DNA from: a virus
Direction: 5' to 3' (one strand)
Length of the DNA: 42,015 nt
IMG/VR virus record: IMGVR_UViG_3300023184_000244
Coordinates: 1-42,015 of that record
The notes beneath the pieces are model-generated. The model ran no database searches. It was given only the letters and a program-made list of their open reading frames with translations, and was not told where the DNA came from. The position numbers and the translations under genes were made by a program. Positions 1 through 42,015 of this stretch are shown one piece after another. The number at the start of each line of letters is the position of its first letter. Positions within the stretch are counted from its first letter, which is position 1.

Positions 1-381
1 AAATACAACAATTGGTCCGAAGTGTTCGACTGTAATTTTCAGACCTATGGCTTAAATACAGTTCGAATCCCCACCGCTCGAAACCCGCATGAAAGCTGGG
101 CTCCCGCAAAAGCTCCTGACTTTTTCGAGAAAGTACGGCAAGGAGGGAGTTTCGAAATCTGCGTAAGCTGTTGTTCTTGTTGAGTTTTTCGAACTCGCTC
201 AGTCAGGAGGTGCTGAGCAGAACAGCGTCTCAATCTGCATCGTGACCCTGTGTGCGGGCACTTTTTCCAATCGCCGGTCAGGAGCTGATGGACGAAAGTC
301 CAATCAGATCAACAGCTTGCCGATGGCGATTGAAGAGTTGAAACTTTGAAGAAAGTTTGCATGGCGGTGCAAAGAAGATTC
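1..381. other. Left flank, no recognisable gene
   Basis: I see no convincing coding region here. The only longer frame is a 62-codon minus-strand frame (45-233) whose product looks like random translation. The stretch ends in a hairpin at 341-358 and the left target duplication of the IS66 element. Before that insertion, this DNA lay directly downstream of the giant phage gene that now ends at 3011, so it is probably phage or prophage-border sequence. Positions 25-80 have a weak tRNA-like look (a CTGTAAT loop followed by GTTCGAATC), but the stems do not pair. Confidence 0.5.
341..358 (-). terminator. Hairpin, possible former terminator of the giant phage gene
   Basis: A perfect 7-bp inverted repeat, AAACTTT / AAAGTTT, with a 4-base loop. 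With the IS66 element and one target copy removed, it would lie about 40 bases past the stop codon of the polyvalent-protein gene. It has no T-run, so it may be a processing or weak terminator structure rather than a classic intrinsic terminator. Confidence 0.35.
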
Positions 382-389
382 GAAATCTC
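382..389. repeat. Left 8-bp target site duplication of IS66
   Basis: The octamer GAAATCTC abuts the left inverted repeat and recurs exactly at 2995-3002 on the other side. An 8-bp duplication is the usual IS66 product, so this shows a transposition event with both ends still intact. Confidence 0.95.
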
Positions 390-405
390 GTAAGCGATCC
401 ATAAA
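390..405 (+). repeat. IS66 left inverted repeat
   Basis: GTAAGCGATCCATAAA, matched exactly by the reverse complement at the right end. It is the outer end next to tnpC. Confidence 0.93.
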
Positions 406-416
406 CTGGGGCCTTG

Positions 417-2171
417 TCAGGGAGCGGTATGGGTGATGAGGTCCTGGGGTGTGATGTTCCAGGGAAGCAGCTGCTCGTAGGCATCGGCGGTTTTTGCAAG
501 CGGCAGCCGCTTGAGCACATAGGCTAACCAGCCGTAGGGTTCCACGCCACAGGCCTTGGCGGTCTCAACGAGCGAGTAAAGCACCGCACTGGCCTTGGCA
601 CCATGAGGCGTATCGGCAAACAGCCATGCCTTTCTGCCGATCACAAAAGGGCGGATCGCATTTTCCACCGGGTTGTTATCGATCGGCAGATCGCCGCGCT
701 CGATGTAGCGTACAAGCCGAGGCCAGTGCTTGTCCATGTAGGCGATGGCCTGACCCAGCTTTAGGCTCGGCACGACGATCGGCAGGTGGGTGTCGAGCCA
801 CTGCCTGATGGCTTGCAGCAGCGGCTTGCTTTCGGTTTGCCGTGCATGCAGGCGCGCCTGCTCAGGGGCGCTCTTGTAGGCCTTCTCAACGCGATAGAGC
901 TTAGCGATGAGGTTCAGCATCTCATCGGCTTTGCTCGCTTTGCCAGGGGCGACTTGTTTGGCCTCCACAAAACCCCTGCGTGCATGCGCCCAGCACGCAA
1001 GATGGGTGATGTGCTTGTCGCTACCCACAGCGTTATAGCCCGGGTAGCCATCGGTCATCAGATAGCCTTTGTAGCCAGCCAGCAAGCGCTCGGGTACCTC
1101 AGCAGACCGGCTGGCTTCATAGTCATAGAGCACCACCCTTTTGCCAGGCGGCCCACCGATATGCACCCACATATAACTGAGCGCACTGGCCGCTCGATGG
1201 GGCTCTTTGAGCACCTGCATGCGGGTCTCATCCATGTGAATGACCGGGCACTCCAGCAAATGGTCCCGAGCCAGATTGACCAAGGGCTGCAAGGCTTGCG
1301 ACACCTCGATGATCCAGCGCGCCTGCGTCTGACGCGGCAAGCTCACCCCCGAGCGGGCCATCACCTGCTCAAAGCGAGCCAGTGGCAGCCCATCGACATA
1401 CTTGACCGTAATCAACATGGCCAAAAGGCCTGCCGAGGCGTTGCTCTTAGGCAGTACCTGCAAGGGCCTGGGTGCCAGCGCAGGCAGGTGTGCCTTGTCC
1501 GGACAGCCATAGCGGATGCGGATGTGCCGCAAGACGCGCACCTGCATCGGAACGATATCGAGTTGCTCGCTCACCTCTTGGCCGATGGCCACCATCGGTG
1601 TGCCGCAAGCGCACCGGCGTTGGTCTTCGGGCAACTCATGCATCACATCCACCCGGGGTAACTCGGCCGGTAGCGGTTTTCGCTTCCCGCGTGCTTGTGG
1701 GCCCTGAGCCTTGGGTGTGGACCTCTGCGAGACCGGGGGCACCACCACCTGATCGTCGGCTGCCGTAGACCCCTGGGCGAGCACCTCGGCTTCGTTAAAC
1801 AACCCAAGCTGCCCGACACCGGTCTCGGTGCGCCGGCCAAACATCCGGTGGCGTTGCAGCCGAATCGCTTCATACAGGGCAAGCAACTGCTCTTGAACCG
1901 CCGCTTTCACGCGTGCATCGAAGCTCGCTTGTAGCTTGGCGTTGACCTCGGCGGTGACGCGTTCACTGACTTCAGCCGTGACGCTAGCGGTCACTTCGGC
2001 GCGCACCCGCTCTTGGATCTGCCGCTCAACCGAGTGGCTCACCCCGGGGGTGATGGCCAGCGTCACGGCCTCAATAATCCGTTGCAGCGCTTGATCAGGG
2101 ATCGTGATACCGAGCCCAGAAAGGGCCTCGGGAAGGGTATCGGTGGCGGGGCTTGCCGCATGCGAAAACAT
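417..2171 (-). CDS. tnpC: IS66 family transposase TnpC
   Basis: The DDE-type catalytic protein of IS66 elements, which binds the ends and carries out strand transfer. It has 584 residues, slightly long for the family (usually a little over 500), because of an N-terminal part rich in repeated VTAEV-type heptads, probably a coiled coil. A zinc-finger-like segment with CACG and a later YGCP follows in the middle. The catalytic region shows HMDETRMQ (first Asp), YLMTDGYPGY (second Asp) and IDNNPVENAIRPF (Glu). The C terminus GVEPYGWLAYVL is the IS66 tail signature. It is the last gene of the three-gene operon, starting about 20 bases after tnpB. No frameshift or missing catalytic residue is seen. 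Confidence 0.96.
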   Translation of the reverse strand: MFSHAASPATDTLPEALSGLGITIPDQALQRIIEAVTLAITPGVSHSVERQIQERVRAEVTASVTAEVSERVTAEVNAKLQASFDARVKAAVQEQLLALYEAIRLQRHRMFGRRTETGVGQLGLFNEAEVLAQGSTAADDQVVVPPVSQRSTPKAQGPQARGKRKPLPAELPRVDVMHELPEDQRRCACGTPMVAIGQEVSEQLDIVPMQVRVLRHIRIRYGCPDKAHLPALAPRPLQVLPKSNASAGLLAMLITVKYVDGLPLARFEQVMARSGVSLPRQTQARWIIEVSQALQPLVNLARDHLLECPVIHMDETRMQVLKEPHRAASALSYMWVHIGGPPGKRVVLYDYEASRSAEVPERLLAGYKGYLMTDGYPGYNAVGSDKHITHLACWAHARRGFVEAKQVAPGKASKADEMLNLIAKLYRVEKAYKSAPEQARLHARQTESKPLLQAIRQWLDTHLPIVVPSLKLGQAIAYMDKHWPRLVRYIERGDLPIDNNPVENAIRPFVIGRKAWLFADTPHGAKASAVLYSLVETAKACGVEPYGWLAYVLKRLPLAKTADAYEQLLPWNITPQDLITHTAP

Positions 2172-2192
2172 GCCTCATCATAACACAAAATA

Positions 2193-2552
2193 TCACGCAA
2201 CGCATTGATATTTCAACACTTTATGCGGTTTCAGCGACCACACATCATAGCCCTCCAACAACCACCCCAACTGCCTCGCCGTGATGCTCAGCACCGCCTC
2301 ACCGCCCCCCTTATGAGGCCAGGCAAAGCGCTCGGCCTCCAGCCGCTTGTACCAAAGACAAAAACCATTGCGATCCCAGTACAGGACCTTCAACCGATTC
2401 CGTTCCCGGTTCACAAACACAAACAGCGAGGGCGCAAACGGATTGAGCCCCAGGCACCCCTCCACCATCGCACTCAGACCCGCTATCGACTTGCGAAAAT
2501 CAACCGGCGCTCGGCAAACGTAGACCGTATCAATCCGATACCCCCGGTGCAT
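2193..2552 (-). CDS. tnpB: IS66 accessory protein TnpB
   Basis: TnpB (IS66 Orf2) is a small accessory protein needed for efficient transposition; its biochemical role is not well settled. The 119-residue product is the normal length and shows the family landmarks VDFRKSIAGLSAMVE, NPFAPSLFVFVNRERNRLK and VLYWDRNGFCLWYKRLE. Its ATG overlaps the tnpA stop as TGATG, implying translational coupling. tnpC follows after about 20 bases. Confidence 0.96.
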   Translation of the reverse strand: MHRGYRIDTVYVCRAPVDFRKSIAGLSAMVEGCLGLNPFAPSLFVFVNRERNRLKVLYWDRNGFCLWYKRLEAERFAWPHKGGGEAVLSITARQLGWLLEGYDVWSLKPHKVLKYQCVA

Positions 2553-2929
2553 CAGTCAACCCCGCGCGCAGCCTGCGCCAGTGACACCACCCATGACACC
2601 GGCGGCAACTCACCCAACTCCAACCGTAGCGCGCCACACCGCACCACGCATCCTCTGGCGACCTCGACTGGCGCCATCGCCACCATGGACGATTCCGTCT
2701 TCACTTGCAGCGCGACAAAAGGGCTATCGTCCACCCAGCCTTGAGCCCCTACCCACTGGCCCGACGCTTGTTGCATCTTGAACTTCTTGCGCCACTCATA
2801 AAGCTTTTGCACATTCAACCCATGCAGCTTGCCATAGGCCTTTGTCGTCGTCCCCGACGCATCGATCGCCTTTAAGTGTCCCAGCCAGTACTGATCCTGA
2901 TCCAGCATCACCCTTACCCCCCTCTTCAC
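2552..2929 (-). CDS. tnpA: IS66 TnpA-type helix-turn-helix protein
   Basis: The first gene of the IS66 operon, 125 residues. The N-terminal part (HLKAIDASGTTTKAYGKLHG, then LYEWRKKF) is the helix-turn-helix seen in IS66/IS3-type accessory transposase subunits and probably binds the element's DNA. The C-terminal half is variable (VEVARGCVVRCGALRLELGEL). The gene begins about 50 bases inside the right inverted repeat, so its promoter must lie in or near the element end. An alternative start is the internal Met at residue 8 (2908), where the conserved part begins. Confidence 0.9.
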   Translation of the reverse strand: MKRGVRVMLDQDQYWLGHLKAIDASGTTTKAYGKLHGLNVQKLYEWRKKFKMQQASGQWVGAQGWVDDSPFVALQVKTESSMVAMAPVEVARGCVVRCGALRLELGELPPVSWVVSLAQAARGVD

Positions 2930-2978
2930 TTAGCAAGGGCAAGCATCCCATCCCTAATCGCTCCTGAGAACCAGGTAC

Positions 2979-2994
2979 TTTATGGATCGCTTAC
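2979..2994 (-). repeat. IS66 right inverted repeat
   Basis: The exact reverse complement of the 16-base left end. tnpA begins just inside it. Confidence 0.93.
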
Positions 2995-3002
2995 GAAATC
3001 TC
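2995..3002. repeat. Right 8-bp target site duplication of IS66
   Basis: GAAATCTC, identical to 382-389. It is followed after 8 bases by the stop codon of the giant phage gene, which gives the exact insertion point. Confidence 0.95.
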
Positions 3003-3010
3003 GGTACGCT

Positions 3011-6000
3011 CTACTTTACCGCCCGATTCACCCCCCTCATTACCGCTTCAATCTGCTGATCGATGTCCTTCACTCGATCCTGCCACCCCGGGTCCGCTCG
3101 CAGCTGCTCTTCCCGTCTTAAACGCCTGAGCTTACTTACCGCAGCTTCAGCCTGGTTACCAAGTCCGATCTGATCGACCAGCGGTTCTTGTTTTCGGTAG
3201 GCATCTGCATCTTCACCTACTTTCATGCGGCCTTTGTATTCGTTCTCGATCTTGTTCAAGCGCTTGATGTTGTTATAGAAAAGTTCAGACTCACCAGAGA
3301 TCCCCTTCGTGCTGCCATAAAGCCGCCCAAGTAATGGCACCTTATGTGCGGGTAGTTCATCGCCCGTGAACGGTGCTGTAAGCGTCTGAGCTAATTTTCC
3401 AATCTCCCGCCCCACCCCACCTGTGAGTTGCCCAATCACATAGTCAATCTGATCAGGGGTTGGACTCCACGCACCAGGCTGATAGGCTGTTCCCCCAGAG
3501 ATCGTGTTGATTGCTTGGGCTATGCCTTTGGACCACGGCGTCGCAGCGTCCTTCACAAGTGCCATGCCAGGCTGAGGATTCAGTGGATTATGGTTTTCTC
3601 TATAAATCGGGCGACCCGTCCAGTCTTGGTTTTGCGCCAAGGCCACGGCAGGATCGGCAATCGTGGGCGTGACAAGCTGCGAAACGCTTTGTGAGCCCCC
3701 AAGCGGATTAAAGGCATCAAGCAGCACTTGAAGCAGTTTGCCAAGTTGGCTTGCGGGTGAGTGATCGCGCCCGCCTGCCATCATTTCTACCGAGAGTCTT
3801 CCGATATTGGGTAAGAAGTGAAAGCCTAAGGGCAAGGGAAGCGATAAGTACTCGGTTCTAGAGATAGGAATGATGAGATTTTTTTCTTTCACAAACTCTG
3901 GAATCTTCTCCCAAGCATCATCACCATCATCACCTCCACCCATTAACGCCATAGCGAGCATAGTGTTTACCGCGCCCAACATCACGCCACCTAACATGAT
4001 CTTTCTGCCGAGCGGGCCTGTAAGCGTTTGCGCCAAACGCGCTGTGCCTTGGATTGACGCATTAAAGAAGGCATAAAGTGCACCGATCTCGCGCGACTGT
4101 CGCCCCTTGCGATTAAAGTTAACCGTGAGGTTCTTGGCAAGGCTTGCTGCACGCTCTTGACTCAGCCCGCTGCCAAGTGCCACATCAAAGGCAGCAAGGC
4201 GCACCGCATTTTCCATCGCCTCGTTATAGTCAGAAAGCCAATCAAGAAGAGCGTGTGCCGCATGGCTCACTTGCCCACGCTCAAAGCTTTGAAGCGTTCT
4301 AGCAAGCGCTGCACTGCGCTCAGTGGCATCTGCAAAAAGATCTCGATAGCCTGTGGTGCCGCCTGCAGCTTGCATCTGCAGCCAACGCGCCTGCCAATGG
4401 CTTTGCTCGCCGTCTGATGCGCCACGCTGAGCGCGATAGATGGCTTTCAGAGCGGGCCACACACCTGAAGCCACCTCGCGTTCTTTGCCTGCAATCGCGG
4501 TGGTGCTCAAGTTTAAGAGCCCCGATTGCAAATCGCGCGCAAAGTTAATGATCCCAAAGATTGGGTTGTATTGGGTGTTGATCGATGCAAACCAGCGTGT
4601 GCCTTTGGCGATCAACGAAATCGCTGCATGCAGATCCCCGATATCGAGGTTTTTAATTGATTGAGCGAGCCTAAGCGCTTGAGCGTTGCGCTCATTAAAG
4701 GTAATCGCTGCATCTTTGCCCCCTACCCTAAGCATCACGACATAAGGCAGATTCTTGTAGTTTGGATCCACCATCGTGCGTGCGGTGCCTGTCACCGGAT
4801 CAAGCACCCGCACGGTGGGTGGCTTGTCCACGGCCCAAAGTTCCGAATCAGGGTTTTGTGCAGCCATGAGATAGAGCTTGCGCGTGACGCGATCTTTTTC
4901 ACCACGGGTAACCGCAGCTTCTCGCTGCTGGGCAATATGACCCAAGATGTTGGTCACACGCTCAAGACTTCCCACGCGCTGCCTTGCTGCAGCACCCCGC
5001 ACACTAAAGCCTAAACCGACAGGATGCGCCGTGGTTGTGGGATGGGCTTCATCGCGATGAAGTGGTACATAGTGTTGATAAGCCTTGCGCCAGGCTGCAA
5101 GGGTTTCGGCGTCCATAAGCCCATAGGCTTCAAGCAGCGTGAGTGTTTTCTCATTGATGGCATCAACTTGCGCTGCCGCAGCCTCAAAGCTTTCTCGCTT
5201 TGCCGGATCCACAGCGGCCATAACCGCAGCTGCCGCTTCATCACTCATGCCTGATAACGACAAGCGCTCGGTCTCGGTGCCTTGAAAGGCTTGCACGGTT
5301 GACCATGCACGCTGACGCTCGCGCGCTGCATCAAGTGCTTCAGAGATGGCCTTGGTAGCGGCACCTTGTGCTTGAGCCGATTGGAGTGCTTGCTCAAGCC
5401 TTGCCACTTCTGCTGCCGATTCATTGCGCTGAGCCTCAAGCTCAGCTTCGGAAGGGTTGCGCTTGGCCATCGCGGCATTGGCTTCGGGTGCATGGCGCGC
5501 ATGCAAGTAGCGCTCAAAGTCTGCAAGGGCAATCCCAGCGTCATGCAACGCTTTTAAGAGCGGTGTAAGTTCATGCGATAAGAATCGCTCCACCCGAAAA
5601 GCAAGCCGCTTGTGATAGAGCTCCTCACCCAAGTAAGCATCATTGAGATCGGTAATGACACCACCCATTGAGCGGATGTGATCGCGGATACGTTTTAGAT
5701 CAATGTACTTGTCTTGAAAGTTATAAAGAACGTGATCGAACGCTTGCGGCGTTAAGAGGCTCGCTACGCGGTCTTTAAGCTGTGTCCACGCGTTACGGTT
5801 CGGATCGTTGGGGTTAGTTGTGTTGGGACCGGATGGGTTGGAGCTTGCTGTGTTGGGGCTCGCTGTGTTGGGGCTCGGTGTATTGCTGTTGTCATTTGCA
5901 TCATTCGATTCAGAGCGATCCAGATCACTGAGCGATCCATCGCCCATGTCATAAAGCATCCGCGATGACACAAAATACTCCCCTTCCCCGCTTGTTTGTT

Positions 6001-9000
6001 TCGGATCGAGCAGCCGCTTTAAAGCTCGCAGCAGCGCCGCCTCGGATTCAAGCCCAAGGAGATCTTTCGCTTTTTCAATCAGTTCTGAAAACCAGACTGC
6101 GATCTGCTTCCAAATGCTGTCTTTGGCATCAAAGCGCTTGGCAAGCAGTGCTGAAGCGTTGACCGCCCAGTACTCTGAAGGATTGACCAAGGCATAGTGA
6201 TCTTCATAGTTAAGCGGACCATCCAAGATGGCTTGTCTTAACTGATTGGTCGCTTGGGTGTCGCCAGCCATGGCAAACGGAATCAGTGCGAGTGCCTCAC
6301 GCTCTGCTGTGCTCGCAACCTCAAGTGCAGCGGTGTAGCGCGTGAGCCAAACGCTGCGAATCGCTTCTTGGAAAGCTGTGGGCATCATCCGCTCGGCATG
6401 ATGCAAAAGCTCGTGGACTGCGGTTTCTCTTGCATCTGCGCCTTTAAATAAGCGCATGAGTTGCATGGCAGGGTTGTATTGACCGGCTGTACCGTCCGCT
6501 TTGGGCTTTTGAATGCTGATGGCAAGTTGGCTTGCAAGTGCTGGGTTTTGATCAAGCGCCCACAGTGCAAAGGCCACCGTTTCAGGTTCAAGATCACCTT
6601 GGCGTTGCGCGCGAATGAGTCGCTCGCGAATCTGACCTTCACCGCGCTGTCTTGGGCGCGCTAAACGTTTATCCGATTTAGCTTGCACCACGCCTTGAAG
6701 TGCATCGGAAAGCTTTCTGATCTCACGCTCAAAACCCGCTGCATCAAGGGATCCATCATCAAGCTTGGCAATCAACCCATCTAAGCGCCTGGCTGCTTGC
6801 ACGCGTGGGATCGCTGGCGGATCACTTCCATCGCCATAGCCCTCAAAGGCATAGCGCATGCGTTCCTTGCGCTTTGCCTGGGCTAAATCATTCACCTGCT
6901 GACTTACCCGCGGCATCGTGCCAAGTTCTGCAGCACTTTGCCCTGATGCGAGATCAATCACATCAAGCAACTGAATATCGAGTTTGCCAAGTGCTGAGGC
7001 TAGGTTGCCGATAGCATCTTGATCCATCGCTGAGTTTGGATTGGCAAGCAAGGCCGCTTGAGCACCGGCTTGGGTTGCAGCGTTTATCAGCGCATCAAAG
7101 CGTGCATCGATTCGGAGAGCTTTTGCGTCTTTTGGGTTGATCGGTACAAAGGCTGTCACGCGGTATTGCGCATCGGCAAAGACAATCCCTGGCACACCCT
7201 TAGGTGCAAAGGATCGAATGATGTCCTTGGCTGATTGCGGACCGGTAATCACGGGCATTAAGGCGTTTTGACGAAGAATCGTTCGCTCAGCCATTGGCAC
7301 CTTGACCGAAGGCGCACGAGTGATGAGTTCGCCCTCAATCGTTTGGCCTTGATCATCGACTGCTTGAAAGCGCCCTCGCCCTTGCGCATCCACACCCAGT
7401 GCTGCAAGTCCTTGCCATTGCACAGACGATGGCTCAAAACTTTGACCCAGCGCCCGGCTTAGGTTGCGATCGGCTTGCGAAAGCATCGAGGTGCCGCTTG
7501 GATGGTTATGTACCCCCCAGGCTTTTGCAGCACCCTCAAGGCGAAGCGCTTCGGCAAGCACGGTGTTGGGGTACACCGCTGCCTGATTGATCGCTCCTTT
7601 AAAGCTACCAATCACGGCTAAAGGTTTGCCACTTGCATCCGTGATCAGTACATCGAAATGTTCCACAGCGTATTGGCTGAGTGCTGCCAATGCAGAAGCA
7701 GCATCGGTCCAGTTATTGACACGCGAAACCGGTAAGTCTCTTTCCCCCACGCGCACGAGTTGTGAGCTGTAGTGATAAATCCCAGGCAAGAAGGGATCAG
7801 GCCTAAGGCTTAGCCTTGGTTCAGGCGCAGATGCCCCGTCACTATCAGCCGCCCTAACCGAGCGAGAACGTTTACTTGCCTGGCGAACCTTCGTTTGCAA
7901 GGCCGGTGGAAGCTCTTGAAGACCATCAAGTGATTCAGGAAAAAGATCGGTGGGTAGTGATTGGTCAAAACTTCCAGCACGATCCAAAGGCCCGGGCTCG
8001 CGCAGTAAAGTGTTTTGCTCAAGTTCTTGAGCTAAATCGCTTTGCGAGCCTACATTGGGGTCACGTGTCGAGGAGAGGGAGGAGGGTTGCACCGCAGCCG
8101 CGGGGTCGTAGACGCGAGACGGACCCAAGATAGGGTCGGCTGCTAAGTTCGGTGTTACAGGATTTGCGACCGCACGGCTTGGGCTGTCTGTGTTGACGCC
8201 GGACAGCCCTTTTTCTTGGCTCGCTTGCCCATCGCTTGGAAGAGCGTCGTTGGAGAGCCCGTTGACCGAGCGCAAGTTATCAAGCGCACTGGGCGCATCA
8301 CCGAAAAAGCCTGGCTCAGGTTTGGTTTGCAGTGCTTGCTCGACAAAGGCTTTAAGTTTTGCCGCTACTTTGTCTTTGGCAACAGGTCGGGTTAAAAATT
8401 CGCCTTGATAAAAAAGTTTGACAAGTGCTTGTACCGATTCGTTCGGCGGCTGCCCCGTTTGCAGATCGGGCTGGCGCAAAAGCTCATACAAGGATCGCCG
8501 CTCTTGACGTGCGCGCTTAATCAGCCCTACGGCATCCATTAAGTCGGTGGTGACATCTTGCTTAGAATCAATGGCACCAATCCGTGCGGAGTCGCGCATA
8601 TTGGCCCAGTGACCTGCAACTTGCTTGAGCGCTTCACCGATGCCTTTAATCTCGGTATCCATCGAATCAAAAAGCTCAGCGACAAGATCACTATCATCAA
8701 AGGCAGCTTGGGCAAGTGCAGCTTGGATTCTTGTGCGCCCAGCAGGCGATAGATGGCCTTGCGCATTCATAAGCGTTGCAATATCTTGGCCTGAAGCCGC
8801 CAGTTTGCCGACAAAAGCGCGTACAAAGTCGCGGTTCTCGGCATTGGCGACATCACCGTCTTGATAGGCGGTTAGGACGCTTGAGTCCATCAGCTTGGCA
8901 TCTTGCTTCGCTAACTCCACAGGCGACATCCCTAAGCCTTGTGCCTGACTTTTCTGGGCCATGTTGGCGGTGTTGCTTTGTTCGCTATACACACGAACAA

Positions 9001-10630
9001 GGATGGGGTTAGGCGTTAAGGCAATGGCTGCTGGGTCAATGCCGTGGTTGGCTGCATCGGTAACAAGTTCTGCTTGGTAGATCGATGCTTGACCTTGCGC
9101 ATACGCACCTCGAAGGCCTGCAACGCGCCCGTTATTAAGTGCTTTAAGCGTGCCTGCTTGCTCGGAAGCAAAACCTGCATTGATGCTGCCATCAGCGTGG
9201 TGTGAAGCTTCGACTGAATCAGCTGAGACCACCGCATAGCGAAAAGGTACGCGCTGACCATCAGACATCACTGCGACATCGCTTTTACCAAAATGGCCCT
9301 CGGGTATCGCAGATGCATCATCGCCTTGAGCAAAGACCATCGGTGCACCCGAATCAGGCGTTCGACTCGGCCCAAGCCTAAAGTAATCGGGTGCTCGTGC
9401 AATCGATTGCATTTGCGCTACGGCCGCTAAACGTGATCGATCTCGGTTTTGCAGCGTTGGATCAACCGCTTGATCGCTTTGGTTAGCCGAATCAACGCCT
9501 GGCGCTGCAAGGTTGACATCCGGTAGAACGCTCTGTGATGCATTGCGATCCGTTGAGGACTGCGCGGATGCCTGCTGCGTGTCACTTGGTAGCGTTACAT
9601 CTGACCCTACACGATCTGCCCTTCCCGTCAGATTCATCGAAGCAGCTTGTTCGATGGGCGCTTGCTGGCTACTTGGCCGATCACCGTTGGCACGCTTCAT
9701 CGACCAAAGCGCTTGGGGCACGCTCTGTGAAAGTCCGGCCGCTGATTCAAGCACGGCGCCATACACATCGGGTTTACCTGTGGCTGCAAGCTCACCGAGA
9801 TACTCACCCGTACCCTCGCCCACCGTCTCAAGCGCAACGCCGGTGCCCAGTTGTGCGGCCCGTGTTCCCAAGCCAGGCGCCGATCGTCCGGCTGCAGCAC
9901 CTGCCCGATTCAAAGTCTTGGCAAGCTTGCCACCAAGCCCCAGTGTAGCTGCATCAACGCCAGTAATCACCGCACCTTTGATGGCACCTTCTCTGAGCGC
10001 ATCGTTGCGCTCAGCCGGTGTAAAACCGTCTTGTGCCTTATCAATAGCCTTTGAGCCGGTCTCAAGTGCCGTATTGCCTAAGAACATCCCACCTAAAAAG
10101 CCAGCTGTGCCAAGCACCGGAACGGCAATCGGGGCAAAGGGGCCTGTGAGTGCACCAAGGGCAGCACCTCCCTTAGCACCCGCAACGCCCGTGCCTAGTG
10201 AAACCACGGTGTTGGGTAATTGACTGGCAACAAATTGTGCTGCGCCTGATTTGTTCTCAAGCATCGATGTACCGACATTTTGGATTGCAGACAGCACACT
10301 GGGATCTGAGTCAGCCGCCTTACGTTTGGCAATCTCATCCATCAACGCACGCTGAGCGCTTGGTTGCTGTGTCTGAGCATCGCGCTCAGCCGTTGCCGAT
10401 TTTTCTACACCCGCCCTATCGTCAAGCACCGTATCAAGCGATGCTGAAAGCGATCGGCCCGTGCTCTTTGCACCTTGCCAGATCGCAGAGCCTAGATCGC
10501 TTACTTCATCGGTCAAGCTTCTTAGCTTAGGCGTGGCAGAGATCCCGACTTCGGCAAAGAGATCACGCCCGCCTTGTGCATCGCGGCGAGAAGGTGTGAT
10601 TCCGGCTTCTTGAAAGAGGTCGCGGGGCAT
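3011..10630 (-). CDS. Giant phage polyvalent virion protein (2539 aa), RadC/JAB-like and HELLH domains
   Basis: One uninterrupted 2539-residue frame, the largest gene here and the last of the late region. The N terminus repeats a short tag (DLFQEAGI, DLFAEVGI). Around residues 150-240 it is Gly/Ala-rich and hydrophobic (VPVLGTAGFLGGMFLG). A RadC/JAB-type segment at about 960-1070 carries the metal motif HNHPSG followed by SQAD. Near residue 1407 there is a zincin-like AVHELLHHAERM. Long Ala/Glu-rich helices follow. The C-terminal part (YNPIFGIINFARDLQSGLLNL, then FYNNIKRLNKIENEY) resembles large polyvalent-protein-associated domains. Proteins of this type are known to be packaged and injected with phage or conjugative DNA, where they act on host defences or DNA. 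The exact substrate here is unknown. It forms its own block behind motif site 10662-10672, 31 bases upstream. An IS66 copy lies 8 bases past the stop. Confidence 0.85.
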   Translation of the reverse strand: MPRDLFQEAGITPSRRDAQGGRDLFAEVGISATPKLRSLTDEVSDLGSAIWQGAKSTGRSLSASLDTVLDDRAGVEKSATAERDAQTQQPSAQRALMDEIAKRKAADSDPSVLSAIQNVGTSMLENKSGAAQFVASQLPNTVVSLGTGVAGAKGGAALGALTGPFAPIAVPVLGTAGFLGGMFLGNTALETGSKAIDKAQDGFTPAERNDALREGAIKGAVITGVDAATLGLGGKLAKTLNRAGAAAGRSAPGLGTRAAQLGTGVALETVGEGTGEYLGELAATGKPDVYGAVLESAAGLSQSVPQALWSMKRANGDRPSSQQAPIEQAASMNLTGRADRVGSDVTLPSDTQQASAQSSTDRNASQSVLPDVNLAAPGVDSANQSDQAVDPTLQNRDRSRLAAVAQMQSIARAPDYFRLGPSRTPDSGAPMVFAQGDDASAIPEGHFGKSDVAVMSDGQRVPFRYAVVSADSVEASHHADGSINAGFASEQAGTLKALNNGRVAGLRGAYAQGQASIYQAELVTDAANHGIDPAAIALTPNPILVRVYSEQSNTANMAQKSQAQGLGMSPVELAKQDAKLMDSSVLTAYQDGDVANAENRDFVRAFVGKLAASGQDIATLMNAQGHLSPAGRTRIQAALAQAAFDDSDLVAELFDSMDTEIKGIGEALKQVAGHWANMRDSARIGAIDSKQDVTTDLMDAVGLIKRARQERRSLYELLRQPDLQTGQPPNESVQALVKLFYQGEFLTRPVAKDKVAAKLKAFVEQALQTKPEPGFFGDAPSALDNLRSVNGLSNDALPSDGQASQEKGLSGVNTDSPSRAVANPVTPNLAADPILGPSRVYDPAAAVQPSSLSSTRDPNVGSQSDLAQELEQNTLLREPGPLDRAGSFDQSLPTDLFPESLDGLQELPPALQTKVRQASKRSRSVRAADSDGASAPEPRLSLRPDPFLPGIYHYSSQLVRVGERDLPVSRVNNWTDAASALAALSQYAVEHFDVLITDASGKPLAVIGSFKGAINQAAVYPNTVLAEALRLEGAAKAWGVHNHPSGTSMLSQADRNLSRALGQSFEPSSVQWQGLAALGVDAQGRGRFQAVDDQGQTIEGELITRAPSVKVPMAERTILRQNALMPVITGPQSAKDIIRSFAPKGVPGIVFADAQYRVTAFVPINPKDAKALRIDARFDALINAATQAGAQAALLANPNSAMDQDAIGNLASALGKLDIQLLDVIDLASGQSAAELGTMPRVSQQVNDLAQAKRKERMRYAFEGYGDGSDPPAIPRVQAARRLDGLIAKLDDGSLDAAGFEREIRKLSDALQGVVQAKSDKRLARPRQRGEGQIRERLIRAQRQGDLEPETVAFALWALDQNPALASQLAISIQKPKADGTAGQYNPAMQLMRLFKGADARETAVHELLHHAERMMPTAFQEAIRSVWLTRYTAALEVASTAEREALALIPFAMAGDTQATNQLRQAILDGPLNYEDHYALVNPSEYWAVNASALLAKRFDAKDSIWKQIAVWFSELIEKAKDLLGLESEAALLRALKRLLDPKQTSGEGEYFVSSRMLYDMGDGSLSDLDRSESNDANDNSNTPSPNTASPNTASSNPSGPNTTNPNDPNRNAWTQLKDRVASLLTPQAFDHVLYNFQDKYIDLKRIRDHIRSMGGVITDLNDAYLGEELYHKRLAFRVERFLSHELTPLLKALHDAGIALADFERYLHARHAPEANAAMAKRNPSEAELEAQRNESAAEVARLEQALQSAQAQGAATKAISEALDAARERQRAWSTVQAFQGTETERLSLSGMSDEAAAAVMAAVDPAKRESFEAAAAQVDAINEKTLTLLEAYGLMDAETLAAWRKAYQHYVPLHRDEAHPTTTAHPVGLGFSVRGAAARQRVGSLERVTNILGHIAQQREAAVTRGEKDRVTRKLYLMAAQNPDSELWAVDKPPTVRVLDPVTGTARTMVDPNYKNLPYVVMLRVGGKDAAITFNERNAQALRLAQSIKNLDIGDLHAAISLIAKGTRWFASINTQYNPIFGIINFARDLQSGLLNLSTTAIAGKEREVASGVWPALKAIYRAQRGASDGEQSHWQARWLQMQAAGGTTGYRDLFADATERSAALARTLQSFERGQVSHAAHALLDWLSDYNEAMENAVRLAAFDVALGSGLSQERAASLAKNLTVNFNRKGRQSREIGALYAFFNASIQGTARLAQTLTGPLGRKIMLGGVMLGAVNTMLAMALMGGGDDGDDAWEKIPEFVKEKNLIIPISRTEYLSLPLPLGFHFLPNIGRLSVEMMAGGRDHSPASQLGKLLQVLLDAFNPLGGSQSVSQLVTPTIADPAVALAQNQDWTGRPIYRENHNPLNPQPGMALVKDAATPWSKGIAQAINTISGGTAYQPGAWSPTPDQIDYVIGQLTGGVGREIGKLAQTLTAPFTGDELPAHKVPLLGRLYGSTKGISGESELFYNNIKRLNKIENEYKGRMKVGEDADAYRKQEPLVDQIGLGNQAEAAVSKLRRLRREEQLRADPGWQDRVKDIDQQIEAVMRGVNRAVK

Positions 10631-10661
10631 GGCGTCTGAGTAGAATGTGGACGTTCAGATA

Positions 10662-10672
10662 TGCCATGCTTG
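10662..10672 (-). promoter_or_regulatory. Late-region motif copy 1 (CAAGCATGGCA)
   Basis: An exact copy of the 11-base word, 31 bases upstream of the start of the polyvalent-protein gene and reading toward it. Four other exact copies precede the other phage blocks. It lies between two divergent genes. I infer a phage-specific promoter or activator site; no good sigma70 -10/-35 pair overlaps it. Confidence 0.6.
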
Positions 10673-10691
10673 AAAAGCCTCACACAATCCG

Positions 10692-11573
10692 ATGCTAAAA
10701 GTACTCCCAAGAGAGCCAATTCCTGATTGGCTGATCCGATATTCTCCTGGCGACCCGATCGACTTTCAGGCGGTCTTTAATGAATCTGTTTACTACCCTG
10801 CTTGTTACTTTGATTTCGATGTGCTTAATCTATGCGTAGGGTTCAGTCATAGTTTTGTATACGTCGATAATTTTTCTCTTTATTCCCCAGCAGCAACGAA
10901 GGAGGATGTCTACGAATCAATACGCTCGCGCTTCTGGGGCTATCGACCGATCTTTCAGTGTGAGTTCTCGCAGTCTCAAATGGCTGGAAAATTTGATTAC
11001 CGTGTTGAACCTCTACAGCGAGGCGATGGAGTTCGCGATGCAGGACTTCCGGCACAGCCATTCTTCGCAATTCTTTCAATCCTCGAGCCGATCGAGTTAA
11101 GTGAAGCTACTCGCAAAGCGCTACGCGTCAGATCGCCCGAGTCAACGAGAATCGATGTTAACGAAAGGTTTGCATTTTTGTATATTTGCGACGATGGTCT
11201 TGATGCCTTTCAAAACTACTATCTGTCTCACCGCGTTAGGCCAAAGGGGATCGCCATTATCGAACCCGGAGATGCATTCGGTGGAAACTGGACAAGCTAT
11301 CGCAAGGAAACTGCAGTCTTTAGTCGTACTGTGCGCAGTAACCCAGCCGGCGTTCCAGAACTACTAGTCGTTGGAGGAAGGGATCGATGGGGCAGTGGGC
11401 AATATAGGCAAAAGTTGTGGTCAGATTACCCTTACAGAAACTATTATTTTAGAGACCGAGGAAAAGCTATCGGCACCTGGTCAAGAACGAAATGGAACAG
11501 CACCGATAAATACATCCTTAGCGAAGAATCCGATGCTACAACCCCAACCTTCTTCTCACCTCATCCTCGCTAA
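10692..11573 (+). CDS. Unknown forward-strand cargo protein (293 aa)
   Basis: I do not recognise this protein. It has 293 residues, is rich in aromatic residues (YYPACYFDFDVLNLCVGFSH; FRDRGKAIGTWSRT), and has no signal peptide or membrane helix. The length, composition and lack of stops support a real gene. It runs opposite to the surrounding phage genes, begins 20 bases behind motif site 10662-10672, and its 3' end overlaps the convergent gene at 11536 by 38 bases. That layout is typical of a moron, a cargo gene slipped between phage blocks. The ribosome binding site before its ATG is weak. A role in exclusion, defence or host fitness is possible but not shown. Confidence 0.65.
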   Translation: MLKVLPREPIPDWLIRYSPGDPIDFQAVFNESVYYPACYFDFDVLNLCVGFSHSFVYVDNFSLYSPAATKEDVYESIRSRFWGYRPIFQCEFSQSQMAGKFDYRVEPLQRGDGVRDAGLPAQPFFAILSILEPIELSEATRKALRVRSPESTRIDVNERFAFLYICDDGLDAFQNYYLSHRVRPKGIAIIEPGDAFGGNWTSYRKETAVFSRTVRSNPAGVPELLVVGGRDRWGSGQYRQKLWSDYPYRNYYFRDRGKAIGTWSRTKWNSTDKYILSEESDATTPTFFSPHPR

Positions 11574-12906
11574 GCCCGTACTTCTTCGCCGTTGCTGCGA
11601 TATCCTCTGCTGTAACGTTCTGCAACTTAGCACCTGGCGAAGTATTACTTTTAGATTGCTCTGGAAATAAGTACCGCATGGCGGCATCGGTCGCTTCTTG
11701 AGCACGTTGTGCATTACCCATATTCGCTGCAAGTGCCTTAGCAAAGATATCGGCCCGCACGCGCTCGGGTGATTCGGTCTTTAAGGTGGTTGCCATGCGC
11801 AGTCCTTCAGCCATGTCTTTGGCAAGCCCTGCCCGGATGTAAGCGGCTGCCAACCGCACTTCGGCAGGTTGATCTTTGCCTGCATCAGGTATCACGGGAA
11901 TCACGCCACGCTTTACCGCATCAAGTTCTGCAGGCGTTGCGGTGGGGTTCTTTTCCAAATAATAAAGCGATGCAGCAGCTTGCTTGGCTTTCGCATCGGC
12001 TCTGTCTTCACTGTCAAACTGCAATCGCTTGGCTGCACGCTGATCGGCATTTCGATTCAAAACGAAGCTTTGCTCTTTGGCTTGCGCATCGTTTGCTGAG
12101 GTTACAAGCTGTCCGGTTTGGGTGTTGCTGCGCGTGATGAGATCAGCAAGCTCCTTATTCACGCTACTGACAAGCGCTATCGACTCGGCACCCAATCCAG
12201 CATCGGCCATGAGCTTAGCCGCTACAAGTTGCCTTGCCTGGGGTTCGGAAAGTTCAATCGTCTTGGCTGGGTTACCTTTAGCGTCCGTTGTTAAAAACTG
12301 ATAGCCATTGGCCGTCTTGCCTGTAAAAAGTAGCGGTATCTGACTTTGGTTGGTGTTAAGCATCGAAGCTTGTGCCATGACCTGATCACTTGGAAGGCGG
12401 GCTGCTTCGTCTAAAAAGCCTTGCTGCTTTAAGCCTCGTGTCTCACCTTCAAGCGTTCGCAAGGCATTAAAGTCGCGATTAAGAATCGCTGCATCGATCA
12501 GTCGACGATTAAGTCCAAGCCTGTAATCGGCAGTGCTTGGATCGGTTGCCTTTTTTACCGTAAGCGCCGCTTCATGGTTTGCTGCCGATCCACCGTGTGA
12601 TGGCGGTAGCGGCTGGCCTGAAAGTGCTGCCTGATCAGCGGCTTCAAAATCGGCATCCAATGCAGCATTGGTTGCTTGCCGATCAATGCCTTGGGTGTAG
12701 TCCCGAATGCCACCCATCACCGTTTGCAGATCGTTTTGTCTTTTAGCCTCAAGGCGCGCTTGATCGAGTTGTAATTGAAGGCCTTCGCGTTGCATCGCCC
12801 AGCGCTCTTCTTCACGCTTTTGTAAGGCGGCTCGTTCAGCGTGCGCAAGCGCTTGGGTGTAAGCACCCTGCCCCATGGCAAAACCGGATTGAAAGGCGCC
12901 TGCCAT
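11536..12906 (-). CDS. Phage internal virion-type protein (456 aa), coiled coil
   Basis: A 456-residue, highly helical, Ala/Gln-rich protein. Residues about 20-60 (AERAALQKREEERWAMQREG, then LQLDQARLEAKRQND) form an obvious coiled coil. A second charged helical part rich in Ala, Lys and Asp lies near 260-310, and the C terminus ends in a short helix (EDIAATAKKYGLSEDEVRRR). The pattern fits podovirus internal or ejection proteins, which form the conduit or travel with the DNA, and the position just before the polyvalent-protein block fits too. No catalytic motif is seen. It starts 3 bases after the preceding gene's stop, so the two are co-translated. The 3' end overlaps the opposing unknown gene. 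Confidence 0.7.
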   Translation of the reverse strand: MAGAFQSGFAMGQGAYTQALAHAERAALQKREEERWAMQREGLQLQLDQARLEAKRQNDLQTVMGGIRDYTQGIDRQATNAALDADFEAADQAALSGQPLPPSHGGSAANHEAALTVKKATDPSTADYRLGLNRRLIDAAILNRDFNALRTLEGETRGLKQQGFLDEAARLPSDQVMAQASMLNTNQSQIPLLFTGKTANGYQFLTTDAKGNPAKTIELSEPQARQLVAAKLMADAGLGAESIALVSSVNKELADLITRSNTQTGQLVTSANDAQAKEQSFVLNRNADQRAAKRLQFDSEDRADAKAKQAAASLYYLEKNPTATPAELDAVKRGVIPVIPDAGKDQPAEVRLAAAYIRAGLAKDMAEGLRMATTLKTESPERVRADIFAKALAANMGNAQRAQEATDAAMRYLFPEQSKSNTSPGAKLQNVTAEDIAATAKKYGLSEDEVRRRLGL

Positions 12907-12909
12907 CGC

Positions 12910-13725
12910 TTATCGCTTAGGCGGCAGAAGACTGCCAAGCGCCCAGCTCGTCCCCACACCCGCTACGGCACCCAAGATGGTGTTTAAGGGATTGCTTGAT
13001 GCAGCGATTTGATCTTGTGAGCTTTTAAACTGCGCCTGCGCATTAAACATGCCCGTAGCGTTTGCGCCCATGCGCGCTGCCACATCGGAAGCCATCCCAA
13101 AGCCTGCGTTCATGCCGCCTGCCCCAGCATTGGCGATATTGACCCCATTAGCGGCAAAGCCAGCACCGGCCCCTGTTGCAGCCATCCCCATGGCGGGATA
13201 ACCCGCTAGCGCATTGCTTGCCCGATCCGTTAAGGCGTAGCCTTCTTGTCTTGCGCTGCGTCTTCCCATGTTTTTTGAACCGGCTAAAAGCGCTGCTGCA
13301 CCCAGACTTGCCCGCGGATCGTTGGCTTGTTGGGTAAAGGGCGACACGCCTCGTCTTGCCTGCATGCGAGCGGTTTGGTCTTGCGCCTGACTGATGGCAG
13401 CTTGAGCGTCTGCGCCTGCCTCAGCTGCAAACTGATCCGTGCGCTGCTTGGCGTTAAACCCCGTTGCATCTGAAACCAGTTGATCTTGAGCGTTCGATAA
13501 AAGATTGCGCCTGGTGAGCATCCAGCTGCGATCGGCTTGTGAATCAGTGACCGCTTGCTTTGCTGTATCGAGTGCAAATTGGGTTTGCGCTTTTTGTAGC
13601 GGAAGCATCTCGTTGGCATTGGCCATGATTTGCGTGATCACATCGTCTTGGATACCCATAGAGCGCAACTGCGCTTCCACCAAGCGCGGATCAGGCGGTG
13701 GTGCAGATGAACTTTTTGAGCCCAT
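12910..13725 (-). CDS. Phage virion-associated protein (271 aa), Gly/Ala-rich C terminus
   Basis: I place the start at the ATG at 13725 (MGSKSSSAPPPDPRLVEAQL), two bases past the GNAT gene's stop. GAGGAG sits about 11 bases ahead, which is better than the longer frame to 13782. The first half is helical and Gln/Ala-rich. The second half (from about residue 170) is Gly/Ala/Met-rich (GMAATGAGAGFAANGVNIAN), followed by a hydrophobic Gly-rich end (TILGAVAGVGTSWALGSLLP) that could insert in a membrane. Similar small proteins sit beside internal virion proteins in podoviruses, so an ejection or tail-tube role is likely. The exact function is unknown. Confidence 0.65.
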   Translation of the reverse strand: MGSKSSSAPPPDPRLVEAQLRSMGIQDDVITQIMANANEMLPLQKAQTQFALDTAKQAVTDSQADRSWMLTRRNLLSNAQDQLVSDATGFNAKQRTDQFAAEAGADAQAAISQAQDQTARMQARRGVSPFTQQANDPRASLGAAALLAGSKNMGRRSARQEGYALTDRASNALAGYPAMGMAATGAGAGFAANGVNIANAGAGGMNAGFGMASDVAARMGANATGMFNAQAQFKSSQDQIAASSNPLNTILGAVAGVGTSWALGSLLPPKR

Positions 13726-13727
13726 AC

Positions 13728-14168
13728 TTAGTAGCGCTCCTCGGTATCGACACGCCCCAAATAGCGACACTCCGCTTTCCACATCACATAAAGCAGCACA
13801 TCGCCACCGTCAGCTGCAGCACCGAGTAAGCGCGCCTCTTCGCGAAACCCCAAATGCTCATTAAATCGCCTGGCATCGGTATTGGATGCATCCACGTAGC
13901 CCGAGATTCGATCGACACCGCAGATCAAAAAGGCGTAGGAGAAGACAGCGAGCAAGTAGTCACGCTGCAGCCACTTTCTTCCCTTTTCAGCTGCCACATG
14001 CATCCAAAGATTGTGGCGATTAATGCCTTCAAACATGACGCCTGCCACAAGCTTGCCATCGCGCGTTAGGCCAAGCGCAACGTTGTCATCCGTCACGCGC
14101 AGTCCGGGCAAGTGCTGACGCATGAACGCCGCAACGCGCTCGACTGAAAAATCAAAAGCATGGGTCAT
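13728..14168 (-). CDS. GNAT-like acetyltransferase domain protein (phage)
   Basis: 146 residues with the outline of a GNAT fold: a variable N terminus, a strand with VALGLTRDGKLVAGVMFEGI, a central helix region (LLAVFSYAFLICGVDRISG), then YVDASNTDARRFNEHLGFREEARL. That last segment is the usual late GNAT segment, where Asn and a helix contact the cofactor. The acyl-CoA loop (Q/RxxGxG/A) is not obvious, so substrate and activity are uncertain. Proteins like this recur among structural genes of Burkholderiales podoviruses. It is the first gene of a four-gene block, and motif copy 14179-14189 lies only 10 bases before its ATG. Confidence 0.7.
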   Translation of the reverse strand: MTHAFDFSVERVAAFMRQHLPGLRVTDDNVALGLTRDGKLVAGVMFEGINRHNLWMHVAAEKGRKWLQRDYLLAVFSYAFLICGVDRISGYVDASNTDARRFNEHLGFREEARLLGAAADGGDVLLYVMWKAECRYLGRVDTEERY

Positions 14169-14178
14169 TCGCCGAGCC

Positions 14179-14189
14179 TGCCATGCTTG
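14179..14189 (-). promoter_or_regulatory. Late-region motif copy 2 (CAAGCATGGCA)
   Basis: An exact copy, 10 bases before the ATG of the GNAT-like gene and just after a strong hairpin (14196-14225). The very short distance means that, if this is a promoter with a start point downstream of the word, the leader would be nearly absent. This site constrains models of what the motif does. Confidence 0.6.
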
Positions 14190-14195
14190 GGGGGT

Positions 14196-14225
14196 GCACC
14201 GAAGGCCAGCGAAGACCCTCGGTGC
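14196..14225 (-). terminator. Strong hairpin upstream of motif copy 2
   Basis: The arms GCACCGAAGG (14196-14205) and CCCTCGGTGC (14216-14225) pair at 9 of 10 positions around a 10-base loop. There is no T-run. It lies between the 14426-14899 gene and the next block, where readthrough would need to stop, so a terminator or RNA-processing role is likely. Confidence 0.4.
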
Positions 14226-14355
14226 GGTGGAAAGTAAAGGCAGATTCCGTGCTTTCCGTCACGGCGCACGGAGTTGCAGAACGCATCACGGCCCCACTCA
14301 GTCCTGCAAAACCAGCGCACGCTCACATCTGCCAGGCTAGTGAACCGGCTCGAAA

Positions 14356-14433
14356 ATGAAGTGGGGTGTCTACAACATCCGCACCGAGATGGACTCGGTA
14401 CAAGAGCGATTACGGCGATTTGTGATCAATTAG
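14356..14433 (+). CDS. Possible 25-codon forward-strand small ORF
   Basis: ATG at 14356 to TAG at 14433 encodes 25 residues beginning MKWGVYNIRTEMDSV, with a natural-looking amphipathic composition. It overlaps the convergent 14426 gene by 8 bases. It occupies the same place behind a motif copy as the forward-strand cargo genes at the other four sites, which is the main reason to list it. No clear ribosome binding site is present. It may equally be a remnant of a larger gene. Confidence 0.25.
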   Translation: MKWGVYNIRTEMDSVQERLRRFVIN

Positions 14434-14899
14434 ATAACGCACCCTTTGAAAATGCCTGGGTATCGACTTCGGGCCAGATTAGCTGGTAGGGATCTTCTTG
14501 TAGCGTGATGTCTCGCAGCGCCTGGCGATAGGCCTGCCAAGCAGTAAAGCGCGCTTCACCTAAACGTGTTCGGGCAGAGAGCGTATCGGTCCAATCCGAA
14601 GCGCTTAACTTTTGGTTGCGCTCACGGCGTACGACGGACCAAGCAAGTACCTCGTCCTTCACCCAGCACTTTTGACCGTAGTCAAAGCGCATCATCGGGT
14701 GAGGCGCCTCGCCCATGGGTAGCACTTCACCGTCTTTCACATAAGCCTCAAAGGCAATCACCGGTTCATGCCAGGATAGTCGCGTTAAGCCCTCTGGGGT
14801 TTCTTGGGCATCACACAGCGATGCGCTTCCCACGACGCATTGTCGAATCTTCCCTTGCTCGTCATGAAAGATAACGCTCACGGTTTCGCCATCGCTCAT
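14426..14899 (-). CDS. Phage fibre-associated / tail assembly chaperone-like protein (157 aa)
   Basis: I place the start at 14899 (MSDGETVSVIFHDEQGKIR) because its ATG overlaps the fibre gene's stop as ATGA. The longer frame to 15007 only reads into the fibre gene. The C-terminal part (ARTRLGEARFTAWQAYRQAL, RDITLQEDPYQLIWPE) is the kind of ending seen in phage tail-fibre assembly chaperone-like proteins. Its coupling to a fibre gene supports that reading. It is the last gene of the long capsid-tail block. Confidence 0.65.
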   Translation of the reverse strand: MSDGETVSVIFHDEQGKIRQCVVGSASLCDAQETPEGLTRLSWHEPVIAFEAYVKDGEVLPMGEAPHPMMRFDYGQKCWVKDEVLAWSVVRRERNQKLSASDWTDTLSARTRLGEARFTAWQAYRQALRDITLQEDPYQLIWPEVDTQAFSKGALSN

Positions 14900-17532
14900 C
14901 GCATCGCTCCCATCGCAAGCAAGATGATGTCGTAATAAGCGCCGTTGGCTCCGCCACCTGCAAAGGTGATGAGCGTATTGGCGGGTGGCGTAAAGTGCGC
15001 CACACAAACCAGTTGCTGACTGGTATTGGGGTTATAACCCGGAATGCGATAAAGCCAGGTGAAGACGCCGTTTAAAGAATAGCCAATCCCTGCATCAGTC
15101 GTTGGTAACGGTCCAACAATCCCTGCCGACCACTTCATGGCCATCCAAAGCATCACGGGTGATGACACGGGAAGTGTCATATCAAGGCTCACAAAAACCG
15201 CTTGGCTTGCCGATGCCATCACGGGGATGGTGACTGCATTGCCTTTAATGCGAAGCGTATCAACCGCTGCCTCAGCGATCTTGGCCGTTGTAATACTCGC
15301 TTGACCAATGCGTGCTGCATCGATTGTGCCCGAGGTGATCACCGCTGCACTTAAATTGGCGATCTTGGCATCAAGCGAGCCTGACGAGATTCGGTCAGCG
15401 CTAAGGGTGCCGGCTGTGATTTTTTCGGCACTTAAGCTTGCAATCTTGGCATTATCGATGGCTGCGTCGCTGATCTTTGCGCTCGTGATCGTACCGTTCT
15501 TAATAAACGCACCGTCCATATAAACGCCTGCAGGAACGGCTACGCCATTGACCGTCTGTGCGCTTGTGGTGACGGTAAAAGGAACAATCGGTGAAAGCGC
15601 TGGGCCACTCGGATTGGCAATCGAAAAGCGATCCGCGCGGACGATAAAGTCTGAAACCGTGGCACCGTTAATCGCTGTTGACGCTAAGCCAAAGCCTGCC
15701 ACATACCCATTGGCATCGATCTTAACGGTGTACTGGCCTTTGAGTCCTGTAATGCTGCTTGCAGAAGACGCAAGCGATTGCTCAACGGTAACACCTGCAC
15801 CGCCTGCGCTATTGAGCCTTGCTGTGACTGCTGTGTAGTCTTGAGCGGCTGCTGCAGCCGAATTCGCGGCATTGGTTGCTGACACAGAAGCTTGATTTTT
15901 GTAAGTCCCGGCGTTGGCCTCACTCGTTGAAGCTTGCGTTGCAGCGTTGCTTGCACTGATCGCCGATTGCCCTGCTTCAGAGGCTTTGGTACTTGCACTA
16001 CTTGCCGAAGTTGCAGCAGCTGAGGCACTCACTTGCGCTGCATCGCGTGCGGATTGGGCAGCTACTTTGGCGCTTGTTGATGCACTGGATGCGGTCTCAG
16101 CACTTGTGGCATAGCTTGATGCGTTACTTGCACTGGTTGCAGCCGAGCTTGCCGAGTTGCCCGCGTTGGTCGCAGCTTGTGATGCAGTCGCAGCACTCGT
16201 TGCAGCTTCTGACGCCGAGCCTGCGGCACTGGTTGCTGAGCTTGATGCTTGGCTTGCACTGGTACTGGCGTCGCTCGCTTTGGTGCTTGCTTGGGTGGCA
16301 TTTTGTTGAGCCGCAGATGCGCTTTGCGCTGCCTCAGTTGCTTTGGTTGTTGCAGTGTTTGAGGCACTCGTTGCAGCACTTGCCTTACCGCTTGCCTCAT
16401 CGCGCGCCGATTCCGCAGAAAGCTTGGCTGCGTTGGAGGCGCTTGATGCCGTTTCTGCGGCTGTGGCGTAACTTGACGCTTGTGCCGCAGCGCTAGCCGC
16501 AGCGCTTGCCTTGCCTTGAGCAAGGTTTGATGACTCGCTTGCGAGTTGCGCTTTTTGAGAGGCCGTAGAAGCTGAACCTGCAGCACTGGTAGCAGACTCT
16601 GAGGCCTGGCTTGCAAAGCCTGAGGCATTTGCCTGTGCGGTTTGAGCCTGTGTTCTAAAGCCTTGCGCTTCGTCTTTAGCCGTCTGCGCCCCGCTTTGCG
16701 CTGCGATAGCGGCAAGCTTTGCACTGACTGCATCACTGGCTGCTTGAATCGCTGAAACGTTGGCAGAAGATGCACCCGCTGCAGCCAGTAAAGCCTCGGT
16801 TGCAGATTGGGCAGAGGCCGCAGCACTACTTGCTGATGAGACCGTTGAACCGAGCGCAGCTTGCACATCGCCAAGCTGCTTAACGAGCCCCGAAGTCGGA
16901 TCATCAATCAGATCAATGCGTTGCCCTAAACTTTCAAACAATTCGGTTTCAGTGATCGAGCCTTGCAACACTTCAAGTAAGGCTTGAACATCCTCTCCCG
17001 TGCGTGCCTCAATCCCATGGGTGCCACCTGCAGGAAGCGATTGCACCCCATCGACACTTTCCCAGGTGATCCAAAGCCGCCAAGTGGTTGCGGGGTTCGA
17101 GGCCAAAGCAAAGATCTGCCCAGAAAATTGGGCAAGTTCAATGGCTTGTGCAAAGCTTGGTAAAAGCTCATCCGTGATAGTTCGCCCAAAGAGTCTTGTT
17201 CGCAGATGACCATGCCCTTGGGTGTAGGTTGCAGCATCGTGCTCAATGAGCACATGGCTGATTGCGCCTGTGGCCTTAAATCCCGTCGGAATCGGCGGAG
17301 AGCTTAAATCAGGCGTATCGGTTTGAGGTTGAAGTTCAATGGGAGGGATTGAAGCACCCGACCAAGTGAATCCCTTTTTGAGTCGCACAATCCCCGCATC
17401 GACCAGATCGCGGATGGTGATCCCACGATCAAGCGGATCGCCTTGGCGCCCAAGATAGGTCATGAGCGTTTCGCGCACGCGATGTGAAAAGTTGGGCGCC
17501 GTGGTGGAAGGCAAGTCGGTACGTGTCGTCAT
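14896..17532 (-). CDS. Long Ala/Ser-rich tail fibre protein (878 aa)
   Basis: A fibre in three parts. The N terminus (about 1-220) is globular and probably attaches to the tail (TYLGRQGDPLDRGITIRDLVDAG). Residues about 230-570 are almost entirely Ala, Ser, Thr, Gln and Asn in helical repeats (ASSATSAAGSASEAATSAAT), the extended trimeric coiled-coil shaft common in phage fibres. The C terminus has the host-specificity-type segment (ITSAKISDAAIDNAKIASLS, ITAGTLSADRISSGSLDAKI) followed by a likely receptor-binding tip. The start is the ATG at 17532; a TTG at 17544 overlapping the previous stop is an alternative. The fibre most likely contacts the host surface. Confidence 0.85.
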   Translation of the reverse strand: MTTRTDLPSTTAPNFSHRVRETLMTYLGRQGDPLDRGITIRDLVDAGIVRLKKGFTWSGASIPPIELQPQTDTPDLSSPPIPTGFKATGAISHVLIEHDAATYTQGHGHLRTRLFGRTITDELLPSFAQAIELAQFSGQIFALASNPATTWRLWITWESVDGVQSLPAGGTHGIEARTGEDVQALLEVLQGSITETELFESLGQRIDLIDDPTSGLVKQLGDVQAALGSTVSSASSAAASAQSATEALLAAAGASSANVSAIQAASDAVSAKLAAIAAQSGAQTAKDEAQGFRTQAQTAQANASGFASQASESATSAAGSASTASQKAQLASESSNLAQGKASAAASAAAQASSYATAAETASSASNAAKLSAESARDEASGKASAATSASNTATTKATEAAQSASAAQQNATQASTKASDASTSASQASSSATSAAGSASEAATSAATASQAATNAGNSASSAATSASNASSYATSAETASSASTSAKVAAQSARDAAQVSASAAATSASSASTKASEAGQSAISASNAATQASTSEANAGTYKNQASVSATNAANSAAAAAQDYTAVTARLNSAGGAGVTVEQSLASSASSITGLKGQYTVKIDANGYVAGFGLASTAINGATVSDFIVRADRFSIANPSGPALSPIVPFTVTTSAQTVNGVAVPAGVYMDGAFIKNGTITSAKISDAAIDNAKIASLSAEKITAGTLSADRISSGSLDAKIANLSAAVITSGTIDAARIGQASITTAKIAEAAVDTLRIKGNAVTIPVMASASQAVFVSLDMTLPVSSPVMLWMAMKWSAGIVGPLPTTDAGIGYSLNGVFTWLYRIPGYNPNTSQQLVCVAHFTPPANTLITFAGGGANGAYYDIILLAMGAMR

Positions 17533-17540
17533 CGCTGCAC

Positions 17541-19235
17541 TCAAACCTGCGCCAGTTCTTCCACGCTTGTAGCAAGTGCCACGGATTGCACGGGGTTTGT
17601 GCCTTCGATATCAACTTGCCATTGCTGCGCTAAAAAGCCTGCAGGCAAGCGCTGCGCTTCAGGTCCTGTGATTGAAACGGTATAGCGAAGGCTTGTGGCG
17701 GTGGGCGCAGACACGCAAGCACCCAAGCGCTGACTCAAACTTGTGACCGTGCTTGAGCTTAGATCCAAAGCATCGACCTTCACGGTCACGGGATAGGCGT
17801 CGGCGTGCACTTCAAGGCATGAAAAATTAATCGGTTGTGGGGCTCGAAACACTTTGGAGCGAAAGCGATAAGTCAGTGGCGTTGTGCTCCCATCAAAGCG
17901 CTGAATGTTTGCGCCTGAAAGCCCATAGAGTTGATCTTGAAGCGGATCCACATGAAGTGCTGTGAAGCCAGCATCAAAAAAATAAATCCCACTTGTAGAA
18001 GCTGGATCGATCAAAAAGCCACGGCGACCCGAGCCATCATCAAAACTTCCTAAATAGAGCCCCTCGTAGTAAGCCCCAATGATCGTGGCTGGCTTTAAGG
18101 CTTGCCAATCGGCTCTTGTCATGATGCCTGCAGTGATAAGCCTTGCACCGCCTTGGCCGATCCAGCAAAGGCCATCTTCTGAGGCCCAAGCCACCCCAGA
18201 ACCCATGCTAACCACCGAGCGTGGCGCCACACATGCTTGCGGTAAATCCATCAACTGCTGATCCATCGCATCAGGGCTTGACCCAGATACGATCAGCGGT
18301 CTGCCGTTGGTTAGCACCACCAACTGTTGTCCAAAAACACCCAAGGCCACAGGCTTTGAATCAGGCGGTATGAGGTCATAGCTCTGCGGCCAGGCATAAG
18401 CGACATAAGGCTCACAAAAACGAATGCGATTCCCCGAAATGCCTGTAAGCATCCCATTCCAAAGTGCTGTGAGCTGAGATAAATCTTCGGGTGGCATCGC
18501 CCAAGAAACGGTGGGACAAACTTCGCCAAGATCGCGCAAATCATCGGTCGTACTTTGGGTGCCAAGCGCAATCTCACGCAAAAAGTAAAAGTCCGTTGCG
18601 CCACTTGAGCCCGTGGCCGTTCGGTAAATCCGAAGCCGGTTAATCGCATAGTTACCTGAAGGCGGAAGCGCAAAACCAGCAAGCGTTGCTTGCGCATCGC
18701 TTGGCCGATTGCTTTCCGTACTCACAGGACTTGGAGCACTCTCCCAACCCCAATCATTCACATAGGTGTAGACGTAATAGCTCGAAATAAGCTCACCTGT
18801 GCCGCCTTGAAGCGTTGTCACCGTTAAAGGTGAACTTGGTGCAGGTAGTCCGAGCGGCCTTGATGCAGTGGGAAAGTTTGATATGGGCGAAGGTGCAGTG
18901 CCAAGGCCCATCACGTTATCGGTGACTTTCGGTGCACCATCACCGCTATAGTAAGTGCGCTCGGTGGTATCGCCCGGATCAAAGCCTCGCACCGCGTGTA
19001 CAACACTTGGCCACGATAGCCAATACTGTGCGTCAGACGCTACATCGCGTCCCATGCGATACATGCTGCTGCGCCCGGCTGGCACGGTTGCTATGGTTTG
19101 TGGTGCGTTCCAACTTCTTAGATCACCCCTGCCTGGCCGCTGATTGCGACTGACGGTTGCTTGGTGCTCGGCAAGTAAGCTTGGGTGCAGCGCGCGGTTT
19201 TCACCCGAAAAGCCTGCGATACGGATCAGTGCCAT
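17541..19235 (-). CDS. Phage tail/virion protein (564 aa)
   Basis: I chose the ATG at 19235 (MALIRIAGFSGENRALHPSL), 5 bases past the halogenase stop, over the longer frame to 19307. Proteins with this opening (IRIAGFSGENRALHP) are common among tail genes of Burkholderiales podoviruses. The middle shows paired-domain-like strands (SYYVYTYVNDWGWESAPSPV, YAINRLRIYRTATG), suggestive of fibronectin-like beta sandwiches and a propeller-like repeat. No enzyme motif is seen. It is probably a tail knob or tubular component connecting head-tail proteins with the following fibre. Its function is inferred from position. Confidence 0.7.
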   Translation of the reverse strand: MALIRIAGFSGENRALHPSLLAEHQATVSRNQRPGRGDLRSWNAPQTIATVPAGRSSMYRMGRDVASDAQYWLSWPSVVHAVRGFDPGDTTERTYYSGDGAPKVTDNVMGLGTAPSPISNFPTASRPLGLPAPSSPLTVTTLQGGTGELISSYYVYTYVNDWGWESAPSPVSTESNRPSDAQATLAGFALPPSGNYAINRLRIYRTATGSSGATDFYFLREIALGTQSTTDDLRDLGEVCPTVSWAMPPEDLSQLTALWNGMLTGISGNRIRFCEPYVAYAWPQSYDLIPPDSKPVALGVFGQQLVVLTNGRPLIVSGSSPDAMDQQLMDLPQACVAPRSVVSMGSGVAWASEDGLCWIGQGGARLITAGIMTRADWQALKPATIIGAYYEGLYLGSFDDGSGRRGFLIDPASTSGIYFFDAGFTALHVDPLQDQLYGLSGANIQRFDGSTTPLTYRFRSKVFRAPQPINFSCLEVHADAYPVTVKVDALDLSSSTVTSLSQRLGACVSAPTATSLRYTVSITGPEAQRLPAGFLAQQWQVDIEGTNPVQSVALATSVEELAQV

Positions 19236-19240
19236 CGGTG

Positions 19241-20677
19241 TTAGACCCAAGCTGAAGAGCGACATGGCCTTAGCCCAGACCCCATGAGCAGTGCCGTATA
19301 GGACCAACCGTGAAACATGCCATAGCGTCGACCGGTGAGTGCACGAAAACGCTCCTCCTCGGTGAGCGCTTGTGGATCGTTGTGAAACGCTTTGATCATC
19401 GCCTCCAGGGCTTTAGACCTTGGCGAGTTGGCATAGTCTTTCCAAAATGCCGTATCGCTGCGGGCCGTCAATTGATAGTGCGCTTGAACAAAATCCAGCA
19501 CATCGTCGTGCTGCTCTCGCATTTCTGTATTAAAGCGCTCGCGCAGTAATGCCAACGGTACGTGGTGTGCACCGAGGTATTGCGCAAGCAGCATTGCAGC
19601 ATAATGACCCAAGGCAATGGCCGTGCTTTCAATCGGTTCGCAGAAAAAACCGCTTAATCCGATGGCGACAACATTCTGATGCCACAGGTGGGGTCGGAAA
19701 CCCGTCTTAAACCGCACAAGGCGCGGCTCAATAACTTGCGCCTCATAACCCCAGCGACTGACCAGATGAGCGATTAGCTCAGTCTTGGCCTCGTTGAGAT
19801 CGATATAGCGGCTTGCGTGAATATAGCCCGTACCGATGCGGCTACCAAGCGGGATGTGAAACACCCAGCCCGCACTTAAACCATGGCAATGGGTCAGATT
19901 CAGTTGTTGCCTTGCTTGATCGATATAGGGCAACTGAACCACCCAGGCCTGATCCACAAGGAGCCTGTCTGCCACCGAAACCCAAGGCGAACGCACAGCG
20001 CTTGCAAGGATGGCGGCAAAGCCTGTGCAATCGATATAAAGATCGGCGCAAAGCGTATGACCGCCATCGATAAGGATGCTTGAAACCGCACCATGATCAT
20101 CGCAGCGTACCTGTGCAATCGTTGCATCAAGCACTTGAACGTTTTCGCGTGCAAGCACTTCTTGTTTCAGCAACGCTGCGTACTTCAAGGCATCAATGTG
20201 AAAGGCTCCTCCTCCACCATGCGCCGCAACGCGATAGCGTTCAAACCAAGTGCTTCGCTCGATAAAGCCCGCCGCTAACTTGGCTCCTGCCCAGGTCTGC
20301 TCAGTTGCAAAGGCCCACTGATCGGGAGCACTTGCAAGCCGACCATCGCTCAAGGCCCGGCCCAACTGCACCCGATCGATATCGGCTGCGTCTAAGAAGG
20401 GGTGTAGCCAGCGTTGGCCTTGTTGATAAAAGTCTTCAAAGGCAATACCAAGCTTCACGGTGGCATCGACCGCTTGAGCCCAACGCTGGGTTTGCAAGAC
20501 GGGAAGTGCCATGGCCTTATGGGCCAAATGCAGATGGGGCAGCGTACTTTCACCGACTCCAATGGTTGGGATCGTGCTTGGGTCCAGTACCGTGACATGC
20601 AGTGCGGGGTTGGCTGAAAGGATCGCAGCGGTCGACCAGCCAGCCGTACCGCCACCGGCGATAAGGATGTGACGCAT
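19241..20677 (-). CDS. Flavin-dependent halogenase (tryptophan halogenase family)
   Basis: 478 residues, slightly shorter than PrnA/RebH-type tryptophan halogenases. The FAD-binding motif is AGGGTAGW at residues 7-14. VGEST follows at about 41-45. Lys75 in VKLGIAFEDF aligns with the catalytic Lys79 of the family, IDCTGF lies at 215-220, and GFFCEPIEST (343-352) carries the conserved Glu. The signature WxWxIP reads WVFHIP at 271-276, with Phe at the second Trp. The family uses reduced FAD, oxygen and halide to make HOX, which is relayed to the Lys and chlorinates, brominates or iodinates an aromatic substrate. The flavin reductase it needs is not in this window. It sits between tail genes; the ATG at 20677 overlaps the previous stop as TGATG (a GTG at 20680 is possible). 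The substrate is unknown. Confidence 0.85.
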   Translation of the reverse strand: MRHILIAGGGTAGWSTAAILSANPALHVTVLDPSTIPTIGVGESTLPHLHLAHKAMALPVLQTQRWAQAVDATVKLGIAFEDFYQQGQRWLHPFLDAADIDRVQLGRALSDGRLASAPDQWAFATEQTWAGAKLAAGFIERSTWFERYRVAAHGGGGAFHIDALKYAALLKQEVLARENVQVLDATIAQVRCDDHGAVSSILIDGGHTLCADLYIDCTGFAAILASAVRSPWVSVADRLLVDQAWVVQLPYIDQARQQLNLTHCHGLSAGWVFHIPLGSRIGTGYIHASRYIDLNEAKTELIAHLVSRWGYEAQVIEPRLVRFKTGFRPHLWHQNVVAIGLSGFFCEPIESTAIALGHYAAMLLAQYLGAHHVPLALLRERFNTEMREQHDDVLDFVQAHYQLTARSDTAFWKDYANSPRSKALEAMIKAFHNDPQALTEEERFRALTGRRYGMFHGWSYTALLMGSGLRPCRSSAWV

Positions 20678-21090
20678 CACGACCAGTCGATAGCTTCGCG
20701 CGCTCTTGCGCGGGCTTGCGTGATGTCCTCGGGCACGGGTTTACCTGTTTCGAGTTGCCGAATCACATACCAATCGGTGCTCGCGAGGTAATCGATGAGG
20801 CGTCTGCTTTCGGCATATCGCCGGCTCCTTGTTTCATCAACCGTAAGGCCTTCGAGAAATCCGCTCACTTCAGCTACTTCCTCTGGGGTCATCTCCCGGC
20901 TTACCCCATCGCGCATGTAGCTACGAACGTTCATCGAAAACTGCAGCGCATCGTAGGCGAAGGAAAAGATCGGTCGGGTCGGTCCCGATATATGTCTACC
21001 CCCTCGCATGATGGATACATTCGCGCGTGGGTCCATCGGAATAATCATCATGGGGGCATCGTTGGGCTGGATGGCTGCTTCATCGGGCAT
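20677..21090 (-). CDS. Small phage protein coupled to the halogenase (137 aa)
   Basis: A 137-residue protein with no membrane helix. The C-terminal half (SRRLIDYLASTDWYVIRQLE, then TGKPVPEDITQARARAREAI) is the ending found on many phage tail-fibre assembly or tail-associated proteins, where the STDWYVIR..TGKPVPEDI pattern recurs. It has a good ribosome binding site (AAGGAG, 9 bases before the ATG), and its stop overlaps the halogenase start, so the two are translated together. It could be a fibre chaperone or a partner that brings the halogenase to its target. The second idea is speculation. Confidence 0.65.
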   Translation of the reverse strand: MPDEAAIQPNDAPMMIIPMDPRANVSIMRGGRHISGPTRPIFSFAYDALQFSMNVRSYMRDGVSREMTPEEVAEVSGFLEGLTVDETRSRRYAESRRLIDYLASTDWYVIRQLETGKPVPEDITQARARAREAIDWS

Positions 21091-21133
21091 GGGTCATCGC
21101 TCCTTGTATTTGATCAATGGTTGCTAGGGCTAT

Positions 21134-21595
21134 TCAGTAGTAATAGGCCCAGTAGGAGGTGTCGATCCATCGGTAGTAGGAGGTGTCAACCCAGTAAGGT
21201 CCTGGATCGACGTAGATCGATACTGGGTCGTCGTAGTACCACTGCCAAAGTTCGCCATAGCCATAAAAGCCCGTGACGGTAAGCCAACCCTGATAGCTAC
21301 TTGGCCACTGAGCGAAGTAAGGGTTCAGAAGCCCCCAGGACCAGTCCACGCCAAACACCTGAGCTGCTGCGCCGCCCCCCGAGGTATCCCACCAACCGGT
21401 CTTTCGCCCATAGAGCGTGTCGTAATAGCCCGGTGGGTCATACCAGTAGCCTTGGCTGACGTATTGGTTATAGCCCGATGACACCCACACGCGCTCCCAG
21501 AGCCTTGCGCCATTGCTACGGTTTAACCGGTTAAAGGCTGAGCCGTTCCCGACAAGGTAGGTGAGTTGGGCAAAGTTGATTGCAACTGAGGGCAT
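21134..21595 (-). CDS. Trp/Tyr-rich phage protein (153 aa)
   Basis: I do not recognise this family. Of 153 residues, 14 are Trp and 22 are Tyr, about a quarter of the protein. It is also rich in Gly, Ser and Asp, and has almost no Lys. The C terminus carries short near-repeats (YWVDTSYYRW then IDTSYWAYYY). There is no signal peptide. Its place among fibre-like genes suggests a virion surface or tip protein that could bind sugars or polymers by aromatic stacking. It is two genes upstream of a halogenase whose family acts on tryptophan and other aromatics, so it is a conceivable substrate. That link rests only on composition and neighbourhood. Confidence 0.6.
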   Translation of the reverse strand: MPSVAINFAQLTYLVGNGSAFNRLNRSNGARLWERVWVSSGYNQYVSQGYWYDPPGYYDTLYGRKTGWWDTSGGGAAAQVFGVDWSWGLLNPYFAQWPSSYQGWLTVTGFYGYGELWQWYYDDPVSIYVDPGPYWVDTSYYRWIDTSYWAYYY

Positions 21596-21604
21596 CTGAG
21601 GCCC

Positions 21605-22171
21605 CTACCAGTTGATGGTCAGCGTTGAGCCACTCACTGAAAAGGTGGCACCCACGGGACCTTGCGCACCCTGTGGACCTTGAGGGCCCTGCGGCCCTTG
21701 CGCCCCTTGAACGCCTTGGGGTCCTTGATTGCCCTGAGGACCTTGAGCGCCATTGGCGCCATTCGTACCATTGGCACCAGCGACGCCTTGAGGTCCCCGA
21801 ATTTGTGCCACCACCGCTGCAGGAATCGGTTGCGAACCGTTAAGCCAGGCTGCACCGGCATTGTTCACCGCCGTTACTTGCGCGGTCCCTGCCGAATTGA
21901 CGTCGCTGACCTTTGCAGTGCCTGCGCTATTTATCGCAGTGAGCTGGGTCGTACCTGCAGCGTTCACCGCATTCACCTTGGCCGTCCCCGCATCATTCAC
22001 AGCCGCCACTTGAGTGGTGCCTGCAGCATTCACCGATGAAACATTGGCATTACCAATGGATGATTCAGAGGCCTTGGCAAGCAGCAAGAGCTCAGTCGCG
22101 GTGGTTGATCCCGAGACACCATTTAAGCGCGCCTGAAGCGTATTGCTATAAGTTGTAAAGTCAACGGGCAT
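21605..22171 (-). CDS. Collagen-like tail fibre protein (188 aa)
   Basis: The start is the ATG at 22171 with GAGGTGAG ahead. The N-terminal third is a helical attachment region ([20 protein letters not shown]). Residues about 45-115 hold a repeat of roughly 12 residues ([33 protein letters not shown]). A collagen-like Gly-X-Y stretch of some 50 residues follows ([20 protein letters not shown]), then a short beta tip ([11 protein letters not shown]). Bacteriophage collagen-like segments form trimeric rods, so this is probably a thin fibre or spike. Confidence 0.8.
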
Positions 22172-22179
22172 CACTCACC

Positions 22180-22530
22180 TCAAAGTCCAGCAAGCGCAAG
22201 CGCTTGGGTGTCAGTCAGTTGGGCTTGAAGTGCTGCAAGGGCTGCGCTGTCAGCAAAGCCTTGTGGGTTTGTAGCGTTATAAGGCGTAAAGCCCAGCGCC
22301 TGAGTCACATTCGCACTTGTGAGTTCAGCGCGAATCGTGCTGCTTGATTTATTTTCAACGGCACTCAACCCAAGATTGCTGCGAGCACTTGCGGGATTCG
22401 GCAGATCAGCAAGGTTTGACGTTGCAATGAGCTTTTGAGCAAGCTCGCTGTTGAGTCCTGAAAAATTAGCATCAAGCTCGGCATTGGTAAGCGGTGCACC
22501 TTTGCCTGCGCGGGTGGTGATACTTGCCAT
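22180..22530 (-). CDS. Short tail fibre-like protein (116 aa)
   Basis: A 116-residue protein opening with ITTRAGKGAPLTNAELDANF, a stretch common at the N terminus of phage fibre proteins. It continues with LTSANVTQALGFTPYNATNP, a T4-type fibre-repeat signature. There is no catalytic motif. The shortness and the location between other fibre pieces suggest the fibre is split into several small proteins in this phage, or that this is the attachment segment of a reorganised fibre. Confidence 0.7.
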   Translation of the reverse strand: MASITTRAGKGAPLTNAELDANFSGLNSELAQKLIATSNLADLPNPASARSNLGLSAVENKSSSTIRAELTSANVTQALGFTPYNATNPQGFADSAALAALQAQLTDTQALALAGL

Positions 22531-22542
22531 CGCGATGAGCCA

Positions 22543-23001
22543 TTAGACCGCACTCACCGTGATCGTCCAGGTGACGGTCATGGTGTCATCGGTTGCCTTA
22601 TTCACCACTGCAAAGACCGTTCTGCAAAGCATATCCCCGCCGCTTGCGGCATTAAATAGCCCTGCTTCCGTTACAGCGCCTGTGGCATCACCTGCTTCAA
22701 AGCTTGCGACGTACACCACCTTTTCATTATTAGTGCCCGAGATGGTGGTCGAATCAAGCGCTTCGCGCGCACCCAGCATGGCAATCAGATCGGTTTGGGA
22801 GGCTGCGGCAGCGGTCGTTCCTGCGCCAAGTGCCATATGGCTGATGGCAGGTTTTGCGGTACCCACCATGCGCGAGATGATGTAGGCAAGACCGGCGTTG
22901 ACCACAAGATTTTCAATGGTTCGGTCCTCTTTAAGCGACCCATCTGCGCCTCGCACACACAGGTTCACCATGCCCTTGAGTTTTAAGCGTTCGTTGATCA
23001 T
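22543..23001 (-). CDS. Phage tail-associated protein (152 aa)
   Basis: 152 residues, mostly beta structure by composition, starting MINERLKLKGMVNLCVRGAD with a run of Gly/Ala/Thr in the middle (MALGAGTTAAAASQTDLIAM). It ends in a strand-rich segment (DDTMTVTWTITVSAV). Proteins of this shape sit beside fibre genes in many tailed phages and may form a baseplate or fibre-base adaptor. The family name is not clear to me. Confidence 0.6.
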   Translation of the reverse strand: MINERLKLKGMVNLCVRGADGSLKEDRTIENLVVNAGLAYIISRMVGTAKPAISHMALGAGTTAAAASQTDLIAMLGAREALDSTTISGTNNEKVVYVASFEAGDATGAVTEAGLFNAASGGDMLCRTVFAVVNKATDDTMTVTWTITVSAV

Positions 23002-23030
23002 GCTCTTTTCTCCGCCATCACCTTGATCAT

Positions 23031-24662
23031 TCAGAAGTACTGGCGCTTGCCCACGTAATCGGCTGCAAAAAAGGCAGGATCAACTGCGTAACTTTGTTGA
23101 TCCCAAAAGCCGCTATCGGTCATGACCACTGCATCACTGGACCGCTTGCTTGAGGCCATCTCGCGCCAATCGAACATGGCAACGCCATCCATGCGCAGCA
23201 CATTGCCATGCTTGGTGAGTTGCTCGAGTGCCAGGCTTCGGTCGGCAAGCGAAGACCCAAGTCCCCTTTGGAGTCGGTCGCTTAATCGCAGCCCATCGGT
23301 TCGCAAGCCGCCTGTGGCGCGCATCAACGCATCGTTCACACCGAGGGTGTCAACCGTCAAGCGACGCTCTAAAAATCGTACCGATGCATTAACGATTGAA
23401 ACACTCTCGAATGCTTGACGGTGCAGTTCACGCCGATACGCCTCGCTCAGTATGGCTTGCTCTGGGGCTTTCTTGGTACTTTCAAGCCCGACGCGATCAG
23501 ACGCAAAACTTGCATCAGCGACAAGTTTTGATGGGCTTTGCGCTATGTGATCGGCAATCGATGCTCGCTCATAAAACTCACGGATAAATCCAATCGATCG
23601 AATCAGCGTATCGACAAGTCCGAATGTTTCGTGAGAGCCCTTTGTCGCAGACTTAAGTGCCCTATCCTGCAAAGCAATCCCGTCTGTCGCTTGCTTTGCA
23701 AAGCCTAGCTCGCTGCGATCACGGGCTTGCAAAGCATTTTGCTTCGTTTTACTTGATTCTTTAAGCGCCAGATCGTTAACGAGGCTGCCATCGAGAAGTC
23801 TGCGATCAAAGGCAAGCGTCACCTGTTCAAGGCCTTGAAGTACTTCAAGGAGCGGCTTTGTAAACCTTCCTTGACTTTGGTCATCGAGCCGCGCGCCATC
23901 GACTCTTTGCTGATCGAGTGCAAGCTTGATCGCAACGCGCAACGTTGCCCAATCCTGAAATAGTCGTGTGAAACCCACGGAGCGCACAAGGCTCTCGTTC
24001 ACAGCCACAAGGTGCTGAACCTGCTTAAAAAAAGCAACTTCCTGATCGTCCTCAGCAGATGAGGCACCGTCCGTATCGTCCGTGACCGCAAGCCGATCGG
24101 CTAAAAGCTTGGTCAGTGCGAAAACCGCTTCAGCATTGATGCGTGGGGCTTCTGCGATGGACTTGCGAAAATCATCGCAAAGTCGATCGATAGCTCGCGC
24201 TAAGTCTTTTGAATCTTTTCCCGTGTGTTTGGCTTCGTGGTCGAGCAGTCGTACGACTTCAACAAGTGGCCTTTCAAGCGCAAAATAGGCCCAACTTGCA
24301 AGGGATGGGTGTTCGCTCAGTGCTCGCTCAAACGCAAGCCATGCATCGTCAGAAAAGATGGCTTGATCGACTGACTGCTTATCAAAGTTGCGCGTTGGGT
24401 GATCAGCCATGACGGCTTGATCGCTCCCATAACGCTCTAAAAGCCAAAGGGCGTGCTCCATCGCCCTGGTCTCGTCAACATCTGGCCTTTGCAGTTTGCG
24501 GCTTACATGATCGTCAAAATCGACAGTTTCATCACGAAAAAGCGCCAGGATAAACTGCCCTACTTCTTGGGTGAGCTGCCATAGCGATGCACGCACCTCG
24601 ACAGCCATCGCAGTACTTTCATAGGCAGCCTTGATCGCTTGCCAGGCTGCATGCAGCTTCAC
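23031..24662 (-). CDS. Phage structural protein with degenerate Asp/Leu repeats (543 aa)
   Basis: I do not recognise a named family. The 543-residue sequence is a series of degenerate repeats of roughly 15-25 residues, each with an Asp-containing turn and a Leu/Arg helix (VNDALMRATGGLRTDGLRLS, DRLQRGLGSSLADRSLALEQ). The C terminus is aromatic (AVDPAFFAADYVGKRQYF). A regular helical repeat and a place between a baseplate-like gene and the fibres suggest a rod or hub part of the tail. It begins with GTG at 24662, overlapping the previous stop as GTGA. Confidence 0.65.
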   Translation of the reverse strand: MKLHAAWQAIKAAYESTAMAVEVRASLWQLTQEVGQFILALFRDETVDFDDHVSRKLQRPDVDETRAMEHALWLLERYGSDQAVMADHPTRNFDKQSVDQAIFSDDAWLAFERALSEHPSLASWAYFALERPLVEVVRLLDHEAKHTGKDSKDLARAIDRLCDDFRKSIAEAPRINAEAVFALTKLLADRLAVTDDTDGASSAEDDQEVAFFKQVQHLVAVNESLVRSVGFTRLFQDWATLRVAIKLALDQQRVDGARLDDQSQGRFTKPLLEVLQGLEQVTLAFDRRLLDGSLVNDLALKESSKTKQNALQARDRSELGFAKQATDGIALQDRALKSATKGSHETFGLVDTLIRSIGFIREFYERASIADHIAQSPSKLVADASFASDRVGLESTKKAPEQAILSEAYRRELHRQAFESVSIVNASVRFLERRLTVDTLGVNDALMRATGGLRTDGLRLSDRLQRGLGSSLADRSLALEQLTKHGNVLRMDGVAMFDWREMASSKRSSDAVVMTDSGFWDQQSYAVDPAFFAADYVGKRQYF

Positions 24663-24997
24663 CCCAAGTCCTCGCGAAGCTTAAAGCGCATGAGTTCAAA
24701 GACGGTTTGCCGAAATCCTGTGGAAGGATTCACCACTTCAAGCTCAGCTTCATACTCACCCGCTTCCCGATCCCAGTCGCCTGGCCGAAAAATAGCAATG
24801 GCTTGCCCCGTCGATGCAAACTCAGGGTTGATGTAAAGCGGCAAGCTAAAGGCAAGCGTCTCTTCACCCACTTGTCTCACATGCATGAAGGCCTGTGCAC
24901 CGGTGAGATCAATTGGCTCACCCGTACTTGCATCGGTCAAGCTACAACGGATCTGTGGGCCCGTGTCGCCTTGCACGATCTTGATGCGCTCGGCCAT
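24659..24997 (-). CDS. Phage baseplate-like small protein (112 aa)
   Basis: 112 residues, beta-rich. The N-terminal pattern (KIVQGDTGPQIRCSLTDAST, then GEPIDLTGA) is that of the N-terminal domain of BppU-like upper baseplate proteins, which bind the tail hub. It is followed by strands (AIAIFRPGDWDREAGEYEAE). It lacks the long C-terminal fibre of full BppU, so it may serve as an adaptor. The stop overlaps the start of the next gene (GTGA), indicating coupling. Confidence 0.65.
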   Translation of the reverse strand: MAERIKIVQGDTGPQIRCSLTDASTGEPIDLTGAQAFMHVRQVGEETLAFSLPLYINPEFASTGQAIAIFRPGDWDREAGEYEAELEVVNPSTGFRQTVFELMRFKLREDLG

Positions 24998-25009
24998 AAC
25001 GAAAGATCG

Positions 25010-25696
25010 TTAGGTCTGTTGCTGATTAGGGTTACCGGCAGCATTTGGCGCAACGGCAACGGTCGCTTTAATTTCAATACCAAGCGCATTGGCAAAGGCT
25101 GCATAGCGCGCCTGTGCGCGTGCTTCATTGCCTGCGTATTGGCTATCTTTGGTATAGGCCCGATAAAGCACATAGTCTTGCAGAGCGTTGCTATAAATAT
25201 CAGGTACGCTGATATTGCCTGTCACGGCAGCAAAATCAGTGCCTGCAGCAGGCTCTGTGATATCGGTGGGAAGTGCTGAGTACACCAAATCCACTGCGGC
25301 GCCTGAGGCGGCAGCAGGCGGGTAGACGTAAAACACTTTGGGGTCGCGCGGATCAAACATAAAGTGCACGATCTCATTCACCCCTGAGAGGTTGTGCCAA
25401 CCTGGTGATTGCGCATCGAGAATCTCCCGAGCACACATACGAATAGCGCGCTTATTGCCTGCGCTATTACGAACCACATCAATGAGCTTGGCACCATTGG
25501 CAGGCAAGCTTTGTTTGGTGCCTGATGCCAAACTCACACTGGCGTTTGTCACCATCGCATCGGGCCTATGCACGATGATCTCGCGCTGACCGTCGTTCAG
25601 ATAGCGCACAAGCTCTGCCACAGGCCAGCGGATTGAGGTGGTGTCTTGAAGCGTCTCCACCACGCGTCGGATAAGGGCTTGGGCTGCGATGCTCAT
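25010..25696 (-). CDS. Phage adaptor / head-tail connector protein (228 aa)
   Basis: 228 residues of the podovirus adaptor type: an N-terminal helical bundle (IRRVVETLQDTTSIRWPVAE, then LVRYLNDGQREIIVHRPDA) and a beta part (FDPRDPKVFYVYPPAAASG). The end is a long helix (ALQDYVLYRAYTKDSQYAGN). These proteins assemble as a ring below the portal and attach the tail. It follows a related-looking 206-residue protein and precedes the baseplate-like gene, as expected for a head-completion module. Confidence 0.75.
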   Translation of the reverse strand: MSIAAQALIRRVVETLQDTTSIRWPVAELVRYLNDGQREIIVHRPDAMVTNASVSLASGTKQSLPANGAKLIDVVRNSAGNKRAIRMCAREILDAQSPGWHNLSGVNEIVHFMFDPRDPKVFYVYPPAAASGAAVDLVYSALPTDITEPAAGTDFAAVTGNISVPDIYSNALQDYVLYRAYTKDSQYAGNEARAQARYAAFANALGIEIKATVAVAPNAAGNPNQQQT

Positions 25697-25717
25697 CTTC
25701 TGATCCCTAGGCTGTCA

Positions 25718-26338
25718 CTAGCACCAACCCACAGCAGCCCGCGGCATTTGGCCAAGCGGTCCTTGAAAGCTTTGGGTTTGTTCACGTCCAATAGCTTCCT
25801 CAAAGGCTTGAAGTGCTTCTTTGGCAGCTTGTGCGTTATAAAAAGGACCTGGTACACGCAATAAGCGATGTAAGGCACCTGCCACGATCGGTTCACGGTA
25901 GAACGTGGCGTGAAGATCAGGCAGGCCTTTGGCATCTTGTGAAACCGTAATGACCACTTGAATCTCAAGCTTTGTCTTTGCGGGTTGGGCCAGCAACACG
26001 CTCACGGTGCTGCGATCGGTACTGATCAGTGCGCGTTCACGCATCGTTTGGCTTTGCGTCTCAGGGTTCTTGCCCAAAAGACGAAAGGCAGCAACTGGTA
26101 ACTCATGACCGTTTAGTGTTGCCTTTTGGATCGTGACGATATCGGTGTCTTCAGGTGGTTCAAGCTCGTAGGTCTGAAGACTTCCTGCCATCGTGATCGG
26201 TTCAAGCCAAACCGTCCATGCTTTGGTTCTGCGAAAAAAGTCTGTAGCCGAGCGGCATAGCGCCTGGTCTAAGAGCGGATTGGGGCAACCCGGCACGTGG
26301 TGCGCCACATCGCTGTGAAAATCAGACCAGATCGCCAC
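25718..26338 (-). CDS. Phage tail/adaptor-type protein (206 aa)
   Basis: 206 residues with a similar architecture to the next gene: N-terminal helices (CPNPLLDQALCRSATDFFRR), a beta middle (QTYELEPPEDTDIVTIQKAT) and a C-terminal helix (NAQAAKEALQAFEEAIGREQ). Probably another ring of the head-tail connector or a tail tubular protein. The 5' end overlaps the 26322 gene by 17 bases. Confidence 0.65.
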   Translation of the reverse strand: MAIWSDFHSDVAHHVPGCPNPLLDQALCRSATDFFRRTKAWTVWLEPITMAGSLQTYELEPPEDTDIVTIQKATLNGHELPVAAFRLLGKNPETQSQTMRERALISTDRSTVSVLLAQPAKTKLEIQVVITVSQDAKGLPDLHATFYREPIVAGALHRLLRVPGPFYNAQAAKEALQAFEEAIGREQTQSFQGPLGQMPRAAVGWC

Positions 26339-26591
26339 TTGGGTGATCCTCTGACGCTAAGGCTAGCGAAGGCTTAGTTGCTTTGACCCGTAACTTGCGA
26401 TCGGGCTCTGCACCCGCATCAAGTACCCGATAAGCACCGGTCTTAAGAAGCGTCTGAATCAGTGCCGAATCTGCAATCTCGCAGACTAAAGCGCCTGCAC
26501 CATCAGCTTGAAAGACAAACGCTTCGCCGGCACTTGAGCGAACGCGTACCGTGCCGTCACGGCGCGCTTCGATGGTGGTCATCAGACGCAT
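26322..26591 (-). CDS. Small phage protein (89 aa), unknown
   Basis: 89 residues, short beta-rich sequence (TIEARRDGTVRVRSSAGEAF) with no motif I can name. It lies between the decoration-like protein and the connector genes and overlaps the next gene by 17 bases, so it belongs to the head operon. The internal Met at residue 4 is an alternative start. Confidence 0.55.
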   Translation of the reverse strand: MRLMTTIEARRDGTVRVRSSAGEAFVFQADGAGALVCEIADSALIQTLLKTGAYRVLDAGAEPDRKLRVKATKPSLALASEDHPSGDLV

Positions 26592-26618
26592 GGCTTGGGC
26601 TAAGCCGCAGATCGGTAA

Positions 26619-27065
26619 CTAGGCTGCTTTATAAAAAAGCGTCATACCGATCTGACCGGCTTGCTTGGTTGCTGCAGCAGCCGTGACCTTAAGCCCCAAT
26701 AGCCGATCACTTGGGGTGGGGGTAAGTCGCATCATCGCTGCCGATGCCATCGCTTGGGCACCTGCCACTTGCCCGACGGTGACACCGCTTGCAAAGCTCA
26801 CCTGCAAATCAGTCTGAGTTGCATTAAGTAGCCCGATTGACATCGTAAGTGTCGGCGTGGCATGAGCATCAAGATCATCGGCATCGATGGTCAGCCCCAC
26901 AGGTATGCAACCGGCTGGCAAGATACCCACGGCACCCACATCATTGAGATCAAGATCACTTGGGGTGAGGTCAATGGCATAACGCACCGCCACCACTTCA
27001 GCACCTGCGGGAAAGACCGTGGGCTTATAGCCAAGCAGATAATCGTTGGTGTGTTGAAAACTCAT
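26619..27065 (-). CDS. Capsid-adjacent protein, possible decoration protein (148 aa)
   Basis: 148 residues directly after the major capsid gene, with 38 bases between. Composition and length fit a capsid decoration or stabilisation protein: short loops, Thr/Ala-rich strands (LTIDADDLDAHATPTLTMSI) and no catalytic motif. The identity rests on position only. The short gap before it contains imperfect CGGTTATCG repeats. Confidence 0.55.
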   Translation of the reverse strand: MSFQHTNDYLLGYKPTVFPAGAEVVAVRYAIDLTPSDLDLNDVGAVGILPAGCIPVGLTIDADDLDAHATPTLTMSIGLLNATQTDLQVSFASGVTVGQVAGAQAMASAAMMRLTPTPSDRLLGLKVTAAAATKQAGQIGMTLFYKAA

Positions 27066-27103
27066 GGTTATCGCGTCCTTTATTCCCGGTTATCGGTTCT
27101 CGG

Positions 27104-28222
27104 TTATCGATTCGCTGCTGCGGTATCGAGTGAGAAAAGCCCAAAGTCCTGTGCCCCTACCCCATCGTGGGTGAAGGTGACTTTTTTGATCCCAAAAATA
27201 GAACTTGTGGTGATCACAACCTTATCGCCGATATCGCGCGTTTCCTCATGCCAATCAAAGCGCATGTTGGTGCCAGGCGAGCCAAAGGCAACGACCGCTG
27301 CTTGTGAACCCATAAAGAGTGCGCGCGCCGCTTCAACGTTGCCTGCAGCACCGGCATTAGCAAACCGGATCACATTGCGGTGGCTGTGCAAAATCACACC
27401 GCGATACATCCCCAAGGAGCCCTTAAAGAGTGGATTGTTTTTCCCCTCGGCTGCAGCAGCAGCCTTTTGGATATCAAGCCACTGACCGGTTTGCACATTG
27501 GCTCTTAGGTCATCTTCTTGAAAGGTATGCATCACGCACACAAAGGTCTCATGGCCATCGATCTTGCAAGGCTGCAAGACTGGGATATTGGTTGCACCCC
27601 CGCCTTGGCTATCGGCTTTGGTCTTTGCCCGATCAATAAGTCTCAGATCAAAGGTGTCAGCACTATCAAGATTGGCAAAGCTTGTGGCATCACCCCCATA
27701 AAGTGCATGCTGAGCATCAGGAGAAACAAGGCCATTGTTTGCCCGCCCCGTGTAGCCCAAAGGCAAAAGAAAGTTGGGGTTCACGCCCCGCGCACCAGAA
27801 AGATAAATGAAGAGCAACTCATCCATCAGCCTTGCCCACCAGCTTGATTGCTGGCGCTTGGCTTTTTCACGCAAATCGTGAAGCGTGCGCTTGCGCGTCA
27901 TACGCCCACCGGTATTGACTCCGCAGCGTGCCTGATCGATGTAAATCGTATCGGTATAAAACTTTTGCCCTTCTTCTTTACCCTCAAGAATGTCTTCACC
28001 TTCAACGGGTGCCATCTTGAGTTCGGCAAGTAAGTCGTAGCTGATTTGCTCACCGGCATCCGATTCAAGATCGGTGAGAATCTGAATCGGTACTTCGGAC
28101 TCAGCACCGCGCGCCATAAAGCGTTGGTTAAAGTAACTCTTATGCGATGTGTCGTAGGCCAGCATCCCTGACCACTTCTTTATCGCTTTGGCGTCATTAA
28201 CGCCAATGATCGTTCGCGCCAT
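27104..28222 (-). CDS. Major capsid protein, N4-gp56 family
   Basis: The start is the ATG at 28222 (MARTIIGVNDAKAIKKWSGM), preceded by GGGGAG at 6 bases, rather than the longer frame to 28252. The 372 residues show features of N4 gp56-type capsid proteins: an N-terminal helix with KKWSGMLAYDTSHKSYFNQR, RMTRKRTLHDLREKAKRQQS in the middle, VMHTFQEDDLRAN and RFDWHEETRDIGDKVVITTS near the end. It forms the icosahedral shell (HK97-type fold). It opens the longest block, reading on to 14426, behind motif site 28307-28317. Confidence 0.88.
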   Translation of the reverse strand: MARTIIGVNDAKAIKKWSGMLAYDTSHKSYFNQRFMARGAESEVPIQILTDLESDAGEQISYDLLAELKMAPVEGEDILEGKEEGQKFYTDTIYIDQARCGVNTGGRMTRKRTLHDLREKAKRQQSSWWARLMDELLFIYLSGARGVNPNFLLPLGYTGRANNGLVSPDAQHALYGGDATSFANLDSADTFDLRLIDRAKTKADSQGGGATNIPVLQPCKIDGHETFVCVMHTFQEDDLRANVQTGQWLDIQKAAAAAEGKNNPLFKGSLGMYRGVILHSHRNVIRFANAGAAGNVEAARALFMGSQAAVVAFGSPGTNMRFDWHEETRDIGDKVVITTSSIFGIKKVTFTHDGVGAQDFGLFSLDTAAANR

Positions 28223-28306
28223 GCTTACTCCCCGTATAAGGCGGCTGATCAATGCTTCATGAGCACCTCTTGCGCTTCATGAATCTCTGACTCTGGGAAG
28301 TAAGCC

Positions 28307-28317
28307 TGCCATGCTTG
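28307..28317 (-). promoter_or_regulatory. Late-region motif copy 3 (CAAGCATGGCA)
   Basis: An exact copy, 84 bases upstream of the major capsid start and reading toward it. The capsid gene has its own good ribosome binding site, so this leader would be about 80 bases if transcription starts just after the motif. A forward-strand cargo gene (28396) lies behind it. Confidence 0.6.
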
Positions 28318-28395
28318 GCGGGGCTGTAAACGGTAGGGCAAAGCTAAACAAAACCCGGCTAAGTTCCGCCGACTTTTAGCGCCGTTAACTACCCC

Positions 28396-28596
28396 ATGGA
28401 TGATTTCACTGATGCTTTGATGGTTGCACTACACGCGGGTGCTGACGATCCCGAACGCAGCACCATGGGCTCGCGCATGAAATCGCTCGTGGGTGAACTC
28501 ACTGACAAAGCCGCATCGAAGACAAAAAAGGCCACCGCTGCAAAAGAGCTTGCCAAGCTGCGTGAAGCCTATCGACAGCGCTTACTGAAAACCTAG
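28396..28596 (+). CDS. Small basic forward-strand protein (66 aa), unknown
   Basis: 66 residues, starting MDDFTDALMVALHAGADDPE and ending in a Lys/Arg/Ala-rich helix (ASKTKKATAAKELAKLREAY). It is probably all helical and could bind nucleic acid or protein. It is alone on the forward strand between the capsid block and HigA. No good ribosome binding site or promoter is visible. This is a plausible moron, but the evidence is thin. Confidence 0.5.
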   Translation: MDDFTDALMVALHAGADDPERSTMGSRMKSLVGELTDKAASKTKKATAAKELAKLREAYRQRLLKT

Positions 28597-28651
28597 TCTG
28601 GTCATGAGGGCTGCTGCCCGTCCGGTCGCGTGAGGGGTTTGACCGCGATCA

Positions 28652-28951
28652 CTAAGCGATCAAGAGCGGGCACCTTTGGATGGTAGCTAGCTGCTTGCGA
28701 AGCGCCGCCTTAGCCACGGCTGTGTCATAGGCGACCTGCCCCCGCAACCACCAACCGTCGCTCAGTCCAAAGTAGCGACAAAGCCGAAGGTCCGTGTCGG
28801 CTGTGATTGCGCGCTTACCAGAAACAATCTCGCCGATCCGCTGGGCTGGCACGCCGATATCCTTTGCGAGGCGGTACTTCGTAAGACCCAGCGGCTTGAG
28901 AAACTCTTCTTCAAGCATTTCGCCGGGCGATACAGGTAGAACAGTACGCAT
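28652..28951 (-). CDS. higA: HigA-type antitoxin
   Basis: 99 residues. The N-terminal half is a helix-turn-helix of the HigA/XRE type (KPLGLTKYRLAKDIGVPAQR, IGEIVSGKRAITADTDLRLC, RYFGLSDGWWLRGQ). Antitoxins of this family bind and neutralise the HigB RNase and repress their own operon. It follows the toxin gene by 13 bases, the typical higBA order with the toxin first. Confidence 0.9.
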   Translation of the reverse strand: MRTVLPVSPGEMLEEEFLKPLGLTKYRLAKDIGVPAQRIGEIVSGKRAITADTDLRLCRYFGLSDGWWLRGQVAYDTAVAKAALRKQLATIQRCPLLIA

Positions 28952-28964
28952 AACTTCTCTTCCT

Positions 28965-29246
28965 TCAGTGATAGTCGACGATCTCTACGTTCGCAGCCCC
29001 ATCCGATGTCCAGACGAAACAAACACGCCATTGCCCATTGATACGGATGCTGTGCTGACCCTTGCGATCATCTTTGAGCGCTTCAAGTCCATTGCCAGGC
29101 GGTACCTTCAGATCCTCAAGGACGGTGGACCAGTCCAGCTGCGCCAGCTTGCGAAGGGCAGAACGCTCAATGTTTACCCATCGTCTGACGCGTTTACCCT
29201 CAAAGAGTGCCTGGGTGTCTTTGCACTTGAAGCTTTTGATAGTCAC
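28965..29246 (-). CDS. higB: HigB-type toxin (RelE superfamily)
   Basis: 93 residues with the RelE/HigB fold outline (FEGKRVRRWVNIERSALRKL; GLEALKDDRKGQHSIRINGQ; WRVCFVWTSDGAANVEIVDY). Conserved Arg, Lys and Trp in the C-terminal strands are as in mRNA-cleaving HigB toxins. The start is a GTG at 29246 just behind a strong promoter (29255-29283). It lies inside the capsid gene cluster, between the scaffold-like and major capsid genes, an unusual place for a toxin pair. Confidence 0.9.
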   Translation of the reverse strand: MTIKSFKCKDTQALFEGKRVRRWVNIERSALRKLAQLDWSTVLEDLKVPPGNGLEALKDDRKGQHSIRINGQWRVCFVWTSDGAANVEIVDYH

Positions 29247-29254
29247 GGTAAGCG

Positions 29255-29283
29255 ATAATAACGCCGTGCGTTTATAGTGTCAA
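29255..29283 (-). promoter_or_regulatory. Near-consensus sigma70 promoter of higBA
   Basis: On the minus strand, TTGACA (29278-29283) and TATTAT (29255-29260) are separated by exactly 17 bases, ending 8 bases before the GTG of higB. This is the best sigma70 promoter I find in the phage region. It suggests the pair is expressed in the lysogen independently of the late genes. Transcription would start almost at the start codon, so the mRNA may be nearly leaderless. Confidence 0.75.
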
Positions 29284-29511
29284 CGAAGCTGATCGCCACG
29301 GGCATGCCCAGTACGACTTACCCTTTGAGCGAAGCTGCCCGCATAATGTTCACAGGGGTTGCGCCACCGGCCTTGATGCAAAGTCACCCCTTTAATCCGC
29401 TCTTTATGATCCATGTCATGGCAGCCATTGAACCAAGTGCCTGACTAACAAAAAACCGATTCGCCCACGCCTAATTCGATGAGTTAGCTGGGCGTTCTAA
29501 GAAATCCCTCA

Positions 29512-30525
29512 TCACGCCGCCCGCAAAAAACGCTCCCGCTCAGTCGAACTCATACGAGCGATCGCCTGCTCATAGGCCAAACCCTCGAGGGCCAACACGT
29601 CAGCAAATTCGCCATCGACATCGCCTGGCCCATCCCCGCCCGGAATCATTGCCAGGGTCTTGGGGGCGATATCTAAGGGTGGCTTACGATCAGGCGGCTT
29701 ACGATCGGCAGGCTTAACGGGCGGCTTGGCTGCGGAATCGCTATCCGTCGTTTGATCGGCTGGTGTCTTGGTAGCAATGCCATGCAAAGCCAACACCCGC
29801 TTGTGAGCCTCGGTTAAAAACCATGCCATCGACTGATGGGCATATTCGCTGCGCGCAGCAAGACTGCGCACAAACCCGTCCAAATCAGATGCCTTCTCGG
29901 CGTCTTTTCGATAATCAATGCCGCCTGCGGCACCATCGAGTTTTGCTGTGTCTGACATGAATTCATTGACGGCGTGCACCCAGAGTTGCTCAGCCGTCTG
30001 GGCATTCATCTCTTGGCTGATTTCAGCCTTGGTTTTGGCAATTGTCAATTGCTCGCGCTGAACGAGAAGTTCACTGCGCGCTTGCTCAAACTCATCGAAC
30101 TCGATCTCGCCTGCTTTAAATTGCTGCTTGAGGCTTAGTTCCTTGTCTGCCAGCGCTTTGACTTGCGCATCAAAATCATCAGGCAACTTAGCGTCGTAGC
30201 GCGGAACAGGCTGGGGTCTCACATCGACTGAAGTAAGCGTCTGAACCGTCCTGGCGGCCAATGATTCTGAAGTTATATCGTTCTTTGTTTCAGTCGCATC
30301 AGTAGCGATCACCTCGTCGCTGCTCTTAGTCTCTACATCGTTGGGCTCAGTTGTTGGAGCAGCGCTTTTTGATGGGGTGTGCAAATCTTCCGATGCTTTG
30401 GTTGGTTCATCGGCTAAACCCGATGTATCGTCACTTAGGGTCGCCTCAGCATCATCGGTCGCTTGCATGGCAGCGCGTTCTTCTTGGGTGAGTGTTGCCA
30501 TCAGGCCTTCATCGAGCGTACTCAT
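29512..30525 (-). CDS. Scaffold / capsid assembly protein (337 aa)
   Basis: I place the start at the ATG at 30525 (MSTLDEGLMATLTQEERAAM), with GAGGA 8 bases ahead; the frame to 30606 reads through motif copy 4. The protein is acidic and Asp/Glu/Thr/Ser-rich in the first third. It has a central coiled coil (LADKELSLKQQFKAGEIEFD, SELLVQREQLTIAKTKAEIS) and a Pro/Lys-rich linker (PPVKPADRKPPDRKPPLDIA) near the C terminus. That charge pattern and its place just upstream of the capsid gene are those of phage scaffolding proteins, which shape the procapsid and then leave. The higBA pair is inserted between this gene and the capsid gene. Confidence 0.75.
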   Translation of the reverse strand: MSTLDEGLMATLTQEERAAMQATDDAEATLSDDTSGLADEPTKASEDLHTPSKSAAPTTEPNDVETKSSDEVIATDATETKNDITSESLAARTVQTLTSVDVRPQPVPRYDAKLPDDFDAQVKALADKELSLKQQFKAGEIEFDEFEQARSELLVQREQLTIAKTKAEISQEMNAQTAEQLWVHAVNEFMSDTAKLDGAAGGIDYRKDAEKASDLDGFVRSLAARSEYAHQSMAWFLTEAHKRVLALHGIATKTPADQTTDSDSAAKPPVKPADRKPPDRKPPLDIAPKTLAMIPGGDGPGDVDGEFADVLALEGLAYEQAIARMSSTERERFLRAA

Positions 30526-30562
30526 GCGCGCATCCTCAGGGGTTGATTCATACCCGGCAAGG

Positions 30563-30573
30563 TGCCATGCTTG
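30563..30573 (-). promoter_or_regulatory. Late-region motif copy 4 (CAAGCATGGCA)
   Basis: An exact copy, 37 bases upstream of the scaffold-like gene's ATG. A perfect 8-bp hairpin (30587-30611) lies just upstream, as also seen at copy 2. Confidence 0.6.
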
Positions 30574-30586
30574 GTCTGCATGTACC

Positions 30587-30611
30587 CTCGCTTGTTGCGC
30601 GAGCAAGCGAG
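30587..30611 (-). terminator. Perfect 8-bp hairpin upstream of motif copy 4
   Basis: CTCGCTTG (30587-30594) and CAAGCGAG (30604-30611) pair fully with a 9-base loop. There is no T-run. Its place between blocks suggests a terminator or insulator; it could instead be an operator for the adjacent forward gene at 30642. Confidence 0.4.
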
Positions 30612-30641
30612 CGTTCCCCGAGAACTTCCCGATCTGCAGCC

Positions 30642-30971
30642 ATGACCATGCCGATAAATATCGATCAGTTGAGCATTGAAGAGCTCGTGGCGCTTAATCA
30701 CCGTGTGATTGCGCGCATCAAATTGCTTGAACAACGCGGCACGATGAATTCCATGGTGAAGTTCAATGTGGGAAGCCGCGTAAGCTTTGATCCCGATGGC
30801 AGCATACGCACCGGCACGCTCATTAAGTTCAACCCCAAGACGGTTGTGGTACTCACCGACGATGGCCAGCGATGGAAAGTCTCACCGCACTTCTTGCGCC
30901 ATCTTGTTGAAAACCAAACGACAACCAACGTAACGCCCATGCGCCGAGTCGATCGAGATCGGAGTGACTAA
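30642..30971 (+). CDS. Forward-strand protein with SH3-like C terminus (109 aa), unknown
   Basis: I choose the ATG at 30642 (MTMPINIDQLSIEELVALNH); the longer frame from 30492 overlaps the scaffold-like gene and looks non-coding. The N terminus is a short helical hairpin (ELVALNHRVIARIKLLEQ). Residues about 40-95 look like a small SH3/KOW-like barrel (VKFNVGSRVSFDPDGSIRTG, TLIKFNPKTVVVLTDDGQRW). Such domains bind RNA, DNA or protein. It is the first of two forward genes between lysis and scaffold blocks, and may be a regulator or host-takeover factor. No named function can be given. Confidence 0.65.
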   Translation: MTMPINIDQLSIEELVALNHRVIARIKLLEQRGTMNSMVKFNVGSRVSFDPDGSIRTGTLIKFNPKTVVVLTDDGQRWKVSPHFLRHLVENQTTTNVTPMRRVDRDRSD

Positions 30972-31054
30972 GGAATTAAGCCATGCGCCATACGATGAAA
31001 GATCCTAGTGTTCGGTTGAATGCTCCAGCTTTCAAGGCGCTTTGAGCAAGTGCG

Positions 31055-31357
31055 ATGTCAAAGATTGCGCACTACGTGATTCTTGCTTGCCCGCATTGCG
31101 GCAAGCGTCATATTCGTGCCGAGTTTGCCTCTGTCAGTGACCCCGCCTTCATGTATGCCCTTGATCCCCCTCACATCCATCGTGTGTGCCGAGGATGTGG
31201 CACGTCTGTGAAATTGGGTGACTTTCACCGCGTTGAGAAAGTTTCTGTGAACGAGCGATTTGAGCGCTATCCACCGATGGAACAAGATTTACCGTCCTTC
31301 TTACGAAGTGAGGTGTTTATCTACGATGATGATTCATCGCTACCAGAATTGTTCTAA
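31055..31357 (+). CDS. Small zinc-ribbon protein (100 aa)
   Basis: 100 residues with two Cys pairs, CPHCGK at about residues 12-17 and CRGCG at about 45-49. They are separated by some 30 residues with His between, the layout of a zinc ribbon. The rest is acidic (FIYDDDSSLPELF at the end). It probably binds zinc and a nucleic acid or protein partner. It is on the forward strand, convergent with the Rz gene 14 bases away. Function unknown. Confidence 0.65.
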   Translation: MSKIAHYVILACPHCGKRHIRAEFASVSDPAFMYALDPPHIHRVCRGCGTSVKLGDFHRVEKVSVNERFERYPPMEQDLPSFLRSEVFIYDDDSSLPELF

Positions 31358-31371
31358 AAAGCAAGATCGTC

Positions 31372-31851
31372 TTAGCGTATCGGGTCCGCAAGCCCATTGA
31401 GCCTCACTGCCAACTCATCACCTCGTTGCTGACCCTCTGCAACCAGGCTTGCGCCTTCTGCGAGTAGTGCTGCCAGGCGGTCACGCTCTGCTCGGATGCC
31501 ATCACAGCGGGTAGCGGTATTTCCGGGATCGGTTCGCACGGGATCTGCGCTAAGGGTTGCGAGCTTGTTGCGCAGCCGTTCAAGATCATTGCGAGAAGCA
31601 TCGGCGCGCTCACGCGCAAGTGCCAAGGCACGTTGGGTTTCATGATCCATCCTTCGGTGTTTATCAATTTGTGATTGAACAAGTTTTGCACTCAGCGCCC
31701 GCGCTTGCTCTTTGGCCTGCAACTCACGGACTTGGGCTTCTCGGCTCGCTTCATCAAAGCCAGCTTGGTATACCCGTTGCGTACCCAAGCCGATGGCGAG
31801 CAGCGTGACAAGCACTGCACCCACCTTCACAGCAAGACCTAAATCAATCAC
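31372..31851 (-). CDS. Rz: Rz-like i-spanin
   Basis: 159 residues: one N-terminal membrane helix (LGLAVKVGAVLVTLLAIGLG) and a long periplasmic coiled coil (SREAQVRELQAKEQARALSA, DHETQRALALARERADASRN), the classic Rz layout. With the o-spanin Rz1 it fuses inner and outer membranes at the end of lysis. It starts with GTG at 31851, overlapping the endolysin stop as GTGA. Rz1 is nested inside it in another frame. It ends the lysis cassette. Confidence 0.88.
   Translation of the reverse strand: MIDLGLAVKVGAVLVTLLAIGLGTQRVYQAGFDEASREAQVRELQAKEQARALSAKLVQSQIDKHRRMDHETQRALALARERADASRNDLERLRNKLATLSADPVRTDPGNTATRCDGIRAERDRLAALLAEGASLVAEGQQRGDELAVRLNGLADPIR
31404..31643 (-). CDS. Rz1: Rz1-like o-spanin lipoprotein, nested in Rz
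   Basis: 79 residues entirely inside the Rz gene in a different frame. I place the start at the ATG at 31643 (MKPNVPWHLRVSAPMLLAMI). A lipoprotein signal is visible: a basic start, a short hydrophobic core and LNGC with Cys24 as the likely lipidated residue. A Pro-rich segment (QIPCEPIPEIPLPAV) follows, as expected of Rz1. It would sit in the outer membrane and pair with Rz. The Asn before Gly in the lipobox is less common but acceptable. Confidence 0.82.
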   Translation of the reverse strand: MKPNVPWHLRVSAPMLLAMILNGCATSSQPLAQIPCEPIPEIPLPAVMASEQSVTAWQHYSQKAQAWLQRVSNEVMSWQ

Positions 31852-32348
31852 GCGTGCCCCTCACACCGTGCTCGCTGGCTTGCACGTCTTCTCACAAGCC
31901 CCGAGCATCGGTTCTCGGCAAGCCTGCAATCCTTGCCCTGAAAGTAGGTCCAGCGATCAAATTGAGCGCAAGCACGCTCATACTCCGAGGCGTTAAGAAG
32001 CTTCACCATCGTGGAATCACAAAAGGCTTTTGCGCCCACGTTATAGGCATGCTCAAGATAAGCGTCGTACTCATGTTGGTGCAATGGCACCTTTACACAG
32101 CTCTTGAGTGCCCCTTCAAAGCCTTCGATATCAGCAAGTGCCCTTGAGAGCGCCTGGGGCGGTGTTGTCTTTTCACCCCATCGAACCGCACTGCCATCAG
32201 GCTTGGTCGTCGACCCAAAGCCGATCGTGGGTCGATCACCCGGCATCGGAATCACCGCCTGATCGCTATAGCCTTCATGTAACGCAATCGATACAAGACC
32301 TGCAGCAGATAGGCTCAATGCTGCAACCGCCACTCGGGGTTTGATCAC
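31848..32348 (-). CDS. SAR-type endolysin, GH24 lysozyme
   Basis: 166 residues. The N terminus is a weakly hydrophobic Ala/Leu/Ser segment after a basic start (RVAVAALSLSAAGLVSIAL), as in signal-anchor-release endolysins. The catalytic part begins HEGYSDQAVIPMPGDRPTIG with Glu25, then FGSTTKPDG. The LHQHEYDAYLEHAYNVGAKA and SGLVRRRASQRARCEGHA segments are typical of this lysozyme group. It cuts the glycan strands of peptidoglycan once released from the membrane. The ATG overlaps the holin stop as ATGA. Confidence 0.9.
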   Translation of the reverse strand: MIKPRVAVAALSLSAAGLVSIALHEGYSDQAVIPMPGDRPTIGFGSTTKPDGSAVRWGEKTTPPQALSRALADIEGFEGALKSCVKVPLHQHEYDAYLEHAYNVGAKAFCDSTMVKLLNASEYERACAQFDRWTYFQGKDCRLAENRCSGLVRRRASQRARCEGHA

Positions 32349-32557
32349 GACAGACTGTCCTTGTCATCTTGCGCGCATTCTTGCGTATGTATCTTCCACC
32401 AGCGGTAGAGCAAAAAGCCAATCTGAAGCACCAGGTATAAGAGCGTTGCCCATAGAATCAGATCATTTAAGGGAACGCCGGCAATCGTGGCACCAGCAAC
32501 CGTCACGGGTGGTGCAGCGCGCAGCGCTTCAGCGGTTAGTTCTGAGCGTTGCGTCAT
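32345..32557 (-). CDS. Holin-like protein (70 aa)
   Basis: 70 residues with one clear membrane helix (LILWATLLYLVLQIGFLLYR) after a moderately hydrophobic segment (PPVTVAGATIAGVPL), and a charged C terminus (ECAQDDKDSLS). Size and place directly ahead of the endolysin fit a holin or pinholin, which times lysis by opening or depolarising the inner membrane. The ATG overlaps the portal stop as ATGA. The identity is by topology and position. Confidence 0.75.
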   Translation of the reverse strand: MTQRSELTAEALRAAPPVTVAGATIAGVPLNDLILWATLLYLVLQIGFLLYRWWKIHTQECAQDDKDSLS

Positions 32558-35016
32558 TCGGAAGTCCCCGCTTTCTTGGATTTATCTTTTTTTTCATCTC
32601 GATCTTCTTTTTGATCTGCTTTGTTGTCCTTCAATTGCTTGGCAAGCTCATCAAGCTCAGCTTTAAGCTTTTCAATCGCTTGATCGGATACCGCCTGAAT
32701 CTGCGCCACGCGCTCTTTCGCATCAGCATCGATGCGCGCCACTTCAAGCTTGGTATGAGCATCTTCTCGAATCTGTAGCGTTCGATTGGCAAGCTCCATT
32801 TGTGCTTTGCGTAAGGCCTCAGAGACCCGATCGATCTCGTTTGAGCTTTCTTCGCGAATCTTTCCAATGGTTTCTAAAAGTGCTTGCTCACGCGATGCAG
32901 CATCGCGCTGATCAGCATCACTTTGCTCGGTACCCATCGCTGCCCCCATCGCTGCAACTTCGGCTTCGAGCTTGGCCGCTTTGGCGTGGGTTTCGCGCAC
33001 CTTGGCGCGTTGCTCCTCTAAGGCTGAAAGCGCCATCTGCCTTTGCAACTCAAGCGCTTGAGCCTGTTGCGCGGCTTGCTCTTGGGCTTGTGCTTCTTCC
33101 TGAGCACTTGGTGGCTTGCTGGGATCACGCTCACCCGTCAGTTTTCGAAACTGATTGGCAATGTCGTCTTTATTGGGGAGATCAGAGAAGTCCATCGCAA
33201 TCGTCATCACCCGAAGCCCAATCTCAGGGGGTAAGCGCGCGGCAAGCTGATTTAAGTTTTCAAACATCACCTGGCGCAAGGTGCCCGCGTAGTCTTGTTC
33301 ACTCACCACAAAATCTGCCATCGAGGCGGTGATGTCATTGATAAAGCGCACCGTCCCATCGGGCTGCACTTGAGGGCTATTGACTTTGACCCATTCAAGC
33401 GCGTTTTTGGCACCCGTGAGCCTTATGACTTTTTCTTCGGTGTACCACTGCTCAATGAGGCTGAGTTGCTTTTCACCTTGCACTTGGGTGGCAAGGCGCA
33501 AATTATCAAAGGGCTCAGTTGTCACCACACTGCCTTGGAGTTGCCTTGCCTTAATCGCTTCACCCGAGACCGCATTGGTTTGTCTGCCCATATTCTCTTG
33601 GGCCACACCAGCCGATTTTTGAATCGAAGTGGCAGCAAGCTGCATCATCTCGACTTGGCCGTTGGCAGCTTCCGTATCACGTCTGATTTCAAGTTCTCGG
33701 CCAGGCTTTTTAATAATCACCCCATCGGGCCGGCCCACTTCATCGCGCATCACATCCCAATCATCGACTGCCCCCTCATCAGCAATCACTTGATTGGTGT
33801 TCAGCATAAAAAGCGCCTTTGAGGCACGCTTATTTAAGTCTTGCTGCACATCGCGCACCCGGCGAATCACGCCATAAGGCAATCGATCACGACTTTTGCG
33901 ATAGCACCAGATCGGCGTTAAGGTAAAGCGGTTGTGCCGATAAGGGCTTACCTGGTGAGCCAAGAGCTTTGAAGGTGTGAATACAGCCAAGTGGACCCGC
34001 ATCATGACTCGTTCTATGATTGAGGCGCTGGCCAGATCGAGTGTGTGTTGCAGGACGGTGTCCCGAGGATGCAGTATTGAGCCTTTCCACGGGCCGTCAC
34101 TCACCACCTTGACCCTGGCGGGCGCTCGGTACTGGGCTTCAATAAGCTTCACGCGGCGCCTTTTGGCATCCGCCAACTCCCCCACCCCTGCGGCATAGAG
34201 CGTGCCTGATCGAAGATGGGCAAGATCTTTCGGGGTTTGCCAGTTTTCTTCTTCCCAGCCATCGGCATCTGAGTGCGCAGCCTCTTCAATGGCTTGCGCA
34301 ATCACCTCCACCCGGTCTGGAAACATCAGGCGCGCTACATCCTCATCAACCCAGCGCCAACGAAATAAATACCTTGCATCGGAAAGATCAAGCTCATCAC
34401 TTGAAGAATCCCAAAGCACATGGCGCCAGTCTTCATAGCGCGAATAAAGCGCATCTTGGGTGGGATCATCACGCGCCCCATCATCCATCCAGCCAACGCC
34501 TGCCTTAATCGCATCGGCAAAGGCGCGGGAGCGCAAAAAGCCCACCCGATTGATGTCAGAGACGTACTTTAAAAGCTTCGTTTTAACGTCAGCCGCTTGA
34601 ACGTCATCTTCTGTGCGCGGCAACACTTTCCAATCAACCCGCGAGCGTCGCTCCGTACCAATGAGCCAATCGACCATGGGCGCCACTTCGTTATAAACCA
34701 AGGGCATTTGGCCGCGGTCACGCAAAATCGCTGCATCTTGCGCATCCCACTGCAAGTTATCGTAAAAATCACAATCCATCGCCATCTCAAGCCGATTGGC
34801 CGCCTGGCGCTCTCTTTCAAAGTAGTACCACTGCAAGAGCTGCCGCAAGATGGCACGCGAGCCATCCGTTTCTAGGGGGTGATGCGCTCTGGCCTGGCGA
34901 TGGCGCGCTAAGTCCTCAGCGCTTTGTGTGAGCGCCCGAAAGTAGGCATCGCCCGATGCGCGACCTCGCCTTGCATGAACACCAAACTCAGCCATCGCTT
35001 GCGCCTTGTTGCTCAT
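32554..35016 (-). CDS. Phage portal protein (820 aa)
   Basis: A large portal of the P22/N4 podovirus style. The N-terminal and middle parts have YYFERERQAANRLEMAMDCD, MVDWLIGTERRSRVDWKVLP and GWMDDGARDDPTQDALYSRY. The core helix region has KSRDRLPYGVIRRVRDVQQD, LNKRASKALFMLNTNQVIAD and QENMGRQTNAVSGEAIKARQ. Beyond about residue 650 there is a long charged coiled coil (ALEEQRAKVRETHAKAAKLE) ending in a Lys/Asp-rich tail, as in barrel-bearing portals. It forms the dodecameric ring through which DNA enters and leaves. The start is ambiguous because a 21-base tandem repeat duplicates the ribosome binding site and ATG (35016 and 34995); both overlap the previous gene. Confidence 0.88.
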   Translation of the reverse strand: MSNKAQAMAEFGVHARRGRASGDAYFRALTQSAEDLARHRQARAHHPLETDGSRAILRQLLQWYYFERERQAANRLEMAMDCDFYDNLQWDAQDAAILRDRGQMPLVYNEVAPMVDWLIGTERRSRVDWKVLPRTEDDVQAADVKTKLLKYVSDINRVGFLRSRAFADAIKAGVGWMDDGARDDPTQDALYSRYEDWRHVLWDSSSDELDLSDARYLFRWRWVDEDVARLMFPDRVEVIAQAIEEAAHSDADGWEEENWQTPKDLAHLRSGTLYAAGVGELADAKRRRVKLIEAQYRAPARVKVVSDGPWKGSILHPRDTVLQHTLDLASASIIERVMMRVHLAVFTPSKLLAHQVSPYRHNRFTLTPIWCYRKSRDRLPYGVIRRVRDVQQDLNKRASKALFMLNTNQVIADEGAVDDWDVMRDEVGRPDGVIIKKPGRELEIRRDTEAANGQVEMMQLAATSIQKSAGVAQENMGRQTNAVSGEAIKARQLQGSVVTTEPFDNLRLATQVQGEKQLSLIEQWYTEEKVIRLTGAKNALEWVKVNSPQVQPDGTVRFINDITASMADFVVSEQDYAGTLRQVMFENLNQLAARLPPEIGLRVMTIAMDFSDLPNKDDIANQFRKLTGERDPSKPPSAQEEAQAQEQAAQQAQALELQRQMALSALEEQRAKVRETHAKAAKLEAEVAAMGAAMGTEQSDADQRDAASREQALLETIGKIREESSNEIDRVSEALRKAQMELANRTLQIREDAHTKLEVARIDADAKERVAQIQAVSDQAIEKLKAELDELAKQLKDNKADQKEDRDEKKDKSKKAGTSE

Positions 35017-35422
35017 AGCTTGCGCCTTGTCGCTGCTGGCGAATCTCGGTCTGGGCAATAAGTTCGCCATCCACACGAAGCTGCACCTCACCAAGACTTG
35101 GACCGACTTCAGGCACTGGCGCTGAAGGCATACGAATGAGATCGGCTAGACCCTCATGAATGATGCTTGCAATGCGCACCCAGTTGCGCTTCGAGGGTTC
35201 AAGCCCTAAGACCTCGCAGGCCTTCACACACTGGGCTGCTAGAACGCTCGGATCGTCATAGCGGAACGCTGCCGACTCGCACACAACAAACCAGGCTGCG
35301 GCTTTTCGATGCGCAGGCAAAAGCACAAGCGCTCGCTCATCATTCACCCAGGTGTAGATTGCTAAAAGATCGCCATGTCGGCGAGCCTTGTGAGCTTTGC
35401 GAAGATCGAGGGATACGGGCAT
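34988..35422 (-). CDS. Unknown phage protein before the portal (144 aa)
   Basis: 144 residues, first gene of the portal-lysis block, 35 bases behind motif copy 5. The N-terminal part is mixed (HKARRHGDLLAIYTWVNDER, LPAHRKAAAWFVVCESAAFR) and the middle is helical (VLAAQCVKACEVLGLEPSKR). The C terminus is Gln-rich. Its position would suit a small terminase subunit or a portal-coupled assembly factor, but I see no helix-turn-helix of the small-terminase type and would not name it so. Confidence 0.6.
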   Translation of the reverse strand: MPVSLDLRKAHKARRHGDLLAIYTWVNDERALVLLPAHRKAAAWFVVCESAAFRYDDPSVLAAQCVKACEVLGLEPSKRNWVRIASIIHEGLADLIRMPSAPVPEVGPSLGEVQLRVDGELIAQTEIRQQRQGASYEQQGASDG

Positions 35423-35457
35423 AGCGCTGGGCAGTCTTTACAGGTTGACTGCGAAAG

Positions 35458-35468
35458 TGCCATGCTTG
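35458..35468 (-). promoter_or_regulatory. Late-region motif copy 5 (CAAGCATGGCA)
   Basis: An exact copy, 35 bases upstream of the first gene of the portal block and reading toward it. It is flanked by an outer inverted pair GTTGAC (35444-35449) / GTCAAC (35485-35490), which could be an operator for the adjacent XRE-type regulator on the other strand. This is the rightmost copy, at the edge of the late region. Confidence 0.6.
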
Positions 35469-35525
35469 CTGCTACGGACTACAGGTCAACTTTTATCAAC
35501 GAATTCAGCTAACGTGTGGTGATCG

Positions 35526-35822
35526 ATGAACAAAGCCGAGCTCAAGCCTTTAGCCAAGCCTTTGATTCCAACGGCGCTCGCTCCGAGCGGCGACGTCTGT
35601 ACTAAGAAGCTAAGATCGTTGCTTGTCCAGCGTAGGATAAAGAGGCGGCTCACTCAAGGTAAACTTGCTATGAGACTCGGTAAGGTGCAGTCTTACGTTG
35701 CAAAGATCGAAATCGGCGACCGCTCACTGAACATTGCCGATCTGATTCAGATCAGTCGCGCACTCAATGCAAGCCCAGTGCGACTGCTAAAGGAAGCGAT
35801 TGATAAGAGTTACACACTCTAA
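35526..35822 (+). CDS. XRE-family transcriptional regulator (98 aa)
   Basis: 98 residues with a clear helix-turn-helix in the C-terminal two thirds (LRSLLVQRRIKRRLTQGKLA, MRLGKVQSYVAKIEIGDRSL, NIADLIQISRALNASPVRLL). The first 30 residues are unstructured and Pro/Ala-rich. It starts the forward-strand strip beyond the phage late region, diverging from the portal block. It could control the two unknown genes that follow (35898, 36522), its own promoter, or the late region through the shared intergenic region. Whether it is the prophage repressor is open; it is short and lacks a peptidase domain. Confidence 0.8.
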   Translation: MNKAELKPLAKPLIPTALAPSGDVCTKKLRSLLVQRRIKRRLTQGKLAMRLGKVQSYVAKIEIGDRSLNIADLIQISRALNASPVRLLKEAIDKSYTL

Positions 35823-35897
35823 AACCTTCACACCATTTGGATTCGATCGATTCGTGCTAAAAAGTGAATAGCCATCTAATAATAAGTACTACGATTC

Positions 35898-36509
35898 ATG
35901 CAGATCAGAGCCATTACTAACGGTCAGGAAGCAAGGGACAAATGCAGCATTCCCGCAATCGCAATCGACATCGGATTTTCGAATAAAAGGGCGACTTGTG
36001 GAGCGGCGATCGATGAGGGTTCATGGAACCTCACCTTTATTCAAGCGGTACGAAAGGTACAAGATTTCGCGCAGCATCAGTCTGAATTTGTTCTGATCCT
36101 GGAGGCCCCCCTTTCTGCTTGCTTTGACCACGTAGGAAACCCTTGCGCCAGGGGCGATTTCGAACGAACGAAACCTGCTCGATGGTGGAGCCTTGGAGCA
36201 GGAGCAGTAACTTCTCTTGCAGCGATGCATTTTTTGCGGACTTTGAATGAAGAGCTTCGAAATGACGACCGAATCAACATTCACTTAATCGAGGGGTTTG
36301 TCGTTGGCTCGAATTCGACTGACCATAAGACGGTCGCTGCAAAACTTCTTGAAGCATTTAGAAACCATGACCAAGGCCACCAATGGATCACAATGGGTCA
36401 CGAAACGAAAATGGAAAAATTGAAATACTTGTCGATATTAGGATGGTTCGGCGAAAGAAGTAGCGATTGCGCTGTCGTGCTAAAGCCCCGCTTTGAGCAA
36501 GACGCGTAG
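35898..36509 (+). CDS. Unknown protein, possible RNase H-like fold (203 aa)
   Basis: I cannot name this family. The N terminus has an acidic strand pattern (AIAIDIGFSNKRATCGAAID) like the first strand of an RNase H-type fold. A second acidic position is at the end of a hydrophobic strand (FVLILEAPLSACFDH). Next come RWWSLGAGAVTSLAAMHFLR and INIHLIEGFVVG with a further acidic position, and the C terminus ends in a strand (SSDCAVVLKPRF). The spacing of Asp/Glu would suit a metal-dependent nuclease, and DUF429-type proteins have similar beginnings. This is an inference from pattern only. It is 75 bases after the XRE gene and 12 bases before the next gene, so a two- or three-gene operon is likely. 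Confidence 0.6.
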   Translation: MQIRAITNGQEARDKCSIPAIAIDIGFSNKRATCGAAIDEGSWNLTFIQAVRKVQDFAQHQSEFVLILEAPLSACFDHVGNPCARGDFERTKPARWWSLGAGAVTSLAAMHFLRTLNEELRNDDRINIHLIEGFVVGSNSTDHKTVAAKLLEAFRNHDQGHQWITMGHETKMEKLKYLSILGWFGERSSDCAVVLKPRFEQDA

Positions 36510-36521
36510 CGTGAGTCACGC

Positions 36522-36959
36522 ATGCACGAAATTCTTGAACGAACGCTTGAAAGCTTTCAACAGCTTGCGCTTGGAAGTCCAGAATGGACTGTTAAAGCTG
36601 AGGGCGATGCGATTTCCGTAGACTTTTCATCAACGTCAAAACCAGACTTTAGAATGAAAGCTCAGCTGATTCATGTTGCTGATCCCTTCGATGCCAATGC
36701 TGGCTCCTTCCTGATGTACATATGGACAAAAGATCATCATGGTGCCTCTGGTGTCTACTACCACTGTGATAGGTCTCGGCGTGCTGCCGAATCAGCATTA
36801 AGAACGTACTTTGCAAAGAACTTAATCAATGTCGTTTCCAAGTTCACTTCCCAGCTTGAGGATGCCGAAACGCCTATCGTCGCTGGATTTACCCATCGCT
36901 TGTTTTGGAATTCAAAACAGGTTTTGTCAACGAAGCCTAGGTACGATCCCTGGACTTAA
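36522..36959 (+). CDS. Unknown protein (145 aa), partner of 35898 gene
   Basis: 145 residues, mixed alpha/beta, no membrane segment (ESFQQLALGSPEWTVKAEGD; AGSFLMYIWTKDHHGASGVY; YHCDRSRRAAESALRTYFAK). I see no known motif. It starts 12 bases after the previous stop, which suggests joint expression with the possible RNase H-like protein under the XRE regulator. A defence or conflict role is plausible from the setting (prophage border, next to a toxin-antitoxin pair) but nothing in the sequence proves it. Confidence 0.6.
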   Translation: MHEILERTLESFQQLALGSPEWTVKAEGDAISVDFSSTSKPDFRMKAQLIHVADPFDANAGSFLMYIWTKDHHGASGVYYHCDRSRRAAESALRTYFAKNLINVVSKFTSQLEDAETPIVAGFTHRLFWNSKQVLSTKPRYDPWT

Positions 36960-37256
36960 ACCATTTGCGCATGTAGCTTGCCTATCGTGGCGCGATAGAG
37001 ACCCTAAGCTTCCCAATAAGCACTTAGACCGCCATCGCACGACCCCGGCGTCGAAGCCCCTGCTTTGCATTACATCGAAAACTGTTTTCAGCCACAAGAC
37101 ACATAAGCCCAAAGGCGTCTGCACGGCTTTGCTAAACGTGAGAAGAACCTGGCCCCAGACTTCGAACATCGTCCATTTTTTCGTGTTGCCAGCCAAGCGC
37201 GCCAAGGCCCGGTGAGGTCGTTACCTCGTTAAACCATAGCGATCCAAACAATCGCC
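36960..37256. other. Intergenic stretch without a convincing gene
   Basis: About 300 bases between the unknown pair and the toxin-antitoxin promoter. Short frames exist on both strands (36829-37215 forward, 36927-37205 reverse), but their products look like random translation and have no ribosome binding site. No clear repeat or RNA structure is seen. It may be decayed DNA left by exchange at this accessory site. Confidence 0.5.
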
Positions 37257-37285
37257 TTGAATTAGTGCCGCACGAAATCTACAAT
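37257..37285 (+). promoter_or_regulatory. Sigma70 promoter of the toxin-antitoxin pair
   Basis: TTGAAT (37257-37262) and TACAAT (37280-37285), spaced by 17 bases, ahead of the ATG at 37315 with AAGGA in between. The -10 box is inside the inverted repeat at 37270-37292, so binding there would block transcription. Confidence 0.7.
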
Positions 37286-37292
37286 ATCGTGC
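37270..37292 (+). promoter_or_regulatory. Inverted repeat operator overlapping the -10 box
   Basis: GCACGA (37270-37275) and TCGTGC (37287-37292) form a perfect 6-bp dyad around the -10 box. This is the expected position for autoregulation by the AbrB-like antitoxin or the toxin-antitoxin complex. Confidence 0.6.
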
Positions 37293-37314
37293 AGACTCAC
37301 CAAGGAATCTCATC

Positions 37315-37596
37315 ATGGCCACCACGGCAACCCCTCCTATCGTCAAGGTCGTTGGCACCAACGGCCAGATTTCGCTGGGCAAGCAATACGCGGGCCGCCA
37401 GGTACTTGTCGAAGAGTACGAACCTGGCGTCTGGCTGGTTCGCACCGCCACAGTGGTCCCCGACAACGAACGCTGGTTGCATGCGCCTCAGGTAGCGTCC
37501 GACCTGCAAGCGGCCATGGCCTGGTCAGGAAACCATGTCGCATCAGATGCCGACACCGAAGACAGGCTCAAGCGCTTCGGTCATGGAGAGCGGTGA
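37315..37596 (+). CDS. AbrB-like antitoxin (93 aa)
   Basis: 93 residues. Residues about 9-50 (VKVVGTNGQISLGKQYAGRQ, VLVEEYEPGVWLVRTATVVP) have the swapped-hairpin pattern of AbrB/MazE-type DNA-binding antitoxins. The C terminus (QVASDLQAAMAWSGNHVASD) is the toxin-neutralising helical tail. It has a good ribosome binding site, an operator-like dyad in its promoter, and its stop overlaps the toxin start. Note the pairing with a RelE-like rather than a MazF-like toxin. Confidence 0.75.
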   Translation: MATTATPPIVKVVGTNGQISLGKQYAGRQVLVEEYEPGVWLVRTATVVPDNERWLHAPQVASDLQAAMAWSGNHVASDADTEDRLKRFGHGER

Positions 37597-37903
37597 AGCT
37601 AAAGTCAGGCTCGACCTGAACAACCCGGTGTTTCAGGACAACCTGCTCAAGCTACAAAAGCTCGAGCGCCACGCAGTCCTCGATACGCTAAACAAAATTC
37701 GGCAACTAACCTGGAAACAGTTGTACCGCGACCAGGGACTGAAGTGGGAGAAGATCACAAGCGTCAAGCCGCCTGCAGGCATTGATGCGATCTACTCGCT
37801 GCGCGTCACGCAAGCTCGCCGAGCCACTGCGCACCGTGACGGGGATTTCATTCGACTGCTCACCATCGCACCTGATCATGACGCCACCTATGGCAGGAAG
37901 TAA
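37583..37903 (+). CDS. RelE-like toxin (106 aa)
   Basis: I choose the ATG at 37583 (MESGEAKVRLDLNNPVFQDN), overlapping the antitoxin end by 14 bases; the frame from 37535 reads back into that gene. The 106 residues show RelE/ParE-like helices (LLKLQKLERHAVLDTLNKIR) followed by strands with IYSLRVTQARRATAHRDGDF and IRLLTIAPDHDATYGRK at the C terminus. Such proteins are ribosome-dependent mRNA RNases or gyrase poisons. Order, overlap and promoter make a complete type II pair, placed just inside the att boundary at 38117, where it could help retain the element. Confidence 0.75.
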   Translation: MESGEAKVRLDLNNPVFQDNLLKLQKLERHAVLDTLNKIRQLTWKQLYRDQGLKWEKITSVKPPAGIDAIYSLRVTQARRATAHRDGDFIRLLTIAPDHDATYGRK

Positions 37904-38116
37904 TTTGTCTTCAACCCATGTTTTGAGCCACGATAGCTCAAACAAATATCACAAAATCTCGGTGTAATTCCTGTGTAATCGTGCCAAGAAAATGCCAGAA
38001 TTTCACAGAATTCTTAAGACTTTACTTTAATTAAGATTCGTCAGATGATCACGTTAAATCAATGACTTAAGATCGGTATTGAATACTTTAGAAGAATCGA
38101 GAATCACTAAAATAAC

Positions 38117-38163
38117 GACTGTTAATCCGTAGGTCCCTGGTTCGAGCCCAGGTCGAGGAGCCA
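38117..38163 (+). tRNA. tRNA-Asn 3' half (attachment-site remnant, not functional)
   Basis: From GACTGTTAATCCG (anticodon loop with GTT) through the T arm (GGTTCGAGCCC) to the acceptor and CCA, this matches the 3' half of a tRNA-Asn. The upstream half is missing: the sequence before 38117 is unrelated AT-rich DNA and the 5' anticodon stem no longer pairs. Such a displaced 3' end is what site-specific integration into the tRNA gene leaves. In this orientation the displaced end borders an element to its left, and a tyrosine recombinase starts 125 bases to its right, suggesting two elements in tandem. Confidence 0.85.
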
Positions 38164-38174
38164 AAACCCCTTTA

Positions 38175-38201
38175 AAAACAACGACTTAAATCGTTGTTTT
38201 T
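38175..38201 (+). terminator. Intrinsic terminator after the tRNA-Asn remnant
   Basis: AAAACAACGA (38175-38184) and TCGTTGTTTT (38191-38200) form a perfect 10-bp stem with a 6-base loop, with T-rich sequence at its end. It is probably the original tRNA terminator that moved with the 3' end. Confidence 0.75.
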
Positions 38202-38253
38202 ATTTGGTTTATTAATTACACGGTTATTACACGAATATTAAGACTGCCGCTGG

Positions 38254-38282
38254 TTGCTTTTTTCCAAAAGTGACTGTAAAGT
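38254..38282 (+). promoter_or_regulatory. Possible integrase promoter
   Basis: TTGCTT (38254-38259), 17 bases, TAAAGT (38277-38282). It ends 6 bases before the annotated ATG, so the transcript would be leaderless. The match is modest. Confidence 0.3.
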
Positions 38283-38288
38283 GTTGGC

Positions 38289-39674
38289 ATGCGCGTACCA
38301 GCCTCACAAACTGTCGTAGTCAAGCCTGAGTTGATTAGGCTGGTGCGCCGTGACGACAGCAAAAAATGGCAAGTGCACTACAAGCTGGAGAATCTCAAAA
38401 CTTGGTTCCGTCGCAGCACGGATACAGCCAATGTGAAGGAAGCTTCAAAGATAGCTGAGCGCATGTGGATGAAGGCAACATTTGACTTGGAAGAGGGTCG
38501 CCCAGTCATCAGCAGAAAGTTCAAGCCAGTGGCTGAAGTTGTCCTGCACCGCTTGGAAGCTGAAATTGCCGCTGGTACTGCCAAGCCCAGCGCCCGTGAC
38601 TACGTTTCAGCTATTAAGTTGTACTTGATCCCCTTCTACGGCCTGTACAACGTGGATGGTATCAAGCCAGCCGTGATTTCAGAATTCCATGTGTGGCGGC
38701 GTGACAAGGTGGGACGCGAGCTCTCTGGCAGTGCCCAGAACAATCACAACGCTGCACTGAACTTGATTTTTGACGAAGCTGTAGAGCGTGGGTACATGAC
38801 TGCCTACGAACGGCCCCTAACCAAGAACACTGGTGTTGAGAGCGACCGCCGTGCTGAATTCAGCCATGAAGAGCTGGAAGCCATGATGAAGTACGCAGCC
38901 AAGTTCATCTTAGATGGCCGCACTGCTCGCACAAAAATCATCCGTGAACTGCTGGCTATCTATGTCCCTTTCATGGCCGCTACAGGCATGCGCCCAGGCA
39001 CTGAAGCCGAATACTTGGAATGGCGACACATTGATGTGGAAGTACGCGACGGGCAGCCCATCCTGCATTTCCGTCTACAGCGCGGTAAACGCGGTGCACG
39101 TAACTTTGTAGCCCACAACAGCTGTTGGCTGCTGCTAGAGCGCCTACGTCAGCTCAGTCCAGACTTAGCGGGCATGACGCTGGAGGAAGTTTTAAAGAAA
39201 AAGATCCCCAAGCTGCTGTTCCGGCTTTCGGATGGCTCCGTGCCCGACAACTGGAACAAACCATTCCGTCAGTGGCTTGAGGACTCAGATCTGCTCAACT
39301 GCCCTGTAACGGGCAAGGAACGCAGCTTGTACAGCTTGCGCCACTACTACGCTACTCAGCGACTGCTAGAAGGCATCCCCATCCACGACTTGGCTGAGCA
39401 GATGGGCACATCCGTTTTGATGATCACCAAGCATTACAGCCACTTGACGCCTTTGATGAAGGCCAAGCAGTTCGCTGGAGTGATAGATCCAAACGTCACC
39501 AGTGGAGAAGCTGCACAGATCCGAGCCATCATGAGTGCACAGATGGCCAATAACAATATCATGAACTTGGTGCAGATGAGCACAGGACTGGTCATGCCAA
39601 TAGTGGCTCAAAATGCAGAACTGACCGATGACTTTGAGCGTCGCCTCAAAGCTCAGCGTAAAAAGTCCACCTGA
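38289..39674 (+). CDS. int: Tyrosine recombinase / integrase of a second element
   Basis: 461 residues. It has an N-terminal arm-binding region, a SAM-like core-binding domain (about 100-190, SARDYVSAIKLYLIPFYGLY) and the catalytic domain from about 210. Catalytic residues visible are the first Arg in ATGMRPGTEAEYLEW, the second Arg-His in SLRHYYATQRL (the usual first His is replaced by Tyr), and the nucleophile Tyr in ITKHYSHLTP. The tail beyond it is long (about 70 residues). Such proteins integrate elements at the 3' end of tRNA genes; the tRNA-Asn remnant lies 125 bases upstream. It heads the element that continues past the right edge and is probably not the phage's own integrase. Confidence 0.9.
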   Translation: MRVPASQTVVVKPELIRLVRRDDSKKWQVHYKLENLKTWFRRSTDTANVKEASKIAERMWMKATFDLEEGRPVISRKFKPVAEVVLHRLEAEIAAGTAKPSARDYVSAIKLYLIPFYGLYNVDGIKPAVISEFHVWRRDKVGRELSGSAQNNHNAALNLIFDEAVERGYMTAYERPLTKNTGVESDRRAEFSHEELEAMMKYAAKFILDGRTARTKIIRELLAIYVPFMAATGMRPGTEAEYLEWRHIDVEVRDGQPILHFRLQRGKRGARNFVAHNSCWLLLERLRQLSPDLAGMTLEEVLKKKIPKLLFRLSDGSVPDNWNKPFRQWLEDSDLLNCPVTGKERSLYSLRHYYATQRLLEGIPIHDLAEQMGTSVLMITKHYSHLTPLMKAKQFAGVIDPNVTSGEAAQIRAIMSAQMANNNIMNLVQMSTGLVMPIVAQNAELTDDFERRLKAQRKKST

Positions 39675-39734
39675 TCCCTTGAACTGAATTACCAACCACA
39701 GCCTACCCTCACGACTGAATAATCAAAGTCCAAC

Positions 39735-40214
39735 ATGTCTGAACTTTTAACCCAGTACTTCGAACGCTACGCCGAAGAAGCCATCACTAAGATGAAGGCG
39801 GCTTTGATTGCGGTAGATTACTACGAACGGATCAGGGTCAGACTTGTGAGAAAAGAAGACTTGAGTGGCGAACTGGCCATCATTGCCAAAGTGGGCCCTG
39901 CTGGCACCATGACTGTGGTCAAGGAAGCCATAGCAGACTACAAAGCAAAAATTTCAGGTGCTTGGGAGTTGAACCAGCGCCTGCAGGACATTGGCAAACA
40001 CAAGGTTAGTTTGATTGTTAATGAACGTGAACATCTGCCCCGAGCAGATGTCCTCTACCAATTTAAAAGCAAGGCCGGCATTGTGAAGATTCACATCACC
40101 ACTGCTGGCGAGACTTTTAGATTGGAGATCAATGCAGGCAAGAACCCCATGGCCGCGCAAATGGCCTGCATTGAACTCGAGAAGCAACTGACATTTATTG
40201 CGCTTACTGGTTAA
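39735..40214 (+). CDS. Unknown protein after the integrase (159 aa)
   Basis: 159 residues, not recognised. The N terminus is helical (LTQYFERYAEEAITKMKAAL) and the C-terminal part is mixed (GIVKIHITTAGETFRLEINA, KNPMAAQMACIELEKQLTFI). No membrane helix or enzymatic motif. It starts 60 bases past the integrase stop on the same strand, so it may be co-transcribed. Its last 11 bases overlap the convergent gene. Confidence 0.6.
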   Translation: MSELLTQYFERYAEEAITKMKAALIAVDYYERIRVRLVRKEDLSGELAIIAKVGPAGTMTVVKEAIADYKAKISGAWELNQRLQDIGKHKVSLIVNEREHLPRADVLYQFKSKAGIVKIHITTAGETFRLEINAGKNPMAAQMACIELEKQLTFIALTG

Positions 40215-40692
40215 CGCCACCTTGCTGGCGTGGAACGATAGGTTTGTTTTTGTGGTGTGAGAAGTCATATGCCTTGTCTAAAAATTCACACGCCATGTCT
40301 ATATCGAAGTTTTCGATATCCATAATCTGCACGCTTTTATTCAATGCTAGGTACTCCCCAAAACACTTAGGTCGAGAGTTCTTAGGTAGATCGTCATAGC
40401 GTGGAAATACGAACCGCCACTCCAGTCCATTCATATCGTGGTTCAAGTGGAAGCAAGATGCCAGCGTCATAGGTGACAGTCTCATGGATATGTAGATATC
40501 AAAAGTTTGACTTTCCTCATCAAGTGACTGCCACATGTCCTCTAGTTGAACAGCTTCAATGATGTGTCTTGTCCTAGCGGCCATGTCCAACTTGTACAGG
40601 GATGCTTCAATCGTTTCATCGTAATCAATGAAAGTTGCGATCTCATCCAAGCTCATGTCGAACAAACGTTTGAAAAGTTGTGCTTGTTCCAT
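40204..40692 (-). CDS. Unknown acidic protein (162 aa)
   Basis: I start at the ATG at 40692 (MEQAQLFKRLFDMSLDEIAT) with AAGGTGGG 6 bases ahead; a GTG at 40701 is in that site. 162 residues, acidic, mostly helical with aromatic loops (LEWRFVFPRYDDLPKNSRPK). No motif I can name. It follows the next unknown gene directly and belongs to the same minus-strand operon, convergent with the integrase operon. Confidence 0.6.
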   Translation of the reverse strand: MEQAQLFKRLFDMSLDEIATFIDYDETIEASLYKLDMAARTRHIIEAVQLEDMWQSLDEESQTFDIYISMRLSPMTLASCFHLNHDMNGLEWRFVFPRYDDLPKNSRPKCFGEYLALNKSVQIMDIENFDIDMACEFLDKAYDFSHHKNKPIVPRQQGGVNQ

Positions 40693-40703
40693 GTTGCCCA
40701 CCT

Positions 40704-41195
40704 TTAAGCCGTTTGGCGCCTGAGCACTTGAAATTTATACATCTCATGCAATGCACGCTGGAATGTGTAGTCGAGATCATTGGCACCCATTTCCTCTAAC
40801 GCACCATAAACACTGATGTCATCACTTGGTGTGTAGCCTTGAAATCCAGTGCTGTTTTCATAAGCCTCATCCAAATCTGCCAAGGCACGATCAAGAACAG
40901 TTTCTGCATGATCTTTGGCTGACTGAAATGAATTGATGGCATCTTGGATATTTGTCACATCCTTGCGCCAGGTATCAAGGGTTTTCTTGGTGACTTCAAT
41001 GGAGCAAAGAGCATCATCTTTGACCAGTGCCAGTGTTGCAACTTTGGAATCCGCTGCAATAGCCATTAGAAAATCAGATGGGCCGGGGTAGTGCAGCAAG
41101 TTTTTGGCTATTTCACACACCGTCTCCTCATCACTGCCACTGGCGCTGATCACGGGGGAGTCCGTGCTTCTTTCAATCACAATGTATTTGGTCAT
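40704..41195 (-). CDS. Unknown protein (163 aa), coiled-coil middle
   Basis: 163 residues with an AGGAG ribosome binding site ahead of the ATG. The N terminus is beta-like (YIVIERSTDSPVISASGSDE). The middle (about 75-115) is a coiled coil with DAINSFQSAKDHAETVLDRA. The C terminus is Asp/Glu-rich (DDISVYGALEEMGANDLDYT). It is co-transcribed with the gene that follows it. No known family. Confidence 0.6.
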   Translation of the reverse strand: MTKYIVIERSTDSPVISASGSDEETVCEIAKNLLHYPGPSDFLMAIAADSKVATLALVKDDALCSIEVTKKTLDTWRKDVTNIQDAINSFQSAKDHAETVLDRALADLDEAYENSTGFQGYTPSDDISVYGALEEMGANDLDYTFQRALHEMYKFQVLRRQTA

Positions 41196-41314
41196 TTATT
41201 TGTCTCCTGTTGAATCACTGTTGCAGTAGGTACAAAGATCAGCCAAGACCCAAGCTCATTGAATCGCCATCTCATGTTCAATTTATTGGGCCTTGACTGG
41301 TTGAAGGACTGAAA

Positions 41315-42015
41315 TTAGTAAGGCGCTTCCTCGGTGGTGTCCATCTCAATGACTTCGGTCTGCTTGTGTTTCATGGGAATTGCCAACTGAACCTGCATTT
41401 CCTTGCGCAAGCTATCGGGCTGAGAGTCATCCAAGGAGATTTGCTTTTTGAGATTACGAACACCGTGCTCCAGCACTGTCAGATCGTTCGGCAGCGTTTT
41501 GCCAACGAACTTGACTAAGTTGTCTTCGTAGGCTTTTCCCAGCTCATTGGCTGAAATCATCTTGTACTTGCTGCCGCCAACGTGAAGAGCAACGAACACG
41601 CAAAAAGATGACGAATCAGTCTTACCATCTTTATCTTCAGCGTAAACGCAGACATCACCATCAAAATCAAAGTCCAATTTGGATGACTTACCAACCAACT
41701 CGTAATACTCACGAATCAGCGACGTTCTTTCCTTGTTGTTCTTATCTCCAGTGCCCTTAGCCAGTGCCGCAGATTCAACGTCCTGAATCTGGCTCACACC
41801 ACCGCGGCGAGCGATGTACGCGGGCAGATCAGCAGCCACAAGATTTTCTTTTTGCGCCACAGCCAAAACTTTCAAATAACGGCTCGCTGTAACCTTGTCT
41901 GAGCGAACCATGTACTTGACCATCGTGTTGATGGCAGGTGTGTTGGACTTGAGCGTGATGCTGTGGTTATCTTTCAAATCCTTGCGGATCTCAGTCAAGA
42001 TTTTTTCCTTGAAAC
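41315..42015 (-). CDS. Unknown protein, cut by the right edge
   Basis: The frame stays open to the end of the window: a TTG at 41998 could serve as start, but the codons before it read FKEKIL and join smoothly to TEIRKDLKDNHSITLKSNTP. The gene therefore probably begins outside. At least 232 residues, with Lys/Asp-rich helices, a strand pair (LDFDFDGDVCVYAEDKDGKT; SSSFCVFVALHVGGSKYKMI) and an acidic end (QTEVIEMDTTEEAPY). No recognised domain. It lies upstream of the two unknown genes on the same strand with 119 bases between. Confidence 0.6.
   Translation of the reverse strand, partial: FKEKILTEIRKDLKDNHSITLKSNTPAINTMVKYMVRSDKVTASRYLKVLAVAQKENLVAADLPAYIARRGGVSQIQDVESAALAKGTGDKNNKERTSLIREYYELVGKSSKLDFDFDGDVCVYAEDKDGKTDSSSFCVFVALHVGGSKYKMISANELGKAYEDNLVKFVGKTLPNDLTVLEHGVRNLKKQISLDDSQPDSLRKEMQVQLAIPMKHKQTEVIEMDTTEEAPY

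Follow-up and report, generated by a model that had tools for sequence, protein, structure and literature searches.

What might a flavin-dependent halogenase (FDH) act on when it is encoded within a phage tail operon? The question is raised by a 42,015-base contig of IMG/VR, the whole of which is called the window here. The structure of phage halogenases such as VirX1 has been solved and they act broadly in vitro, but the studies cited here name no natural substrate for them. Earlier ideas on the function of phage FDHs include antibiotic protection of the host (PMC2984593) and changed metabolites (PMC10452541).

The halogenase gene and its phage setting

Five genes of the window lie in the order collagen-like, Tyr/Trp-rich, assembly-like, halogenase and then gp63 homolog, and the second to fourth of these form the trio, or cassette, discussed throughout:

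21605..22174, minus strand: collagen-like tail protein with GPQG repeats (Pfam Collagen, E 9e-10)
21134..21595, minus strand: Tyr/Trp-rich protein of 153 aa, candidate halogenase substrate by its composition and conserved position by the FDH
20677..21090, minus strand: small tail-fiber-assembly-like protein of 137 aa, second member of the trio (PHROG 4912 and 27919)
19241..20677, minus strand: FDH, variant A, PF04820, 478 aa (Pfam, PHROG, PDB relatives and AF2/Foldseek)
17541..19235, minus strand: homolog of gp63, the Lessievirus 'internal virion protein', at the 3′ edge of the exchanged block (PHROG 511, E 6e-138)

A preliminary description, made from the letters of the window, had recognized an FDH and its open frame here and gave no strand. 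The frame is on the minus strand, where 478 codons run from an ATG across 19241-20677; the plus strand of the same interval has 11 stops. The enzyme family was identified correctly, as Pfam Trp_halogenase (PF04820) matches residues 5-475 with E 1.1e-93 and 315 bits (cut-off 21) and the PHROG 'tryptophan halogenase' matches with E 9.5e-94. Among PDB sequences, solved FDHs match with a best E of 7.8e-59 (5.6e-54 for VirX1). The structure prediction that had been proposed as a check agrees: the AF2 model has a mean pLDDT of 90.6, and its top 50 Foldseek hits in the PDB are FDHs without exception (E ~1e-37, TM 0.75-0.84). A dN/dS of 0.14 against the relative with 80% identity indicates purifying selection on the gene.

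The motifs named in the preliminary description are all present. The flavin-binding GxGxxG near the N-terminus is GGGTAGW (residues 8-14) and is kept in relatives. Lys75 falls in the aligned column of the catalytic Lys79 of PrnA/RebH and is invariant across 76 other viral and 77 bacterial FDHs, and Glu350, the active-site Glu of the EPxEST motif (here EPIEST), is nearly invariant across the same set. Judged by family, residues and fold, the window gene is an intact variant-A FDH with predicted activity.

The change in the WxWxIP motif is also as first described. The motif reads WVFHIP (W271-V-F273-H-I-P), and Phe in place of the second Trp is confined to one subclade made up of the window, L002, L003, L094 and L098; it occurs in 0 of the 76 other viral and 0 of the 77 bacterial FDHs. 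The window enzyme also has Ala where most viral FDHs have Gly, and the two substitutions could alter its chemistry. WxWxIP has been proposed to prevent monooxygenation (PMC8407142), which raises the possibility that an enzyme with the changed motif oxidizes a tail protein without halogenating it, for instance by Tyr/Trp hydroxylation or cross-linking. The restriction of the Phe to a single subclade would fit such a specialization, but Lys75 and Glu350 are retained, Trp to Phe is a conservative change, the more distant trio members L096, L099 and L248 keep the Trp, and the motif varies or is missing in some active FDHs (PMC8407142). We consider oxidation of this kind quite improbable, and halogenation is the chemistry assumed below.

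The location in a tail operon is confirmed as a podoviral structural and tail operon. The window carries a P22-like portal, a phage lysozyme, an integrase and a PHROG major head protein, and the gp63-like gene has 169 phage relatives by tblastn, with the best in Burkholderia Lessievirus; together these genes point to a temperate podovirus related to that genus. Homologs of gp63 in Burkholderiales reach only 31-38% identity. As in the window, the Lessievirus phages BcepMigl and BcepIL02 have a gp63-like internal virion protein, an acetyltransferase and a DarB-like giant protein in order. Unlike the window, they have tail fibers in front of gp63, at the place of the cassette, and none of the 65 phage records that gave an FDH match is a Burkholderia phage. 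A 2,539-aa polyvalent protein (3011-10630, minus strand) with ddrB-ParB, RadC and LPD38 domains stands in the window where Lessievirus has its DarB-like antirestriction gene. Beside this protein is a complete-looking IS66-type transposon of three genes (417-2929, minus strand), which may mark an insertion into a prophage or the edge of the phage part of the contig. Elsewhere, a HigB-like toxin with a helix-turn-helix (HigA-like) partner lies within the structural gene cluster (28652-29246, minus strand).

Around the halogenase the genes are tightly packed. The overlap with the upstream tail gene that had been described is a single base (TGATG), shared by the stop of the assembly-like gene and the start of the halogenase, and the gp63 homolog starts five bases past the halogenase stop. 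All five assembly-like members match PHROG 4912 'tail fiber assembly' (window E 6e-6) and also PHROG 27919; Pfam has no match to the assembly-like protein, which leaves the tail-fiber-assembly assignment weak. It is distinct from a second tail assembly chaperone-like protein at 14426-15007 on the minus strand (Phage_tail_APC, E 1.4e-11). Rfam and tRNA scans of the window gave no matches, and promoter- or terminator-like sites in the operon were found at chance level only. Neither a flavin reductase gene nor a biosynthetic gene beside the halogenase was recognized among the genes examined, in agreement with the preliminary description. Among the matches listed, the best bacterial FDHs are 27-35% identical to the window halogenase, so no recent bacterial donor was found.

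Distribution and exchange of the three-gene cassette

The Tyr/Trp-rich, assembly-like and FDH genes keep a constant order across the eight phage contigs found to carry them (the window, L002, L003, L094, L098, L096, L099 and L248); these represent about five separate lineages, on which the association of the FDH with its partner rests. Either protein leads to the other. Queries with the Tyr/Trp-rich protein fetched L002, L003, L094/L095, L096 and L098/L178, and its L099 version fetched L248. In every locus fetched in this way the halogenase lies two genes downstream, separated from the Tyr/Trp-rich gene by the assembly-like gene, and L096 and L248 were fetched by the Tyr/Trp-rich protein alone, the FDH beside it being seen afterwards. 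When the search starts from the halogenase, the partner is present with each of the nearest viral FDHs (80%, 45%, 39% and 38% identity) and absent from the next in line (34% and below). The cassette halogenases are monophyletic with 100/100 support, and the Tyr/Trp-rich partner lies beside every FDH found of this clade. Among 13,585 ORFs, profiles A7 and A8 (A8 being the assembly-like protein) match nowhere outside trio loci. By gene content, L099 and L248 are distant, large phages of another kind than the window podovirus: L099 encodes an ATP-dependent DNA ligase, both carry short-tail-fiber-like genes, and a gene common to the two resembles genes of 286-kb Pseudomonas phages.

Pairwise comparison of related contigs reveals how the cassette is inherited. 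The DNA of L098 and L094 is 92-95% identical on both sides of the trio, whereas at ~6.6-9.4 kb of L098 there are only scattered weak matches to L094. The same holds for the proteins, with 97% identity for the gene before the collagen-like gene and 93% for gp63, vs. 32% for the Tyr/Trp-rich protein, 45% (aa) for the halogenase and no blastp hit for the assembly-like protein. The breakpoints lie inside the collagen-like gene and at the halogenase end, and nucleotide homology resumes at the gp63 homolog. L003 and L094 share only positions 2436-5228 of L003 (2.8 kb), at 96% nucleotide identity and between unrelated flanks, and this block runs from where the collagen-like gene starts to where the halogenase ends. 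By its backbone L094 groups with L098; by its cassette it groups with the window (80% vs. 45%). On these alignments the trio is exchanged between phages as one block. Upstream, a 543-aa repeat-rich gene (23031-24662 on the minus strand of the window, 3929-5560 in L098 and 4094-5725 in L094) is 48-72% identical vs. 90-99% for its neighbors and is likely, by its sequence divergence, a second hypervariable tail gene.

Neighbors in a tail-fiber hotspot can be exchanged jointly, by hitch-hiking, without acting on each other. The halogenase might then be an auxiliary metabolic gene that acts on a small molecule of the host or the environment (e.g., indole, tryptophan or a signal), with the tail operon providing late expression and tail-fiber exchange the means of carriage. 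Reviews usually class phage FDHs as auxiliary metabolic genes and tie halogenases to small-molecule chemistry, and VirX1 accepts many small aromatics in vitro. Against this stand the lack of a recognized biosynthetic gene beside the halogenase, the identical three-gene order shared by podoviruses and other phages that encode a ligase, and the two-way fetching between the FDH and the Tyr/Trp-rich protein; moreover, an enzyme of small molecules need not co-diverge with one tail protein. A small-molecule role seems rather unlikely to us. The preliminary description had left the target as a virion or host molecule. That the halogenase moves between phages in a single cassette with the assembly-like protein and the Tyr/Trp-rich partner favors the first of these, a virion (tail) protein.

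The Tyr/Trp-rich protein as candidate substrate

Within the cassette, the Tyr/Trp-rich protein is the favored candidate: a small tail-locus protein, almost a quarter Tyr plus Trp, that is inherited with its halogenase. Its 153 residues in the window include 22 Tyr and 14 Trp (23.5%), and the other window genes counted have at most 6.2%. Partners in the other contigs bring the length range to 139-183 aa, and their C-termini are aromatic throughout (DTSYWAYYY in the window, and DNSYWAYYY, DTSHYVYFY, TNTYSVWNYF and TTDYDVWDWFG). Pfam and PHROG searches with the protein matched no family, and its AF2 model is poor (pLDDT 39). The gene has a dN/dS of ~0.1. Tyr/Trp positions are kept more often than others in each of three comparisons, namely 33/36 vs. 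83/117 between the window and L003 (P 0.007), 18/20 vs. 81/153 between L099 and L248 (P 0.001) and 16/30 vs. 31/109 between L098 and L096 (P 0.01), a pattern that is supportive only, as Tyr and Trp generally evolve slowly.

The protein was absent from INPHARED phages. A profile of it recovers seven known phage records; across 399 genomes of Burkholderiales and 369 of the class, its single match was marginal (E 9e-4) and was rejected on account of five stops inside it.

Taken together, these patterns in the sequences lead us to a reading for which we estimate a probability of about 0.6: a working FDH of a tail-tip cassette halogenates Tyr and/or Trp of its Tyr/Trp-rich partner. In the mechanism that we infer, from the presence of the partner in the virion and its role as substrate to the halogenation chemistry and the effect on the phage, the phage would make a collagen-like fiber and the small Tyr/Trp-rich tail protein. 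The assembly-like protein would probably handle folding or attachment and help to mount the partner on the tail. A host flavin reductase would supply FADH2, and the halogenase, taking halide and O2 as well, would generate HOX, which would pass to Lys75 and deliver the halogen to Tyr/Trp of the partner, either ahead of virion assembly or in the course of it. With halogen on its aromatic surface, the partner might then alter adhesion, stability or receptor choice.

The target could also be another virion protein (the collagen-like fiber, the assembly-like protein or the gp63 homolog) or a host receptor, with the Tyr/Trp-rich protein serving as a sugar-binding, receptor-binding tip. Aromatic-rich protein surfaces are common in carbohydrate binding, and the collagen-like gene opens the exchangeable block in the L002/L003/L094 lineage and travels with it there. 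Yet the collagen-like gene is without a clear counterpart in L099 and L248, where the Tyr/Trp-rich protein has one, and the exchanged block does not include the gp63 homolog. We rate these other targets as highly improbable and retain the Tyr/Trp-rich protein as the candidate substrate.

Relation to other viral halogenases and to known exchange and modification systems

Viral FDHs outside the cassette clade are without a Tyr/Trp-rich protein. A Gly-rich adhesin-like ORF does occur within four genes upstream in 31/71 of their loci with upstream genes, vs. 4/72 downstream (P 5e-8), and after clustering at 70% identity in 20/48 vs. 4/49 (P 1e-4). Of 122 scanned, the -1/-2 neighbors of these FDHs include tail fiber assembly (9), tail fiber (9 and 8), 2OG-Fe(II) oxygenase (17 and 11) and a second FDH (13), counts in which some proteins are possibly scored under two families. 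With such adhesin-like and tail neighbors, found also at the VirX1 locus of Syn10, an association of viral FDHs with tail genes seems to be general, and from gene neighborhoods the Tyr/Trp cassette looks like one sharp form of it. The 2OG-Fe(II) oxygenases common beside viral FDHs (L101-L177 loci) possibly contribute a further step of tail-protein modification.

The gene content and order of the cassette suggest that some phages attach halogen atoms to proteins of their own tails. More broadly, and only tentatively, at slightly less than even odds, self-contained, exchangeable phage tail cassettes may carry a dedicated FDH that halogenates or oxidizes the aromatics of a virion adhesin, so that a covalent halogen on an entire protein tunes host interaction, with the FDHs behind Gly-rich adhesins, including VirX1, acting alike. 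This wider reading would give the orphan phage halogenases, including that of the VirX1 locus, a common role. If the reading of the cassette itself is right, it would be virus-encoded halogenation of a virion protein, for which we know of no precedent in phages. Viral FDHs would then count as enzymes that modify tails and no longer as metabolic genes, and the cassette would provide a natural protein halogenase supplied with its own substrate.

VirX1, cited in the preliminary description as a viral precedent, is a real one, and in Syn10 it too lies behind tail adhesin-like genes. Its published motif residues identify it as CPUG_00131, which stands in tandem with a second FDH, CPUG_00132 (L006, 5923-9028); two FDHs in a row also occur in other cyanophages, e.g., S-RIM44 (L008). 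Our FDH tree includes CPUG_00132 (row L006VirX1) and not VirX1, and CPUG_00132 does not belong to the cassette clade but groups with other viral FDHs. Like the window enzyme, VirX1 and CPUG_00132 are phage variant-A FDHs that retain the catalytic Lys and Glu and immediately follow tail adhesin-like genes and the gene of a small protein. They are 31-33% identical to the window halogenase and have WVWNIP and ESTG or ESNG in place of WVFHIP and ESTA, and the genes that precede them are Gly-rich and adhesin-like, not Tyr/Trp-rich as in the window.

Phage tail fibers and their Tfa chaperones are exchanged as modules in a similar way, in that a tail protein and an assembly-like protein are swapped as a block between similar phages. 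The cassette differs from them in having a halogenase as a fixed third member. The closest parallels for the chemistry are MibH, SrpI and ChlH, FDHs that halogenate Trp in ribosomal peptides and, in the case of ChlH, also some proteins (PMC12615548, PMC12518702). None of the studies cited here describes an FDH that acts on a virion protein. MibH, SrpI and ChlH serve natural-product pathways in RiPP clusters, whereas the partner in the window is a phage tail-locus protein and the cassette has no recognized leader, protease or other RiPP enzyme. They adjoin the gene of a Trp-containing peptide substrate and halogenate peptide side chains (PMC12615548, PMC12518702); such a peptide has the place that the Tyr/Trp-rich partner would take in the window as candidate substrate.
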